From Cymodocea nodosa (lineage: Eukaryota; Streptophyta; Magnoliopsida; Alismatales; Cymodoceaceae): a DNA stretch of 64,000 nt. The stretch lies in assembly GCA_036874045.1 (NCBI GenBank), contig CM072340.1, forward strand, positions 6,339,001 to 6,403,000, read 5' to 3'. Position numbers and translations under genes: made by a program. Positions within the stretch are counted from its first letter, which is position 1, and each line of letters begins with the position of its first letter. Below the pieces are notes generated by a model that worked only from the letters and a program-made list of their open reading frames with translations, did no database searches and was not told where the DNA came from. Of this stretch, positions 1 to 64,000 are shown piece by piece.

Positions 1-645
1 TTCTTATAATCAAAACTACAATTAATTATTGAGTTGAAAATTATTTTTGTAATTTTTCCTTGAAACTACAGTAGTTTAGCTTTCAAACAAGGTATTATGC
101 ATTGTATTTGGATTTGTATACATTTCTGGGGACTTTTTCTAAGATGACATGTTTGCAGATTACAAATTCTAAGTTATCTGAGTTTCACACGATTTTGATA
201 ATATTTCACTTTTGGAAATTTTTGTCTCTGATTTTTCTTAGAAACCAGAAGTAATTACCTTTCAAAAGAGTATTTATTTGTGAATTTACAAGCTATATGA
301 ATTTCTATAGAAAACTTTTAAGCCAAGGAAGTACAGTTTAGTTTCAAAAATTCCATGACTACTTGTTTTAGATGAAACTCAGATTATATACAATGTTTGA
401 GAGATATATGCTTTGCTGTTTGTATCTAGAATTTAATGGCATGATAATAGAATAGTCACTGAATGAATCAACAGAAAATTAAGTTTCAAGTAAAAGAAAA
501 AAAAGAGAGTAATTGTTTATCAATTTCTCTATTATATTGCAGATTTGCTTAAATCACTTGAAGATTGTGCTTGATTGAATACATTCAATTCATTCATTTA
601 GTTGAAAATTTGCATTCCATTCTAGATAAATATTTAAATTATAAT
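1..645 (+). other. Gypsy-A untranslated leader with a possible 3' splice site
   Basis: AT-rich leader with no convincing coding sequence. A pyrimidine-rich tract ending in TTATATTGCAG at about 531-541 looks like a plant 3' splice site about 100 nt before the first ATG. The matching donor would lie outside the window. By position it corresponds to the leader of Gypsy-D at 54398-55155. Confidence 0.5.
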
Positions 646-1580
646 ATGGATGAATTTAGTTTTGATTTGACACTTACATGTTCTAAATGCAAGTTGAATA
701 ATCATGTTGATGTTGATTGCCCATTTTATATGCTAAATAGCAATGTAGGTGCATGTTCCAGTTCTAATGTTAGCCTATCTATGCCAAATTTAAATTATAA
801 TGCTAATGTTTATGACACTAGTAGCTATAGTTGTGAAATTAAAATGGAAAAGCCTATAGGAAATGTTCCCTATGTTGAATTTGCAGTCAACTTAGCTAAG
901 GCAATTGCTAAACTTAACACCTCTATGGATTTATTAAACTTAGCAAAAGCCTCTAGTGCCCCCATTGACATAGATGGTTATGAAAACATAGATTTAAGAT
1001 CAACATCCTTGGTTGAGGATGAATCAATTGAAACTTATGTTGCTCTAAGGTCTGAGAGAGAGGTGAGCATTCCTGAAAAGGAAACTTCTTCTCTTGTACC
1101 GATGAGTGTTCCTATAGATGATTTAGGTTCATCCAATCAACTAAATAAAGAATCTGAAAATGAAATTTTATTAGGTGATAAAAAGGGTAAAGGTAAGTTA
1201 TCCAAGGTAAGTATCCCTTTAGAAAGTCAACCTGCCCCTTTTCCCCATAGATTAAGAACTCCACATAAGGATATTTATCAGAATATTAAGATGAGAGAAA
1301 TCTTTGAACAAGTTAGGATTAACATTCCATTACTAGATGTAATAGAGCAAATACCTGCCTATGCCAAATTTTTAAAGGAGTTGTGTACAAAGAAGCGAGC
1401 TAGGAAGACACCTACGAAAGTGTGCTTAGCTAAATCCGTTAGTACCTATTTCTGTCAAGACTTGCCTAAGAAGTTTAGTGATCTAGGTACTCCAACCATT
1501 TCTTGTACAATTGGAGATACCTATTTTGATAGAGCATTGATAGATTTGGGAGCAGGAGTAAATGTTATGTCATCTGGTGT
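646..1580 (+). pseudogene. Gypsy-A polyprotein, N-terminal part: CCHC zinc knuckle and start of protease
   Basis: Start taken at the ATG at 646 (MDEFSFDLTL), by analogy with MDDW in Gypsy-D; the reading frame is open further upstream but only from a non-ATG codon. About 10 residues in is a nucleocapsid-type knuckle, CSKCKLNNHVDVDC (CX2CX4HX4C). An acidic, low-complexity linker follows, then the Athila pre-protease region (REIFEQVRINIPLLDVI, AKFLKELCTKKRARK), then the retropepsin active-site strand with ALIDLGAGVNVM. No capsid domain precedes the protease. The frame is open but is cut by the LTR of Gypsy-B1 at 1581; the rest of the protease is at 19050. The knuckle probably binds RNA and the protease would process the polyprotein. 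Confidence 0.82.
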
Positions 1581-3910
1581 TGTTTGCGTTTTCCCAGCAC
1601 TACACCAGAAAAACTTGGATTTGTTACTTCTGTTTTTACTTAGTTAATTTATCTTTATGCCTATTTTTTTTTAGAAGTAAACAAACAACCTTTAATACAA
1701 TTTAGATATTAATTCCAATTTGTACTTTAACTACAAGTGCACAGTGTCTATTGTATCAGTGTGCAAGTACAGGTCGATCCCATAGGGAATTGCTGAAAAG
1801 TTTAGAACTGTCCATTTGTAAACAAACAAATTTATATATTCAATAAGCTCTCCGTTGAATTACAGTTAACTCAACGGATAAAGTTTGTTGAGTTATGGCT
1901 AACTCAACGAACTAACCTTGTGGACTTAAGTTAACTCCACGAGCTTGTCTTTTCTTTTTAATACTGCTATTTACAGAGGAATTTGGCCAACCATTGGGTG
2001 ATTCCACAGATTGTAAATAACATCAATTAAGCTCTTTAATGTTAGTAAACACTGGATTTATCATTAAGCAATACTAACATTCAGATAATTCAAACAGTAA
2101 CCATTAAAATCTTTAAGTCTTTTAAACGAACCAATTTCAGTAAACTGTAAAACTAAAACAAACATAAAACAATCACAACATTGACAAAGATAACATTAAT
2201 CACGATACAACACAAACAATACTACACTTAAATACAACATACAAACATAGATAAATTGTTTTTGGTATTTTTGTTTTAATATGAACATGGAAATGGGCGA
2301 AAGGTGAAATGTAAAGTAATCTCACTCGACAGTAAATACTTCCGACACTACTTTTAACGCGATTACACCACTTACAATTCTGTCTCCTCTCCCTATAGAA
2401 TCGCGAGTCCAGAATTGCAAGATAATCTTCTCTACAGCATACAGGCATCAACCCAAAGCCAAGGCTAAAAGCTTTACGATCTTCTGAGATATGAGTCGGT
2501 GCTTGGTGAAAATGGCTTCCCTTCCCGCGACGCGATCACTACTCACAGTGGTTGTCAAGCACTATGTTTGGCTTGGAATCAACCCAACATCAAGAAAGTA
2601 TTCTCACATACCTCCGATGGTTGGTGATTATGGTGGATATGGTGGTGGTAACAATGGTTGGTGTGATACTTCGGAGAATCGCCGATACTGTCTGCAGAAA
2701 GTTCAGTGCTCCTCCTCTGTATACATTGGTCATCCATCGATCACACCTACTTCTTTTTCTTCTTTTCTTTTATATTTCTTCAATAGTAACTACTTCTACT
2801 TGAATGATCGGTTGGATTTCCTTCATTCATATCAACGGCAATGATTTCTTCTCCCTGCGCAATACATGCAATCGTGGTTTTTCTTCCAATTGTCCTGTTT
2901 CTGCAACCGCTACAATGGCATATTAGAAAATAAATAATCCGTGGAGTTACAGGTAACTCAACGGACTTTCTTCGTTGATTTAACTATAAAACACGTGCAT
3001 TAAAGAAATAAGCCGCTAACATAACGCATTGCCTTAGTATGTATTCATGTAACTCAACGTGTACAGTTATGCTAACTTAACGAGTTAAACATGTGCATCT
3101 CACGTGATATACTAAAGCACTTAAATTCAACACGTGTATAAATTTAACTATTCGATGCTCAGGTGCATTTCAAATACTAATAAACTTAACTATCCGATGC
3201 TCAGATGCATTTCAGATAGTTATAAACTTAACTCACTGATACATAACTTAAGTAAATCTACCAGATCTCGACACGTGTCAGCAGTAGTTTAATAATAAAA
3301 TACCCATTTCAAAGAGTTACAGGTCTAAATATCTGATGCTCAGATGCATTTCGGATAGTTACAGCTAACTCACCGAAAATCCACTTAAATCACTTTACCA
3401 AAACATGACACGTGTCCATAGCTATTTTATAAATAAAAAGAGATTTCGGAAGGTTATACATATAACTATCCGATGCCCAGCTGCAATTTCTAATAGTTAG
3501 AGATAACTCACCGAAAGTTCACTTAAGTCATGCATTATGGTTTTGACATGTGTACTTCTGGAAATAATAAAATATTCTTTCAAAACATAACTGTTCGGCA
3601 ATATAAACATAACTATCCGACATATTCGGTCTGTTAAACATAACTGTCCGAAATATGTTTGGTATGTTAAACATAACTGTCCGAAATATCAGAAAATTTG
3701 GATACTTAAGAATTTCACAGCCTGCAACTTACCGACAGTTCAGAAATGTACTAAATTGGCATTAATTCCCCAAAATTAAACAGATTCTTCAATTAAAGCA
3801 TATAACAGTGCAATTATAACATAATGGCTTAATTTTCATATGATAAGCTAAATATTATGCAATTAACCATTATTTAACTGTTAATAATATGCACTTTTTG
3901 ATTCTAAACA
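1581..3910 (-). repeat. Gypsy-B1 3' LTR
   Basis: 2330 bp. It matches 16735-19046 throughout, and the start of the sense-strand copy matches 56196. In sense it begins TGTTTAGAAT and ends with a CAAACA-type terminus. A TATA-like box (CTTTTATA on the + strand, 2767-2774) lies in the middle. U3 holds several CACGTG G-boxes, pseudo-palindromic modules of the type CTATCCGATG...GCATTTCGGATAG, and inverted GTTGAGTTA/TAACTCAAC pairs. The U5 end has the plant Athila-type TCGACCTGTACTTGCAC segment. Differences from the other LTR are mostly C/T and G/A changes. Confidence 0.9.
2767..2774 (-). promoter_or_regulatory. TATA-like box of Gypsy-B1 3' LTR
   Basis: Reads TATAAAAG on the minus strand. The same motif is at the equivalent place in the other B1 LTR (17903-17910) and in the B3 LTR (56844-56852, + strand), so it is the best candidate for the family B promoter core. 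Confidence 0.55.
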
Positions 3911-3927
3911 CTTCCCCCATACCTAAG
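3911..3927 (-). promoter_or_regulatory. Polypurine tract of Gypsy-B1
   Basis: On the minus strand the sequence reads TAGGTATGGGGGAAG directly against the 3' LTR. It is preceded by a TTTGCTAAGGGCAAAACT context that also occurs before the Gypsy-A polypurine tract. It would prime plus-strand DNA synthesis. Confidence 0.8.
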
Positions 3928-5620
3928 TTTTGCCCTTAGCAAACTAAGATCTAATTAATTGATCTTTCAAAAAGTGCTAGAATTAATTCCTCTTCTTCTT
4001 TTTTTCTTCTGTTCAGCATAAAAATATATATTCTGTAAGTTTCAGTAATCAACCTGCAAATATACTTAGAATATATGTCAATTACATACAAAGTATATGA
4101 TCATCACATAGGTGTTAATTATATTATCGTTTGTTCTTCTTTTCATCATCTGCCATCCTGAATTTTCCAATAAGATTTCTAGAAGAAATTTCAACAACAT
4201 ACGAATCAAAGTACAATCCAATTCAATATGATTAAGACAAGTAGAATAAAGAATTGTATCTCCATTAAAACAACTTCAAAAGTCAATTCTAGATTCATAT
4301 TATAGCAATTCTAGAAAACAGAGAATATACTCGATTCATAAGATATCTGTATTTCACAAAACACTTGTATCTTTTCAGAATAGTATATATATATATTTTT
4401 TTTTCTTTTCTTCTCTCTTTTTTTTTTTTTTTACTTTAAAAGTTAATTTAACAAACTTAATCATACAGGAACTTTCTAATGTACCCATGTAACGAGCTTT
4501 CAGTCAACAATCCCAGATCTGATCTGGATCTTAGGTTGCCAGATTTCAAGAGTCATTTTCTAGGTCAACAATCCTTACATACCTATCTGCTCAAGTACAA
4601 AAGGCTCGTGATCAAACAAGTCAATAAACTCTCAATTTTTTTTCTTTTTTTTTTCAATCAAAATACACACAAAACAAAGCATTAATCACATACTGTATAT
4701 GTACATATTTCATTAATACAGATGAAGTAAAACACCAATCTCATATAGTCCTGTTTCTATCATTTACTGAAAATATGAATCCATAACAATAAGCTCATAC
4801 TTTTCTGTAGTCTAATAAGATCTACACATAAATCATTCTACAAGTTCAATCAGTCAAATTAAATGTATCTTTAATCATATGTGTTTCATTTAATTTAGAA
4901 TTCACATCTCAGCTCCTTCAGGACTTTAGATAATTTACTGATTTTTCATTAAGCATTCTGATTTCATTTTAAAATCGTGAAACTATTAAACTCATGAAAT
5001 TCAAAAAAATCATAAGATACTGTATCTAGATTTGCATAAATAATAAATTCTATAGCATCATATCTAGCCTTCTAAATATAGCATTCAAGTAGTTACAATT
5101 TATAAATTTTACAGTCTCAATTATCGGATAGTTATAGCAAATTCATAAAAATTTTCAATTTCCACAACTTTGCAGTACCATTTTAATTTTTTTAATTAAC
5201 AAACTTACATGGCTGTTACTTTAGTTACCTCCCCCCCATACCTACATTTTGCATTGTCCTCAATGTAAAAGATTTGATAATAAGTACAGTAATTGTAGCA
5301 GGCATGAATACAATTTTGTTTGATTTAAAATTTAAGGTAAGTAATTGGTTACATACCTTGTTCTGTTTGTATCTCGTTCTGCATATTCCGATTTTTGATT
5401 CTGAAAACTTTTCATTCACAGATAAAAGCAAAATATAAAACGAAATAACACTTAATAGATATTGATAATTCAGTGTCTTGTGTGGAACCTAGGCTCCTAT
5501 GCCTATGGTGGCTCACAAGCAAGCCAGTTGGTTTCCCAGAATAGATACCAACAAACTGGATTGATATTTCGTTTTTTTTTTATACCTAAACGTAGAATAC
5601 ATACAACATTAAACACACAA
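3928..5620 (-). other. Gypsy-B1 3' noncoding region, including block N shared with Copia-1
   Basis: No supportable gene. From about 4060 to about 4950 the minus strand aligns along its length, with gaps, to Copia-1 42640-43445. A 34-nt stretch at 4574-4607 is identical (reverse complement) to 42917-42950. Homopurine and T-rich runs lie at about 4390-4440 and 4635-4655. A second PPT-like motif lies at 5229-5245. Confidence 0.75.
5229..5245 (-). promoter_or_regulatory. Second polypurine-tract-like motif of Gypsy-B1
   Basis: Minus strand reads TGTAGGTATGGGGGGGAGG, preceded by CTTTTACATTGAGGACAATG. The same arrangement is found in Gypsy-A at about 24470-24510, so it is conserved between families. 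It could prime an internal plus strand; that role is inferred. Confidence 0.55.
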
Positions 5621-5629
5621 AATTACAGC

Positions 5630-6767
5630 TTAAGAACATGATTGAAAAGTAGGAACAAATGGAATAAATGTATCAGTCCAAGAAAACTTTTTAGGCATAG
5701 TTCTTCTTGCTATTAATTCTGTTTTCATGCAATTCTTGTTCCTTCTTAATTTGTAAACGTGTAATATATTATAAATTTCAAATATAAGTGTATTACCATT
5801 AATGATATGAAATGCAGAAAGGGATCCTTTTTGGTTCCAGGGTAATGTAACAGTTTCTAATTCTACATCTATTTCAATATACTTCTCTTCCCACTTCCAT
5901 TCATTTATGTCTTCCATAATCTATATTTGAAATTTCATCAGTTCATCCCACCATCGTATCAGACATAAAGTAGGATCATCTTCTTCATTATACCACATTT
6001 CTATTTAAATTTTATTAAATTCTGCAGATGGTGGTTTAGCTATCACTCGGTATAGGTAAAATTTCTATATATTCATCATAACTGTCTATGCTCACTATGT
6101 ATAAATCAGATCCAATTGCAATTGAAATATCTGTGACAAGATATATATATCTATCAAGTATGACATGTGTTTGGTTAATTAATGATTTCTATCCTAGATA
6201 TATCATAATATTTTCATTCCAAGATCTATTCAAAAAATTATACACACTTAAGCGTAAATCTTCACCCCAATTTCCTGTAGGTCTCCAATAATATAATTTT
6301 TCAGGAATTGCAGAATTTTTATTAGAAAATATTAAAGCTGACCCACAATTTACAGTTGGTACTTCAAATCTATTAGGTCTTCTTATATTCCATTCTTCCC
6401 CTGTTATAGGATTTCTTATCAAAATATTAGGTAATAATAAACTTGCATACCTTGGTCTCATCTTGTATATGATTAATCCTTCATCTATTCCTATAATATG
6501 ATTTTTTCCTTCTAATGCATTGGGTGGAATTCCATTAGTTTCTTCCATAGCCAGATATTCATGATTAATTGAACTACGATTAAATGACCTCCATATGAAT
6601 CTATCTCTAATCTTAGTCATTTTTGCAGCTTGTAGTCCCTGAAAATATTTTTCTTCAATACAATTTTTAATTTCCTTTGATACACAACATAGTCTGAACA
6701 GATCTTTGGCTGACAAGTTACTTAGTACTTCCCTTAGTGCATCCAACGGTAATTGCATCAATTCCAT
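5630..6767 (-). pseudogene. Captured F-box protein gene (pseudogene) inside Gypsy-B1
   Basis: The N-terminus MELMQLPLDALREVLSNLSA and LFRLCCVSKEIKN are a classic F-box helix pair (residues about 5-40), the SKP1-binding part of SCF ubiquitin ligases. An F-box-associated C-terminal region follows, with GLIIYKMRP, ILIRNPITGEEW and LYYWRPTGNW typical of plant F-box proteins. Translation is open for 192 codons from ATG 6767, meets a TAG at about 6189, stays readable past it, shifts frame near 6035, meets two more stops, and ends in a 95-codon tail at 5630. It lies in the sense orientation of the element, between capsid and PPT, and has no introns. It is not a normal retrotransposon gene, so it is most likely a captured host gene. 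Whether it was expressed is unknown. Confidence 0.82.
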
Positions 6768-6829
6768 TTGTTGATTTTGTATAACACAAATAAAAATTTA
6801 GTAGAGACAAAAATTAACATAACTACTAC

Positions 6830-6898
6830 ACACCCTCGTGGAGTTAAAGAATAACTCAACGGACTAAGTTCGTTGAGTTAAGGACTAACTCTACGATA
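6830..6898. repeat. Inverted-repeat (hairpin) module, GTTGAGTTA type
   Basis: Two adjacent imperfect hairpins of TCGTGGAGTTA/TAACTCAACGG and TTCGTTGAGTTA/TAACTCTACGA, between the F-box gene and the capsid gene. Same type as at 8583, 11612, 30226, 34990, 57664 and 63208. Confidence 0.7.
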
Positions 6899-7070
6899 CT
6901 ATTAACTAAAAATAAAAACATATATACATACAAATAGTTGCTTCAGATATGCTGCTTCATTCAACTATCCTCCCAAAAGAGGTATCAATTTCATTGACCA
7001 TTCTATTGACAGGATTAGGTATAGCTTGTATTGGCAATCCTCCAGTAGGTCTACCTTCCATTGGTTCCTT

Positions 7071-8160
7071 CTATCTAAGTGGTATATTTCTATTTTGATT
7101 TTGAATTGCAGCACTTCCAAATATAAAATCTAGACGATTATTTAATTGTTGGATTATCTTTTCTAATTTCTCTATTCTAGATCCTTGTTCAAGTAATGCT
7201 TCATAACTTATATTCTTCTCATTTATATTTTCTCCTCCCTGGAAATTGTTGTTTCTCCAAGATAAATTCGGGTGATTTCTCCAATTAGGATTATAAGAAT
7301 TTCCCAAGTTATCTCTCTGGTTTCTAGCATAAATAATATCTAAATCATTTATGTTTGCATTCTTTTCTGCTAGCTTTTGATTTAATGATAACTCTTCTAT
7401 TTTCTTTGTTAATTCATTTAATTTCACCTCAAGCATAGTATTTGAATCTATTTCATGCATTCCTCTTGGCAATATTTTTTTATCTGCAATAGCTTTAGCC
7501 AAATTTTCCCACTATGCAGTTCTTTTTGCAAAGTTTTCTAAATATGCCCATGCTTCTTCACTACATAATTTTAAAAATCTATTTTGACAAGTAGATTCTA
7601 ATAAAGATTTCATTGAAACATCTATGCCTTCATAAATTATACCTATTAATTGTGCTTTACTCATTGCATGATGTGGACATTGAGTCAATAAATCTTTAAA
7701 TCTTTCAAAATATTTCCAAAATGATTCACCTTGTTTTTGGCTACACATTAAGATTTCTTTCTTCTTTTTAATCATTTGATGTGTTGGATAATATTTTTCT
7801 AGAAAAATAGACCAAAATTCAGTCCATGTAGAAATTGAATCAGGCGACAAAGTATATAACCATCTCTTAGCTGTCTTTTAAAGAAAAAGGGATATATCTA
7901 AGTTTAATAGCATCTATACTCATGTTCGGCATTTTCATCATTTGAAAAACTTCATTAAATTCTCTAAGGAAATAATAGGCATCCTCTCTTTCTAATCCAT
8001 GAAAATGTGACAATTGACTAATATAATTAGATTTCAGTTCAAACCTATCTCCCTCAAAGTTTGACAATCGAATACATGAAGGTTCCTCAACTAATTCCGA
8101 TACAGAATTTCTCCTAATGGTTTTTCTACTAGAACAGCCATCTCTACGTTCTCTTTTAAA
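7071..8160 (-). pseudogene. Gypsy-B1 capsid (gag, Retrotrans_gag domain), located downstream of pol
   Basis: Reads 8160 to 7071 in three open blocks separated by stops at about 7860 and 7508. The capsid signature is clear: FELKSNYISQLSHFHGLERED, then WTEFWSIFLEKYYPTHQM, GESFWKYFERFKDLLTQCPHH, and the Athila gag tail motif YNPNWRNHPNLSWRN, followed by a leucine-rich coiled coil. No CCHC knuckle is present here; the family B knuckle is at the far end of the element, before protease. No in-frame ATG is obvious; an ATG near 8142 is one frame off, suggesting a small indel. An intron-like interval lies just upstream. Product would build the virus-like particle. Confidence 0.85.
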
Positions 8161-8220
8161 GAAAGGTTATCTACACCCCAAAGAATTTCGTTAAAGTTCA
8201 GAAAATTTTTCAGTATTCCT

Positions 8221-8321
8221 CTGCAATGAAAATTCCTAGGTAGGTGTTCTTACTAATCGCTTAGTACTTAGAGAACGAGTCCATGTGCTCATAAATAAAT
8301 AGCAAAAGATTAATCACATAC
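8221..8321 (-). other. Intron-like interval upstream of the Gypsy-B1 capsid gene
   Basis: On the minus strand it starts G|GTATGTGATT at 8321 and ends AATTTTCATTGCAG at 8221. It is 101 nt, AT-rich, with a CTAAGTACTAAG stretch that could hold a branch point. Both ends match plant splice consensus well. It would allow a spliced subgenomic transcript for the capsid gene. No expression data. Confidence 0.4.
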
Positions 8322-9228
8322 CAGTTTGAAGCTTTTCATTTAGTAAATATTTGTTGTCGGATGAAGTTGAATCAGCTACTTCTCCTTCCAGTTCCTCCAA
8401 CACATTCTCCTTTCTTTTAAAAGTGCTGGTAACTCATAAATAACATTCTAGTTTATATATATAATGTACATCCATAAAGTGAATAAATCTTGTTGCAAGA
8501 ACGTGTCTTGCAACGTGCATTGTGGTTCCTGTTTTTATGGGTACATATACCACTATTAATTTTAAATTTTGGTAATCGCTAAACCGACGAAGTTTCGTTC
8601 GTGGTTAAAAGAATAACCATTCTACTTAATCCACGAACTAACCTCGTTGTGTTATAGATAACTCAATGGAACACATTCGGTTACTGTTGCTAACTCCACG
8701 GACTAACTTCGTTGAGTCACAGATAACTCAACGGAGTGATCTTGTATTATATTACTGACCTCGTGGAGTTACGGTTAACTCAACGAACTTACTTCGTTGA
8801 GTTAACACTTAGCAACCTCTAAGTTTACTCTAGTAAATTTCTCTCTGCTTTTTTTATTTATTCTGCTAACTGAAATAAAGTTAAATCTATGTCATTAATG
8901 CATCATTCTAATCAAAATTCATTTAAATCTAAACATTATATAAAGATTTAACTTGCAGGTCATTTTATATTATGCAGAATTTACATTTTACCTTGCAACA
9001 TGTAGAAATTTTTAGGCATTTATCCTGTCATTCAGCAAATTGTAAATCTGTTACATATTCATTCATAAAGTTTCACAAATTATATAATATTCAATAAATT
9101 CCATTCATTTCACATCCAAAACACGTATGAAAAATACATCTGAAAAATTATATTCATTAATATGAATCAATTTACATTACAAATACGTCATGCATTTTCA
9201 TACAATTATACAAGTAGACGAACAATAC
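8322..9228 (-). other. Spacer between ORF2 and capsid of Gypsy-B1, with hairpin cluster
   Basis: No gene seen. A cluster of GTTGAGTTA/TAACTCAAC inverted repeats lies at 8583-8812. The remainder is AT-rich. The equivalent spacer of Gypsy-B2 is 34561-35315, which keeps a GACACGTTC stretch into which Copia-1 inserted. Confidence 0.6.
8583..8812. repeat. Cluster of GTTGAGTTA/TAACTCAAC hairpin modules
   Basis: At least four inverted repeats, each about 25-30 bp with arms of 9-12 bp and a short loop, for example TTCGTTGAGTCACAGATAAC followed by TCAACGGA. Spacing between modules is short and irregular. Confidence 0.75.
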
Positions 9229-9231
9229 AAT

Positions 9232-11430
9232 TTAATCTCTATTCCTAAGTTCATCTACTTCCTTTTGGAGTTTTTCTAATTGAAGTTCTAATTGATTAAT
9301 TCTTTCTACAACTCCTGTAATGCCTCGAAAAGGTACAGCTATCTCTGTAGCTACAAAATTTCTGTATTCTTTCACTGAAATGGTTCTTGATCTGATCCTT
9401 TTTGATGTCCATTTCGTGAAATCGATACAGTCCACCATCAATAGTGGAATCAAATCTCCATAAAATAATTTTTTCTTTACTGCTTTTAGCTTGGAGATAA
9501 AAACTACAGACTAATTTATTTGAATTCTATTTACAACTGCAAACGTGGCCTATTTGACAAATTGACTCAGTTCTATGTCATGGCCCTATCGTTGATAGAC
9601 ATTTTTAATCAGAATGTTAGCTATCATGTGTGCCTTACCACTTAAATGCTTCAATTTGTTTAATAAAGGTACACTAGGATTGATAGCTAAACAATTTTTG
9701 ATTTCCTGTTCGGTCCACTCAACAGTAGTTGTATCTTCAAAAATTTTCTGTCCTTCATTCTTTAATCTAAAAATGTTGTGGAGAAGCACTGGTGTTATCT
9801 ATACATCAGCTTCCTCCACGTTGGAAATTAATTTTCCTTCTTCCTCTCTCAAATTTGCATAAAAACAGGGCACTAAATTCTCATACACTACATGCCCTCT
9901 TTCTTGAGAAATAAACTGTAGTAGACCTTGGAATTCAAATAGATCTTTGATTTCTTGCTTTCCATCCCAATTTACTGGTCTATTGTAATTAATATTGTAA
10001 CCCCTTATTTCTTGATATTTGGTATAAACTTCCTGACTACAAAAATGTACATTCAAAATTGTTGTTTCAGTCGGGTTAGGAAGGTGACTTTGTTGTTCCA
10101 AAGGGGTTTGTACTTGCTCTTTCTCTAACATAGGCTGCATTTGAACATTTTCTACAGATTCCTGAATTTCTGTTTCTGTTTGTGGTGGTGAGCCGGCAGA
10201 ACTCTTCACTCTGTCTTGAATTCTTTCCATATATTGCTGAAGTGTTTCTTGCTCTTCAGTGGAATCTATGAAATTATTTTTGTCCAAATGGCTTCTTTCA
10301 TTCTCTTCACTTTCTACTCTTTCTTCTTCCTCCTGACTACCAATCTGTTCTGTTACTGTTCTTTCTAATTCTGTAACAGATTGGGATGGAGTCACGGGCA
10401 ATTCAGTTTCTGCCCTAGTTTCTGTTTCTTCTTGTAGAGGCTGCAGACTAATTTCAGCCTAATTTTCTTCTTTTCTTTGCTCCTGCTGCTGCAGCTCCTG
10501 CTCCCCCTCAGAATCGGATAGCAGGTTAATAAAAATTTGCTCCACAGGCCCTGTAAAAATTGGTATTTCAGATTTAATTTCCTCATTTTTAGGCACTTTT
10601 TCTTTTCCTTTATTTTTTCTGATTAGTTGTGCCTGTTCTTCCTCTTCATCTTTTGAGATTAAATCTACAAAAGTAGGCTCTGTAGGCCTTCGAGCCATAG
10701 GTACTAGCTCTTCCTATTTAACTTTTTCTATAATTACTGGTCTCGAAGGACCAACTTCATCTCTTTTTGTAGCAGGTTTGGCAGTAGCTTCTTGATGCTG
10801 TTCCATTTTGATTTTATATTGGGCTTTCAACTTTTTTGCAGCCCTCTTTCTCTTAATGGTATCATATATAATATGTGCCTTAGCCGTAGCTATTTCTTGA
10901 GTATCACCTTGGTCTCTTGCTGTTTTGACCAAGCTAGTAAATTCTTTCTCTTCTTCTTTAGTTCTCGGCCAAACAAATGCTAATCGTGGTAATGGTTTTG
11001 TTGGCTGAACTGGAGGTCTTGACTGCTGTTCCTCAGGAACAGGTCTTTCAGCAGTCGATTCTTCCTATTCTCTTGCTCGTTGCTGCTCCCATATTGCCCA
11101 GCTTCCTCGACCAGCAATGCGTTTCTTAAACCACAATCTGGCTATACGTTGAATTAGCTCTAGGGCCACTTCATTGTTTGGTTGGATTCTTCTTTCTTTA
11201 CTAACTGCAATTTCTATTGCTACTCTGATTCGTGTCTCCATTATCTGTGGTATTTGTATTTCTGACTCAACTAAAACTTTCCTCAAGTTAAAGAGCTCTG
11301 ATTCTACCTGTTGTAGCTCTTTCTCTCTTGTATTTTTGATCTTCTACCGCGTGTGTCATTCTTCAGATTCCTTCAGAAACTGTGTAGGGTCCACTGCATA
11401 TTCCTAGAATTCAGGCGTCATTTTCCTCAT
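9232..11430 (-). pseudogene. Gypsy-B1 ORF2, accessory ORF between integrase and capsid
   Basis: Starts at the ATG at 11430 (MRKMTPEF) and ends at 9232, about 730 codons with many in-frame stops. Three parts: an N-terminal helical region with IPQIMETRIRVAIEIAVSKE and LELIQ; a long acidic Gln/Glu-rich middle (MERIQDRVKSSAG and E/Q runs); and a C-terminal globular region with IRGYNINYNRPV, YANLREEEG, AHMIANILIKNVYQR, VVNRIQIN and KKKLFYGDLIPLLM, ending in a leucine coiled coil. The C-terminal part resembles the general pattern of plant transposon-associated proteins of Athila-type elements; I cannot assign a function. It is homologous to 44811-45260 in Copia-1. Most stops replace Gln or Trp of sister copies. 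Confidence 0.72.
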
Positions 11431-11611
11431 CGTGGAGTTACACAACAGCACAGAATCGCTCTGATTTCTATTGTTCTAGATTCTAAATGATTTGCCAGAT
11501 AATGCCCCCAAAACCCTAGGTTTTAGATAAATAAGCCCTAAGTTTAGGCGGGTAATTGGGTCATTTCCTGAACCAACTATTACTATTTTATCTGCAGTCT
11601 TAGCTACAGTA

Positions 11612-11712
11612 CTCCATTGAGTTATAGTTAACTCAATGGAATAAGCTCGTTGACTAACTCAAGACTCAACGGAGTAAGCTCGTTCAGTTAAGCGTAACTC
11701 AACAGACTCCCC
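11612..11712. repeat. GTTGAGTTA/TAACTCAAC hairpin modules
   Basis: Two to three adjacent inverted repeats, for example CCATTGAGTTATAGTTAACT with CAATGG closing the arm. Homologous to 30226-30385 in B2 and 63208-63305 in B3, so it is a fixed part of family B. Confidence 0.7.
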
Positions 11713-11780
11713 GTACAAACAAATATAATAATAAAATTACTACAGATAATAGTTTTTCTGATTAACTTTTTTTTTTTTCT

Positions 11781-11895
11781 CAGTTTAACCGATACTATGT
11801 TTCGGTCAGACCTAATTTTTTTTTGAAAATTAATATACATATTTTTTTATGTTCCGATCATATCGATGAATCTGATCGATTGAACTGTAACGATT
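11781..11895. repeat. GGTTTAACCGA-type inverted-repeat array
   Basis: Alternating TTTAACCGATACTATG and TTCGGTCAGACC units that can pair with each other. Equivalent arrays lie at 29886-30190 (B2) and 62871-63155 (B3), always between INT and ORF2. Confidence 0.65.
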
Positions 11896-11899
11896 TTTA

Positions 11900-11937
<38 letters not shown>

Positions 11938-11981
11938 TGTGTTTTTTATATATATATATAAATATAAAAATTGATTTCTTA

Positions 11982-13330
11982 CTAAGTAAAGCTTGAGTAA
12001 TCCTCTACTCTGACTTCTTCTATAATTCCAAAGGAGCTTTTTGGTGCTTTTAGAATAGGTCTAAGTCTTTGTCCATTTACTTTAAATATATTCTGATTTT
12101 TAGGATTTTCAATTTCAATAGATTCATAAGGATAAATATTTCAAACTATGTAAGGTCCTCCCCATCTAGATCTTAATTTTCCAGGATGGTTATGGAGTCT
12201 AGCCATATAAAGATATACTTCTTGTCTTATTTCGAAGCTTTTTGGAATACTTTTTCTATCATGCCAGAATTTAATTTTCTCTTTTTCTCTTACACTCTTC
12301 GAATAAGCTTCATTTCTAAATTCTTCTAATTCAATTAATTACATTTTTCTATTTTAAGTAGTTTGATTTAAATTAGTGTTCAGAGTTTTTAATGCCCAAT
12401 AAGCTTTATGTTCTATTTTTGTAGGTAAATGACAACTTTTTCTATATACGAACCTAAAAGGTGACATACCTAAGCACGTTTTATAAGCAGTTCTATAAGC
12501 CCAAAGTGCATCTATCAATCTATTAGCCCAATCTGTTCTAGTAGGATTTACTACTTTTTCTAAGATTAACTTAATTTGTTTATTTGCACTTTCTACTTGT
12601 CCACTTGTTTGCGGATGATATGATGTTGCAATTTTATGGTTTACTCCATATTTCTTCATTAAGGCTTCAAAACTTCTATTACAGAAATGAGTTCCTCTAT
12701 CACTAATTTAGGTATTCCAAATCTAGCAAATATATTTGTTCTTATAAATTGTATTACCACTTTGTTATCATTAGTTTTTGTAGGAATAGCTTCTATCCAT
12801 TTAGATACATAATCCACCCCTAACAATATGTAATTAAATTGATTAGACATAGGAAATGGACCCATAAAATCTATTCCCTACACATCAAAGATTTCAACCT
12901 CAACAATAGGATTAAGAGGCATCATATTCCTCTTTGATATTCTTCCTATTTGTTGACATCTTAAACAACTTAAGCAATATTTATGAGCATCTTTGAATAG
13001 TGTTGGCCAATAAAACCCACATTGCAGAATTTTTGCAGTAGTTTTCCCTGAACGAAAATGCCCTCCACAAGCTTGGTCATGACAGAAACACAATATACTC
13101 GGATATTCAGTTTTTGGAACACACCTCCTTAAAACCAGATCAGGACATTTCTTAAATAAGTATGGGTCTTCCCAATAGTAATATTTTACTCTTGAGAAAA
13201 ACAATTTCTTATCCTGTCTATTCCAATCCTTAGGTGTTAAATCAGTAACTAAGAAATTAACTATGTCTGCATACCAAGGCATTGTGTTGATGGTCATTAA
13301 TTGTTCATCAGGAAAATTATACTTAATTTC
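11982..13330 (-). pseudogene. Gypsy-B1 integrase
   Basis: Reads 13330 to 11982. The zinc-binding HHCC region includes [14 protein letters not shown] and [12 protein letters not shown]. The catalytic core shows [23 protein letters not shown], and [16 protein letters not shown] with the last acidic residue; the stretch normally reading SDRGTHF is frameshifted near 12700. A C-terminal GPF/Y-type module (NGQRL, FGIIEEVRV) closes it with no chromodomain. Would integrate the cDNA. Inactive through stops at about 12870 and 12700 and in the C-terminal part. Confidence 0.85.
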
Positions 13331-13745
13331 AATATTTGATTTTTTTATTTGTAATCTTGATAAATGATCTGCTACTAAATTCTCACAACCTTTTTTATCT
13401 TTAATTTCTAGATCAAATTCTTGTAATAATAATATCCATTGGATCAATCTAGGCTTAGTCTCTTTTTTCTTTATTAGATGTTTTAAAGTTGAATGATCCG
13501 TGTATACTATCACTTTAGCTCCAATCAGATATGATCTAAACTTTTCTAAGGCAAACACAATAGCTAATAATTCTTTTTCAGTAGTTGTGTAATTAACTTG
13601 AGCATCATTTAAGGTTTTGCTTGCATAATGAATCACTCTAAGAGATTTTTCGATTTTCTGTCCTAACACTGCTCCTACAGCAAAATCAGAAGCATCGCAC
13701 ATTAATTCAAATGGATGGTTCCAATCAGGTGCTTGAATTATAGGA
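13331..13745 (-). pseudogene. Gypsy-B1 RNase H
   Basis: Starts at the [17 protein letters not shown] strand (first catalytic Asp), followed by [37 protein letters not shown] with the catalytic Glu, [13 protein letters not shown] and [13 protein letters not shown]. The region is open and fairly intact. It would degrade RNA in the RNA:DNA hybrid during reverse transcription. Confidence 0.87.
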
Positions 13746-14640
13746 GTTCAAATTAACCTAGTCTTAAGTCTGAAAAATGCTTCCTTGCAATTTTTATCAA
13801 AGTTAAATGAGACATCTTTTAATAGATTAGTTAAAGGTCTAGCTATTTTGCTAAAGTCTTTAATAAATCTTCTATAAAAACCAGCATGTCCTAGAAATAA
13901 TCTAATATCTTTTACTGATTTAGGTTCTGGTAGATTAGAAATTACTTCTATTTTAGCTTTATCTACTTCCAACCCTTTCTTAGAAACAACATGCCCTAAG
14001 ACTATTCCTTGTTTAACCATGAAGTGACATTTTTCCCAATTTAAAACCAGATTTTCTTTCACACAGCATTTTAATATTTCATCTAAATTTCTTAAACAAA
14101 CTTCATGTGTTGCCATATACAGTAAAATCATCCATAAATATTTCTAAGAAATCTTCAGTCATTCCAGTAAATATGCCTTGCATACACCTTTAAAAGGTAG
14201 CTGGCGCATTGCATAATCCGAATAGCATTCTCTTAAAAGCATAAGTTCCATTAGGATAGGTGAACGTTGTTTTCTCTTGATCCTCTAATGCTACTGGAAT
14301 TTGATTATAACATGAATACCCATCTAGGAAACAAAAATAGTCTTACCCTGCTAATCTTTCCAGCATTTGATCTATAAAAGGTAAGGGAAAATGATCTTTC
14401 CTAGTCACAGCATTCAGCTTTCTATAGTCTATACATACTCTCCAGCCTGATTGAATTCTAGTAGGTATCAAGTCTTGACTTTCATTCCTAATAACTGTTA
14501 ATCCTGATTTCTTGGGAACTATATGGATTGAACTAACCCATGAACTATTAGAAATCGGATAAATTATGTCATTATCTAACCATTTCACTATTTCCTTCTT
14601 GACTACTTCTTTAAGGTTTGAATTTCATCTCCTCTCAGGA
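13746..14640 (-). pseudogene. Gypsy-B1 reverse transcriptase
   Basis: Motifs in order: [39 protein letters not shown], a catalytic FMDDF box near 14125, then LNWEKCHFMVKQGIVLGHVV and [19 protein letters not shown] of the thumb and connection. Stops and frame changes at about 14340, 14190, 14140 and 13745 make it non-functional. Confidence 0.87.
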
Positions 14641-15700
14641 ATTCTAACAGGTTTAGCATTCTCTTCTAAATATATGTGGTGACAGCATAAAGTTGAACTT
14701 AACCATTTTATATCAGTCATAGTCCATCCTATTGCTTCTTTATAACTTTTTACTACATCTTTTAATTTAACTATTTGATCCTCTTTTAAATCTGAAGCAA
14801 TAATGATTGGACAGGTTCGTTTGTCTTCCAAAAATATATAGGTTAATTCAGGAGGTAAAGGTTCTAATTCTAAATGCTGCCCATCAGAAGCTAAAGCTCC
14901 TAATTGAATATCATCATTTTCTAAATTAATTTCTTCTAGATCTCCTTCTATATTTATGCTTTCACTTTCCTCTAAAGTTTCAGAATTGATTTGCCTATTT
15001 AATTCTTCTTGAATCACATCATCTAACATATCTCCTTCATCCTCTAAAAAGTCTATGGTATGTAAGGACATTTCTAATTCCTTAAACCTTTCTGGTTTGA
15101 AAATATTTAATTGAGTATCCTCATTACCATATGCTAGCTTCATTACTCTAGTTTTACAATTTATAACAGCCCCTGATGTTGCTAAAAATGGCCTTCCCAA
15201 AATTAAAGATGTATCACTATTTTTACGCTTAATTTGTTGGGAATCCAAAATTACAATATCAATAGGATATATAAAATTTTTGATTTTAATTAAGACATCC
15301 TCTATTTTTCCTCTAGGGTATCTTATACTTCTATCAACTAATTGAATAACCGTACTAGTAGGAGTTAAGCCTTCTAATCCTAAGGATGCAAATATATCAC
15401 TTGGCATAACATTTATACCTGCACCTAAGTCTATTAAGGTTCTTTCTAGAATGGTGTTTCCTATGGTGCATGATATAATAGGGATTTTAGGATCAGATAA
15501 CTTTTTAGGAATTTGTGGCAGAAATAGGGAACTACTTTGCTCAGCTAAAAAGACATTTCTAAGAACTTTTTGCTCTCTTTTTTTAGTACACCAATCCTTT
15601 AGAAATTTAGCACAAGGTGGCATTTTTTGCAATAGATCTAACAAAGTAATGTTAACTTGTACTTTTTCAAAAATTTCTCTGATTTTTTCTTATTTTTCAG
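14641..15700 (-). pseudogene. Gypsy-B1 protease
   Basis: A long open stretch from about 15644 to 14625. It begins with the pre-protease helix (NITLLDLLQKMPPCAKFLKD, WCTKKRE), then ISCTIGNTILERTLIDLGAG with the retropepsin D-L-G-A motif near 15431, INVMPSDIFASLGLEGLTPT, and LILGRPFLATSGAVI. An acidic linker (EEESINIEGDLEEI-like) leads to RT. It would cleave the polyprotein. This is the least damaged B1 domain. Confidence 0.87.
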
Positions 15701-16618
15701 GTATTGTTTGTTGTAATCTTTCAGGATAAGGTGCTAAAGATTTTTATTTCAAAGATTCTTTTTCTTTCATTTGATTTGTTTGATCCTTTTTAGCTTCATT
15801 AGCAAATTCAGATTATTCTTCAGTGATTTCTAGATTTTCAGCTATTACATTTTCATTATCATTTTGATTTTTACTCTTATCCACCTTCATATCATTTTCA
15901 TTTTGAGTTCTTGGTGGTATATCAGTTCCAGATCTTAATGTTACACATACATCTTCTAGATTTTCATTACTCTTATGATGTTTTTGTATATCATTTTCGT
16001 AATTATGATCTTCAATTGTTTTTAGTTTTAAAGTGCATTCTTTAAATTCTCTTGCATTAATATTTTCTTTTGGCTATGTATTTTGCAAATTATGTAGGTT
16101 TATTACATTATAATTTTCATTGTCCTATTGCATAACTTGTATTTTCATTGTATATTCGTCTAATGCTTTTAGTTTTCTTTCCAGATCATCTAATTTTATT
16201 GTACGCAATTTTTGATCAATTTTCATTATGGTTTTTTCAGTTTCGTAAATTATATCCTTTTTAGGTTTTGAATATGCTTCCTTATAATTTAATTGTTGAC
16301 TTCTTGTTGCTGACACATAAAGTATTACAGTTTGTCAAGGTTTTGCTCTATACTACGCTCTAGTCTGTCGTACCTATCCCAAACTTCCGTGTCTCTCAAC
16401 ATATTACACATTCTATACTGACCATCAGTTGGGTAAACTATAGGATTCTCATACTCGGCTCTATTATATTGAGGATAATTCATTTGCTGTTCATGAAATC
16501 TAACCATCTGTAAACGTCTCAGTTTCAAACAGTTAGATATGTCATGTCCTTCAAAATTGTAGAATTCACATATGCTAATTACAGGTTTCAGAAATCATTG
16601 AGCATAAGCATATGCCAT
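15701..16618 (-). pseudogene. Gypsy-B1 polyprotein N-terminus: NC-type zinc knuckle and linker
   Basis: Start at the ATG at 16618 (MAYAYAQ), followed at once by a TGA where B3 has AGA. The knuckle reads CEFYNFEGHDISNC; its second Cys is Tyr here but is intact in B3. Then a Tyr/Asn-rich stretch (MNYPQYNRAEYENPIVYP) and a charged coiled-coil linker to protease. There is no capsid domain. In ordinary Athila elements a full gag stands here; in this family the capsid is at 7071-8160. Confidence 0.8.
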
Positions 16619-16709
16619 ATTCTCAATTACAGAAGAAAACACACAACTCTCTAGCTATTAAAGCAAAACAGCTCTAACAGTTGCTTATATTAATTCAATT
16701 CAATTCAAT

Positions 16710-16727
16710 TCCTCGGCAACGGCGCCA
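16710..16727 (-). promoter_or_regulatory. Primer binding site of Gypsy-B1 (tRNA-Asp type)
   Basis: Minus strand reads TGGCGCCGTTGCCGAGGA, the tRNA-Asp complement used by Athila-type elements, with one difference from the B3 copy. It is separated from the 5' LTR by a short AGTTTTA spacer. Confidence 0.88.
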
Positions 16728-16734
16728 TAAAACT

Positions 16735-19046
16735 TGTTTGTGTTTTCCCAACACTACACTAGAAAAACTTGGATTTGTTACTTCTATTTTTACTTAGTTA
16801 ATTTATCTTTATGCCTATTCTTTTTTAGAAGTAAACAAACAACCTTTAATACAATTTAGATATTAATTCTAATTTGTACTTTAACTGCAAGTGCACAGTG
16901 TTTATTGTATCAGTGTGCAAGTACAGGTTGATTCCACAGGGAATTGCTGAAAAGTTTAGAATTGTCCATTTGTTAACAATCAAATTTATATATTCAATAA
17001 GCTCTTCGTTGAATTACAGTTAACTCAACAGACTAACCTCGTGGACTTAAGTTAACTCTACGAGCCTGTCTTTTCTTTTTAATACTGCTATTTACAAAGA
17101 AATTCGGCCAACCATTGGGCCATTCCAAAGATTGTAAATAACATCAATTAAGCTCTTTAATGTTAGTAAACACTGTATTTATCATTAAGCAATACTAACA
17201 TTCAGATAATTCAAACAGTAACCATTAAAATCTTTAAGTCTTTTAAACGAACCAATTTCAGTAAACTGTAAAACTAAAACAAACATAAAACAATCACAAC
17301 ATTGACAAAGATAACATTAATCACGATACAACACAAACAATACTACATTCAAATACAACATAAAAACATAGATAAATTATTTTTGGTATTTTTGTTTTAA
17401 TATGAACATGGAAATGGGCGAAAGGTGAAATGTAAAGTAATCTCACTTGACAGTAAATACTTCCGACACTACTTGCAACGCGATTACACCACTGAAAATT
17501 AAACCACTTACAATTCTGTCTCCTCTCCCTATAGAATCGTGAGTCCAGAATTGCAAGATAATCTTCTCTTCAGCATACAGGCATCAACTTGAAGCCAAGG
17601 CTAAAAGCTTTATGATCTCCTGAGATATGAGTCAGCGCTTGGTGAAAATGACTTCCCTTCCTGCGACGCGATCACTCCTCACAGTGGTTGTCAGGCACTG
17701 TGTTTGGCTCGGAATCGACCCGACATCAAGAAAGTATTCTCACAGACCTCCGATGGTTGGTGATTATGGTGGATATGGTAGTGGTAACGATGGTTGGTGT
17801 GATACTTCGGAGAATCGCTGATACTGTCTGCAGAAAGCTCGGTGCTCCTCCTCTATATACACTAGCCGTCCATCGATCACACCCACTTCTTTTTCTTCTT
17901 TTCTTTTATATTTCTTCAGTAATAACTACTTCTGCTTGAATGATCGGTTGGATTTCCTTCATTCATATCAACGGTGATGATTTCTTCTCCCTGCGCAATA
18001 CATGCAATCGTGGTTTTTCTTCCAAGTGTCTTGTTTCTACAATCGCTACAATGGCATATTAGAAAATAAATAGTCTGTGGAGTTATAGTTAACTCAACGG
18101 ACTTTCTTCATTGATTTAACTATAAAACACATGCATTAAAGAAATAAGCCGCTAACATAACGCGTTACCTTAGTGTGTATTCATGTAACTCAACGCGTAC
18201 AGTTATGCTAACTTAACGAGTTAAACATGTGCATCTCACGTGATATACTAAAGCACTTAAATTCAACACGTGCATAAATTTAACTATCCGATGCTCAGGT
18301 GCATTTCAGATACTAATAAACTTAACTATCCGATGCTCAGATGCATTTTGGATAGTTATAAACTTAACTCACCAATATATAACTTAAGTAAATCTACTAG
18401 ATCTCGACACGTGTCAACAGCAGTTTAATTATAAAATACCCATTTTGGAGAGTTACAGGTCTAACTATCCGATGCTCAGATGCATTTCAGATAGTTACAG
18501 CTAACTCATCGAAAATCCACTTAAGTCACTTTACCAGAACATGACACGTGTCCATAGCTATTTTCTAAATAAAAAGAGATTTCAGAGGATTACACATATA
18601 ACTATCCGATGCCCAGCTGCAATTTCAGATAGTTAGAGATAACTCACCAAAAGTTCACTTAAGTCATGCATTATGGTTTTGACACGTGTACTTCTGGAAA
18701 TAATAAAATATTCTTTCGAAACATAATTGTTCGGCAATATAAACATAACTATCCGACATATTCGATCTGTTAAACATAACTGTCTGAAATATGTTCTGTA
18801 TGTTAAACATAACTGTCCAAAATATCAGAAAATTCGGATACTTAAGAATTTCACATCCTGTAGCTTACTAATAGTTCAAAAATGTACTAAATTGACATTA
18901 ATTCCCCAAAATTAAACAGATTCTTCAATTAAAGCATATAATAGTGCAATTATAACATAATGGCTTAATTTTCATTTGATAAGATAAATATTATGCAATT
19001 AACCATCATTTAACCGTTAATAATATGTACTTTTTCATTCTAAACA
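16735..19046 (-). repeat. Gypsy-B1 5' LTR
   Basis: 2312 bp, partner of 1581-3910 with the same architecture: U3 with G-boxes and CTATCCGATG...CGGATAG modules (18283-18835), TATA-like box at 17903-17910, U5 with TCGA/TACTTGCAC segment. It carries small indels relative to the other LTR, including a 14-16 nt difference near 17495-17510. Confidence 0.9.
17903..17910 (-). promoter_or_regulatory. TATA-like box of Gypsy-B1 5' LTR
   Basis: CTTTTATA on the + strand, TATAAAAG in sense. It is the promoter candidate for the B1 genomic transcript, 1.3 kb upstream of the PBS. Confidence 0.55.
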
Positions 19047-19721
19047 CGTTTCTGTGAACCTTGGACTTAATGGTATTCAACCCACTAAGGTTCTCATTCA
19101 ATTAGTTGACCATTCTTTTAGAACTCCCTTTGGAGTTGTTGAGAATATATTGATTAAAATTAAAGATTTTGTCTATCCCGTAGATTTTATTATTTTAGAA
19201 AATCAACCTTCACTTGGTAGAAAGCAAAATGTGCCTCTTATTTTAGGAAAACCCTTTCTAGCCACAACAGATGCATATATAGGATGTAGAGATGGGTTTA
19301 TGCAAATAACATATGGTGATGCTAAGGTTGATTTAAATATTTTTAAATCTCACCCTGAAGTTAAAATTTTAGATAATGAAAATTTTAATGTGAGCTTAGT
19401 AAACATTATGGATGAAGGTGAGGGGGTAGAAAATTATAATTTATCTAAAGATGAAGATTATCCACCTATAGAATATGAGGTTGATCTAGCACATATCTAT
19501 GACTTAGATGATGACATTGGTGAGAGTGATAGTATTTTTGAATTAAATTATATAGAGCCTTAGAAAGAGATTTAGGAGAGATTAAGAAACCATCTATTGT
19601 TGAACCACATTCTCTTGAATTAAAACCCTTGCCTCAAGACCTTAAGTATGCCTATTTGGGAAAAGAGAACACCTTGCCAGTTATTTTGTCTTCCCATCTT
19701 CCTAGAGAGTAAGAAGAGAAG
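19047..19721 (+). pseudogene. Gypsy-A protease, C-terminal part after the B1 insertion
   Basis: Continues the protease interrupted at 1580: NLGLNGIQPTKVLIQLVDHS, RTPFGVVENILIKIKDFVYP and LILGKPFLATTDAYIG are the flap and C-terminal strands of an Athila retropepsin. An acidic linker follows. A TAG at 19561 and a frame change break the link to RT; a further TAA lies at about 19710. Confidence 0.85.
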
Positions 19722-20745
19722 TTGTTGGTGATTTTAAAAGAACATAAGGAGGCCATTGGTTGGATCATGGCTAACATCAAAGAAATTGACCCTAGTTTAT
19801 GTCAATATAGAATTCATTTGAATAATGACATTACACCTTCTAGGGACCCACAAAGAAGATTAAACCCAAACATAAAAGATGTGGTTAGAAACGAAATTAT
19901 TAAGTGGCTAGATCATGACATCATTTATCCTATTTCTGATAGTCCTTGGGTTAGCCCTGTTCAGGTTGTCCCAAAGAAATCTAGTATCACAGTTGTAGAA
20001 AATAGTAATCATGAACTAGTCCCTACTAAAGTGCAAACAGGATGGCGAGTGTGTATTGACTATAGGAAACTTAATACTGCCACTAGGAAAGACCATTTCC
20101 TCTTGCCTTTTATGGATCAAATGTTAGAGGAGTTAGCTGGGCAAGAATATTATTGTTTCCTAGATGGTTATTCTAGATATAACCAAATTCCTGTAGCACC
20201 TTGTGACCAAGAGAAAACTACATTCACATGTCCTTTTGGTACTTTTGCATTCCGGCGCATGCCTTTTGGTTTGTGTAATGCTCCTGCAACTTTTCAAAGG
20301 TGTATTATTGGAATCTTTTCGGACATGATTGATAACTTCTTAGAGATTTTTATGGATGATTTCTCTGTGTCAGGTTCTTCCTTTGATATTTGTCTTAAGA
20401 ATTTAAAATTGGTTTTAAAAAGATGTATAGAGAAAAATTTGGTTTTAAATTGGGAGAAATGTCACTTCATGGTGCAACATGGAATTGTGTTGGGCCATGT
20501 TGTTTCTAAGAATGGGTTGGAAGTAGATAAGGCCAAAGTAGACTTGATAGCCAACCTACCACCCCCTAAATCTATTAAGGATATAAGAGCATTTTTGGGT
20601 CATGCTAGGTTTTATGGACGGTTTATTAAAGATTTTAGTAAGATTGTCTGGCCTTTAACTAGTTTATTATCAAAGGATCATAAGTTTGATTTCTCTGTAG
20701 AATGTCAAGATGCCTTCGATAAGCTGAAGGGAGTCCTCACCTCAA
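19722..20745 (+). pseudogene. Gypsy-A reverse transcriptase
   Basis: Continuous reading for about 340 codons. Motifs: [76 protein letters not shown], catalytic [47 protein letters not shown]. All core RT motifs are present. The frame shifts near 20750 at the junction with RNase H. Best preserved RT in the window. Confidence 0.9.
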
Positions 20746-21255
20746 CACCTATTTGTGTATCCACCCGATTGGTCTCAACCATTCGAGTTGATGTGCGATG
20801 CATCAAATTATGCAATTGATGCTGTGTTGTGGCAAAGGATTGATAAATTACCTAGGGTAATCTATTATGCTACTAAAACTCTTAATGCAGCCCAATTGAA
20901 CTATACAATTACTGAGAAAGAATTTTTAGCTATAATTTTTGCTCTTGAGAAGTTTAGATCTTATTTGTTAAGCTCTAAGGTTATCATTTTCACTAATCAT
21001 TCTACCATTAAATATTTATTAGCTAAAAAGGATGCTAAGGCTAGATTAGTTAGATGGATACTTCTCTTGCAAGAATTTGATATTGAGATAAAAGATAAGA
21101 AAGGATGTGAGAATGTAGTTGCCAACCACTTGTCTCATATTGTCACATCCCAAGGGGAGTTACCCATTAATGAGTCATTTCCTGATGAGCAATTGATGGC
21201 TATAACTCCAATCCCTTGGTTTGTAGATATTGTGAATTATCTTGTGATAAAATGA
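20746..21255 (+). pseudogene. Gypsy-A RNase H
   Basis: [57 protein letters not shown], then VIIFTNHST where the catalytic Asp of TDHS is Asn, and [13 protein letters not shown]. The Asp-to-Asn change would weaken activity. A TGA at 21253 separates it from integrase. Confidence 0.87.
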
Positions 21256-22470
21256 CTACCTAGGAATTGGTCAAGGCAAGATATTAAGAGACTTTTAGCT
21301 AGGGTCAAAGAATTTTATTGGGATGACCCCTATCTTTATAAGTTAGACCCTGATTTGATTTTGAGGAGATGCATCCTAGATATGGAAATTCATAGTGTGC
21401 TATCTTTTTGTCATGACCAACTTGCTGGTGGTCATCTTAACCCTATTAAAATTGTAGCTAAAGTTCTTGAATGTGGTTTTTTCTAGCCCACATTGCATAA
21501 GGATGCATACTTCTATGTTAAGAATTGTTTGGATTGTCAAAAAGCGGGAAGATTGACTAGAAGAAATATGATGTCGCTTACACCAATTATTGAAGTTGAA
21601 GTATTTGATGTGTGGGGTATTGATTTCAAGGGACCCTTCCCTAATTCTAGAGGTTATTTGTATATTTTGTTAGCTATTGACTATGTGTCAAAATGGGTTG
21701 AAGCTATTCCTACATGGACTTGTGATTTTAAGGCAGTAATCAATTTTATTAAGAGCAACATTTTTGCTAGATTTAGCATTCCTAGAGCAATCATTAGTGA
21801 TAGGAACACACTTTAATAATAGAAGTTTTGAAGTATTAATGAAAAAATTTGGAGTAAACCATAAAATGACCACCCCCTATCACCTACAAACCAATGGACA
21901 AGTAGAAAATGCCAATAAGCAAATTAAGCAAATTTTGGAGAAGATAGTAGGAAAGACAAGAAAAGATTGGGTAGAAAAGTTAGATGAGGCATTATGGGCT
22001 TATTGAACTACTTTTAGGTCTATTTTAAATGTCTCCATATAGAGTAGTGTTTGGAAATGTATGTCATTTACCAATAGAGCTTGAGCATAAGGCAAGATGG
22101 GCTATTCAAAGACTCAACTTAGATTTAAAGGCTGTTGGTAAGAAAAGAAATTTTCAATTGATTGAATTAGAAGAAATACGGAGAGAGGCGTATGAGAATT
22201 CACGGATAGCTAAGGAAAAGAGCAAAGTATTTCATGATAGTAGGCTCTTCCGTAAGAATTTTGAAGTAGGGCAGCAAGTATTGTTGTATAAGACCTTTTG
22301 TGGTAAAAAGTATGTTTCCTCATGGAATAGTGGAGATTGAAAACCCTAAGAGTGGGGAAGTTTCTAAGGTCAACGGCCACTGTTTAAAACCTTTCTTGCA
22401 GCAAAGATTATTTGGCCATGGAGAGAATATTGTTTTAATCGATGCTATCTATGTTGAATCTGATAATTAG
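21256..22470 (+). pseudogene. Gypsy-A integrase
   Basis: HHCC part near 21400-21560 (CHDQLAGGHL, CLDCQKAGRLTRRN; TAG at 21484 replaces Trp). Core has WGIDFKGPFPNSRGYLYILL, IDYVSKWVEAIP, IISDRN with a frameshift just after, and NGQVENANKQIKQILEKI. The C-terminal region reaches a TAG at 22468. At least four disruptions. No chromodomain. Confidence 0.86.
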
Positions 22471-22673
22471 TGTTTTTTTTTCTTTTTCTTTTTATTAGTT
22501 TTAGATGTAATTACTCTTATTTCTTTTGTTGATTTTGTCATTATGTAAATCTTGTTTTTCAATTATGTACTTACCTATCTAACATGCAGGTGTTGGGATT
22601 AGAGACTATTCCACTGTAAGTGTCATTTGTACTTTTTTCTATCAAAATATTTCTTTTGTGATATTATTAGTGT
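22471..22673 (+). other. Gypsy-A spacer between integrase and capsid, with splice-like signals
   Basis: T-rich, no gene. It contains AACATGCAG|GTG at 22581-22592 and ATATTATTAG at 22661-22670, both usable as 3' splice sites, and CCACT|GTAAGTGTC at 22611-22623, a good donor. The implied donor-to-acceptor interval of 55 nt is short for a plant intron, so only the acceptors are really plausible. Confidence 0.4.
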
Positions 22674-24071
22674 ATGGAATCTTCTAAGTGGGTGAGAGAT
22701 AGTGCATCTAGATTAGTTAGACAAACCCCTTTAGAAGAAGAAGTTAGTGTGTTAGAAGAGCCTATAAGGATGGGAGACCAAGGTAGAAACCAACAATTAC
22801 CTTCTCTTGAGGACATTTGCTATCCTCAAATACATGACCATCTCTCTTGTCTTGTATTGCCATAGGTAGATGGACATAAATTTCAATTGCATATGAATTA
22901 TGTCAATCAATTACCTAGATTTCATGGACTAGATAAGGAAGATGCATATGCATTTCTGAATGACTTTAATAATGTTTGCAACATGATTAATCTACCTGAA
23001 GTGCCTATGGATGCAATAAAGTTGAGATTTATTCCTTTCACTCTTCGAGATGATGCGAAACTATGGTTGAACACCCTTCTTGTTAATTCAATATGTACTT
23101 GGACTAATTTTTGTGCTGTCTTTATTAAGAAATTTCACCCTTTGCATAAGACCATTCAAACTAAGAATGCTATTCTAAACATCTGCTAGCAAACCAATAA
23201 ACCTTTTTGGAAATATTTTGAATGTTTCAATAGACTAGTGGCAAGATATCCTAATCATGGTCTACCTAAATCAAGACAATGTCAAGTAATCTATGAAGGA
23301 TTGGATTATCAGACCAAGTTGATGCTAGAATCTATATGTCCTGGACGATTCATGAGATTAGATGAAGTCAATGCATGGGATAGACTTGTGGACCTTGCTA
23401 AGAGAACAATGGAAATGGAAAGTTCATCAGATAGAACATTTGACAGAACTTTGGCAAGGGGAATGCACACAATAGACCCCGTAGTAGGCATGGAAGCTAG
23501 GATGTCGTCCATGGTTAAAAAGGTAGAAGACTTAATTATAAGTCAACAGAAAGGAAAAGATAAAATGGTTAAAGTAAAGTGTATAGCATGTGGAATTCCT
23601 GGGCACATCATGGAAAAATACCCTACAATGCAAGGACAATAGTTTAAGAAAGTCAATGCCATTGGTATGGGACAAAGGTCATTCCAACTGTCATCACACT
23701 ATACCTCGGGATGGAGAAACCATCCCAATTTTTCGTGGCGATAATCAGAAGCACCTGGAAACCATACTAAGCATCATGGACCCACTCAACCAATTTTAAG
23801 TGATAGAATGTCCACTTTGGAGAAAAGATTTACTGAAATGGAGAAAGGGATTCGATCCCTAATTCAAATTAGCGAACAAGTAAATCCCATTTTAGCTAGC
23901 CATGACCAAATCATTAAGGGATTAGAAGCAAAGTTTGATAGGTTGTCTACTTCATCTGGAGGTGGAGCACGGAGAGAATTACCAAGTAACACTATACCAA
24001 ATCCCCGCATGGCAGGTGTGCACTTGGCTCAAGGAGAGACTTTAGGAACCAACCCTTCACCATCTACATGA
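22674..24071 (+). pseudogene. Gypsy-A capsid (gag, Retrotrans_gag domain), located downstream of integrase
   Basis: ATG at 22674 (MESSKWVRDSASRLVRQ). Then YVNQLPRFHGLDKEDAYAFL, MDAIKLRFIPFTLRDDAKLW, WTNFCAVFIKKFHPLHKTIQ, PFWKYFECFNRLVARYPNHG and LMLESICPGRF, the standard order of a plant gypsy capsid. A knuckle CIACGIPGHIMEKYP follows with its last Cys changed to Tyr, then a frameshifted GWRNHPNFSWR tail and a coiled coil (FTEMEKGIRSLIQISEQV) ending at 24069-24071. Stops at about 22863, 23187 and 23640. No PBS or LTR lies between it and integrase, and the Gypsy-A PPT and 3' LTR follow, so it belongs to this element. Confidence 0.87.
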
Positions 24072-25099
24072 GTGTAAATATAACAAAAAAAAAACAAAAA
24101 AAACAAAAATTTCTTTTTGTTAGTATTTTTATTCTTAATCGCATGCTATAGTTCTGTTTATGTAAATTTCTTTTCTGTTTTGATATGTTTGTTAGTTTTG
24201 TAGTTTATTACTTTTCTTCATCAAGCAAGGTACGCACTCTTAACCTTATTTTTTTATCATGCATTTGAATGATACATGTATTGAACATTATTTCTTCATC
24301 ATACTACTCAATCTCCATTGTATGTTTTAGGAATAATACAATTTAAATTTACACAAGTGCATATGGATTACATGCTAGGTATGGGGGTGTAATCTTTCCT
24401 TGCTTATCATAGTTTGTTTCTTTTATTTTTGTCGTCTTCATGCTTTTTATCTTATTACCTAAATGAATTCTTTTACATTGGGGATAATGCAAAGTTTAGG
24501 TATGGGGGTGAGGGAGGCATTTGACGACAGTTTTTTTTTTCAATTTTATGTTTTTTCTTGTTTATTTTATTTTATATGCTCTTAGGCCCTAATGGATAGA
24601 GTTCTTTTTGGTATAATTGAGACCTAAAAGTGAATCCTTTAGGAAAGAAACCTTAAACCTTAAGGGGAGGAGAAGAATAAAATTCAAAACCATCCATATT
24701 TTTGAGCTTATATGTAGTATTACACTTACATGAGGCCTTGACTAAGAAGGAACCACTTCTCTTGAAGGGAAACTTAGGTAAAAACTTAGGAATATACCTT
24801 GGGGTTGTCTTATGAGAAGCGTAGAATAAAAGGGCTAAGGAAAAAATTTCCCGTTCCCACACAATATCCGCTGAAAACCCTCTAGAGACACAACTCCACC
24901 ACTAAGGTGACCTAGGGGTTTAAAGGCTTGCTACATATGCTAAGTGTAGTCATGATCCCTACAAAAGTGGCCTAGGTTAGTTTTATTTTTGTTATTTATT
25001 TATTAGTTTGTTTGTTTTTGGTTTTTAATAAATGTGCTTTTATATGGGCTTGTATTTTTATTATTGGCTTTAGTCCTTTGCTAAGGGACTAACAAAGAC
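24072..25099 (+). other. Gypsy-A 3' untranslated region with repeated polypurine-tract-like motifs
   Basis: No gene seen. TAGGTATGGGGGTG occurs at 24376-24389 and 24497-24510, before the copy at the LTR (25100-25113). The second copy follows CTTTTACATTGGGGATAATG, the same context as the internal motif of Gypsy-B1 (5229-5245). Confidence 0.65.
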
Positions 25100-25113
25100 T
25101 AGGTATGGGGGTG
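25100..25113 (+). promoter_or_regulatory. Polypurine tract of Gypsy-A
   Basis: TAGGTATGGGGGTG directly before the 3' LTR, after a TTTGCTAAGGGACTAAC context. Two more copies lie within 730 bp upstream. Confidence 0.8.
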
Positions 25114-27262
25114 TGTAAAGTATCAATTTATGCATTTTATATATGTTAATTCATGCATATTAAGGATTATAAGTCAACATTATATATGTTCTTATAAAGG
25201 ATTACATGAAAATCATATTTTTAGACATATGTATGAATTAGGGATTAAATAGTTGATAATGTACAAATTTATCCTTTATCAATTAAACACCTAGTCAATA
25301 GCCCTTGTTTTAGACATAATTTTTATAATTCTTCCATATATGACTTTATATACATTGTATGATTGCCAAATCACTTCAATATGATGTTAAACTAAAGAAC
25401 TTTAAGTAATTCATGTATGCACATATGAAGAAGTTGTGGACCAAAACTTTCCTAATTTGGCAACTTTCCATATATGGTAACTCATGCATGCATGTAAACT
25501 ATATTTGCATCATATGATTTATATTCAATGTATATGTGCATCCAACTTGGTTTTGAGTTTTATAGGTCAATAAATCATGAAATCAAGGTGGATCAAAGAG
25601 GAAAAAAACATGGGCCATTGGATGCAACTTATTGGAGATCAAGCAACAAAAGCCTAGAGTATTTAAAGTGTTTGACCACTCAATTGTAGGCTATCTCCTC
25701 CTCTTCCAACAAATTGTAGCTAGCGGTTCCAACCATTCCAACATCTCCATCCGGAAAGTCCCATCTTCCCTTTGATCTTGAACAAGCTCCCTTTAAGAAT
25801 GGTGAGCCTTGGTGTCTTCCCCTCTTCCTAGAAGACACATTCTCTTCAATTTAGACGGCCATACGTTAGGATCTCCTTGGGCATTGATCTTGGTGGATTG
25901 GGAGGCTTGTGTGACTGATTTGGAGTGGAGCAAAAGGTTAGGATCTTCAGGGTTGAGTCATCGGAAGCACCATCCTTAGACGTGGAAGCCAAAGTTGTGG
26001 GTCTTGGAGGCAAGATCTTGAGGACGTGCACCATTCTTCTTCAAGGAAACCTTAGAAGTTTCACTAGGACATGCTACAGTCCTGTGGAGCATTGATTTCA
26101 AGGACTTTAGGGAGTTATTGCTTGAAGAAATGTGGAAGATTAAAAGATATGATGGAAAGGAGAGATCCTCATACTAGTTTTCATGTTTTACAATTATATA
26201 TATATGAGTATAGTTTGAGTATGTGGAAGAATAAAATTTTATGCATAAATATTTGTTTCAAATGTTCTAAATGAAAGATCATATATTGTTTTGATGTTAA
26301 TTGATATAAGAATTGAGTTCATATCATATGTATAGTGTGAATGAATGTGATGATGTGAATTGTGAAGGTAGTTTTTCGTTTCTTAGATGGCCAGATTGTT
26401 AATAGTTTTTGTTCAAATTGTATCCACTTGTTCATCATCTCTAAATTTTGTTTTTTGTTTCATTTTGTAAGTATAATGAGTGTAGAACAAGTTTACAAAG
26501 TTTTAGAATTTTTTAGAATGTTTTCTGAAGATTTTCGATTTTATCTTGTAAAGGTATTAGCAGTTTTGAGTCTCTGTCGAGTACTAGTTTTGAGCTCGAC
26601 ACTTATATTGTGCTTGCATCATGTATTTTGTGGAATTCAGTTCTGTAAATTTTCCTTGTTAGTGTAACAGATCTACTTTCAAGGCACACTTATTTTGTAG
26701 CATTTCATGAAGATTTGACAGAGTTTGATTTTTGCACCGAAGGTGCGTTTTCAGAAAGTTTCCATAACCGTCTGTGCCCCTTTCTTAAATAAGATATTGC
26801 TAGCGTTTTAAGTTGAGTTAATCCACGAAATTATTGCCATTTTAAAGATATTCCAAGGATCTTTCCAACCGTTATTTATTCTGGATTTTTAAACGTTCAA
26901 GTTGGATGTTATTAGAGTTAAAAGTTGAGCATAAATTTTGTGATTTCAAGATTAATACTCATTGATTTCTTAAATATCTTATCATAACTTAAGAATTAAT
27001 TGGATTTTGGGGTAATCTTATAAACTTTAATTGTGCTACGAATTTTGTATATTAATATTAAGTAATTAGAGTTTAATTATGAGTTAGTTTAATGTGGATA
27101 TTTAATCGGATAATCATTTTAATAAAAATTATTGAAGACAAACTCTTTATGGATTCGACCTGTACTTGCACATGCTTATTACAATGGGCACCGTGTGCTT
27201 GCAGTTATAAATGTAAAATTTGTGCTTTTGATGTTAATTTAACAACACATAAAAGCGTTACA
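25114..27262 (+). repeat. Gypsy-A 3' LTR
   Basis: About 2149 bp, starting TGTAAAGTATC and ending GCGTTACA; the start is set by comparison with the related LTR at 52277 and by the PPT. A TATA-like TATTTAAAG lies at 25660-25668, in the same context as the TATA box of the Gypsy-D LTR. The 3' part has GGATTCGACCTGTACTTGCA and CACCGTGTGCTTGCAG, the R/U5 segment shared with families B and D. The 5' LTR is outside the window, so no LTR-to-LTR comparison is possible. The right flank begins GTTAG. Confidence 0.8.
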
Positions 27263-28060
27263 GTTAGTCCAATCCATGTAGTTCTCAAGAAATCAAGATT
27301 AACAGTTATTAGGAATGAAAGTCAGGACTTGATACCTACTAGAATTTAATCAGGCTGGAGAGTGTGTATAGACTATAGAAAGTTAAATGCTGTGACTAGA
27401 AAAGATCATTTTCCCTTACCTTTTATAGATCAAATGCTAGAAAAATTAGTAGGGTAAGAATATTTTTGTTTCCTAGATAGTTATTTAGGATATAACCAAG
27501 TTCCAGTAGCATTAGAAGATTAAGTGAAAACAACTTTCACATGTCCTAATGGAACTTATGCTTTTAACAGAATGTCATTTGGATTATGCAATGCACCAAC
27601 TACCTTTCAAAGGTGTATGCAAGGCATATTCATTGGAATGACTTAAGACTTTTTAGAAATATTTATGGATGATTTTACTATCTATGGAACTTCGTATGAA
27701 GTGTGTTTAAACAATTTAGACCAAGTATTAAAACACTGTGTGGAAAAAAGTCTGGTTATAAATTGGGAAAAATGTCACTTCTTGGTTAAACAAGGAATAG
27801 TCTTCGGACATGTTGTTTCAAAGAAAGGGTTGGAAGTAGATAAAGCTAAAATAGAAGTAATTTCTAATCTACTAGAACCTAAATCAGTAAAAGATATTAG
27901 ATCATTTCTAGGGCATGCATGATTTTATAGAAGATTTATTAAAGATTTTAGCAAAATAGTTAGACCTTTAACTAATCTATTAAAAGATGTCCCATTCAAC
28001 TTTGATAAAAATTGCAAAGAAGCATTTTTCAGCTTAAGACTAGCTTAATTTCAATTCCTA
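27263..28060 (+). pseudogene. Gypsy-B2 reverse transcriptase (partial)
   Basis: Begins at VSPIHVVLKKSRLTVIRNES and keeps [52 protein letters not shown] and NWEKCHFLVKQGIVFGHVV. The N-terminal part was separated by insertion of Gypsy-A. Stops at about 27347, 27457, 27520, 27645 and 27921. Confidence 0.87.
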
Positions 28061-28560
28061 TAATACAAGTACTTGATTGGAGCCATCCATTTGAAGTAAT
28101 GTGCGACACATCTGATTTTACTATAGGAGCAGTGTTGAGATAGAGGATAGAAAAATCTCTTAAAGTGATTCATTATGCAAGCAAAACTTTGAATGATGCT
28201 CAAATTAATTATATAACTACTAAAAAAGAGCTGTTAGCTGTTGTGTTTGCTTTAGAAAAGTTTAGATCATATCTGATTGGAGCTAAAGTGATAGTATACA
28301 CAAATCATTCAGTTTTAAAATACCTAATACCAAAGAAAGAGACTAAACCTAGATTGATCCGATGGATATTATTATTACAAGAATTTGATCTAGAAATTAA
28401 AGATAAAAAAGGTTGTGAGAATGTAGCAGTAGATCACTTATCAAGATTACAAATAGAAAAATCAAATATTGAAATTAAGGATAATTTTCTTGTTGAACAA
28501 TTAATGACCATGAACACAATGCCTTGGTATGTAGACATAGTTAATTACTTAGTTATTGGT
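28061..28560 (+). pseudogene. Gypsy-B2 RNase H
   Basis: VMCDTSDFTIGAVL followed by a TAG, then [48 protein letters not shown] (TDHS has become TNHS, as in Gypsy-A) and [13 protein letters not shown]. Otherwise close to B1 and B3. Confidence 0.85.
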
Positions 28561-29826
28561 TTAATACCTAAAGATTGGAATAGACAAAATAAGAAATTGT
28601 TCTTTTCAAGAGTAAAATATTATTACTAGGAAGACCCATACTTATTTAAGAAATGTCCTGATCTGGTTTTAAGGAGGTGTGTTCTAGAAACTAAATATCA
28701 AAACATATTATCTTTCTGCCATGACCAATCATGTGGAGGGCATTTTGGTTTAGGGAAAATTGCTGCCAAAATTCTGCAATGTGGATTTTACTAGCCAACA
28801 CTATTCAAAGATGCTCATAAATATTGCTTAAGTTGTTTAAGATTTCAACAAATAGGAAGAATATCAAAGAGGAATATGATGCCTCTGAATCCTATTGTTG
28901 AGGTTGAAATCTTTGATATGTGGGGAATAGATTTTATGGGTCCATTTCTTACGTCTAATCAATTTAATTATATATTGGTGAGGGTGGATTATATATCTAA
29001 ATGGATAGAAGCTATTCCTACAAAAACTAATGACAACAAAGTGGTAATACATTTTATCAGATCTAATATAATTGCTAGATTTGGAATACCTAAAACTATT
29101 ATCAGTGATAGAGGAACTCATTTCTATAATAGAATTTTTGAAGCCTTAATGAAGAAATATGGAGTAAATCACAAAATTGCAACATCATATCATCTGCAAA
29201 CAAGTGGACAAGTAGAAAGTGCAAACAAACAAATTAAGTTAATCTTAGAAAAAGTAGTAAATTCTACTAGAATAGATTGGGCTAATAGATTAATAGATGC
29301 ACTTTGGGCTTATAGAACTGCTTATAAGACAAGCTTGGGTATGTCACCTTTTAGGCTAGTATATGGAAAAAGTTGTCATTTACCAGTTGAAATTGAACAT
29401 AAAGCTTATTAGGTATTAAAAACTTTAAACACTAATTTAAATCAAGCTGCTGAAAACAGGAAAATACAATTGATTGAATTAGAAGAATTTAGGAATGAAG
29501 CTTATTTGAAGACTGTAAGAGAAAAAGAGAAAATGAAGTTCTAGCATGACAAGAAAATTATTTCAAAAACTTTCGAAGTAGGACAAGAAGTATATCTTTA
29601 CATGAATAGACTCCATAACCATCTAGAAAAATTAAGATCTAGTTGGGCAAGACCTTATATAATTCAAAATATTTATTCCTATGGAGCTATTGAAATTGAA
29701 AATCCTAAAAATCAGAATATATTTAAAGTAAATGGACAAAGACTCAGACCTATTTTGAAGATTCCAAAAAGTTCATTTGGAATTATAGAAGAAGTAAGAG
29801 TAGAGAACTACTCGAGCTATACTTAG
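28561..29826 (+). pseudogene. Gypsy-B2 integrase
   Basis: HHCC region with HDQSCGGHFGLGK (stops replace Trp at 28627 and 28793). The core is open: [46 protein letters not shown], so D, D and E are all present. C-terminal YGAIEIENPKNQNIFKVNGQ, a GPF/Y-type tail, ends at 29824-29826. Confidence 0.87.
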
Positions 29827-29885
29827 TAAGAAATTATCATTGTCAAAAAAATAAAATAAAATAATAATAATAATAATAATAATTG

Positions 29886-30190
29886 AACATAGTCACGGTT
29901 CAATTGGAAGAAATTATCGATTTTACCAAAATATATATTAAAAGAAAAAATCATTACGGTTTAACCGACATGATCCATTGGTTTGACTGAAACATAAAAA
30001 ATATATATATGTTATATTAAGTAAAAATGTTAGTTTTACCGAAACATAGTATCGGTTCAACTGGTAGAAGAAAAAAAAAAGTATTTAATTTCAGTTTAAC
30101 CAAGGAATATAATAGTTTGACCTAAATTTTAAAATGTTGAAAAAATTAAGAGTTGGTTAGACCGAAAATTCTTTGATCTTGACCGAAGTA
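29886..30190. repeat. GGTTTAACCGA/CGGTTCAACTGG inverted-repeat array of Gypsy-B2
   Basis: Repeated units such as CGAAACATAGTATCGGTTCA and GGTTTAACCGAC, in both orientations, spaced by A-rich tracts. Partner of the arrays at 11781 and 62871. Confidence 0.65.
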
Positions 30191-30225
30191 AAAATTATTA
30201 TTATAAGTATTTTTATTAGTTATAA

Positions 30226-30385
30226 CTTTACGGAAAGTTCGTTGAGTTACGCTTAACTCAATGAACTTACTCCGTTGTGTCTAGGATAAGTTAACGAACT
30301 TACCCTGTTGTGTTAACTATAACTCCATGGAGTACTGTAGTTAAGTACATAGACTTAGTTCGTGGAGTTAATTGTAACTCCACGG
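30226..30385. repeat. GTTGAGTTA/TAACTCAAC hairpin modules of Gypsy-B2
   Basis: At least three inverted repeats, including CGTTGAGTTACGCTTAACTC and TTCGTGGAGTTAATTGTAAC completed by TCCACGG. Confidence 0.7.
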
Positions 30386-30472
30386 AGAAGTGAGTGAGAG
30401 AGCAAGATTTTGCATGAGAAAATGACCCGATTACCTACCTAAAGCTTAGGTTTTATTTATACTAAAACTTAG

Positions 30473-32229
30473 TGTAGGATCATATGGCTACACAAGAGGG
30501 GGGTGAATTGTATATTTTTAATATTTTCTAACATATAATTGAAACTTTAAAACTCAAAAACAAGTCGAGACATTATTTTCATAAAATCATATTTATTTAA
30601 GGTTTCAATTAGAATATACAATTCAATTCTCCTTAGAAATTGTAGATGCAATTATATCTCGATACCATGTATCATCTAAACAATTTCATAACTACAAACA
30701 GCAAAAACTAATTTGCGGAATTTAAAACATTTCTCCCTGTTTGAGATCTTTCTTCTTCTTCTTTTTCTTCTTCACCAATTCTTCAGTGACGAATATCTTA
30801 TCTTTCTCTGCTTCACCAAATTTGCTTTCTTCTGATACTTCAAATCTTTAGCGACATATATAATACCTTTTTCTGCTACACTGAATTTTCTTCCACTTGA
30901 GAGATTTTCCCTGAGAAGGTGTTTTTGATCTCTAAAAGAGATTTTTCTTTTGGGGTGCATAGATAGTTTGATCCTTGAAAAGATTTTTCATTTTGTGTGC
31001 AAGGATGGTTTGATCAACGAGAATTCTATGCCTTTTATACTGTATCTTCATTTCATGCATATCCTTCACATTTAACCACTACCAGTTTTCCACTTCTCCA
31101 CGTCTTTTCTTTTTCCTTCATTGAAACACACACGTTCTAACCTACGTTTATATTTTGAATTTTCTTTAATCATCAATCCTAGATCTCTAAAAACTTTCCT
31201 GCAAAATAAACTTTCTCGTCCAAAGAATTTTCCATCAAGTGTAATACGAAGTCGTTACTTTAATGTTAACTAAACGAGTAACACAAGTATATATATATAT
31301 AACTTAACGTTTCTAACTTAACGAGTTTCTCATGTGCCATTTCACGTGACAAGTACTATAGCTAACTCAACAAACTAAGTCTGTGGTGTTATGCTTACTC
31401 AATGAACCAGCTTAACCTTTCTTTCAGAAGGTTAAACGATAACTCACCGAAAACAGTTTAAGTTTCGAATAGTTACAGTTGTAAGTCACCGAAAAGCTCT
31501 TTATATCATAAAACTAGTGAAACACGTGTCAAGACCTGAAAACATGACTTAAGTTACCTTTCGGATAGTTATGACTGTAAGTCTCCGAAAAAACTTTAAC
31601 TCACTGATTCAGTCATAAACAAATGTTTTTATAATAAGAATTTTACCACGTGCAAAAAATAACAACTTAAGTTTATAACGCTAACGTAACACGTTGCCTT
31701 AGTGTTCAATATAGCAACTCAACGTATTTAGTTATGTTAACTTAACGAGTTAAACATGTGCACCTCATGTGATACAATACAACATTCGTAACTTATAATT
31801 TCACCACATGTATAACACTAACTTAACGAGTTCGTCTTTTCTTTTACTCACTAACTTAACGAGTTATCACGTGACCTATTTTAACCTTTAAGCCTCTAAC
31901 TTAACGAGTTCTCACGCGACCTCTATACAAACAAAACTCTAACTTAACAAGTTGTCTAAATGTGCACTGTTCATGATACAGAAGATATAATTTTAAAACA
32001 TATCATGCTTTTCAATAAAAACACACGTTAACTTAACGTTTAGTTAAATGAGAAATTAATGCAATGAAACGACTAGTTATTAACTTCATATCCAATACAG
32101 ACAAGTATTTATGCCAATAAGGTTTTTTTGTATTAATTGATGATTTTAATTTCTTTTCACAAGCAATAGTAATTGAGCAAATGTGATTATATTCATTCAG
32201 CACACATCATTAAAACAAAATACTCAACA
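30473..32229 (-). repeat. Copia LTR, antisense, inserted in Gypsy-B2
   Basis: About 1757 bp. It begins TGTAGGATCATATGGCTACA and ends AAATACTCAACA, the reverse complement of the Copia-1 and Copia-2 LTR ends. TATA box (CCTTTTATA) at 31031-31039. U3 carries the segment shared with the gypsy-B LTR near 31675-31785. To its right, ATCTC (a remnant of the polypurine tract?) and then ATCACATCAAAACAAAACAA resemble the LTR edge again, so this may be a nearly deleted element rather than a clean solo LTR. Confidence 0.82.
31031..31039 (-). promoter_or_regulatory. TATA box of the antisense copia LTR
   Basis: CCTTTTATA on + strand, TATAAAAGG in sense, in the same context as 36326 and 47636. Confidence 0.6.
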
Positions 32230-32351
32230 ATCTCATCACATCAAAACAAAACAAAATAGCATTTGGGGGGCATTATCTGCAGAATCATTTAGAACTTAGA
32301 AAAGTAGAGATCAGAGCGATCCATTTCATTCTGTCACACCACAAAGACAAG

Positions 32352-34560
32352 ATGACGCTAGAGTTCTAGGAGGAAATAGATACCATGAGATTTCTCAGAG
32401 AATCAGAAGAATGGCACACGAGACAAAAGATCAGGAACACGACAAGGCAAAAAGAACTCCAAAAGGTAGAATCTGACATTTTCTACTAGAGGAAAGTTTT
32501 AGTAGATTTAAATATTAAGATACCTTAGATTGTGGAGACGAGGATTAAAGTAGTAACGGAAGTTGCAGTAAATAGAGAAAGAAAAATCAGGCTAGGTAAT
32601 GAAGTTGCCCTAGAACTGATTCGACGTAAGTCCAAATTATGGTTTGTACGACATATTGGTGGGCATGCTTGGTGGGCAATCTAGAAGCAACAGAGGAAAG
32701 TAGTTGAAGAACCTACAACTACAGAGCTGGCTGCTGAAAGACCAATTCCTAAGGAATAGCAGCTAGGACCATCCATTCCACCACTTAGGCTGGTAGAAAA
32801 AGTTGCATTTTTGGGGCCATCAACACTAGAGGAATGGAGAGAGTTTGCAAAGCTTGTCAAAGTTGCCAAGAGCCAAGAAAATTCTAAGGATATGGTTGTG
32901 GCAAAAGCACATATATTGTATGATGCACTCTATAAGAAAAGGGTCACAGATAGGTTGAAGGCCTAGTATACAATTAAAGTAGAGTAGCATTAGGAAGCAA
33001 CTCAATCAAGGGTTGCTAGAGAAGCTGAAGTTGGTTCTTCGAGACTAGTAATTATAAAAAATGTAAAACAGGAAGAGCCAGTACTTGTGGCTCGAGGGCC
33101 TCAAGAGCCCATTGTTGTAGATTTAATCTTAGAGGAGGAAGAGGAAGACTAGGCACAGCTAATGAGAAGAAGGAAATGAAAAGAGATAGTGCTTGAAGCT
33201 CCTATAGAGATTAAACATGAGCTGAAAATTTTAGAAGGGCCTTTAGAGCCTATTTTTGTAGACCTGCTATCTGAAGCTAAGGATGAGCAGGAGCAACAGC
33301 AGCAAGAGCAAAGAGAAGAAAAAAAATAGGTTGAAATGAGTCTGCAGCTTGTACCAACAGAAGAAACTGAAATTAGGGTAGAAGCTGAAATGCCCGTGAC
33401 TCCATCCCAATCTACCACAAAATTAAAAAGAATAGTGACAATGCAGATTGGTAGTTAGGAGGAAGAAGATAGCAGAAACTAAACAAGTACCTATTGAACA
33501 AGGAAGAAATGACTCGATAGATTCCACGAAAGAGAGAAACTCTTCAACAATTAATTGAAAGAATTCAAGATAGAGTGGAGAGTTCTATCGGCTCTCCACC
33601 ACAGATAGAAGCAGAAGCAAAAATGTAGGAATCTCTGGATCATTTCTAGTAAATTCAAGTTCATCATATGGAAGAACTTCAAGAACAAACCCCTCTAGAT
33701 CAACAAATTCAAATTCCTGACTTGGCTGAAGCTACCTTTCTAAATGAAGTACACTTTTAGAGTCAGGAAGCTTATAATAAATATCAAGAGATAAAGAGGT
33801 ATGATATTATATACAGCAGACCAGTAAACTAGGACGGTATGCAAGAAATTAAGGTCTTATTTGGGTTCCAAGGTCTACTGCAATTTTTTTTCAATAGAGA
33901 GGGTATGCAATATATGAAAATCTAGTGCCCTGCTTTTATGCTAATTTGAGAGAAGAAGAAAGTGGATTAATTTCCAACGTGGAGCAAGCTGATGTAGAGA
34001 TAACACTAGAGCTTCTCCACCATATTTTTGGATTGAAAAATGAAGGAATTGAAATTCTGGAAGAAACAACTGTAGTGGAATGGGTTGAACAGGAAATTAA
34101 ATAGTGCATAGCCATCGACCCTAGTGTGCCATTACTGAATAGATTGAAGTACTTAAATAGAAAGGCACACATGGTTGCAACCATACTAGTAAAAACTTTT
34201 TATCAAAGACAAGGCCACGACATTGAACTTAGTCAAATTGTCAAGTGGGCCACATATGCAATTGTGAACAGAATTCAAGTTATTTTATGGTACAAACTAT
34301 TTATCTCCAAACTGAGAGTAGTAAAGAAGAAATTATTTTATAGAGATCTGATTCCACTATTAATGGTGGATAATATTGACTTCACCAAAAGGATAAGATT
34401 AAGAACCATTTCAATGAAGGAATGCAGGAATTATGTTGTAGCTGCTGAGATTGGTGGATCTTCTGGAGTAATTACAAGGGTTGTTGAGTGGATAAATCAA
34501 TTAGAATAATAATTAGAAAAGCTCTAGAAGGAAGTAGATGAACTTAGGAAAAATGACTAA
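32352..34560 (+). pseudogene. Gypsy-B2 ORF2, accessory ORF downstream of integrase
   Basis: ATG at 32352 (MTLEF) to TAA at 34558-34560. Same three-part plan as B1: helical N-terminus, acidic E/Q-rich middle with Gln repeats, C-terminal region with YANLREEE, AHMVATILVKTFYQRQGHD, AIVNRIQVILW and KKKLFYRDLIPLLMVD. The C-terminal part is better preserved than in B1. In a 30-nt stretch near 32966-32996 three stops stand where B1 has Gln codons, a clear C-to-T decay pattern. Confidence 0.75.
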
Positions 34561-35315
34561 TTGTATTATTCATCTACTTATATTTGTACTGAAAAATATC
34601 TGACTAAATGTAAATGTAACTATTTATATATATGAATGATTGAATTTCAGATATTTTTGAATTCTTGTTTGAGAATGAATGATATAATTGAGAATTGTAT
34701 TGAATATTATATAATTATTTAAACTATGTACAAGACAATTTAAAAGATTTACAACATTATGAACGACATGGTAAATGCATGATAAGTGGTTAATGCTTGA
34801 ATATATCTGCATGCTGAAATGTAAATTCTACACAACAGGAAATGAACTGTAAGTTAAATATGCATATAATGTTCAGATTTAAGTGAGTTAAATTAGAAAC
34901 TGCATTAATGGCATGTATTTAACTTTAATTAAGTTGACAAAATGTAGAGAAAGAAAAATATATAGAAGTTAATATGAGGAGTAAGTTTTAGAGAAATTTG
35001 CTAAGTGTTAACTCAATGGAGTAAGTCCGTGGAGTTAACCTTAACTCCACAAGGTCAATAATACAATATAAGGTCACTCCGTTGAGTTAACTGTAACTCA
35101 ACGAGGTTAGTCCGTGGAGTTAGCAAACAGTAACCGAAGCTAGTTCGTTGAGTTAACTATAACTCAACAAGATTAGTTAGTGGATTAAGCTAAACGGTTA
35201 TTCTTTTAGCCATGAACGAAACTTCATCAGTTTAGTGGTTACTGAAATTTGAAATTAAAAATGGAACATGTATCCATAAAAATAGGAACCATACTGTACG
35301 TTACAAGACACGTTC
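34561..35315 (+). other. Gypsy-B2 spacer after ORF2 with hairpin modules
   Basis: No gene. GTTGAGTTA/TAACTCAAC hairpins at 34990-35185. The end GACACGTTC matches the B1 spacer near 8500 (minus strand), showing exactly where Copia-1 landed. Confidence 0.7.
34990..35185. repeat. GTTGAGTTA/TAACTCAAC hairpin cluster of Gypsy-B2
   Basis: Four or more modules such as TCCGTTGAGTTAACTGTAAC followed by TCAACGAGG, homologous to 8583-8812 of B1. Confidence 0.75.
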
Positions 35316-36847
35316 TATTGAGTATTTTGTTTTGCTTGTGAAAGGAAATTAAGAACATCAATTAATATAGAAAAAGTTTACTAATATAAATACTTGTTTG
35401 TAATGGATCTGAAATTATACTAAGTTAAATAACTAGTCATTTCATTGCATTAATTTCTCATTTAACTAAATGTTAAGTTAACGTGTGTTTTTATTGAAAA
35501 GCATGATATGTTTTAAAGTTATATTTTTTGTATCATGAACAATGCACGTTTAGACAACTCATTGAGTTAGAGTGTTATTTGTACAGAGGTCACGTGAGAA
35601 CTCGTTAAGTTAGAGGCTTAAAGGTTAAAATAGGTCACGTGAAAACTCGTTAAGTTAGTGAGTAAAAGAAGAGACGAACTCGTTAAGTTAGTGTTGTACA
35701 CGTGGTGAAATTAAAGGTTACGAATGTTATATTTATCACGTTAGGTGCACATGTTTAACTCGTTAAGTTAACATAACCAAACGCATTGAGTTGCTATATT
35801 GAACACTAAGGCAACGCGTTAGGTTAGCGTTATAAAACTTAAGTTGTTATTATTGCACATGGTAAAATTCTTATTATAAAAATATTTGTTTATCATTGGT
35901 TCGTTGAGTTATCTGTAACACAACGGAGTTGGTTCATTGAGTTATCGTAACACCACGAAGTTGGTTCGTTGAGTTAGCATAACACCATGGACTTAGTTTG
36001 TTGAGTTAGCTACAGTACTTGTCACATGAGTTGGCACATGAGGAACTCATTAGGTTAAAAATGTTAAGTTATATATCTACTTGTTTTACTCGTTTAGTTG
36101 ACATTAAAGTAACAACTTATTATTACACTTGATGAAAAATTTTGGATGAGAAAGTTTATTTTGCAGGAAATTTTTCAGAGATCCAGGATTGATGATTAAA
36201 GAAAATTCGAAATGTAAACGTACGTTAGAACATGTGTATTTTGATGAAGGAAAAAGAAAAGACATGAAGAAGTGGAAAACTGGTAGTGATTAAACGTGGA
36301 GGATATGCATGAAATGAAGATACAATATAAAAGGCATAGAATTCTCGTTGATCAAGTTATCCCTACACACCAAACAAAATATCTTTTTAGTGATCAAAAA
36401 CATCTTTCAAGGAAAAGCTCTTAGATGGAAGAAAATTCAGTGAAGCAGAAAAGGTCAGATTTATGTCACTAAAGATCTGAAGTATTAGAAGAAAGCAAAT
36501 TCGGTTAAGTAGAGAAAGACAAGATATTCGTCACTAAAGAAGTGCTAAGAAGAAGAAAAAGAAGAAGAAGAAGAAAGATCTTAAAAAGGGAGAAATGTTT
36601 TAAATTCCGCACATTAGTTTTCTCTATTTGTAGTTATGAAATTGTATAGATGAAACATGGTATCGATATATAATTGCATCTACAATTTCTGAGGAGAATT
36701 GAATTGTATTTTGTAATTGAAACCTTGAATGAAAATGATTTTATGAAAATAGTGTCTTGACTTGTTTTTAATTTTGAAGTTTCAATTATAATCGAAAATG
36801 TTGAAAAACACAATTCACCCCCTCTTGTGTAGCCATACGATCCTACA
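35316..36847 (+). repeat. Copia-1 5' LTR
   Basis: About 1532 bp. Starts TATTGAGTATTTTG, where the other copies have TGTTGAGTATTTTG, and lacks a short piece after that. It ends CCATACGATCCTACA. G-boxes (CACGTG) near 35588, 35637 and 35699, plus GTTGAGTTA modules at 35896-36015. TATA box at 36326-36334. Left flank CGTTC is the last sequence of Gypsy-B2. Confidence 0.87.
36326..36334 (+). promoter_or_regulatory. TATA box of Copia-1 5' LTR
   Basis: TATAAAAGG in the context GAAGATACAATATAAAAGGC, conserved in the Copia-2 LTR (47636-47644) and the antisense LTR. Confidence 0.65.
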
Positions 36848-36849
36848 AG

Positions 36850-36861
36850 TGGTATTAGAGC
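36850..36861 (+). promoter_or_regulatory. Primer binding site of Copia-1 (tRNA-iMet type)
   Basis: TGGTATTAGAGC, two bases after the LTR; Copia-2 has the perfect TGGTATCAGAGC. The C-to-T change would weaken tRNA pairing. Confidence 0.88.
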
Positions 36862-37047
36862 TTCGTTAATAATCTTTGATATAAAATTGATACTAACTTA
36901 TTTAATATCATTACTTATTATGCCTTCATTGTTTTTAAACAGAAATTAATATTTGACCATACGTTTAACCTTCTTGATTTAAGGCTCAAGTTGTTTTAAA
37001 GTTTTTAAACTAATTAAAATCAAATAGGTTGAAAAATCTAAGGTAAA

Positions 37048-37992
37048 ATGGCTACTGGAAATGGTAATTTTTCTTTGTATGAAGGTCAAAATCTTAATCA
37101 TCCTCCTTTATTTGATGGAATACATTTTGAATATTGGAAATATAGGATGTCAATCTTTCTTTAAAGTATAGATCACAAATTGTGGTTCATGATCTCTAAA
37201 CCATATACTCCGTTGGACAATTACTGAAAAGAAAATGAAACTTTAAATGCTAAGGGCTTAAATATCTTATTTTATGCATTGAGTTATGAACAGTTCAGTA
37301 AAGTGTCGGCATATAAATCTACTTATGAGATATAACATGCATTAGAAGTTTTACATGAAGGTACTTCTCAAGTTAAAGAGACTAAGATTAATATGTTAAT
37401 TCATAAGTATGAACTCTTTAAGATGCATGAAGACGAAAGTATTTCTGAGATGTTTTCTAGATTCCTTGATATCATAAACTCTTTAAAATGCTTAGGAAAG
37501 AATTTTGAACAGAAGGATTTGGTGAGAAAATTTCTCAGATCCCTAAGTTCTAAATGGTCTCAAAAAGTGACATCAATTGAGGAATCACGAGATTTAAATG
37601 TTTATAGCATAAATGAACTTATAGGAAACTTAACTGCTTATGAAGTTCAATTAAATGATTCACTAAGTCACAACAAATTAAAAATGAAGAAAGAAATAGC
37701 CTTCGAAATTAATTTAGATTCTGAAATATCTATTAATTCTAATTAGGATTTGATTTTGCTGACTAGGAAATTTAAGAAAGCATGAAAAGTTAGGAAACAG
37801 CAAAGGAATAGAAATGATAAACCCTCAACGTCAAAATCACTAAATGACAAGAATTCTTCATCTAGAAAGTATGTATGTTACCACTATAAGAAACTTAGAC
37901 ATCTTTCTCTAGATTGTCCTATAAGGAAAAATGAAAAGCAAAGTAGGACAAATCGAAAGAAGACGGCTCAAAAAACTCAGAAAAAGTTTTAA
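37048..37992 (+). pseudogene. Copia-1 gag (capsid and zinc knuckle)
   Basis: ATG at 37048 (MATGNGNFSLYEGQNLNHPP). Contains the copia gag start LFDGIHFEYWKYRMS and the UBN2-type helix region (MFSRFLDIINSLKCLGKNF, LVRKFLRSLSSKWSQKV, NELIGNLTAYEVQL), then a degraded knuckle CYHYKKLRHLSLDC (CX2C has become C-X2-Y). Stops at about 37162, 37226, 37336, 37744 and 37784, and an in-frame gap relative to Copia-2 near 37216. Confidence 0.87.
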
Positions 37993-38004
37993 AAGAAAAA
38001 TGCT

Positions 38005-39285
38005 TTGAAGGTCACTTGGGATGACACGTCAGAAGAGTCTGAATCTGAGGAATTATCATCAAAATCTTCACATTCAGAAGAAGAACAAGAGTTGGAAGAC
38101 GTTGCTCATGTGTGCTTCATGGCAGATGAGTCTAAGGTGATATCTAATCCTGAAAGTCATTTAGATTTTAACTTTGATGAATTATTATGTACTTATCATG
38201 CATTATTACAAAAACTTAAAGTTTGTAAACTGGAAAATAATAATATTAGAAATTCTTTGTCCATTTTAGAAGAAGAAAATTGTTTCCTATATACTACTTT
38301 AGAAAAATTTAAATGTGATAATGAAAATCATGCTAGAGATTTGCATAAATTTAGATTTAATGAATGTGTCTTGTATGAACAAATACAGAATATAAATGTT
38401 GAAAAATTAAAGATAGAATCTGAAAATGAAAAATTAAGAAACAATATAAATGATCATGAGTTAGAAATTGACAAATTAAAAATGAGAGAGCTAGATTTAA
38501 ATTCCATCATTGAAAAATGAAATTTAAGTCAAACTAAGTTAGGCAAACTAACTAGTACCCCTGTGGTGTCATATAAATTTGGCTTAGGATTTGATTATCC
38601 TGAATACCTTGAATCTCAAGCCAACAAAGGATTTATTAGTTGTAGTTTAAGTAAATCTAAGACTAAAATTACTTTTATCATGAAACAAGGTAATAAATAT
38701 GTAGAAGTAGGTACTTCAAAGGATGAATCATGCAGTAATAATATAAACCAATGTGATTTATCTAAATGTACTTCTAACATGACTATCAATGTTTCTAAAA
38801 ATCTTGTTTCTTGTTCTGGAAATTCAATCACTAATGTTTCTAAAATGTTAAACAATCGTAGTAAACTGAAAATTCAGAAACCTAAGCATGAAATTCAAAA
38901 CTCTAGTATTAGACCAATTACTCATTCTACATGTTCTTTGTTTGAAAATTCTTGTGTAGAAAAAGATTTTGTATGTACTGACAATTCAAATACAAATACA
39001 AAATCTTGGTATGAACTTACTGAAATGTATGAGCATGACCAAAATAAATTAACATCTAATAAAAATCGATTTGGTCTTGGTTATACTACATTTAAAAACA
39101 AAAATAATAATTATAAGAGCAATAATGCTATAAGTAAGTATGATGCTAATGATAAATCATTAGTACTTACAACTAATAAGAATGTAAATGATAATGTTAA
39201 ACTATTTTTAAACAAAAAGAAGAAATACGCATTTAATGAACTTGGTTCTCAACAACATTGGGTACCAAGGAATAGTTCTTCGTAA
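38005..39285 (+). pseudogene. Copia-1 gag extension (acidic and coiled-coil region)
   Basis: Acidic start WDDTSEESESEELSSKSSHS, then VAHVCFMADES, then heptad-rich coiled coil (LLQKLKVCKLENNN, INDHELEIDKLKMRELDL) and a Ser/Asn-rich part to QQHWVPRN. This long insertion between knuckle and protease is characteristic of Sirevirus gag. One TGA at 38518 interrupts it where Copia-2 has TGG. Confidence 0.8.
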
Positions 39286-40848
39286 TTTGTTTTACAAGAG
39301 GAAACAACATCAAAATGGATCTTGGATAGTGGAGCATCAAGTCACATGACCAAACAGAAAAGTTTACTGAAAAATTTTACAAATACCAAGAAAGGAAATG
39401 TTACATTTGGAAACAAAAGCAAGGATGAAATCATAGGTATGTGCAATGTTCAAATAACTCCTACTTGTGTTATTTTGAATGTACTATATGTAGAAAACCT
39501 AGGGTTTAATTTGCTAAGTATTATAAAACTAACTGATAATGGATATTATGTGTTATTTGAAGATGATGTATGCAAAATTATTGATAAAAGTACAGATGAA
39601 CTTAAGTTTATTGCTAAAAGAAAAGGTTTTGTATGTATTTTATCTTTACCTTCTAGTGTAGTTGATTTAAATTCATGTTTGCTAGCTGAAACTAGTGATG
39701 CATATCTATGGCATAGAAGGATCGGGCATATAAATATGAAATTATTGCATAAATTATCTAGAAAATATTTAGTGAGAGGTTTACCAAAGATTAAACACTC
39801 AAAGGACTTTATGTGTGATGCATGTGAGTTAGGTAAACTTCACAAAAACTCTTTTAAATCCAAAACTGATATTTCAAGCAAGAGAGTCTTAGAACTTACA
39901 CATATGGATCTATTTGGACCAACAAGAATCATGAGTCTTGGTGGTAAATGGTATGTATTTGTTTTAGTAGATGACTTCTCTAGATATACTTGGGTATATT
40001 TTCTAGCATCTAAGACAGAAGTTTTTGAAAAGTTTAAAATGTTTTGCAATCTTGTTCAAAATGAACAAAGTGTCTCTATTCAAAAACTTAGGAGTGATCA
40101 TGGTACTAAATTTGATAATGATCAAATGGATAATTATTGTAAAGATCATGGCATTGATTATAGATTTTCTTTTCCAAGAGCACCGTCTCAAAATGGTATT
40201 GTTGAGAGAAAGAATCGATCACTTCAGGAAATAGTTAGAACTATGTTAAATGAACATAATTTACCTCAAAATCTTTGGGTTGAAGTAGTTTGTTATATTA
40301 TTAACAAAAGTCACCTAAGACCTCTTGTTAATAAAACTTCTTTTGAAATTATGTTTGATAGGGTTCCAAAAATTTCCTATATGAAACCATTTGGCTACAA
40401 GTGTTTTATCCTTAACACTAAGGATAAAAGGGATAAATTTCAAGCCAAAGCGAATGAAGGAATTTTTGTAGGTTACTCTACTAGAAGTAAAGCCTATAGA
40501 GTATATAACAAGACTTCTAAAACTATTGAAGAAACCCTCCATGTAAGCTTCAATGAAAATTCTTTTAGAGAATCTCAATCTAAAGCTGATAATGATGATA
40601 TGATCAATTTTTCAAAAGAATTAAAGATCAATAGAGAGATTGAAGATTTATTTGAGAAAATCAAAAATATGAACTTAAATGATCAAACTAATGATGAAAG
40701 TGATGTACCTCCCGATGTTAATGAGAATATTGAAGAAAATCATAGAAATTGGCATTATTCTTCATCACATCCCATCACTCAAGTCATTGGTAATATTAAT
40801 GAGGGAGTTAAAACTAGAGTTTTAGTAAATATAAATAGTATGTGTATG
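39286..40848 (+). pseudogene. Copia-1 protease and integrase
   Basis: Protease active site WILDSGASSHMT at 39316-39351. Then the pre-integrase zinc region LWHRRIGHINMKLLHKL and CDACELGKLHKNSF, and the integrase core LTHMDLFGPTRIMSLGGKWY, LRSDHGTKFDND, NGIVERKNRSLQE carrying D, D and E. A C-terminal part includes KPFGYKCFILNTKDKRDKF and GIFVGYSTRSKAYRVYN. The frame is open over 550 codons to 40983; it is the longest intact frame in the window. Confidence 0.9.
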
Positions 40849-42388
40849 TTTGTTTCTATGGTGGAACCAAAGAATATAGGAGAGGCTTTATCTGATGAAA
40901 AATTGGATAGTGCAATGCAAGAAGAACTAAATCAATTCATCAGGAATGATGTTTGGGAATTAGTTTCTCCACCCAAAAATTAGTCCATAATAGGTACAAA
41001 GTGATCTTTAGAAACAAAACTAATGAGACTAGTCAAGTTATAAGAAACAAAGCTAGATTAGTTGCACAAGGGTATATACAGGAAGGACTAGATTATGATG
41101 AAACATTTACTCTTGTGGCTAGGTTATAAAGTGTTAGAATATTATTGGCCTATGCTTGTTATATGGATTTTAAACTATATCAAATGAATGTCAAGAGTGC
41201 ATTTCTAAATAGTTTAATTAATGAAGAAGTTTGTGTAAAACAACCACCTGGATTTGAAGATATTAAAAATCCTGAGTTTTGTATAAATTAAAGAAAGCCT
41301 TGTATGGTTTGAAGCAAGCACCTAGATTGTGGTATGAAAGGTTATCTACTTTTCTAATAGAACAAGGATATATCATGGGAAAAGTAGACCATACTCTATT
41401 TATCAAGAGAGATGATAAAGATCAGATTGTTGTTCAAATATACGTGGATGATATAATCTTTGGAGTAACTTCTGATAAACTAATAAAAATATTTTTTGAA
41501 GAGATGACTAATCAGTTTGAAATGACTATGATAGGAGAACTTTCATATTTTCTAGGACTTCAAATTAAGCAAATGGATAAAGGTATATTTTTAAATCAAG
41601 AAAAATATGCAGATGAAATGCTTAAGAAATTTAACTTTAGTGATACAAGGATTCAATGAACTCCTATGAGTACTTTAAAGTTAGATATTGATGACATAGG
41701 AAAATCAATAGATCAAAGAAAATACAAAAGTATGACTAGTTCTTTACTTTATTTGACAGCTACTAGACTTGATATTATGTTCACTGTGTGTGTTTATGCT
41801 AGATTTCAATCTAATCCTAAAGAATCACACTCAATTGCTGTTAAAAGAATATTTAGATATATATAAGGAACTAAAAACTTTGGTTTGTATTATTCTAAGG
41901 ATAATTCAATAGATCTTATAGGATATACTGATGCTGATTACATAGGATCTAAATCTGATAGAAAAAGTACTAGTGGCACATGTCAATTATTGAGAAATAA
42001 CTTGGTGTCATGGTTTAGTAAAAAGCAAAACTGTGTAGCACTTTCAACTACATAAGTTGAATATGTTGCTGCTACACTATGTTGTACTCAGATTCTGTGG
42101 ATAAGGCAAACTTTAGAAGATTTTGGATTATCTTATGATATAACTAAGATTTATTGTGATAGTAGTTCTGCAATAAATCTTTCCAAAAATCCTATATTAC
42201 ATTCTAAAGCAAAACATATAGAGGTTAGACATCATTTTCTAAGAGATAATGTAATTAAAGGAAAAATTAAATTAGGATTTGTGTCTAGTAAAAATCAATT
42301 AGCTGATATATTTAAAAACCCTCTAGATGAAAATACATTCTGCAACATAAGATTAAATTTAGGCATTTGTAGGCTATGTGATGTGTAA
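40849..42388 (+). pseudogene. Copia-1 reverse transcriptase and RNase H
   Basis: Begins with VEPKNIGEAL and LISP-type finger motifs, TAG at 40981 and a lost stretch after it. Then LKKALYGLKQAPRLWYERL, VVQIYVDDIIFGVTSD (catalytic YVDD), YFLGLQIKQMDKGIFLNQEK, and RNase H with YTDADYIGSKSDRKSTSGTC, STTxVEYVAAT, IYCDSSSAINLSKNP and KHIEVRHHFLRD. Ends with LGICRLCDV at 42386-42388. Five or more stops and frameshifts. Confidence 0.87.
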
Positions 42389-43980
42389 AATGCTTAGACT
42401 CCACAAAAGATAAATTTTGTTGATGATGTTGTTTACCTCATAGATATTATATATTTATCATAAATATCTAAGTAATATCTAAACTGCTACATAAAATACT
42501 ATATATTTATTGTAATATTATAGTAGTATCTTATTGATTTTAAGTATTTTGTCAAGTTTAATGATTTTCAAAAATTTTAAGTGGAAGTGTAAATGAAAAA
42601 CATTAAATACCTTTGAAATCCTGAAATTTTGGTTAAATGTTTCTTTGGATCAATGAAAGTACATATGATCATGCATGAATTTGACTTAATTGATTAAACT
42701 TGTAGAATTATTTATATGTAAATCATCTTAAACTATTAATCAAAAGTATGAGCTTATTGACAGTGATTCATATTTTTAGTAAAATCATAGACGTAAAAAT
42801 TGTATGAGATTTATGTTTATTGCATTTGTATTAATGGAATACATATATACTGTGCTTAAAATGAAAAGTGCTTACAAAGTGAAAATCTTTAAGAGTTTAT
42901 TGATTAGTTTGATCATGAGCCTTTTGTACTTGAGCAGATAGGTATGTAAGAATTGTTGTCTTGAAAAAAGATTCTTTAAATTTAGCAACCTAAGGTCCTG
43001 ATTAGACCTGGGATTGTTGATTGAAAGCTCATTACACGAGTACATTAGAAAGCTCTTGTATGATTAAGCTTTTCAAACTAACTTTTAAAGAAAATTATCA
43101 ATATTTACTATTTTGAAATGATAAAAGTTGTTTCATTAATTATAGAGATCTTTGAATCAAATATGGTTTCTACCAATATGACTACTGATCTGTTGAATCA
43201 AAATTAGTACTTTTGAAAATGTTTATTGAGATACATTCCTTTATTCTTCTTGTGTTAATCTTATTAAGTTTAAAGTTATGTTTTGATTCATATACAGTTG
43301 GAATTGATTCTTGAAATCATTTTTGATGAATTCAAGATGACAGAAATCATCTAAAAAGAAAATTTACAGTGTAGCTATAATTAATATCTATTTTATACAA
43401 ATATATTTTGTATGTAATTGAATATATTTGAAGTATATTTGTAGGGGGAGGAATAAAATGTCCAAAATAGATTAATATAATTTAGAATATAAATCTTGGT
43501 TAATCTGATTTTAGTCCTCTTAAGATCTTGATGAAACAATTTAAAAGACAAACAAACTATTTTAGATTCATAAAAAGAGAATATTAGAATAGTTTACAAT
43601 GTTCTAAAGATGATGTTATATATGTTAAGTTTTAGCTTGTGTGTTGTCTTCGGAAGGTTTCAATTGAAATCATCCGAAACTTGTTTTTGGTAAAGTATAC
43701 TAACTAAACGTTATGTTATATAAGGTAACATGTAAAACTACCTCTAGACAACGTTTTACTTGTTAGGTTAGTTAACTCAATGAGTTATGCTTAAATATTT
43801 TGAGTACCTTGATTGAATAAACTGTATTCAATATTCATTTAAAATCCAAACCTGACTATCATACTAATTGAGTTAGTCACCTAAAACCCTATTTAAACAC
43901 TTATTTCACGGGCACTTAGGTTATTCGTAAACTTTGTGTCTGAAAATCTTTCCCACTTGTTCATGTTACAACTTGTGACG
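42389..43980 (+). other. Copia-1 noncoding region after pol, containing block N shared with Gypsy-B1
   Basis: No gene. From about 42640 to 43445 it aligns to the minus strand of Gypsy-B1 (about 4060-4950). Landmarks include 42917-42950 (34 nt identical) and a TTTGTATGTAATTGA followed by TATATTTG(C/T)AGG end. A PPT-like AGGGGGAGG lies at about 43442-43450. Confidence 0.75.
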
Positions 43981-45476
43981 ATGGTCTCCAAGTTCTACAA
44001 AGGTCGTGGTAGAGGAAAAGGAAAAGGTAGAGGAAATAGAAAAGGAAAAGAAATAAACAATCATGAAGTTCCATGAGCTTGGTTTAAGAAAATACTTCAA
44101 GTTGACAAAATGTTAGCAAAAATATATAGTGAATATTTCTTTCCTGAAGGAATACTAAATGAAGTTAGACTAGAACTTCATAATACTGATGCAAGTATAA
44201 AATACATGGGTATAAGAAGTAAATTTGACAAAGAATATAGAATAAAGTGTGCCGAAATTGCATTTTTGGAACAGTATGCACAATATCTGAAAAAAGGTAT
44301 AGGTTCATCAACTAGAATTCCTCAAACACCTATAAATGGTATAAGATTACATGCATTTGAGGAAGAACATGAATCTACTATTCCTACTCCTTTGTATTCA
44401 AAAGAAAAACAAACAAATATTGTTGTGGATAAAAGAAAAGTTGAAGGACTTCGAAAGGTAGTAGCAATAGAAAGTGCCTTAAAAGAATTAAACCAAAATA
44501 CTTTTATAGAACAAATTCAGAAGAAAATAGCAATACTTGAAGAAGAGAAACTGACTTGTTATAGAAGACGAAAAATCAGGAAAATTATGTCTAAAGAAAC
44601 AAAGTCTGCTGGAAAAGAAAAATCAGATGAGCATTTATTTCCAAAGGACAATGTATGTCTAGACATTGTTTCTTTTAGTGCATCTAAAAAACTCATCAGT
44701 TCCAAGCATACTAAAATTGATGAAGATAATGAGACATTGTAGCCTTTTATAGTAATCTAGTCAAGAATGACAATATACTAACAACTCAAATACATCAATA
44801 GGAGTTCATTTTGTCTCCTAAATTAATTTTTGAAGTGTTGGGATTAAAGAATGAATGTGTTATTGTTACAAATAGATTTGACATGGTTAGACAGCTGGAA
44901 TGGGACATTCACTCGCTATCAACGATTCCAGATGTATATAGTGAAATGAGGTTAATGGAAAATCTGAATGCAGAGGCAAGGTTTATTGCAAATATCTTGC
45001 ATGCCAATTTATTTTAGAGAGTCGGACACAATATGGAAGTCAGCAGAAGTTGTTTATATGCAACTTATGGTTTGCTGAATAGAATTCAAATCAATTGGTT
45101 TGATGTTTTCATTTCTCAACTATAGCATATAAGTTCAAAGTTATTTTTTGGTGATGCTGTATGTAGACTTCTTGTAAACCAATTCAATTTATCTGACTGG
45201 TCCTCTAAAACTAAAGGCATGAGAGCTTCTAGTGTAAAAGATTTGCAAAGATTCCAAGCCATGCATCAACCTCAACCTCATCAACAACAACAACAAATAG
45301 AATATACAGAACAGATACAATCACTTATACAACCAAGTCATTCAGTTCGAGCAGAACAGCAACCCCAACTACCTCCTTCCCTAGATGATGTACTTAACGA
45401 AATCAGAAATGATATTAGGCATCTAGGAGATAAAATATGTAATGCTATTAGTGATATCCTTAGGAGGAATAGATAA
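43981..45476 (+). pseudogene. Copia-1 ORF3, accessory ORF downstream of pol, related to gypsy-B ORF2
   Basis: ATG at 43981. A strongly basic start, GRGRGKGKGRGNRKGK, is followed by a TGA at about 44074, then a helical part (KCAEIAFLEQYAQYLKKG) and a charged coiled coil (IEQIQKKIAILEEEKL). After TAG 44740 and a frame change, the C-terminal part (44811 on) has ARFIANILHANLF, YATYGLLNRIQINWFDVFIS, KLFFGDAVCRLLV and a Gln/Pro-rich tail ending in a coiled coil at 45476. NRIQINW, VFIS, KLF-GD and W-SK line up in order with ORF2 of Gypsy-B1 and B2. Its position matches the env-like ORF of some Sireviruses; no signal peptide or convincing membrane span is visible, so I do not call it envelope. Confidence 0.72.
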
Positions 45477-46009
45477 ATGTCAAGTCATTTGTCTATTTGC
45501 TTGTATCTGAATACATATTGTAATGTTTGTATTTATTGTTTGATTATTTGCACAATACATTTTTTCTGTAAATGGTTCAATTCTTATTTATGTTTACAGA
45601 AAGTTGAGCTATATATACTTATCTCTCGATTTATATATTGAGTAATCATCTTTTTGATTAATGACAAAAAGGTGGAGATGATTATAAATTCAAAAGAAGA
45701 AGATGATTATGATTTTAATTGCATATATTATAAAGGGAGATGATATTTAAGTGGTTATTGTAATCTGCTAGATGATAACGTAATCTGAAAGATAATTATA
45801 TGGTTATTAAAATTTGAAAGATACTTATATAATTATTGACATCTAAAAGCTTTATTTCTGAGAGGTGAATTTTACACAAATAATAGAAATAAGCTTAAGT
45901 GAACTTAAGTCAACAAACTTGTTTATTGAATTAAAAATTTAACTCAACGAAAGAGCTTTGTTGAGTTACATATATTTCATAATTGATTTAATATGATTTT
46001 GTCGTCATC
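45477..46009 (+). other. Copia-1 3' untranslated region with an upstream polypurine-like motif
   Basis: No gene. ACAAAAAGGTGGAGAT at 45664-45679 imitates the true tract at 46010-46023. A GTTGAGTTA-type module lies at about 45935-45975. Confidence 0.6.
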
Positions 46010-46023
46010 AAAAAGGGGGAGAT
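46010..46023 (+). promoter_or_regulatory. Polypurine tract of Copia-1
   Basis: AAAAAGGGGGAGAT directly before the 3' LTR start TGTTGAGTATTTTG. Confidence 0.85.
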
Positions 46024-46453
46024 TGTTGAGTATTTTGTTTTGATGATGTATGTTAAATGAAAGTAATCATATTTGCTCAATTACTATTGCTTGTGAAAGG
46101 AAATTAAGAACATCAATTAATACATAAAAGGTTTATTGATATAAATAATTGTTTGTAATAGATCTGAAATTATAGTAAGTTAAATAACTAGTCATTTCAT
46201 TGCATTAATTTCTCATTTAACTAAATGTTAAGTTAACGTGTGTTTTTATTGAAAAGCATGATATGTTTTAAAGTTATATTTTCTGTATCATGAACAGTGC
46301 ACGTTTAGACAACTCATTGAGTTAGAGTGTTATTTGTATAGAGGTCACGTGAGAACTCGTGTGTTTTTATTAAAGGTTACGAATGTTATATTGTATCACG
46401 TGAGGTGCACATGTTTAACTCGTTAAGTTAACATAACTAAATGCATTGAGTTA
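46024..46453 (+). repeat. Copia-1 3' LTR, 5' part only
   Basis: 430 bp that follow the 5' LTR from its start, up to CATTGAGTTA, where a gypsy-B LTR begins. A stretch present in the 5' LTR is missing near 46360. The remaining 3' LTR should lie to the right of the nested insertions, outside the window. Confidence 0.82.
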
Positions 46454-46715
46454 TGTTTAGAATGAAAAAATGTACAATATTAAGGGTTAAATGTTAGTTA
46501 ATTGCATAATATTTAGCTTATCATATAAGAATTAAGTCATTATGTTATAATTGCACTGTTATATGTGTTAATGAAAGAATCTACATAATTTCGAAGAATT
46601 AATGTTAATTAAGTACATTTCTGAACTGTTGGTGAATTGCAGGCTATGAAATTCTTAAGTATCTGAATTTTCTGTTGTTTTAGAGAGTTATGTTTAATGT
46701 ACTGGACAGTTATGT
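46454..46715 (+). mobile_element. Gypsy-B4, first 262 bp of a family B LTR
   Basis: Starts TGTTTAGAATG and follows the sense strand of the family B LTR up to GGACAGTTATG, where Copia-2 inserted. It shows that a fourth family B copy entered the Copia-1 LTR before Copia-2 arrived. Confidence 0.83.
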
Positions 46716-48266
46716 TGTTGAGTATTTTGTTTTGATGATGTGTGCTGAATGAAAATAATCATATTTGCTCAATTACTATTGCTTGTGAAAAGAAATTAAA
46801 ATCATTAGTTAATACAGAAAAAGATTATTGATATAAATACTTGTCTGTATTGGATTTGAAGTTAATAACTAGTCGTTTCGTTGCATTAATTTCTCATTTA
46901 ACTAAACATTAAGTTAACGTGTGTTTTTATTGAAAAGCATGATATGTTTTAAAGTTAGTATTATACACGTGGTGAAATTATAGGTTATAAATGTTGTATT
47001 GTATCACGTGAGATGCACATGTTTAACTCGTTAAGTTAGCATATCTAAACGCATTGAGTTGCTATATTGAACACTAAGGCAACGCGTTAGGTTAGCGTTA
47101 TAAACTTAAGTTGTTATTTTTGAACGTGGTAAAATTCTTATTATAAAAACATTTGTTTATTACTGAATCGGTGAGTTAAAGTTTTTTCAGAGACTTACAA
47201 CCGTAACTATCTGAAACTTAAACTGTTTTCGGTGAGTTATCGTTTAACCTTCTGAAAGAAAGGTTAAGCTGGTTCCTTGAGGTAATGTAACACCATGGAC
47301 TTTGTTCGTTGAGTTAGCTACAGTACTTGTCACGTGAAATTGCACATGAGAAACTCGTTAAGTTAGAAACATTAAGTTATATATATATACTTGTGTTACT
47401 TGTTTAGTTAACATTAAAGTAACGACTTCTTATTATGTTTGATGAAAGATTTTGGACGAGAAAGTTTATTTTACAGGAAATTTTTCAGATATCCAGGATT
47501 GATGATTAAAGAAAATTCGAAATGTAAACGTGGGTCAGAACATGTGTGTTTCGATGAAGGAAAATGAAAAGACGTGAAGAAGTGGAAAACTAGTAGTGGT
47601 TAAACGTGAAGGATATGCATGAAATGAAGATATAGTATAAAAGGCATAGAGTTCTCATTGATCAAACAATCCTTGCACACAAAAAGAAAATTTTTTTCAA
47701 GGATCAAACTATCCCTGCACATCAAAAGAAAAATCTTTTTCAGGGATCAAAAACACCTCTTCGGGAAAATCTCTCAGGTGGAAGAAAATTCAATGAAGCA
47801 TAAAACGGTAAGATATATGTCATTGAAGATTTGAAGTCTCAAGTGAAAGAAAATTCAATGAAGCAGAAAAAGGTATTATTTATGTCACTAAAGATTTAAA
47901 GTATTAGAAGAAAGCAAATTCGGTGAAGTTGAGAAAGACAAGATATTCGTCACTAAAGAATTGCTGAAGAAGAAAAAGAAGAAGAAGAAAGATCTCAAAC
48001 AGGGAGAAATGTTTTAAATTCTGCAAATTAGTTTTCTGTGTTTGTAGTTATGAAATTGTTTAGATGTTACATGGTATCGAGATATAATTGCATCTACAAT
48101 TTCTAAGGAGAATTGAATTGTATATTGTAATTGAAACCTTGAATAAAAATGATTTTATGAAAACAATGTCTCGACTTGTTTTTGAGTTTTAAAGTTTCAA
48201 TTATATTTCAGAAAATATTAAAGATGCACAATTCACCTTCCTCTTGTGTAGCCATACGATCCTACA
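46716..48266 (+). repeat. Copia-2 5' LTR
   Basis: 1551 bp, TGTTGAGTATTTTG to CCATACGATCCTACA. It carries the U3 segment shared with the gypsy-B LTR at 47005-47121 and a TATA box at 47636-47644. A short duplication near 47680-47750 repeats GATCAAAC(A/T)ATCC(T/C)TGCACA, and another near 47770-47890 repeats GGAAGAAAATTCA-type sequence. Confidence 0.88.
47636..47644 (+). promoter_or_regulatory. TATA box of Copia-2 LTR
   Basis: TATAAAAGG in the conserved context GAAGATATAGTATAAAAGGC. Confidence 0.65.
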
Positions 48267-48268
48267 AG

Positions 48269-48280
48269 TGGTATCAGAGC
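48269..48280 (+). promoter_or_regulatory. Primer binding site of Copia-2 (tRNA-iMet type)
   Basis: TGGTATCAGAGC, a perfect copy of the usual plant copia site, two bases after the LTR. Confidence 0.92.
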
Positions 48281-48466
48281 ATTGTTAATAATCTTTGATA
48301 TAAAATCGATATCAACTTATTTAATATCATTGCTTATTCTACCTTCCTTGTTTTTAAATAGAAATTAATATTTGAGCATACGCTTAACTTTCTTGATTTA
48401 AGGCTCAAGTTATTTTAAAGTTTTTAGACTGTTTAAAATCAAATAGGTTGAAAAATCTAAGGTAAG

Positions 48467-49480
48467 ATGGCTATTGGAAATGGTAATTTTTCTTTATATG
48501 AAGGCCAAAATCTTAATTGTACTCCTTTATTTGATGGAATACATTTTGAATATTGGAAATATAGGATGACTATTTTTCTTCAAAGTATAGATCATAAGTT
48601 GTGGTTCATGATTTCTAAACCATATACTCCGTTAACTACCCCTTATAATACTTGGACAATTACTGAAAAAGAAAATGAAACTCTGAATGCTAAGGGCTTA
48701 AATATTTTATTTTGTGCATTGAGTTATGAACAGTTAAGTAAAGTGTCGGCATATAAATCTGCTTATGAGGTGTGGCATTCATTAGAAGTTTCACATGAAT
48801 GTACTTCTCAAGTTAAAGAGATTAAAATAAACATGTTGATTCATAAGTATGAACTCTTTAAGATGCATGAAGACGAAAGTATTTCTGAGATGTTTTCCAG
48901 ATTTCTTGATATCATAAACTCTTTAAAATGCTTAGGAAAGAATTTTGAACAGAAGGATTTGGTGAGGAAAATTCTCAGATCCCTAAGTTCTAAATGGTCT
49001 CAGAAAGTAACATCAATTGAGGAATCATGAGATTTAAATGTTTATACTATGAATGAACTTATAGGAAATTTAATAGCTTATGAAGTTCAATTAAATGAAT
49101 CACTAAGTCACAACAAACTAAAAATGAAGAAAGAAATAGCCTTCGAAATTAATTCAGATTCTGATATATCTACTGATTCTGACGAGGATTTGATTTGCTG
49201 ACTAGGAAATTCAAGAAAGCATGGAAAGCTAGGAAACAACAAAGGAACAAAAATGATAAACCCTCAACGTCAAAATCACTGAATGACAAGAATTCTTCAT
49301 TCAGAAAGTATGTATGTTACAACTCTAAGAAACCTAGACATCTTTCTCCAGATTGTCCTATGAGGAAAAATGAAAAGTAAAGTAGGACAAATCAGAAGAA
49401 GACGGCTCAAAAACTCAGAAAAAGTTTTACAAGAAAAAGACTTGGAAGGTCTCTTGGGATGACACGTCTGAAGAGTCTGA
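48467..49480 (+). pseudogene. Copia-2 gag (capsid and zinc knuckle)
   Basis: ATG at 48467 (MAIGNGNFSLYEGQNLNC). Open for 187 codons through the UBN2-type region (LSKVSAYKSAYEVWHSLEVS, FSRFLDIINSLKCLGKNF), then a TGA at 49028 in place of Arg. The knuckle CYNSKKPRHLSPDC lies near 49310-49360. More intact than Copia-1 and retains the stretch lost there near 37216. Confidence 0.88.
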
Positions 49481-49490
49481 ATCTAAGGAT

Positions 49491-50714
49491 TTGTCATCAA
49501 AATCTTCACATTCAGAAGGAGAACAAGAGTTAGAAGACGTTGCTCATGTGTGCTTCATAGCAGATGAGTTTAAGGTAATATCTGATCCTGAAAGTCATTC
49601 AGATTTCAACTTTGATGAATTATTATGTGCTTATCATGCATTATTACAAAAGCTTAAAGTATGTAAACTGGAAAATAAGAATATTAGAAAATCTTCATCT
49701 ATTATGGAAGAAGAAAATTGTTTCCTGTCTACTACTTTAGAAAAGTTTAAATGTGATAATGACAATCATGCTAGAGATTTGCAAAAATTTAGATTTAATG
49801 AATGTATCTTGCATGAACAAATACAGAATATAAATGCTGAAAAATTAAAGATAGAATCTGAAAATGAAATGTTGAGAAACAATATAAATGAACTTGAATT
49901 AGAGATAGATAAATTAAAACTGAGAGAGCTAGATTTAAATTCTACCATTGAGAAATGGAATTTAAGTCAAACTAAGTTAGACAAACTAACTAGTACCCCT
50001 GTGGTGTCTTATAAATTTGGATTAGGATTTGATTATCCTGAATCTCAAGCCAATAAAGTATTTATTAGTTGCAGTTCAAGTAAATCGAAGACTAAAATTC
50101 CTTTTATTATGAAACAAGGTAATAAATATGTAGAAGTAGGTACTTCAAGGGATGAATCATCCAGTAATAATATAAATCAATGTGATTTCTCAAATTCTAC
50201 TTCTAACATGACTATTAATGTTTCTAAAAATCTTGTTTCTTGTTTTGGAAATTCAGTTTCTAATGTTTCTAAAAGTTCAAACAATTGTAGTAAACTGAAA
50301 ATTAAGAAACCTAAGCATGTAATTCAATACACTGGTATTAGACCAATTACTCATTCTGCATGTGATAAATCTGAAAATTTGTGTGCAGAAAAAGATTTTG
50401 TATGCACTAAAAATTCAAATACAAGTACAAAATCTTGGTATGAACTTACTGAAATGTATGAGCATGATCAAAATAAATTAACATCTGATAAAAATCGGTT
50501 TGGTCTTGGTTATACTACATCTGAAAATAAAAAGAATGATTATAAAAGCAATAATGCTATATGTGAGTATGAAGCTAATGAAAAATTAATAGTACTTACA
50601 ATTAATAAGAATATAAATGATAATGTTAAACTATTTTTAAACAAAAAGAAGAAATATGCGTTTAATGAACTTGGTCCTCAACAACATTGGGTACCAAGAA
50701 AATATTTTTCTTAA
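49491..50714 (+). pseudogene. Copia-2 gag extension (acidic and coiled-coil region)
   Basis: Open for about 407 codons, from MSSKSSHSEGEQELEDVAHV through coiled coil (INELELEIDKLKLRELDLNS) and a Ser/Asn-rich stretch to QQHWVPRKYFS. Equivalent of 38005-39285 with no internal stop. The first Met is inside the acidic tract, so this is a continuation of gag and not a separate gene. Confidence 0.82.
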
Positions 50715-52276
50715 TTTGTGTTGCAGGAGAAAACAACATCAAAATGGATCTTGGATAGTGGAGCGTCAAGTCACATGACCGGATAGAAAAGTCTACTACA
50801 AAATTTTACAAATACCATGAAAGGAAGTGTAACATTTGGAAACAATAGCAAAGATAAAATCATAGGTATGGGCAATGTTCAAATAACTCTAACTTGTGTT
50901 ATTTCTAATGTACTATATGTAGAAAACCTAGGATTTAATTTACTAAGTGTCATAAAACTAACTAAAAATGGATATTATGTAGTGTTTGAAGATAATATAT
51001 GCAAAATAATTGATAAAAATACAGATGAAATTAAGTTTATTGCTAAAAGAAAAGGTTCTGTATGTATTTTATCTTTACCTTCTGATGTAGTTGATTTAAA
51101 TTCATGTTTGTTAGCTGAAACTAGTGATGCATATTTGTGGCATAGAAGGATTGGGCATATAAATATGAAACTGTTACATAAACTATCAAAAAAACATTTA
51201 GTGAGAGGTTTACCAAAGATTAAATACTCAAAGGACTTTATGTGTGATGCATGTGAGTTAGGTAAACTTCACAAAAACTCTTTTAAATCCAAAACTGATA
51301 TTTAAAGCAAGAGAGTCTTAGAACTTATACATATGGATCTATTTGGACCAACAAGAATCATGAGTCTTGGTGGTAAACGGTATGTATTTGTTTTAGTAGA
51401 TGACTTCTCTAGATACACTTGGGTATATTTTCTAGCATCTAAGACAAATGTTTTTGAAAAGTTTAAAATGTTTTGCAATTTTGTTCAAAATGAATAGAGT
51501 CTCTATTCAAAAACTTAGGAGTGATCATGGAACTGAATTTGATAATGATCAAATGGATAATTATTGTAATGAGCATGGCATTGATCATAGATTTTCTTTT
51601 CCAAGAGCACCGTGTCAAAATGGTGTTGTTGAGAGAAAGAATAGATCACTTCAAGAAATGGCTAGAACTATGTTGAATAAACATAAGTTACCTCAAAATC
51701 TTTGGGCTGAAATAGTAAATACAGCTTGTTATGTTATTAATAGAAGTCATTTAAGACCTCATGTTAATAAAACTCCTTTTGAAATTATGTTTAATAGGAT
51801 TCCAAAAATTTCCTATATGAAACCATTTGGGTGCAAGTGTTTTATTCTTAATACAAAGGATAAAAGGGATAAATTTCAAGCCAAATCGGATGAAGGAAAT
51901 TTGTAGGTTACTACTAGAAGTAAAGTCTATAGAGTATATAACAAGAGTTCTAGGACTATTGAAGAAACCCTCCATGTAAGCTTCAATGAAAATTCTTTTA
52001 GAGAATCTAAATCTAGAGCTGATAATGATGATTTGATCAATCTTCCAAAAGAGTTAGAGATCAATAGAGAGATTGATGATTTATCTGAGAAAATCAAAAA
52101 TATGAACTTAAATGATCAAACTAATGATGAAAGTGATGGACTTTCAGATGTTGATGAGAATATTAAGGAAAATCAGAGAAATTTGTGTTATTCTGCATCA
52201 CATCCCATTACTCAAGTCATTGGTAATATTAATGAGGTAGTTAAAACTAGAGCTTCAGTAAATTTAAATAGTATGT
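50715..52276 (+). pseudogene. Copia-2 protease and integrase, 3' end removed by Gypsy-D
   Basis: Protease WILDSGASSHMTG at about 50741, then TAG for Gln. Pre-integrase HRRIGHINMKLLHKLS and CDACELGKLHKNS; core MDLFGPTRIMSLGGKRY, LRSDHGTEFDND and NGVVERKNRSLQEM with D, D and E. Frame changes at 51303, 51497 and 51905. The coding sequence is cut at 52276 by the LTR of Gypsy-D, before the RT. Confidence 0.87.
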
Positions 52277-54373
52277 TGTAGCGTCATAATTTATGCATAT
52301 TTTATATAGTTAAGTGATGTATTTTATGTGTTTAAAGCCATATACTCATAAGTGTTTAATGAAGATTTAAGTTATAATGCATTTTGGGCAAATAATGTAG
52401 TTATGGGCTTAAATGAAGAAAGTAATGCATAAATGAGACTCTATTTGTTATTTAGCATCTCATGTAAACACATTTACATCTTGGTGGCAACATAATTTCA
52501 TTTTATTAAGTAGATTAAATTTACTTTAGTACTTAGGATTAAGTATTTAAATAAGTACATGGGTATTTCTAGAATTCAATGAAAAATGTGATTTTTGGCC
52601 CTTTTGAAGTATCCATGTTTAGGAATATATCTTATCTTATTTCTTGAGTGTTTTAATGTATTTGTTTGAGTTTTATAGGTTGAAGAATAAGAAAAATGAA
52701 GCAAATCAAGATAGGAGGAATTTTGCCCCTTGGATTGAAGATCAAAGGTGGAGATCAAGTTCCACCACTTGAAGCCTCTATAAAAGGAGAGGCAAGGCTA
52801 CCAATTCCCCTCTCTTGGATGAGCTTACACCCATTTCCAACCCTTGTGGTCATCAGCCCCTCTCCCCCCCCTCAAGAACTCATGGAAGGTGGTGTTTCTC
52901 CCCCCTCTCGTGGAGCTCCAAGGTAGAAGACAAGGTTCGGCCAACCTCTTCTCTTCTCCTCTTGGTGGTTGCTAGTAGGAGGACGGCTAGGGCATCTTTT
53001 CCAGACCTTGTGGGTGCTGTTTGGAGCACATCTGAAGCCTTGCAACTGTCTCCCCTCTTCCGTGGATCATTCCTAGTAGAAGAAAGGTAAGGGTTGTGGA
53101 CTTTAGGTGGATGACTACTTGTTTCTTGGTGTTTAGTGGTGTTTGAAGACCTCCCGCTTCTAGAAGAGGATTCGTGTGGTGACAGCCACGAAATTCTTGG
53201 CTAGGAGGACGGCTAGGAGCACATCTCATGCACCATTCTTCTCCAAAACAAGTTTGCACTTCAAGGTAAAAAGGGTTGTATTGGTTTAGCTCTTTAGGTT
53301 TTCATTTTCTTATTTAAAGTTGTGTTCTTTGTAATTTCAGTAGGGTAGTGTAGTTTTAGGTTTAGTTGTAATGTTACATTGTAGTTTAATCATAGAACTT
53401 TCATTTCAGTAGTTTATTATGTTTATTTTGAATGAAAGGAAACAAATATGGTTTGAATCTTGTGCATATGTGAATATTTGTATGCTAACAAAGCTAATTT
53501 GTGGATGTTTATTGTCGGTTTAGAATCCTGTAAATTTGACGATTTTGTTTAGGTCGTAACTCACTGATCCAGTGATTTGTTTCTTTAGTTTTTGATTCTA
53601 TTTTGTAGAGATTCAAGTGTACTTTACTCCTGTATAGTTTTTAGAATTTTTTCAATCAATTTTTATAGGTTTTCCATTTTATTTCGTTGATGTTGCATCT
53701 GGCGCATCTTGGCATTTTTCGCCCAATTTTTGCTTCAATGTCGAACTCGATTTCTTTTTATCTACAGCACGAAATCGACCTCTGTAAATTTTATCTGTTA
53801 GATGTATGAGTTAAGTTTCGAAGCACACTCACTTTACAGATTTTCGTGCAGATTTGAAAATCTTATGTCATTTTTAGTAACTGTGCGCAATTCAGGGATG
53901 TTAATTGCCAGTCTGCGCGTTTGTAGGAAAATCATTGCCGATGCTTGACTATTTCATATGTTTTAACGAAATCAGTGGGGTTGTAAAGTTAATCCAATGA
54001 TTACTCAGTATGATATTTTTACTGCATTTTACCGTTGAGATACTGAGAGGAGGATATGTGTGAACTTGACTGAATTTTGAGATTCTGTGCTGTAATGGTT
54101 TAGTGTTTTATGAATGAAAATGAGAAATTTATACTCTATTGAGTGAATTTTTGATAAACTTTGAATCACATGCAATTATTATTGTTTTTGCACCTTAGAA
54201 GTATTTTGTAAAAGCCAAATCCTTGTGGATTTGACCCGTACTCGCCGGAGTATATTACAATTGCACCGTGCGCTTGCGGTTATTTTAAAATGAGTTTTGA
54301 GTTTAATGTTTTATCATTTTGGTCCCTTTGTGAGTTTTAAGATCTTATTTTGGGGACAACAAAAACCTCAACA
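52277..54373 (+). repeat. Gypsy-D 5' LTR
   Basis: About 2097 bp, TGTAGCGTCATAATTTATGC to AAAAACCTCAACA. TATA box TATAAAAGG at 52779-52787, followed by a GC-richer transcribed part. The end has GGATTTGACCCGTACTCGCC and CACCGTGCGCTTGCGGTT, the segment shared with families A and B. Open frames at 52696-53090 are in the GC-richer part and look non-coding. Confidence 0.83.
52779..52787 (+). promoter_or_regulatory. TATA box of Gypsy-D LTR
   Basis: TATAAAAGG in GAAGCCTCTATAAAAGGAGA. The Gypsy-A LTR has AGCCTAGAGTATTTAAAG at the corresponding place (25660-25668). Confidence 0.65.
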
Positions 54374-54379
54374 AGTTTT

Positions 54380-54397
54380 TGGCGCCGTTGCCGGGGA
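54380..54397 (+). promoter_or_regulatory. Primer binding site of Gypsy-D (tRNA-Asp type)
   Basis: TGGCGCCGTTGCCGGGGA, seven bases after the LTR. Confidence 0.9.
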
Positions 54398-55155
54398 TTT
54401 GGTTATGTTTTTACCAAATTTCTTTGGTGCTTTGTTTACAGATTTTTGAAAAGTAATGATTGTTTGTTGTGTATATCCTTTTGTGTTATGTGTATTTACT
54501 TGTTTTAATGTGTAGTTCAATTTGTTTTGTTTGTAATATATATTCTTGATATACCATATTATTACTTCATATTCAGATAGGTTTTGTCAATATTAAGTGA
54601 TGATTTAAAATCAGTAGTCAACAGGACATACCTCTTATAGGAAAGTTTAACTGTATAGTATTTGTAATTATTCTGAAATGCAAACTTGTAACCAGAAAAT
54701 TTAATTCTGCTGTTTGCAAGACTTGTTGCGAATTTTTTCTATATTTTTCCTGTAAAGTTCAGGTTTAGATGTTTCTGTAGAGTATTTGTATGCTTAATTC
54801 GGAGTTGTATGCAAAAAGTTATGATTTTTCAAAGTCAGACTAGCATGCAGTTTTAATTTGAAAATAGATTCATTAGTTAATCTTGAATGAATTGGGAAAT
54901 TGTTGTATAGGTAATCTTGTATTTATACTGCATTATTCTTTAATCTTCTTCATTTAATTATTATTTATTCTTTCATTGTGTAGTCATTCTTTTATTAAAA
55001 TGGATTAAAGTTACTCACTTGGTTGCTACTTTGTGCAAATTTGACTAATAGTGAATCACTTGAAGAGTGAGAAAAATTAAAAACAAAGGCTAGTAAAGAT
55101 TAACTTAGTTGTTGAATCTTTATTTTCTTTGTATCTGAATTAGAGCTTATTTGTC
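54398..55155 (+). other. Gypsy-D untranslated leader
   Basis: AT-rich, no gene seen. Similar in composition and length to the leader of Gypsy-A. TTTGTTTACAG and similar acceptor-like sites exist but are not distinctive. Confidence 0.5.
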
Positions 55156-56195
55156 ATGGATGATTGGTCAAGCCATGCTAATGAATATTATGGCTATGAT
55201 GAGAATGATTTTATGCCATCATGTTTTTCTTGTTTTGCAAGTGATCATGTTACTAGTGAATGCCTAAATGATATGATTCATGAACAAAATTTCAGCATGC
55301 CATGTAATGTGTTAGAATATGAAAGCAATCATATACCATGCATGAAACATGATTCATATATTCATCATGATTTACCTAATCATGCATATGCATCTTCTAG
55401 TAAGTCTGAAAATTCTTATCATGCATCAAGTATAAGCAAAGATATAGATAAATTTAATGCAATTATGGACAACATTGCTAAAGAGAAATCTGTTAGTATT
55501 TATAGTAAGAATGTTTTTCATGCTGATCCAATTGATTTGGATGCAACTTGTGATGATCTTGGAAAACAAATGGATGCATTTGTTACTTTAAGGTCAGGTA
55601 AGGAAGTGAGTAGGACTAGTGGTGAAATTCCTTTATTCATGAGTCCTCTAGAGCCTTGTTGTAATCCAACTAGAGTAGAAATTTCTGAAGATCCTATACT
55701 TATCTCTAGAAGTGATAAGGGTAAAGCAAGTAGCCGATGCTCCATTAGAATCATCTACTAGCACTCCTTACCCTATTAGATTTAGAGTCGAATCAGGAGG
55801 AGACAAATTAGATAAGATTAGAGAAACCTTTGAGCAAGTGAGAGTGAACATACCTTTATTGGAATTAATTCAACAAGTTCCCTCACATGCTAAGTTCTTA
55901 AAAGATCTGTGTACTAAGAAGAGAGCTAGGAAGATACCTAAGAGTGTAAACTTAGCGTAAGCAAGCAGTTCTTATTTTTATAATTATATTCTTAGAAAGT
56001 ATAATGATCTTGGGACTCCTATTTCATGTATTATAGGAAAAACTACTTTTGAAGGAGCTTTATTAGACCTAGGAGCCGTAGTGAATGTTATGCCTTCTAG
56101 CATTTATGAAGAACTAGGGTTAAGCTGCTTGCAACCAACAAGAATAGTAATTCACCTAGCTGATAGATCTTTTAGGACACCTCTTGGAATAGTGG
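55156..56195 (+). pseudogene. Gypsy-D polyprotein N-terminus: CCHC zinc knuckle and start of protease
   Basis: ATG at 55156 (MDDWSSHANEYYGYDENDF). Knuckle CFSCFASDHVTSEC at about residues 23-36. Low-complexity linker, frame change near 55740, then IRETFEQVRVNIPLLELIQQ, AKFLKDLCTKKRARK, and the protease strand LLDLGAVVNVMPSSIYEELG. The coding sequence ends at RTPLGIV where the LTR of Gypsy-B3 begins. As in A and B, there is no capsid domain before protease. Confidence 0.83.
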
Positions 56196-56843
56196 TGTTT
56201 AGAATGAAAAAGTGCATATTATTAATGGTTAATTGCATAATATTTAGCTTATCATATGAGAATTAAGCCATTATGTTATAATTGCACTGTTATATGCTTT
56301 AATTGAAGAATCTGCTTAATTTTGGGGAATTAATGTTAATTTAGCACATTTATGAACTGTCGGTAAATTGTAGGCTATGAAATTCTTAAGTATCCGAAAA
56401 TGCATCTGAGCATCGGATAGTTATACCTGTAACTCTCCGGAATGTTATTTTATGTTTAAACTGCTGCTGACACGTGTTGAGAGCTGGTAGATTTACTTAC
56501 GTTATAACTCATTAAGTTAGTATAACTGCACGCGTTGAGTTACATGAAAATACACTAAGCCAACACGTTAGGTTAGCGTTATAAACTTAAGTTGTTATTT
56601 TTACACGTGTTTTATAGTTAAATCAACGAAGGAAGTCCATTGAGTTATCTGTAACTCCACGGACTATATATTTTCTAATATGCCACTGTAGCAGTTGCAG
56701 GAATAGACAGTTGGAAGGAAAAACCACGTTTGCATGTATCACGCAAGAATTCAATCACGTAGGGAGAAAGAAATCATTGCCGTTGATCTGAAGGAAGGAA
56801 ATCCAACCGACCATTCAAGTAGAAGCAGTTACCACTAAAGAAA

Positions 56844-56852
56844 TATAAAAGA
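56844..56852 (+). promoter_or_regulatory. TATA-like box of Gypsy-B3 LTR
   Basis: TATAAAAGA, at the place equivalent to 2767-2774 and 17903-17910. Confidence 0.55.
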
Positions 56853-57663
56853 AAAGAAGAAAAAAAAGAACGGGTGTGATCGATGGATGGCCAGTGTATA
56901 CAGAGGAGGAGCACCAAGCTTTCTACAGACAGTATCGGCGATTCTTCGAAGTATCACACCAACCATCGTATCACCACCATAATCACCAATCATAGGAGGT
57001 CTGTGAGGATACTTGCCTGATGTCGGGTCGATTCCGAGCCAAACACAGTGCCTAACAACCACTGTGAGGAGTGATTGCGTCGCGGGAAGGGAAGACATTT
57101 TCACCAAGCGCCGACTCATATTTCAGGAGATCGTAAAGCTTTTAGCCTTGGCTTCGGGTTGATGCCTGTATGCTGAAGAGGAGAACATCTTGCAATTCTG
57201 GACTCACGATTCTATAGGGAGAGGAGACAGAATTGTAAGTGGTTCAATTTTCAGTGGTGTAATCGCGTTGCAAGTAGTGTCGGAAGTATTTACTGTCAAG
57301 TGAAATTACTTTACATTTCACCTTTCGCCCATCACATCAAAACAAAAATACCAAAAACAATTTATCTTTGTTTGTATGTTGTATTTGAGTGTTGTATTGT
57401 TGGTGTTGTATTGTGATTAATGTTATCTGTATCAATTTTATGATCGTTTTATTTTAGTTTTAATTTTACAGCTTACTGAAATTGGTTCATACAAAACAAC
57501 TTAAAGATTTTAATAGTTACTGTTTGAATCATCTAAATGTTAGTATTGCATAATGATAAATCCAATGTTAACTAGCATTAAAAAGCTTAATTGATGTTAT
57601 TTACAATCTGTGGAATCGCCCAATGGTTGGCCAAATTCCTCTGTAATTAGCAGTATTATAAAG

Positions 57664-57772
57664 AAGAGACAGGCTCGTGGAGTTAACTTAAGTCCACGAG
57701 GATAGTCCATTGAGTTATCAATAACTCAACGAACTTAGTCCGTTGAGTTAACTGTAATTCAACGGAGTGCTT
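57664..57772. repeat. GTTGAGTTA/TAACTCAAC hairpin modules in the Gypsy-B3 LTR
   Basis: Three adjacent inverted repeats, the last with 12-base arms TCCGTTGAGTTA / TAATTCAACGGA around a 4-base loop (one arm mismatch). Equivalent of 1851-1947 in B1. Confidence 0.75.
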
Positions 57773-58045
57773 ATTGAATATAAATTTGAATTGTTCACAA
57801 TCAAACATTTCTTAAATTCGTCAGCAATTCCCTGTGGGATCGACCTGTACTTGCACACTGATACAATAGACATTGTGCACTTGTAGTTAAAGTACAAATT
57901 GGAATTAATATCTAAATTGTATTAAAGGTTGTTTGTTTACTTCTAAAAGAAAGAATAGGCATAAAGATAAATTAACTAAGTAAAAATAGAAGTAACAAAT
58001 CCAAGTTTTTCTAGTGTAGTGCTGGGAAAACACGAACAAGTTTTA

Positions 58046-58063
58046 TGGCGCCGTTGCCGGGGA
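58046..58063 (+). promoter_or_regulatory. Primer binding site of Gypsy-B3 (tRNA-Asp type)
   Basis: TGGCGCCGTTGCCGGGGA, seven bases after the LTR end, followed by repeated AATTG. Confidence 0.92.
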
Positions 58064-58162
58064 ATTGAATTGAATTGAACTGAATTGAATAGATATAAGC
58101 AACTGTTAGAGCTGTTTCATTTTAATAGTCAGAGTTGTGTGTTTTCTTCTGTAATTGAGAAT

Positions 58163-59100
58163 ATGGCATATGCTTATGCTCAAAGATTTATGAAACCTTT
58201 AATTAGCATATGTGAATTCTGCAATTCTGAAGGACACGACATTTCTGATTGTTTGAAATTGAGACATTTACAGATTGATAGATCCCATGAACAACAAATG
58301 AATTATCCTCAATATAATAGAGCCGAGTATGAGAATCCTATAGTTTACCCAACTGATGGTCAGTATAGAATGTGTAATATGATGAGAGACACTGAAGTTT
58401 GGGATAGCTATAACAGACTGGAGCATAGTATAGAGTAAAATCTGGACAAAATGGAATACTTTGTGTGTCAACAACAAGAAGTCAACCAACTAAACTATAA
58501 GGAGGCATATTCAGAACCTAAACAGGATATAATTTATGAAACTGAAAAAGCCATAAAGAAAATTGATCAAAAATTGAATGCAATGATCTGGAAACAAAAT
58601 TAAAAGCATTAGATAAAAATGCAATGAAAATACAAGTTTTGCAACAGGACAATGAAAATTATAATGTTATAGACCTGCACAACTTGCAAAATATACAACA
58701 AACAGAAAACACTAATGTAAGAGAATTTAAAGAATGCACTTTAAAACTAAAAACAATTGAAGATCATAATCACAAAAATGATACACAAAAACATCATGAA
58801 AGTAACGAAAATCTGAAAGATGTATGTGTAACATTAAGATCTGGAACTGATATACCACCAAGAACTCAAAATGAAAATGATATGAAGGTGGACAAGAGTA
58901 AAAATCAAAATGATAATGAAAATGTAATAGCTGAAAATCTAGAAATCACTGAAAAACAATCTGAATCTGCAATTGAAGCTAAAAATGGTCAAACAAATCA
59001 ACTAAAAGAAAAAGAGTCTTTGAAATCAAAATTTTTAGCACCCTATCCTGAAAGATTACAACAAACAATTCTTGAAAAACAAGAAAAAATAAGAGAAATT
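58163..59100 (+). pseudogene. Gypsy-B3 polyprotein N-terminus: NC-type zinc knuckle and linker
   Basis: ATG at 58163 (MAYAYAQRFMKPLISI), then an intact knuckle CEFCNSEGHDISDC, then MNYPQYNRAEYENPIVYP. TAA at 58436 replaces Gln, and frames change near 58580. The linker carries VTLRSGTDIPPRT, a motif that precedes protease in plant gypsy polyproteins. No capsid fold is visible between the knuckle and protease. Confidence 0.82.
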
Positions 59101-59980
59101 TTTGAAAAAGTACAAGTTAACATTCCTTTGTTAGATCTATTGCATAATATGCCACCTTGTGCTAAATTTCTGAAGGATTGGTGTACTAAAAAAAGAGAGT
59201 GAAAAGTTCTTAGAAAGGTCTTTTTAGCTGAGCAAAGTAGTTACCTATTTCTGCCACAAATTCATAAAAAGTTATCTGATCCTGGAATACCTGTTATATC
59301 ATGCACCACAGGAAATACCATTCTAGAAAGAACTTTAATAGACTGGTGCAGGTATAAATGTTATGCCAAGTGATATATTTGCATCCTTAGGATTAGAAGG
59401 CTTAACTCCTACTAGTACGGTTATTCAATTGGCTGATAGAAGTATAAGATACCGTAGAGGAAAAATAGAGGATGTCTTAATTAAAATCAAGAATTTTATA
59501 TATCCTATTGATATTGTAACTCTGGATTCCCAACAAATTAAGCATGAAAATAATGATACATCTTTAATTTTGGGAAGGCCATTTTTAGCAACATTAGGGG
59601 CTGTTATAAATTGTAAAACTAGAGTAATGAAATTAGCATATGGTAATGAGGATACTCAATTAAATATTTTTAAACCAAAAAGGTTTGAGGAGTTAGAAAT
59701 GTCCTTACATACCATAGACTTTTTAGAGGATGAAGGAGATATGTTAGATGATGTGATTCAAGAAGAATTAAATAGGCAAATCAATTTTGAAACTTTAGAA
59801 GAAAGTGAAAGCATAAATATAGAAGGAGATTAGGAAGAAATTAATTTAAAAAATGATGATGTTCAATTAGGAGCTCTAGCTTCTGATGGGCAGCATTTAG
59901 AATTAAAACCTTTACCTCCTGAATTAACCTATATATTTCTGGAAGATAAACGGACCTGTCCAATAATTATTGCTTCAGAT
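59101..59980 (+). pseudogene. Gypsy-B3 protease
   Basis: QVNIPLLDLLHNMPPCAKFL, then TGA at about 59200. The active-site region is damaged by a frameshift at about 59340, so the DLGAG strand is broken across two frames. After it come INVMPSDIFASLGLEGLTPT, LILGRPFLATLGAVI and the acidic linker. Confidence 0.85.
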
Positions 59981-60799
59981 TTGAAAGAGGATCAAATAGC
60001 TAAATTAAAAGAGGTAATAAAAAGTTATAAAGAAAGAATAGAATGGACTATGACTGATATAAAAGGGTTAAGTTCAACTTTATGCTGTCACCACATATAT
60101 TTAGAAGAGAATGCTAAACCTGTTAGAATTCCTGAGAAGAGATTAAATCCAAACCTTAAGGAAGTAGTCAGGAAGGAAATAGTTAAATGGTTAGATAATG
60201 ATATAATATATCCGATTTCTGATAGCTCGTGGGTTAGTCCAATCCATGTAGTTCCCAAGAAATCAGGATTAACAGTTATTAGGAATGAAAGTCAAGACTT
60301 GATACCTACTAGAATTCAATCAGGCTGGAGAGTATGTATAGACTATAGAAAGCTGAATGCTGTGACTAGGAAAGATCATTTTCCCTTACGTTTTATAAAT
60401 TAAATGCTGGAAAGATTAGCAGGGCAAGAATATTTTTGTTTCCTAGACGGGTATTCAGGGTATAATCAAATTCTAGTAGCATTAGAGGATCAAGAGAAAA
60501 CAACTTTCACCTGTCCTAATGGAACTTATGCTTTTAAAAGAATGCCATTCGGATTATGCAATGCACCAGCTACCTTTCAAAGGTGTGTGTAGGGCATATT
60601 TACTGGAATGATTGATGAATTTTTAGAAATATTTATGGATGATTTTACTGTATATGGCAACTCATATGAAGTGTGTTTAAGCAATTTAGACCAAATATTA
60701 AAACGCTGTGTGGAAAAAAATCTAGTTTTAAATTGGGAAAAATGTCACTTCATGGTTAAACAATGAATAGTCTTAGGGCATGTTGTTTCTAAAAAAGGG
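59981..60799 (+). pseudogene. Gypsy-B3 reverse transcriptase
   Basis: [103 protein letters not shown]. All catalytic motifs are present; TAA at 60401, TAG at 60590 and TGA at 60764 interrupt it. Confidence 0.88.
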
Positions 60800-61450
60800 T
60801 TGGAAGTAGATAAAGCTAAAATAGAAGTAATTTCTAATCTACCAGAACCTAAATCAGTAAAAGATATTAGATCATTTCTAGGACATGCTGGTTTTTATAG
60901 AAGATTTATTAAAGACTTTAGCAAGATAGCTAGACCTTTAACTAATCTATTTAAAGATGTTCCATTTAACTTTGATAAAAATTGCAAGGAAGCATTTTTT
61001 AGACTTAAGACTAGCTTAATTTCAACTCCTATAATTCAAGCACCTAATTGGAACCATCCATTTGAATTAATTTGCGATGCTTCTGATTTTGCTGTAGGAG
61101 CAGTGTTAGGACAGAAAATAGAAAAATCTCCTAGAGTGATTCATTATGCAAGCAAAACCTTAAATGATGCTCAAGTTAATTACACAACTACTGAAAAAAA
61201 ATTATTAGCTATTGTGTTTGCTTTAGAAAAGATTGGATCATATTTGATTGGAGCTAAAGTAATAGTATACACGGATCATTCAGCTCTAAAACATCTAATA
61301 AAGAAAAAAGAAACTAAACCTAGATTGATCCGATGGATATTATTATTGCAAGAATTCGATCTAGAAATTAAAGATAAAAAAGGTTGTGAGAATGTAGTAG
61401 CAGATCATTTATTAGGATTACAAATAGAAAAATCAAATATTGAAATTAAA
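60800..61450 (+). pseudogene. Gypsy-B3 RNase H
   Basis: Within a 250-codon open stretch starting in the RT connection ([19 protein letters not shown]). [81 protein letters not shown]. Catalytic Asp, Glu and Asp are retained, unlike A and B2, which have TNHS. Confidence 0.88.
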
Positions 61451-62796
61451 GATAATTTTCCTGATGAACAATTAATGACCATCAACACAAAGCCTTGGTA
61501 TGCCGACATAGTTAATTACTTAGTTACTGGTTTAACACCTAAGGATTGGAATAGATAGGATAAGAAATTGTTTTTCTCAAGAGTAAAATATTACTATTGG
61601 GAAGACCCTTACTTATTTAAGAAATGTCCTAATATGGTTTTAAGGAGGTGTGTTCCAGAAACTGAATATTCGAGCATATTGTCTTTCTGTCATGACCAAG
61701 CTGGTGGAGGACATTTTGGTTCAGGGAAAGTTGCTGCAAAAATTCTGCAATGTAGGTTTTATTGGCCAATACTATTCAAAGATGCTCATAAATATTGCTT
61801 AAGTTGTTTAAGATGTCAACAAATAGGAAGAATATCAAAGAGGAATATGATGCCTCTTAATCCTATTGTTGAGGTTGAAATCTTTGATGTGTGGGGAATA
61901 GATTTTATGGGTCCATTTCCTATATCTAATCAATTTAATTACATATTGTTGGGAGTGGATTATGTATCTAAATGGATAGAAGCTATTCCTACAAAAACTA
62001 ACGATAACAAAGTAGTAATACAATTTATAAGAATAAATATATTTGCCAGATTTGGAATACCTAAAGCTATTATCAGTGATAGAGGAACTCATTTCTGTAA
62101 TAGAAGTTTTGAAGCCTTAATGAAGAAATATGGAGTAATCCACAAAATTGCAACATCATATCATCCGCAAACAAGTGGACAAGTAGAAAGTGCAAACAAA
62201 CAAATTAAATTAATTTTGGAAAAAGTAGTAAATCCTACTAGAATAGATTGGGCTAATAGATTGATTGATGCACTTTGGGCTTATAGAACTGCTTATAAAA
62301 CGAGCTTAGGTATGTCACCTTTTAGGCTAGTATATGGAAAAAGTTGTCATTTACCTGCTGAAATAGAACATAAAGCTTATTAGGCATTAAAACTCTGAAC
62401 ACTAATTTAAATCAAGCTGCTGAAAATAGGAAAATACAACTAATTGAATTAAAAGAATTTAGAAATGAAGCTTATTCAAAGACTGTAAGAGAAAAAGAGA
62501 AAATGTAATTCTGGCATGATAGAAAAATTATTCCTAAAACCTTTGAAATAGGACAAGAAGTATATCTTTATATGGCTAGACTCCAAAACCATCTAGGAAA
62601 ATTAAGATCTAGATAGGTAGGACCTTACATAGTTTGAAATGTTTATCCTTATGGAGCTATTGAAATTGAAAATCCTAAAAATTAGAATATATTTAAAGTA
62701 AATGGACAAAGACTTAAACCTATTCTGAAAACACCAAAAAGCTCCTTTGGAATTATAGAAGAAATCAGAGTAGAGGACTACTCGAGTTTTACTTAG
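61451..62796 (+). pseudogene. Gypsy-B3 integrase
   Basis: After TAG at 61556 the frame is open for 271 codons (61568-62383). [24 protein letters not shown] and [17 protein letters not shown]. Core: [48 protein letters not shown], with all three acidic residues. The C-terminal GPF/Y-type part (62384-62796) has stops and a frame change. Best preserved integrase core in the window, suggesting B3 is among the younger insertions. Confidence 0.9.
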
Positions 62797-62870
62797 TAAG
62801 AAATCAGTTTTTATGTTTATATATATATATATATATAAACATTAAAAATATATATAAAACATAAAAATAG

Positions 62871-63155
62871 TTGCGGTTCAACCAACTGGATCCATTGGTT
62901 TGGTCGGAAAATTAAAAAAATATTTAGGTCTGACCGAAGCGTAGCATCGATATGATCGGAACATTAAAAAAATATATATATTGGTTTTACCGAAGCATAG
63001 TATCGGTTAAACCGGGAAAAAAATTGAATATTAATTTTCAAAAAAAAATTTGTTTTACCAAAACATAGTATCGGTTCAACCGAAATAAAGATAAAAAAAT
63101 AAAAAAATATTTAGGTCTAACCGAAGCATAGTATTGGTTAAACCTATAAAAAAAA
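62871..63155. repeat. GGTTTAACCGA-type inverted-repeat array of Gypsy-B3
   Basis: Repeated GACCGAAGCATAGTATCGGT and GGTTAAACC units in both orientations, about 50-60 bp apart and separated by A-rich tracts. Confidence 0.7.
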
Positions 63156-63207
63156 CAGAAAAACTATTCTCTATAATACTTTTATTATTATATTTGCTTG
63201 TACAGGG

Positions 63208-63305
63208 AGTCCATTGAGTTACGCTTAACTCAACGAGCTTACTCCGTTGAGTCTTGAGTTAGTCAACGAGCTTATTCCGTTGAGTTACATGTAACACAAC
63301 GAAGT
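63208..63305. repeat. GTTGAGTTA/TAACTCAAC hairpin modules of Gypsy-B3
   Basis: TCCATTGAGTTACGCTTAAC with TCAACGAG and further modules just upstream of ORF2; equivalents at 11612 and 30226. Confidence 0.7.
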
Positions 63306-63486
63306 ACTGTAGCTAAGACCGCGGATAAAATAGTAATAGTTGGTTCGGGAAATGACTCGATTACCCGCCTAAACTTAATGCTTATTTAAACTAAAACCTA
63401 GGTTTTTGGGGGCATTATCCGACAAATCATTTAGAATCTAGAATAGTAGAAATCAGAGCGATTATGTGCTGTTGTGTAACTCTACG

Positions 63487-64000
63487 ATGATGAAGATGAC
63501 GCCTGAATTCTGGGAAGATGTTGTTGATACATCAAAATTTCAGAAGGAATCAGAAGAGTGGCACACGCGGTAGAAGATCAGAAATACGACAAGAGAGAAA
63601 GAGCTACAAAAGGTAGAATCAGAACTTTTCAAGTTGAGAAGAGATTTAGTAGATATCGATATACGAATACCTCAAATGATAGAAACACGAATTAGAATAG
63701 CAATAGAAATAGCAGTAAGTAAAGAAAGACAAATAAGGCCAAGTAATGAAGTTGCCCTAGAATTAATCCAGCGTAAGTCCCGACTCTGGTTCAAAAGACG
63801 AATCTGTAGACAAGCTAAACGGGTGATCTGGGAGCAAGAAAGGAAAGCAAATGAAGAGGCAACTGAAGAACGGGAGGAACCAACTACTGAAAGACCTGTT
63901 CCTGAGGAGTAGTAGCCTGGACCTTCAGTTCCACCATTTAAGCCGTTGGCACAAGCAGAAATGATGGGGCCTTCAACTGAAGAAGAAATAAGAGAATTTG
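63487..64000 (+). pseudogene. Gypsy-B3 ORF2, N-terminal part, truncated by the window edge
   Basis: ATG at 63487 (MMKMTPEFWEDVVDTSKF). WHTR is followed by TAG, then IPQMIETRIRIAIEIAVSKE and NEVALELIQRKSRLWFKRR as in B1 and B2, and an acidic ETTERPVPEE-like stretch with two stops at 63910-63915. The C-terminal domain is outside the window. Confidence 0.75.

Follow-up and report, generated by a model that had tools for sequence, protein, structure and literature searches.

The 64-kb stretch of Cymodocea nodosa DNA analysed here (hereafter the window; G000:C12:6339001-6403000) consists largely of nested retrotransposons and belongs to a genome of 375 Mb. One of these elements, copia-1, carries downstream of pol an open reading frame (ORF3) for which the initial annotation proposed homology to ORF2 of gypsy elements in the same window, resulting either from exchange between the two superfamilies or from parallel capture of one gene. 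We wondered if this kinship is real, how old it is and which of these routes could account for it.

Copia and gypsy elements of the window

Copia-1 spans approximately 35316-46453 on the plus strand. According to Pfam, its integrase precedes the RVT_2 reverse transcriptase, which is the Ty1/copia order; 42056-42388 is called RNase H by position alone, as it gives no meaningful Pfam match. The gag of this element is decayed, and a simple pattern search detected no CCHC knuckles in it, of which Sireviruses have several. Copia-1 comprises the following features:

35316..36849, plus strand: 5' LTR, ends approximate, with C-rich stretch close to its end
36850, plus strand: PBS-like TGGTATTAGAGC directly after the 5' LTR, presumably of Met type
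39286..42388, plus strand: pol, broken (Pfam: gag-pre-integrase, integrase core, RVT_2)
43443..43450, plus strand: internal polypurine tract (PPT) octamer AGGGGGAG, close to the downstream end of the module described below
44077..44742, plus strand: charged N-terminal piece of ORF3, open for 221 aa, in a different frame from 44736-45260
44736..45260, plus strand: PF20167-like stretch of ORF3, homologous to gypsy-B ORF2
45261..45476, plus strand: Q-rich and charged tail of ORF3, outside the alignment with gypsy-B
46014..46021, plus strand: terminal PPT octamer AGGGGGAG, followed by AT/TG (to 46025) and the 3' LTR
46024..46453, plus strand: 3' LTR, shortened by a gypsy-B LTR start (46454-46708)

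The region 46454-46714 is a nest, in which the gypsy-B LTR start interrupts the copia-1 3' LTR and copia-2 starts within that gypsy LTR.

Gypsy-B pol has reverse transcriptase/RNase H ahead of integrase, which is the Ty3/gypsy order. Pfam identifies gypsy-type RNase H, protease and integrase zinc-binding domains in copy 1 and the integrase core in copy 3. The PBS TGGCGCCGTTGCC, found at 16715 (minus) and 58046 (plus), is taken by us to be of tRNA-Asp type, an Athila trait. We label gypsy-B Athila-like from pol order and PBS rather than from a reverse transcriptase tree. LTRs of copy 1 (1580-19047, minus) are 5.8% apart. Inspection of its flanks by eye revealed no matching target-site duplication at the ends, so this copy may be recombinant. 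Its features, together with the relevant part of copy 2, are:

16734..19047, minus strand: copy 1 5' LTR
16715, minus strand: PBS-like TGGCGCCGTTGCC, following the 5' LTR
9235..11343, minus strand: copy 1 ORF2, post-pol, in pieces
9349..9873, minus strand: stretch of copy 1 ORF2 homologous to copia ORF3
1580..3911, minus strand: copy 1 3' LTR, whose subpart 3190-3014 is common with the copia LTR
33925..34434, plus strand: stretch of copy 2 ORF2 homologous to copia ORF3

Copy 1 further contains, in the interval from ORF2 to the 3' LTR (8498-5300, minus), a second gag-like piece (PF03732, 7877-7515) and an F-box gene (PF00646, 6797-6192). Of eleven gypsy-B loci in the genome, nine have some of this block and six at least a portion of the F-box stretch, so that the block looks like a family trait.

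Kinship of the two post-pol genes

Copia 44736-45260 aligns with gypsy-B ORF2 (9873-9349, minus) over 175 gapless columns, and 57 of 168 comparable residues are identical (34%). Smith-Waterman scores of copia against the two gypsy copies reach 255 and 220; the best of 2000 shuffles scored 55 and 64, respectively. In a six-frame scan with 247-residue windows, the copia stretch was the only clear match beyond gypsy-B ORF2 itself (255; next unrelated 67). Second codon positions of copia and gypsy-B copy 1 are 62% identical and third positions 36%, an excess that argues for kinship at the protein level.

Individual pieces of the genes are also recognizable. Copia 45126-45473 matches gypsy 9235-9510 (minus) with E 1e-9, two other copia/gypsy pairs being without a BLASTP match, and gypsy 34105-34506 retrieves copia 44955-45254 by tblastn (8e-14). 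The single homologue found in the protein database is P0001, 115 aa from a 745-base record without context, perhaps from the same plant; it is 88% identical to the copia copy over 97 residues and has by itself no Pfam match. Shared ancestry of the two post-pol genes, as originally proposed, is well supported, the profile-profile comparison being significant: hhalign of copia (P0001 and the window piece) against the gypsy pieces gave 97.0% and E 8.2e-11 over 97 columns.

Both genes match PF20167 (Transposase_32, a putative plant transposon protein). They cover this 177-column profile in register (copia 23-147, gypsy 15-167 and 15-136). Scores are 15.8 bits for copia (E 0.014) and 22.4 and 15.8 bits for gypsy (E 1.2e-4 and 0.014), all under the curated cut-off of 45. 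Other Pfam matches, namely PRO8NT (obtained from the copia stretch together with its Q-rich tail), ArlX and RDV-p3, were taken as compositional and rejected. No relative was found among solved structures. A pattern fitted 7 stretches of viral and 35 of prokaryote contigs, none of which was confirmed as a relative.

The motifs that had drawn attention to the two genes (ANIL, GH.xE.S, NRIQIN, VFIS, KLF.GD, W.SK and SVK) do occur in this order in copia and in gypsy-B copy 1, where a stop replaces W after NRIQIN. Copy 2 displays the variants ATIL, NRIQV, LFIS, KLFYRD and SMK and has lost W.SK. The limits of the homology required revision. The copia domain had been placed at 44811-45476; the shared stretch is there, yet it starts 25 codons earlier, at 44736, and 45261-45476 is not shared. 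Likewise, gypsy counterparts reported at 9232-9800 and 33960-34460 exist, with limits amended to 9873-9349 (minus) and 33925-34434 (plus). For the N-terminal piece of copia ORF3 (44077..44742), tblastn detected no gypsy-B counterpart in the window. ORF3 of copia-1 is broken by in-frame stops at 44799, 45015 and 45123.

No membrane-spanning segment was detected in the scan, which covered 14 pieces of the window copies; the highest 19-residue mean hydropathy was 1.22. Since the tested pieces contain no such segment, we regard the post-pol protein as an internal accessory of the particle more probably than as an envelope. Fold prediction for gypsy piece 34105-34506 yielded a poor, mostly helical model (mean pLDDT 51.6).

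Copies of the gene in the genome

A search with PF20167 retrieved at least 14 places in this genome, repeat counts from genome searches being lower bounds, and none in 14 control genomes. Typing by tblastn assigned eleven of them to gypsy-B, two (L011, L013) to copia and one (L001) to neither. Only L001 passes the profile cut-off; copia copies L011 and L013 match profile positions 16-148 and 16-150 with E < 1e-3. Stretches fetched around 13 of the 14 places (all except L001) contained four further copia-type copies, L018, L020 (partial), L024 and L027. Each of the six copia-type copies outside the window precedes a copia LTR, and ORF2 is followed by gypsy post-ORF2 DNA in 11/11 gypsy loci. Similarity to gypsy ORF2 starts further upstream in several of these copia-type copies: 36 residues earlier in L011, about 68 earlier in both L013 and L018, and about 130 earlier in L027.

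Two copies are peculiar. The domain copy at L027:7836-8505 shows 59% likeness to copia P0001 over 51 columns and 40% to gypsy over 88 columns, and might represent a third lineage. L001 is strongly diverged from both groups and adjoins weak RT/RNase H similarity.

One locus was considered as a copia element with the domain and without the module. This candidate (L016) was rejected, since it reads as an env-less Sirevirus-like element, with octamer and ATTG soon after pol, beside a domain fragment. The env-less element (L016:1946) has several PPT-like runs after pol, including two AGGGGGAG ahead of the terminal one.

Age of the gene and selection

To estimate the relationship between the copies, a phylogenetic tree of the domain was constructed from 17 rows: three copia (L011, L013 and the window), 13 gypsy and L001. 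The tree comprises neither the four later-found copia copies nor an outgroup from other plants, and in the L011 row the second half is out of frame. Support is 100/100 for a group of the three copia rows, which a stem of 2.38 changes per column separates from the 13 gypsy rows. The branch of L001 is very long and its placing unsure, and 11 of 14 inner branches are open. Copia and gypsy copies thus do not branch together, the pattern which the initial annotation had named as support for exchange. Synonymous sites between copia and gypsy are saturated in 13 of 14 pairs and reach 2.54 in the remaining one, with dN of 0.67-0.86; for 21 pairs within gypsy, dS is 0.20-1.27 and dN 0.07-0.21. Given the separate copia group and the saturation at synonymous sites, a recent swap of the gene is not supported. 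Of the exchange originally suggested, it is an old transfer that remains plausible, and any transfer of the gene would have to be old. The kinship of copia ORF3 and gypsy-B ORF2 is both real and old.

Between two gypsy-B copies dN/dS is 0.19 (bootstrap 0.12-0.30), compared with 0.64 and 1.44 in the wrong frames, which indicates that the protein is maintained by selection.

A non-coding module and an LTR segment common to both families

Copia-1 and gypsy-B also have non-coding DNA in common, to which the initial annotation did not refer and in which the evidence for exchange chiefly lies. A module of about 1 kb follows pol in copia and precedes the 3' LTR in gypsy-B; the match between the families has E 2e-138 and identity of 71% in its core part. 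Upstream the homology tails off, and its end lies close to the internal octamer at 43443. Further, a segment of about 180 bp is common to the copia LTR and three gypsy-B LTRs of the window; the overlapping copia stretch 35756-35927 is 70% identical to 56505-56663. Similar LTR matches occur in L019, L020, L021 and L022 (filtered list) and in L017. The respective features are:

42475..43472, plus strand: module between copia-1 pol and ORF3, 69% identical to gypsy-B 5079-4026 (minus)
42886..43094, plus strand: module core, predicted long hairpin, 84% identical to gypsy-B 4638-4432 (minus)
4026..5079, minus strand: module of gypsy-B copy 1, just ahead of terminal PPT (G-run at 3918) and 3' LTR
35649..35829, plus strand: copia LTR segment common with gypsy-B LTRs, 71-72% identical to 3190-3014 and 18326-18150
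35902-36012, 35080-35192, 8625-8804, 1850-1946 and 57672-57768: arrays of GTTGAGTTA/TAACTCAAC-like palindromes

The palindrome arrays are found in copia and gypsy-B LTRs as well as in gypsy 3' DNA.

When the genome was searched with the copia module, 6087 first-look candidates were returned, the best 40 of which were scored (89-100%). Thirty of the best-scored loci were fetched, about 4 kb each and including the window's own (L028); having been chosen by likeness to the copia copy, they are uninformative on gypsy numbers. Copia RNase H is present in 29 of them and ORF3N in 25, with the order RNase H-module-ORF3N in 24; gypsy-LTR-like matches occur in eight and copia-LTR-like ones in five. As to gypsy-B, six of the eleven loci (L017, split; L019, L020, L022, L023, L026) have the module between the F-box remnant and the gypsy LTR. 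In the approximately 10 kb fetched for each of the other five, no module was detected as a gypsy-B part, and gypsy-B is interrupted or rearranged there. Rfam returned three sub-threshold matches to the module and nothing more, and the module was not found in phage records.

A tree of ten modules splits three copia from seven gypsy copies (100/100). K2P distances lie at 0.28-0.37 between families, at 0.04-0.13 among copia copies and at 0.07-0.24 among gypsy copies. In the gypsy copies, divergence of the module is about that of amino-acid sites and far below that of synonymous sites, which suggests constraint. Measured against the protein, module divergence is lower between the families than among gypsy copies. 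This favours a module shared later than the gene, although constraint or faster protein change could mimic such a pattern; since low copia-gypsy divergence of the module may reflect constraint rather than youth, it is uncertain which of the two events came first. Recurrent at a fixed place in each family, slow to change and provided with a hairpin-forming core, the module is better evidence of exchange than the gene itself.

A predicted hairpin in the module core

The module core is predicted to fold into a long hairpin, with folding z of -5.2 in copia-1 and -0.8 in gypsy-B copy 1 alone. The consensus fold of ten copies reaches -40.5, compared with -23.2 (sd 3.6) for shuffled columns. In this ten-copy hairpin, pairing holds in 608 of 627 cells, and changes on both sides occur in four of 63 pairs. 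When 3' letters were dealt at random, 8 of 1000 trials reached 608 paired cells, a test inflated by relatedness of the copies; when partners were slid, pairing fell to 150-288 cells. Pair counts from two sequences did not beat their controls (142 of 500 shuffles as high). Taken together, the fold predictions give moderate support to a conserved hairpin in the module core.

Relation to known elements

Copia-1 fits a Sirevirus-like Ty1/copia element with a post-pol "env-like" gene, a placement by features and not by a reverse transcriptase tree. In the excerpts available of two Sirevirus reports, the env-like gene of SIRE/Maximus elements is also situated between pol and 3' LTR, and a PPT octamer followed by AT/TG, a C-rich LTR end and a long linker are likewise described (PMC2829016, PMC3414828). 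Agreement of the octamer depends on letters inferred from that partial description. The copia-1 linker holds two PPT octamers (43443 and 46014), in comparison with about four on average in Sireviruses. The same excerpts term the env-like gene sequence highly variable (PMC2829016, PMC3414828), its origin, in Sireviruses as in some gypsy elements, being unknown as of 2012 (PMC3414828). What differs here from these accounts, to the extent of the excerpts, is that the C-terminal part of the copia-1 gene is tied to a gypsy post-pol gene. Moreover, mean identity of Sirevirus linkers is given as 4.8% (PMC2829016), whereas the copia-1 and gypsy linkers are 69% identical.

Gypsy-B ORF2 resembles the post-pol, sense ORF with Transposase_32 (PF20167) of sunflower Athila 14 (PMC11728184). 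Unlike the Athila 14 element in the available part of that account, gypsy-B has the F-box block and the shared module; a link to copia is absent there (PMC11728184). Among env-like proteins little similarity was noted overall, and Calypso and Cyclops-2 alone appeared homologous, in the portion of text at hand (PMC1142308). A partly available study of common bean describes copia env-like proteins that are mutually alike and a gypsy antisense ORF2 without similarity to them (PMC4093653). A likeness to our case is provided by bdelloid rotifers, whose unrelated retroelements have ORF3 types in common; there, other proteins and hosts are concerned, and the accessible text does not mention a shared non-coding module (PMC5408684).

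In the literature covered, which mostly excludes subscription papers, the copia env-like gene has not been tied to PF20167 and a shared linker is not reported. That copia and gypsy env-like genes have a common origin seems to have been proposed before: Du et al. 2010 reportedly argued for a single ancient origin of these envelope-like genes in flowering plants, with the copia gene derived from a gypsy lineage. The non-coding module is not known to be part of that proposal. An available excerpt credits Du et al. 2010 with "recently formed hypotheses" on the origin of the env-like gene (PMC3414828). Within the literature as covered, new here are the shared non-coding module and LTR piece, the more surprising part.

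Origin of the shared segments

Homology of the genes, their fixed place in both families, long separation of the lineages and purifying selection in gypsy-B are established by the above comparisons. We consider it probable (about 0.62) that they reflect one ancestral post-pol gene, an old transfer between the superfamilies, and sharing of the module and LTR piece through template switching. The C-terminal part of copia ORF3 and gypsy-B ORF2 would descend from one ancestral PF20167-like gene, which would have passed between superfamilies long ago. Separately, and perhaps later, the 1-kb linker module with its hairpin-forming core and the LTR piece would have become common to both; a single block transfer cannot explain both gene and module, since these stand in opposite order in copia and gypsy-B. 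As the likeliest route we infer that reverse transcriptase switched templates between two RNAs co-packaged in one particle; in both families, polypurine tracts close to the module may have favoured break points. The sequences compared indicate neither direction nor date of either transfer, and capture of a host gene is a less probable rival. A more elaborate picture is conceivable and rather doubtful: Sirevirus-like copia and Athila-like gypsy elements of C. nodosa may have traded components on more than one occasion, namely the post-pol gene, the module and the LTR segment. The module would then be a functional RNA element with a conserved hairpin, serving both superfamilies in a common step, for example export, packaging or plus-strand priming beside internal polypurine tracts.

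Chance or low complexity is refuted as the source of the similarity: AT-rich DNA and the spurious-looking PRO8NT match of the copia stretch with its Q-rich tail invite that suspicion, yet the score far exceeds the shuffle maximum (255 as against 55) and the tail lies outside the aligned part. Refuted, too, is the reading that insertion of a gypsy fragment into this single element gave rise to the copia copy. Although insertions are nested throughout the window, 34% identity and saturated synonymous sites speak against such an event, as do P0001 (88% identical) and six other copia-type copies, each followed by a copia LTR; the copy is a family trait and not a one-off. Independent capture, by which copia and gypsy-B would each have taken the same gene from the plant or from a third element, is unlikely rather than implausible. 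The distance between the copia and gypsy groups (stem 2.38) agrees with it, and the third group L001 and the L027 copy (7836-8505), intermediate between copia and gypsy, suggest more than two lineages of the domain. On the other side stands the same post-pol place and sense of the gene, in elements which have non-coding DNA in common as well; that no host gene was seen carries little weight, as no plant proteome was searched.

To a similar degree we doubt that the module is a third, independent repeat, inserted once in each family and then copied along. The 6087 first-look candidates would suit such a repeat, as would a core that is palindromic like some small transposons and flanked by 5-base repeats at the hairpin ends. 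End repeats were found in the gypsy module too, listed without a chance control. Those of the copia module, inverted or direct, are no more than in shuffled flanks, for which reason the module was rejected as a small transposon. Its place is moreover fixed in both families, 29 of the 30 fetched loci (best-scored, the window's included) have copia RNase H, homology fades gradually upstream, and the LTR piece is common too.

The sequence link between the genes and, in particular, the non-coding module found at a fixed place in families of both superfamilies make exchange between superfamilies testable. The shared module points to a cis-acting RNA element that both families may need.
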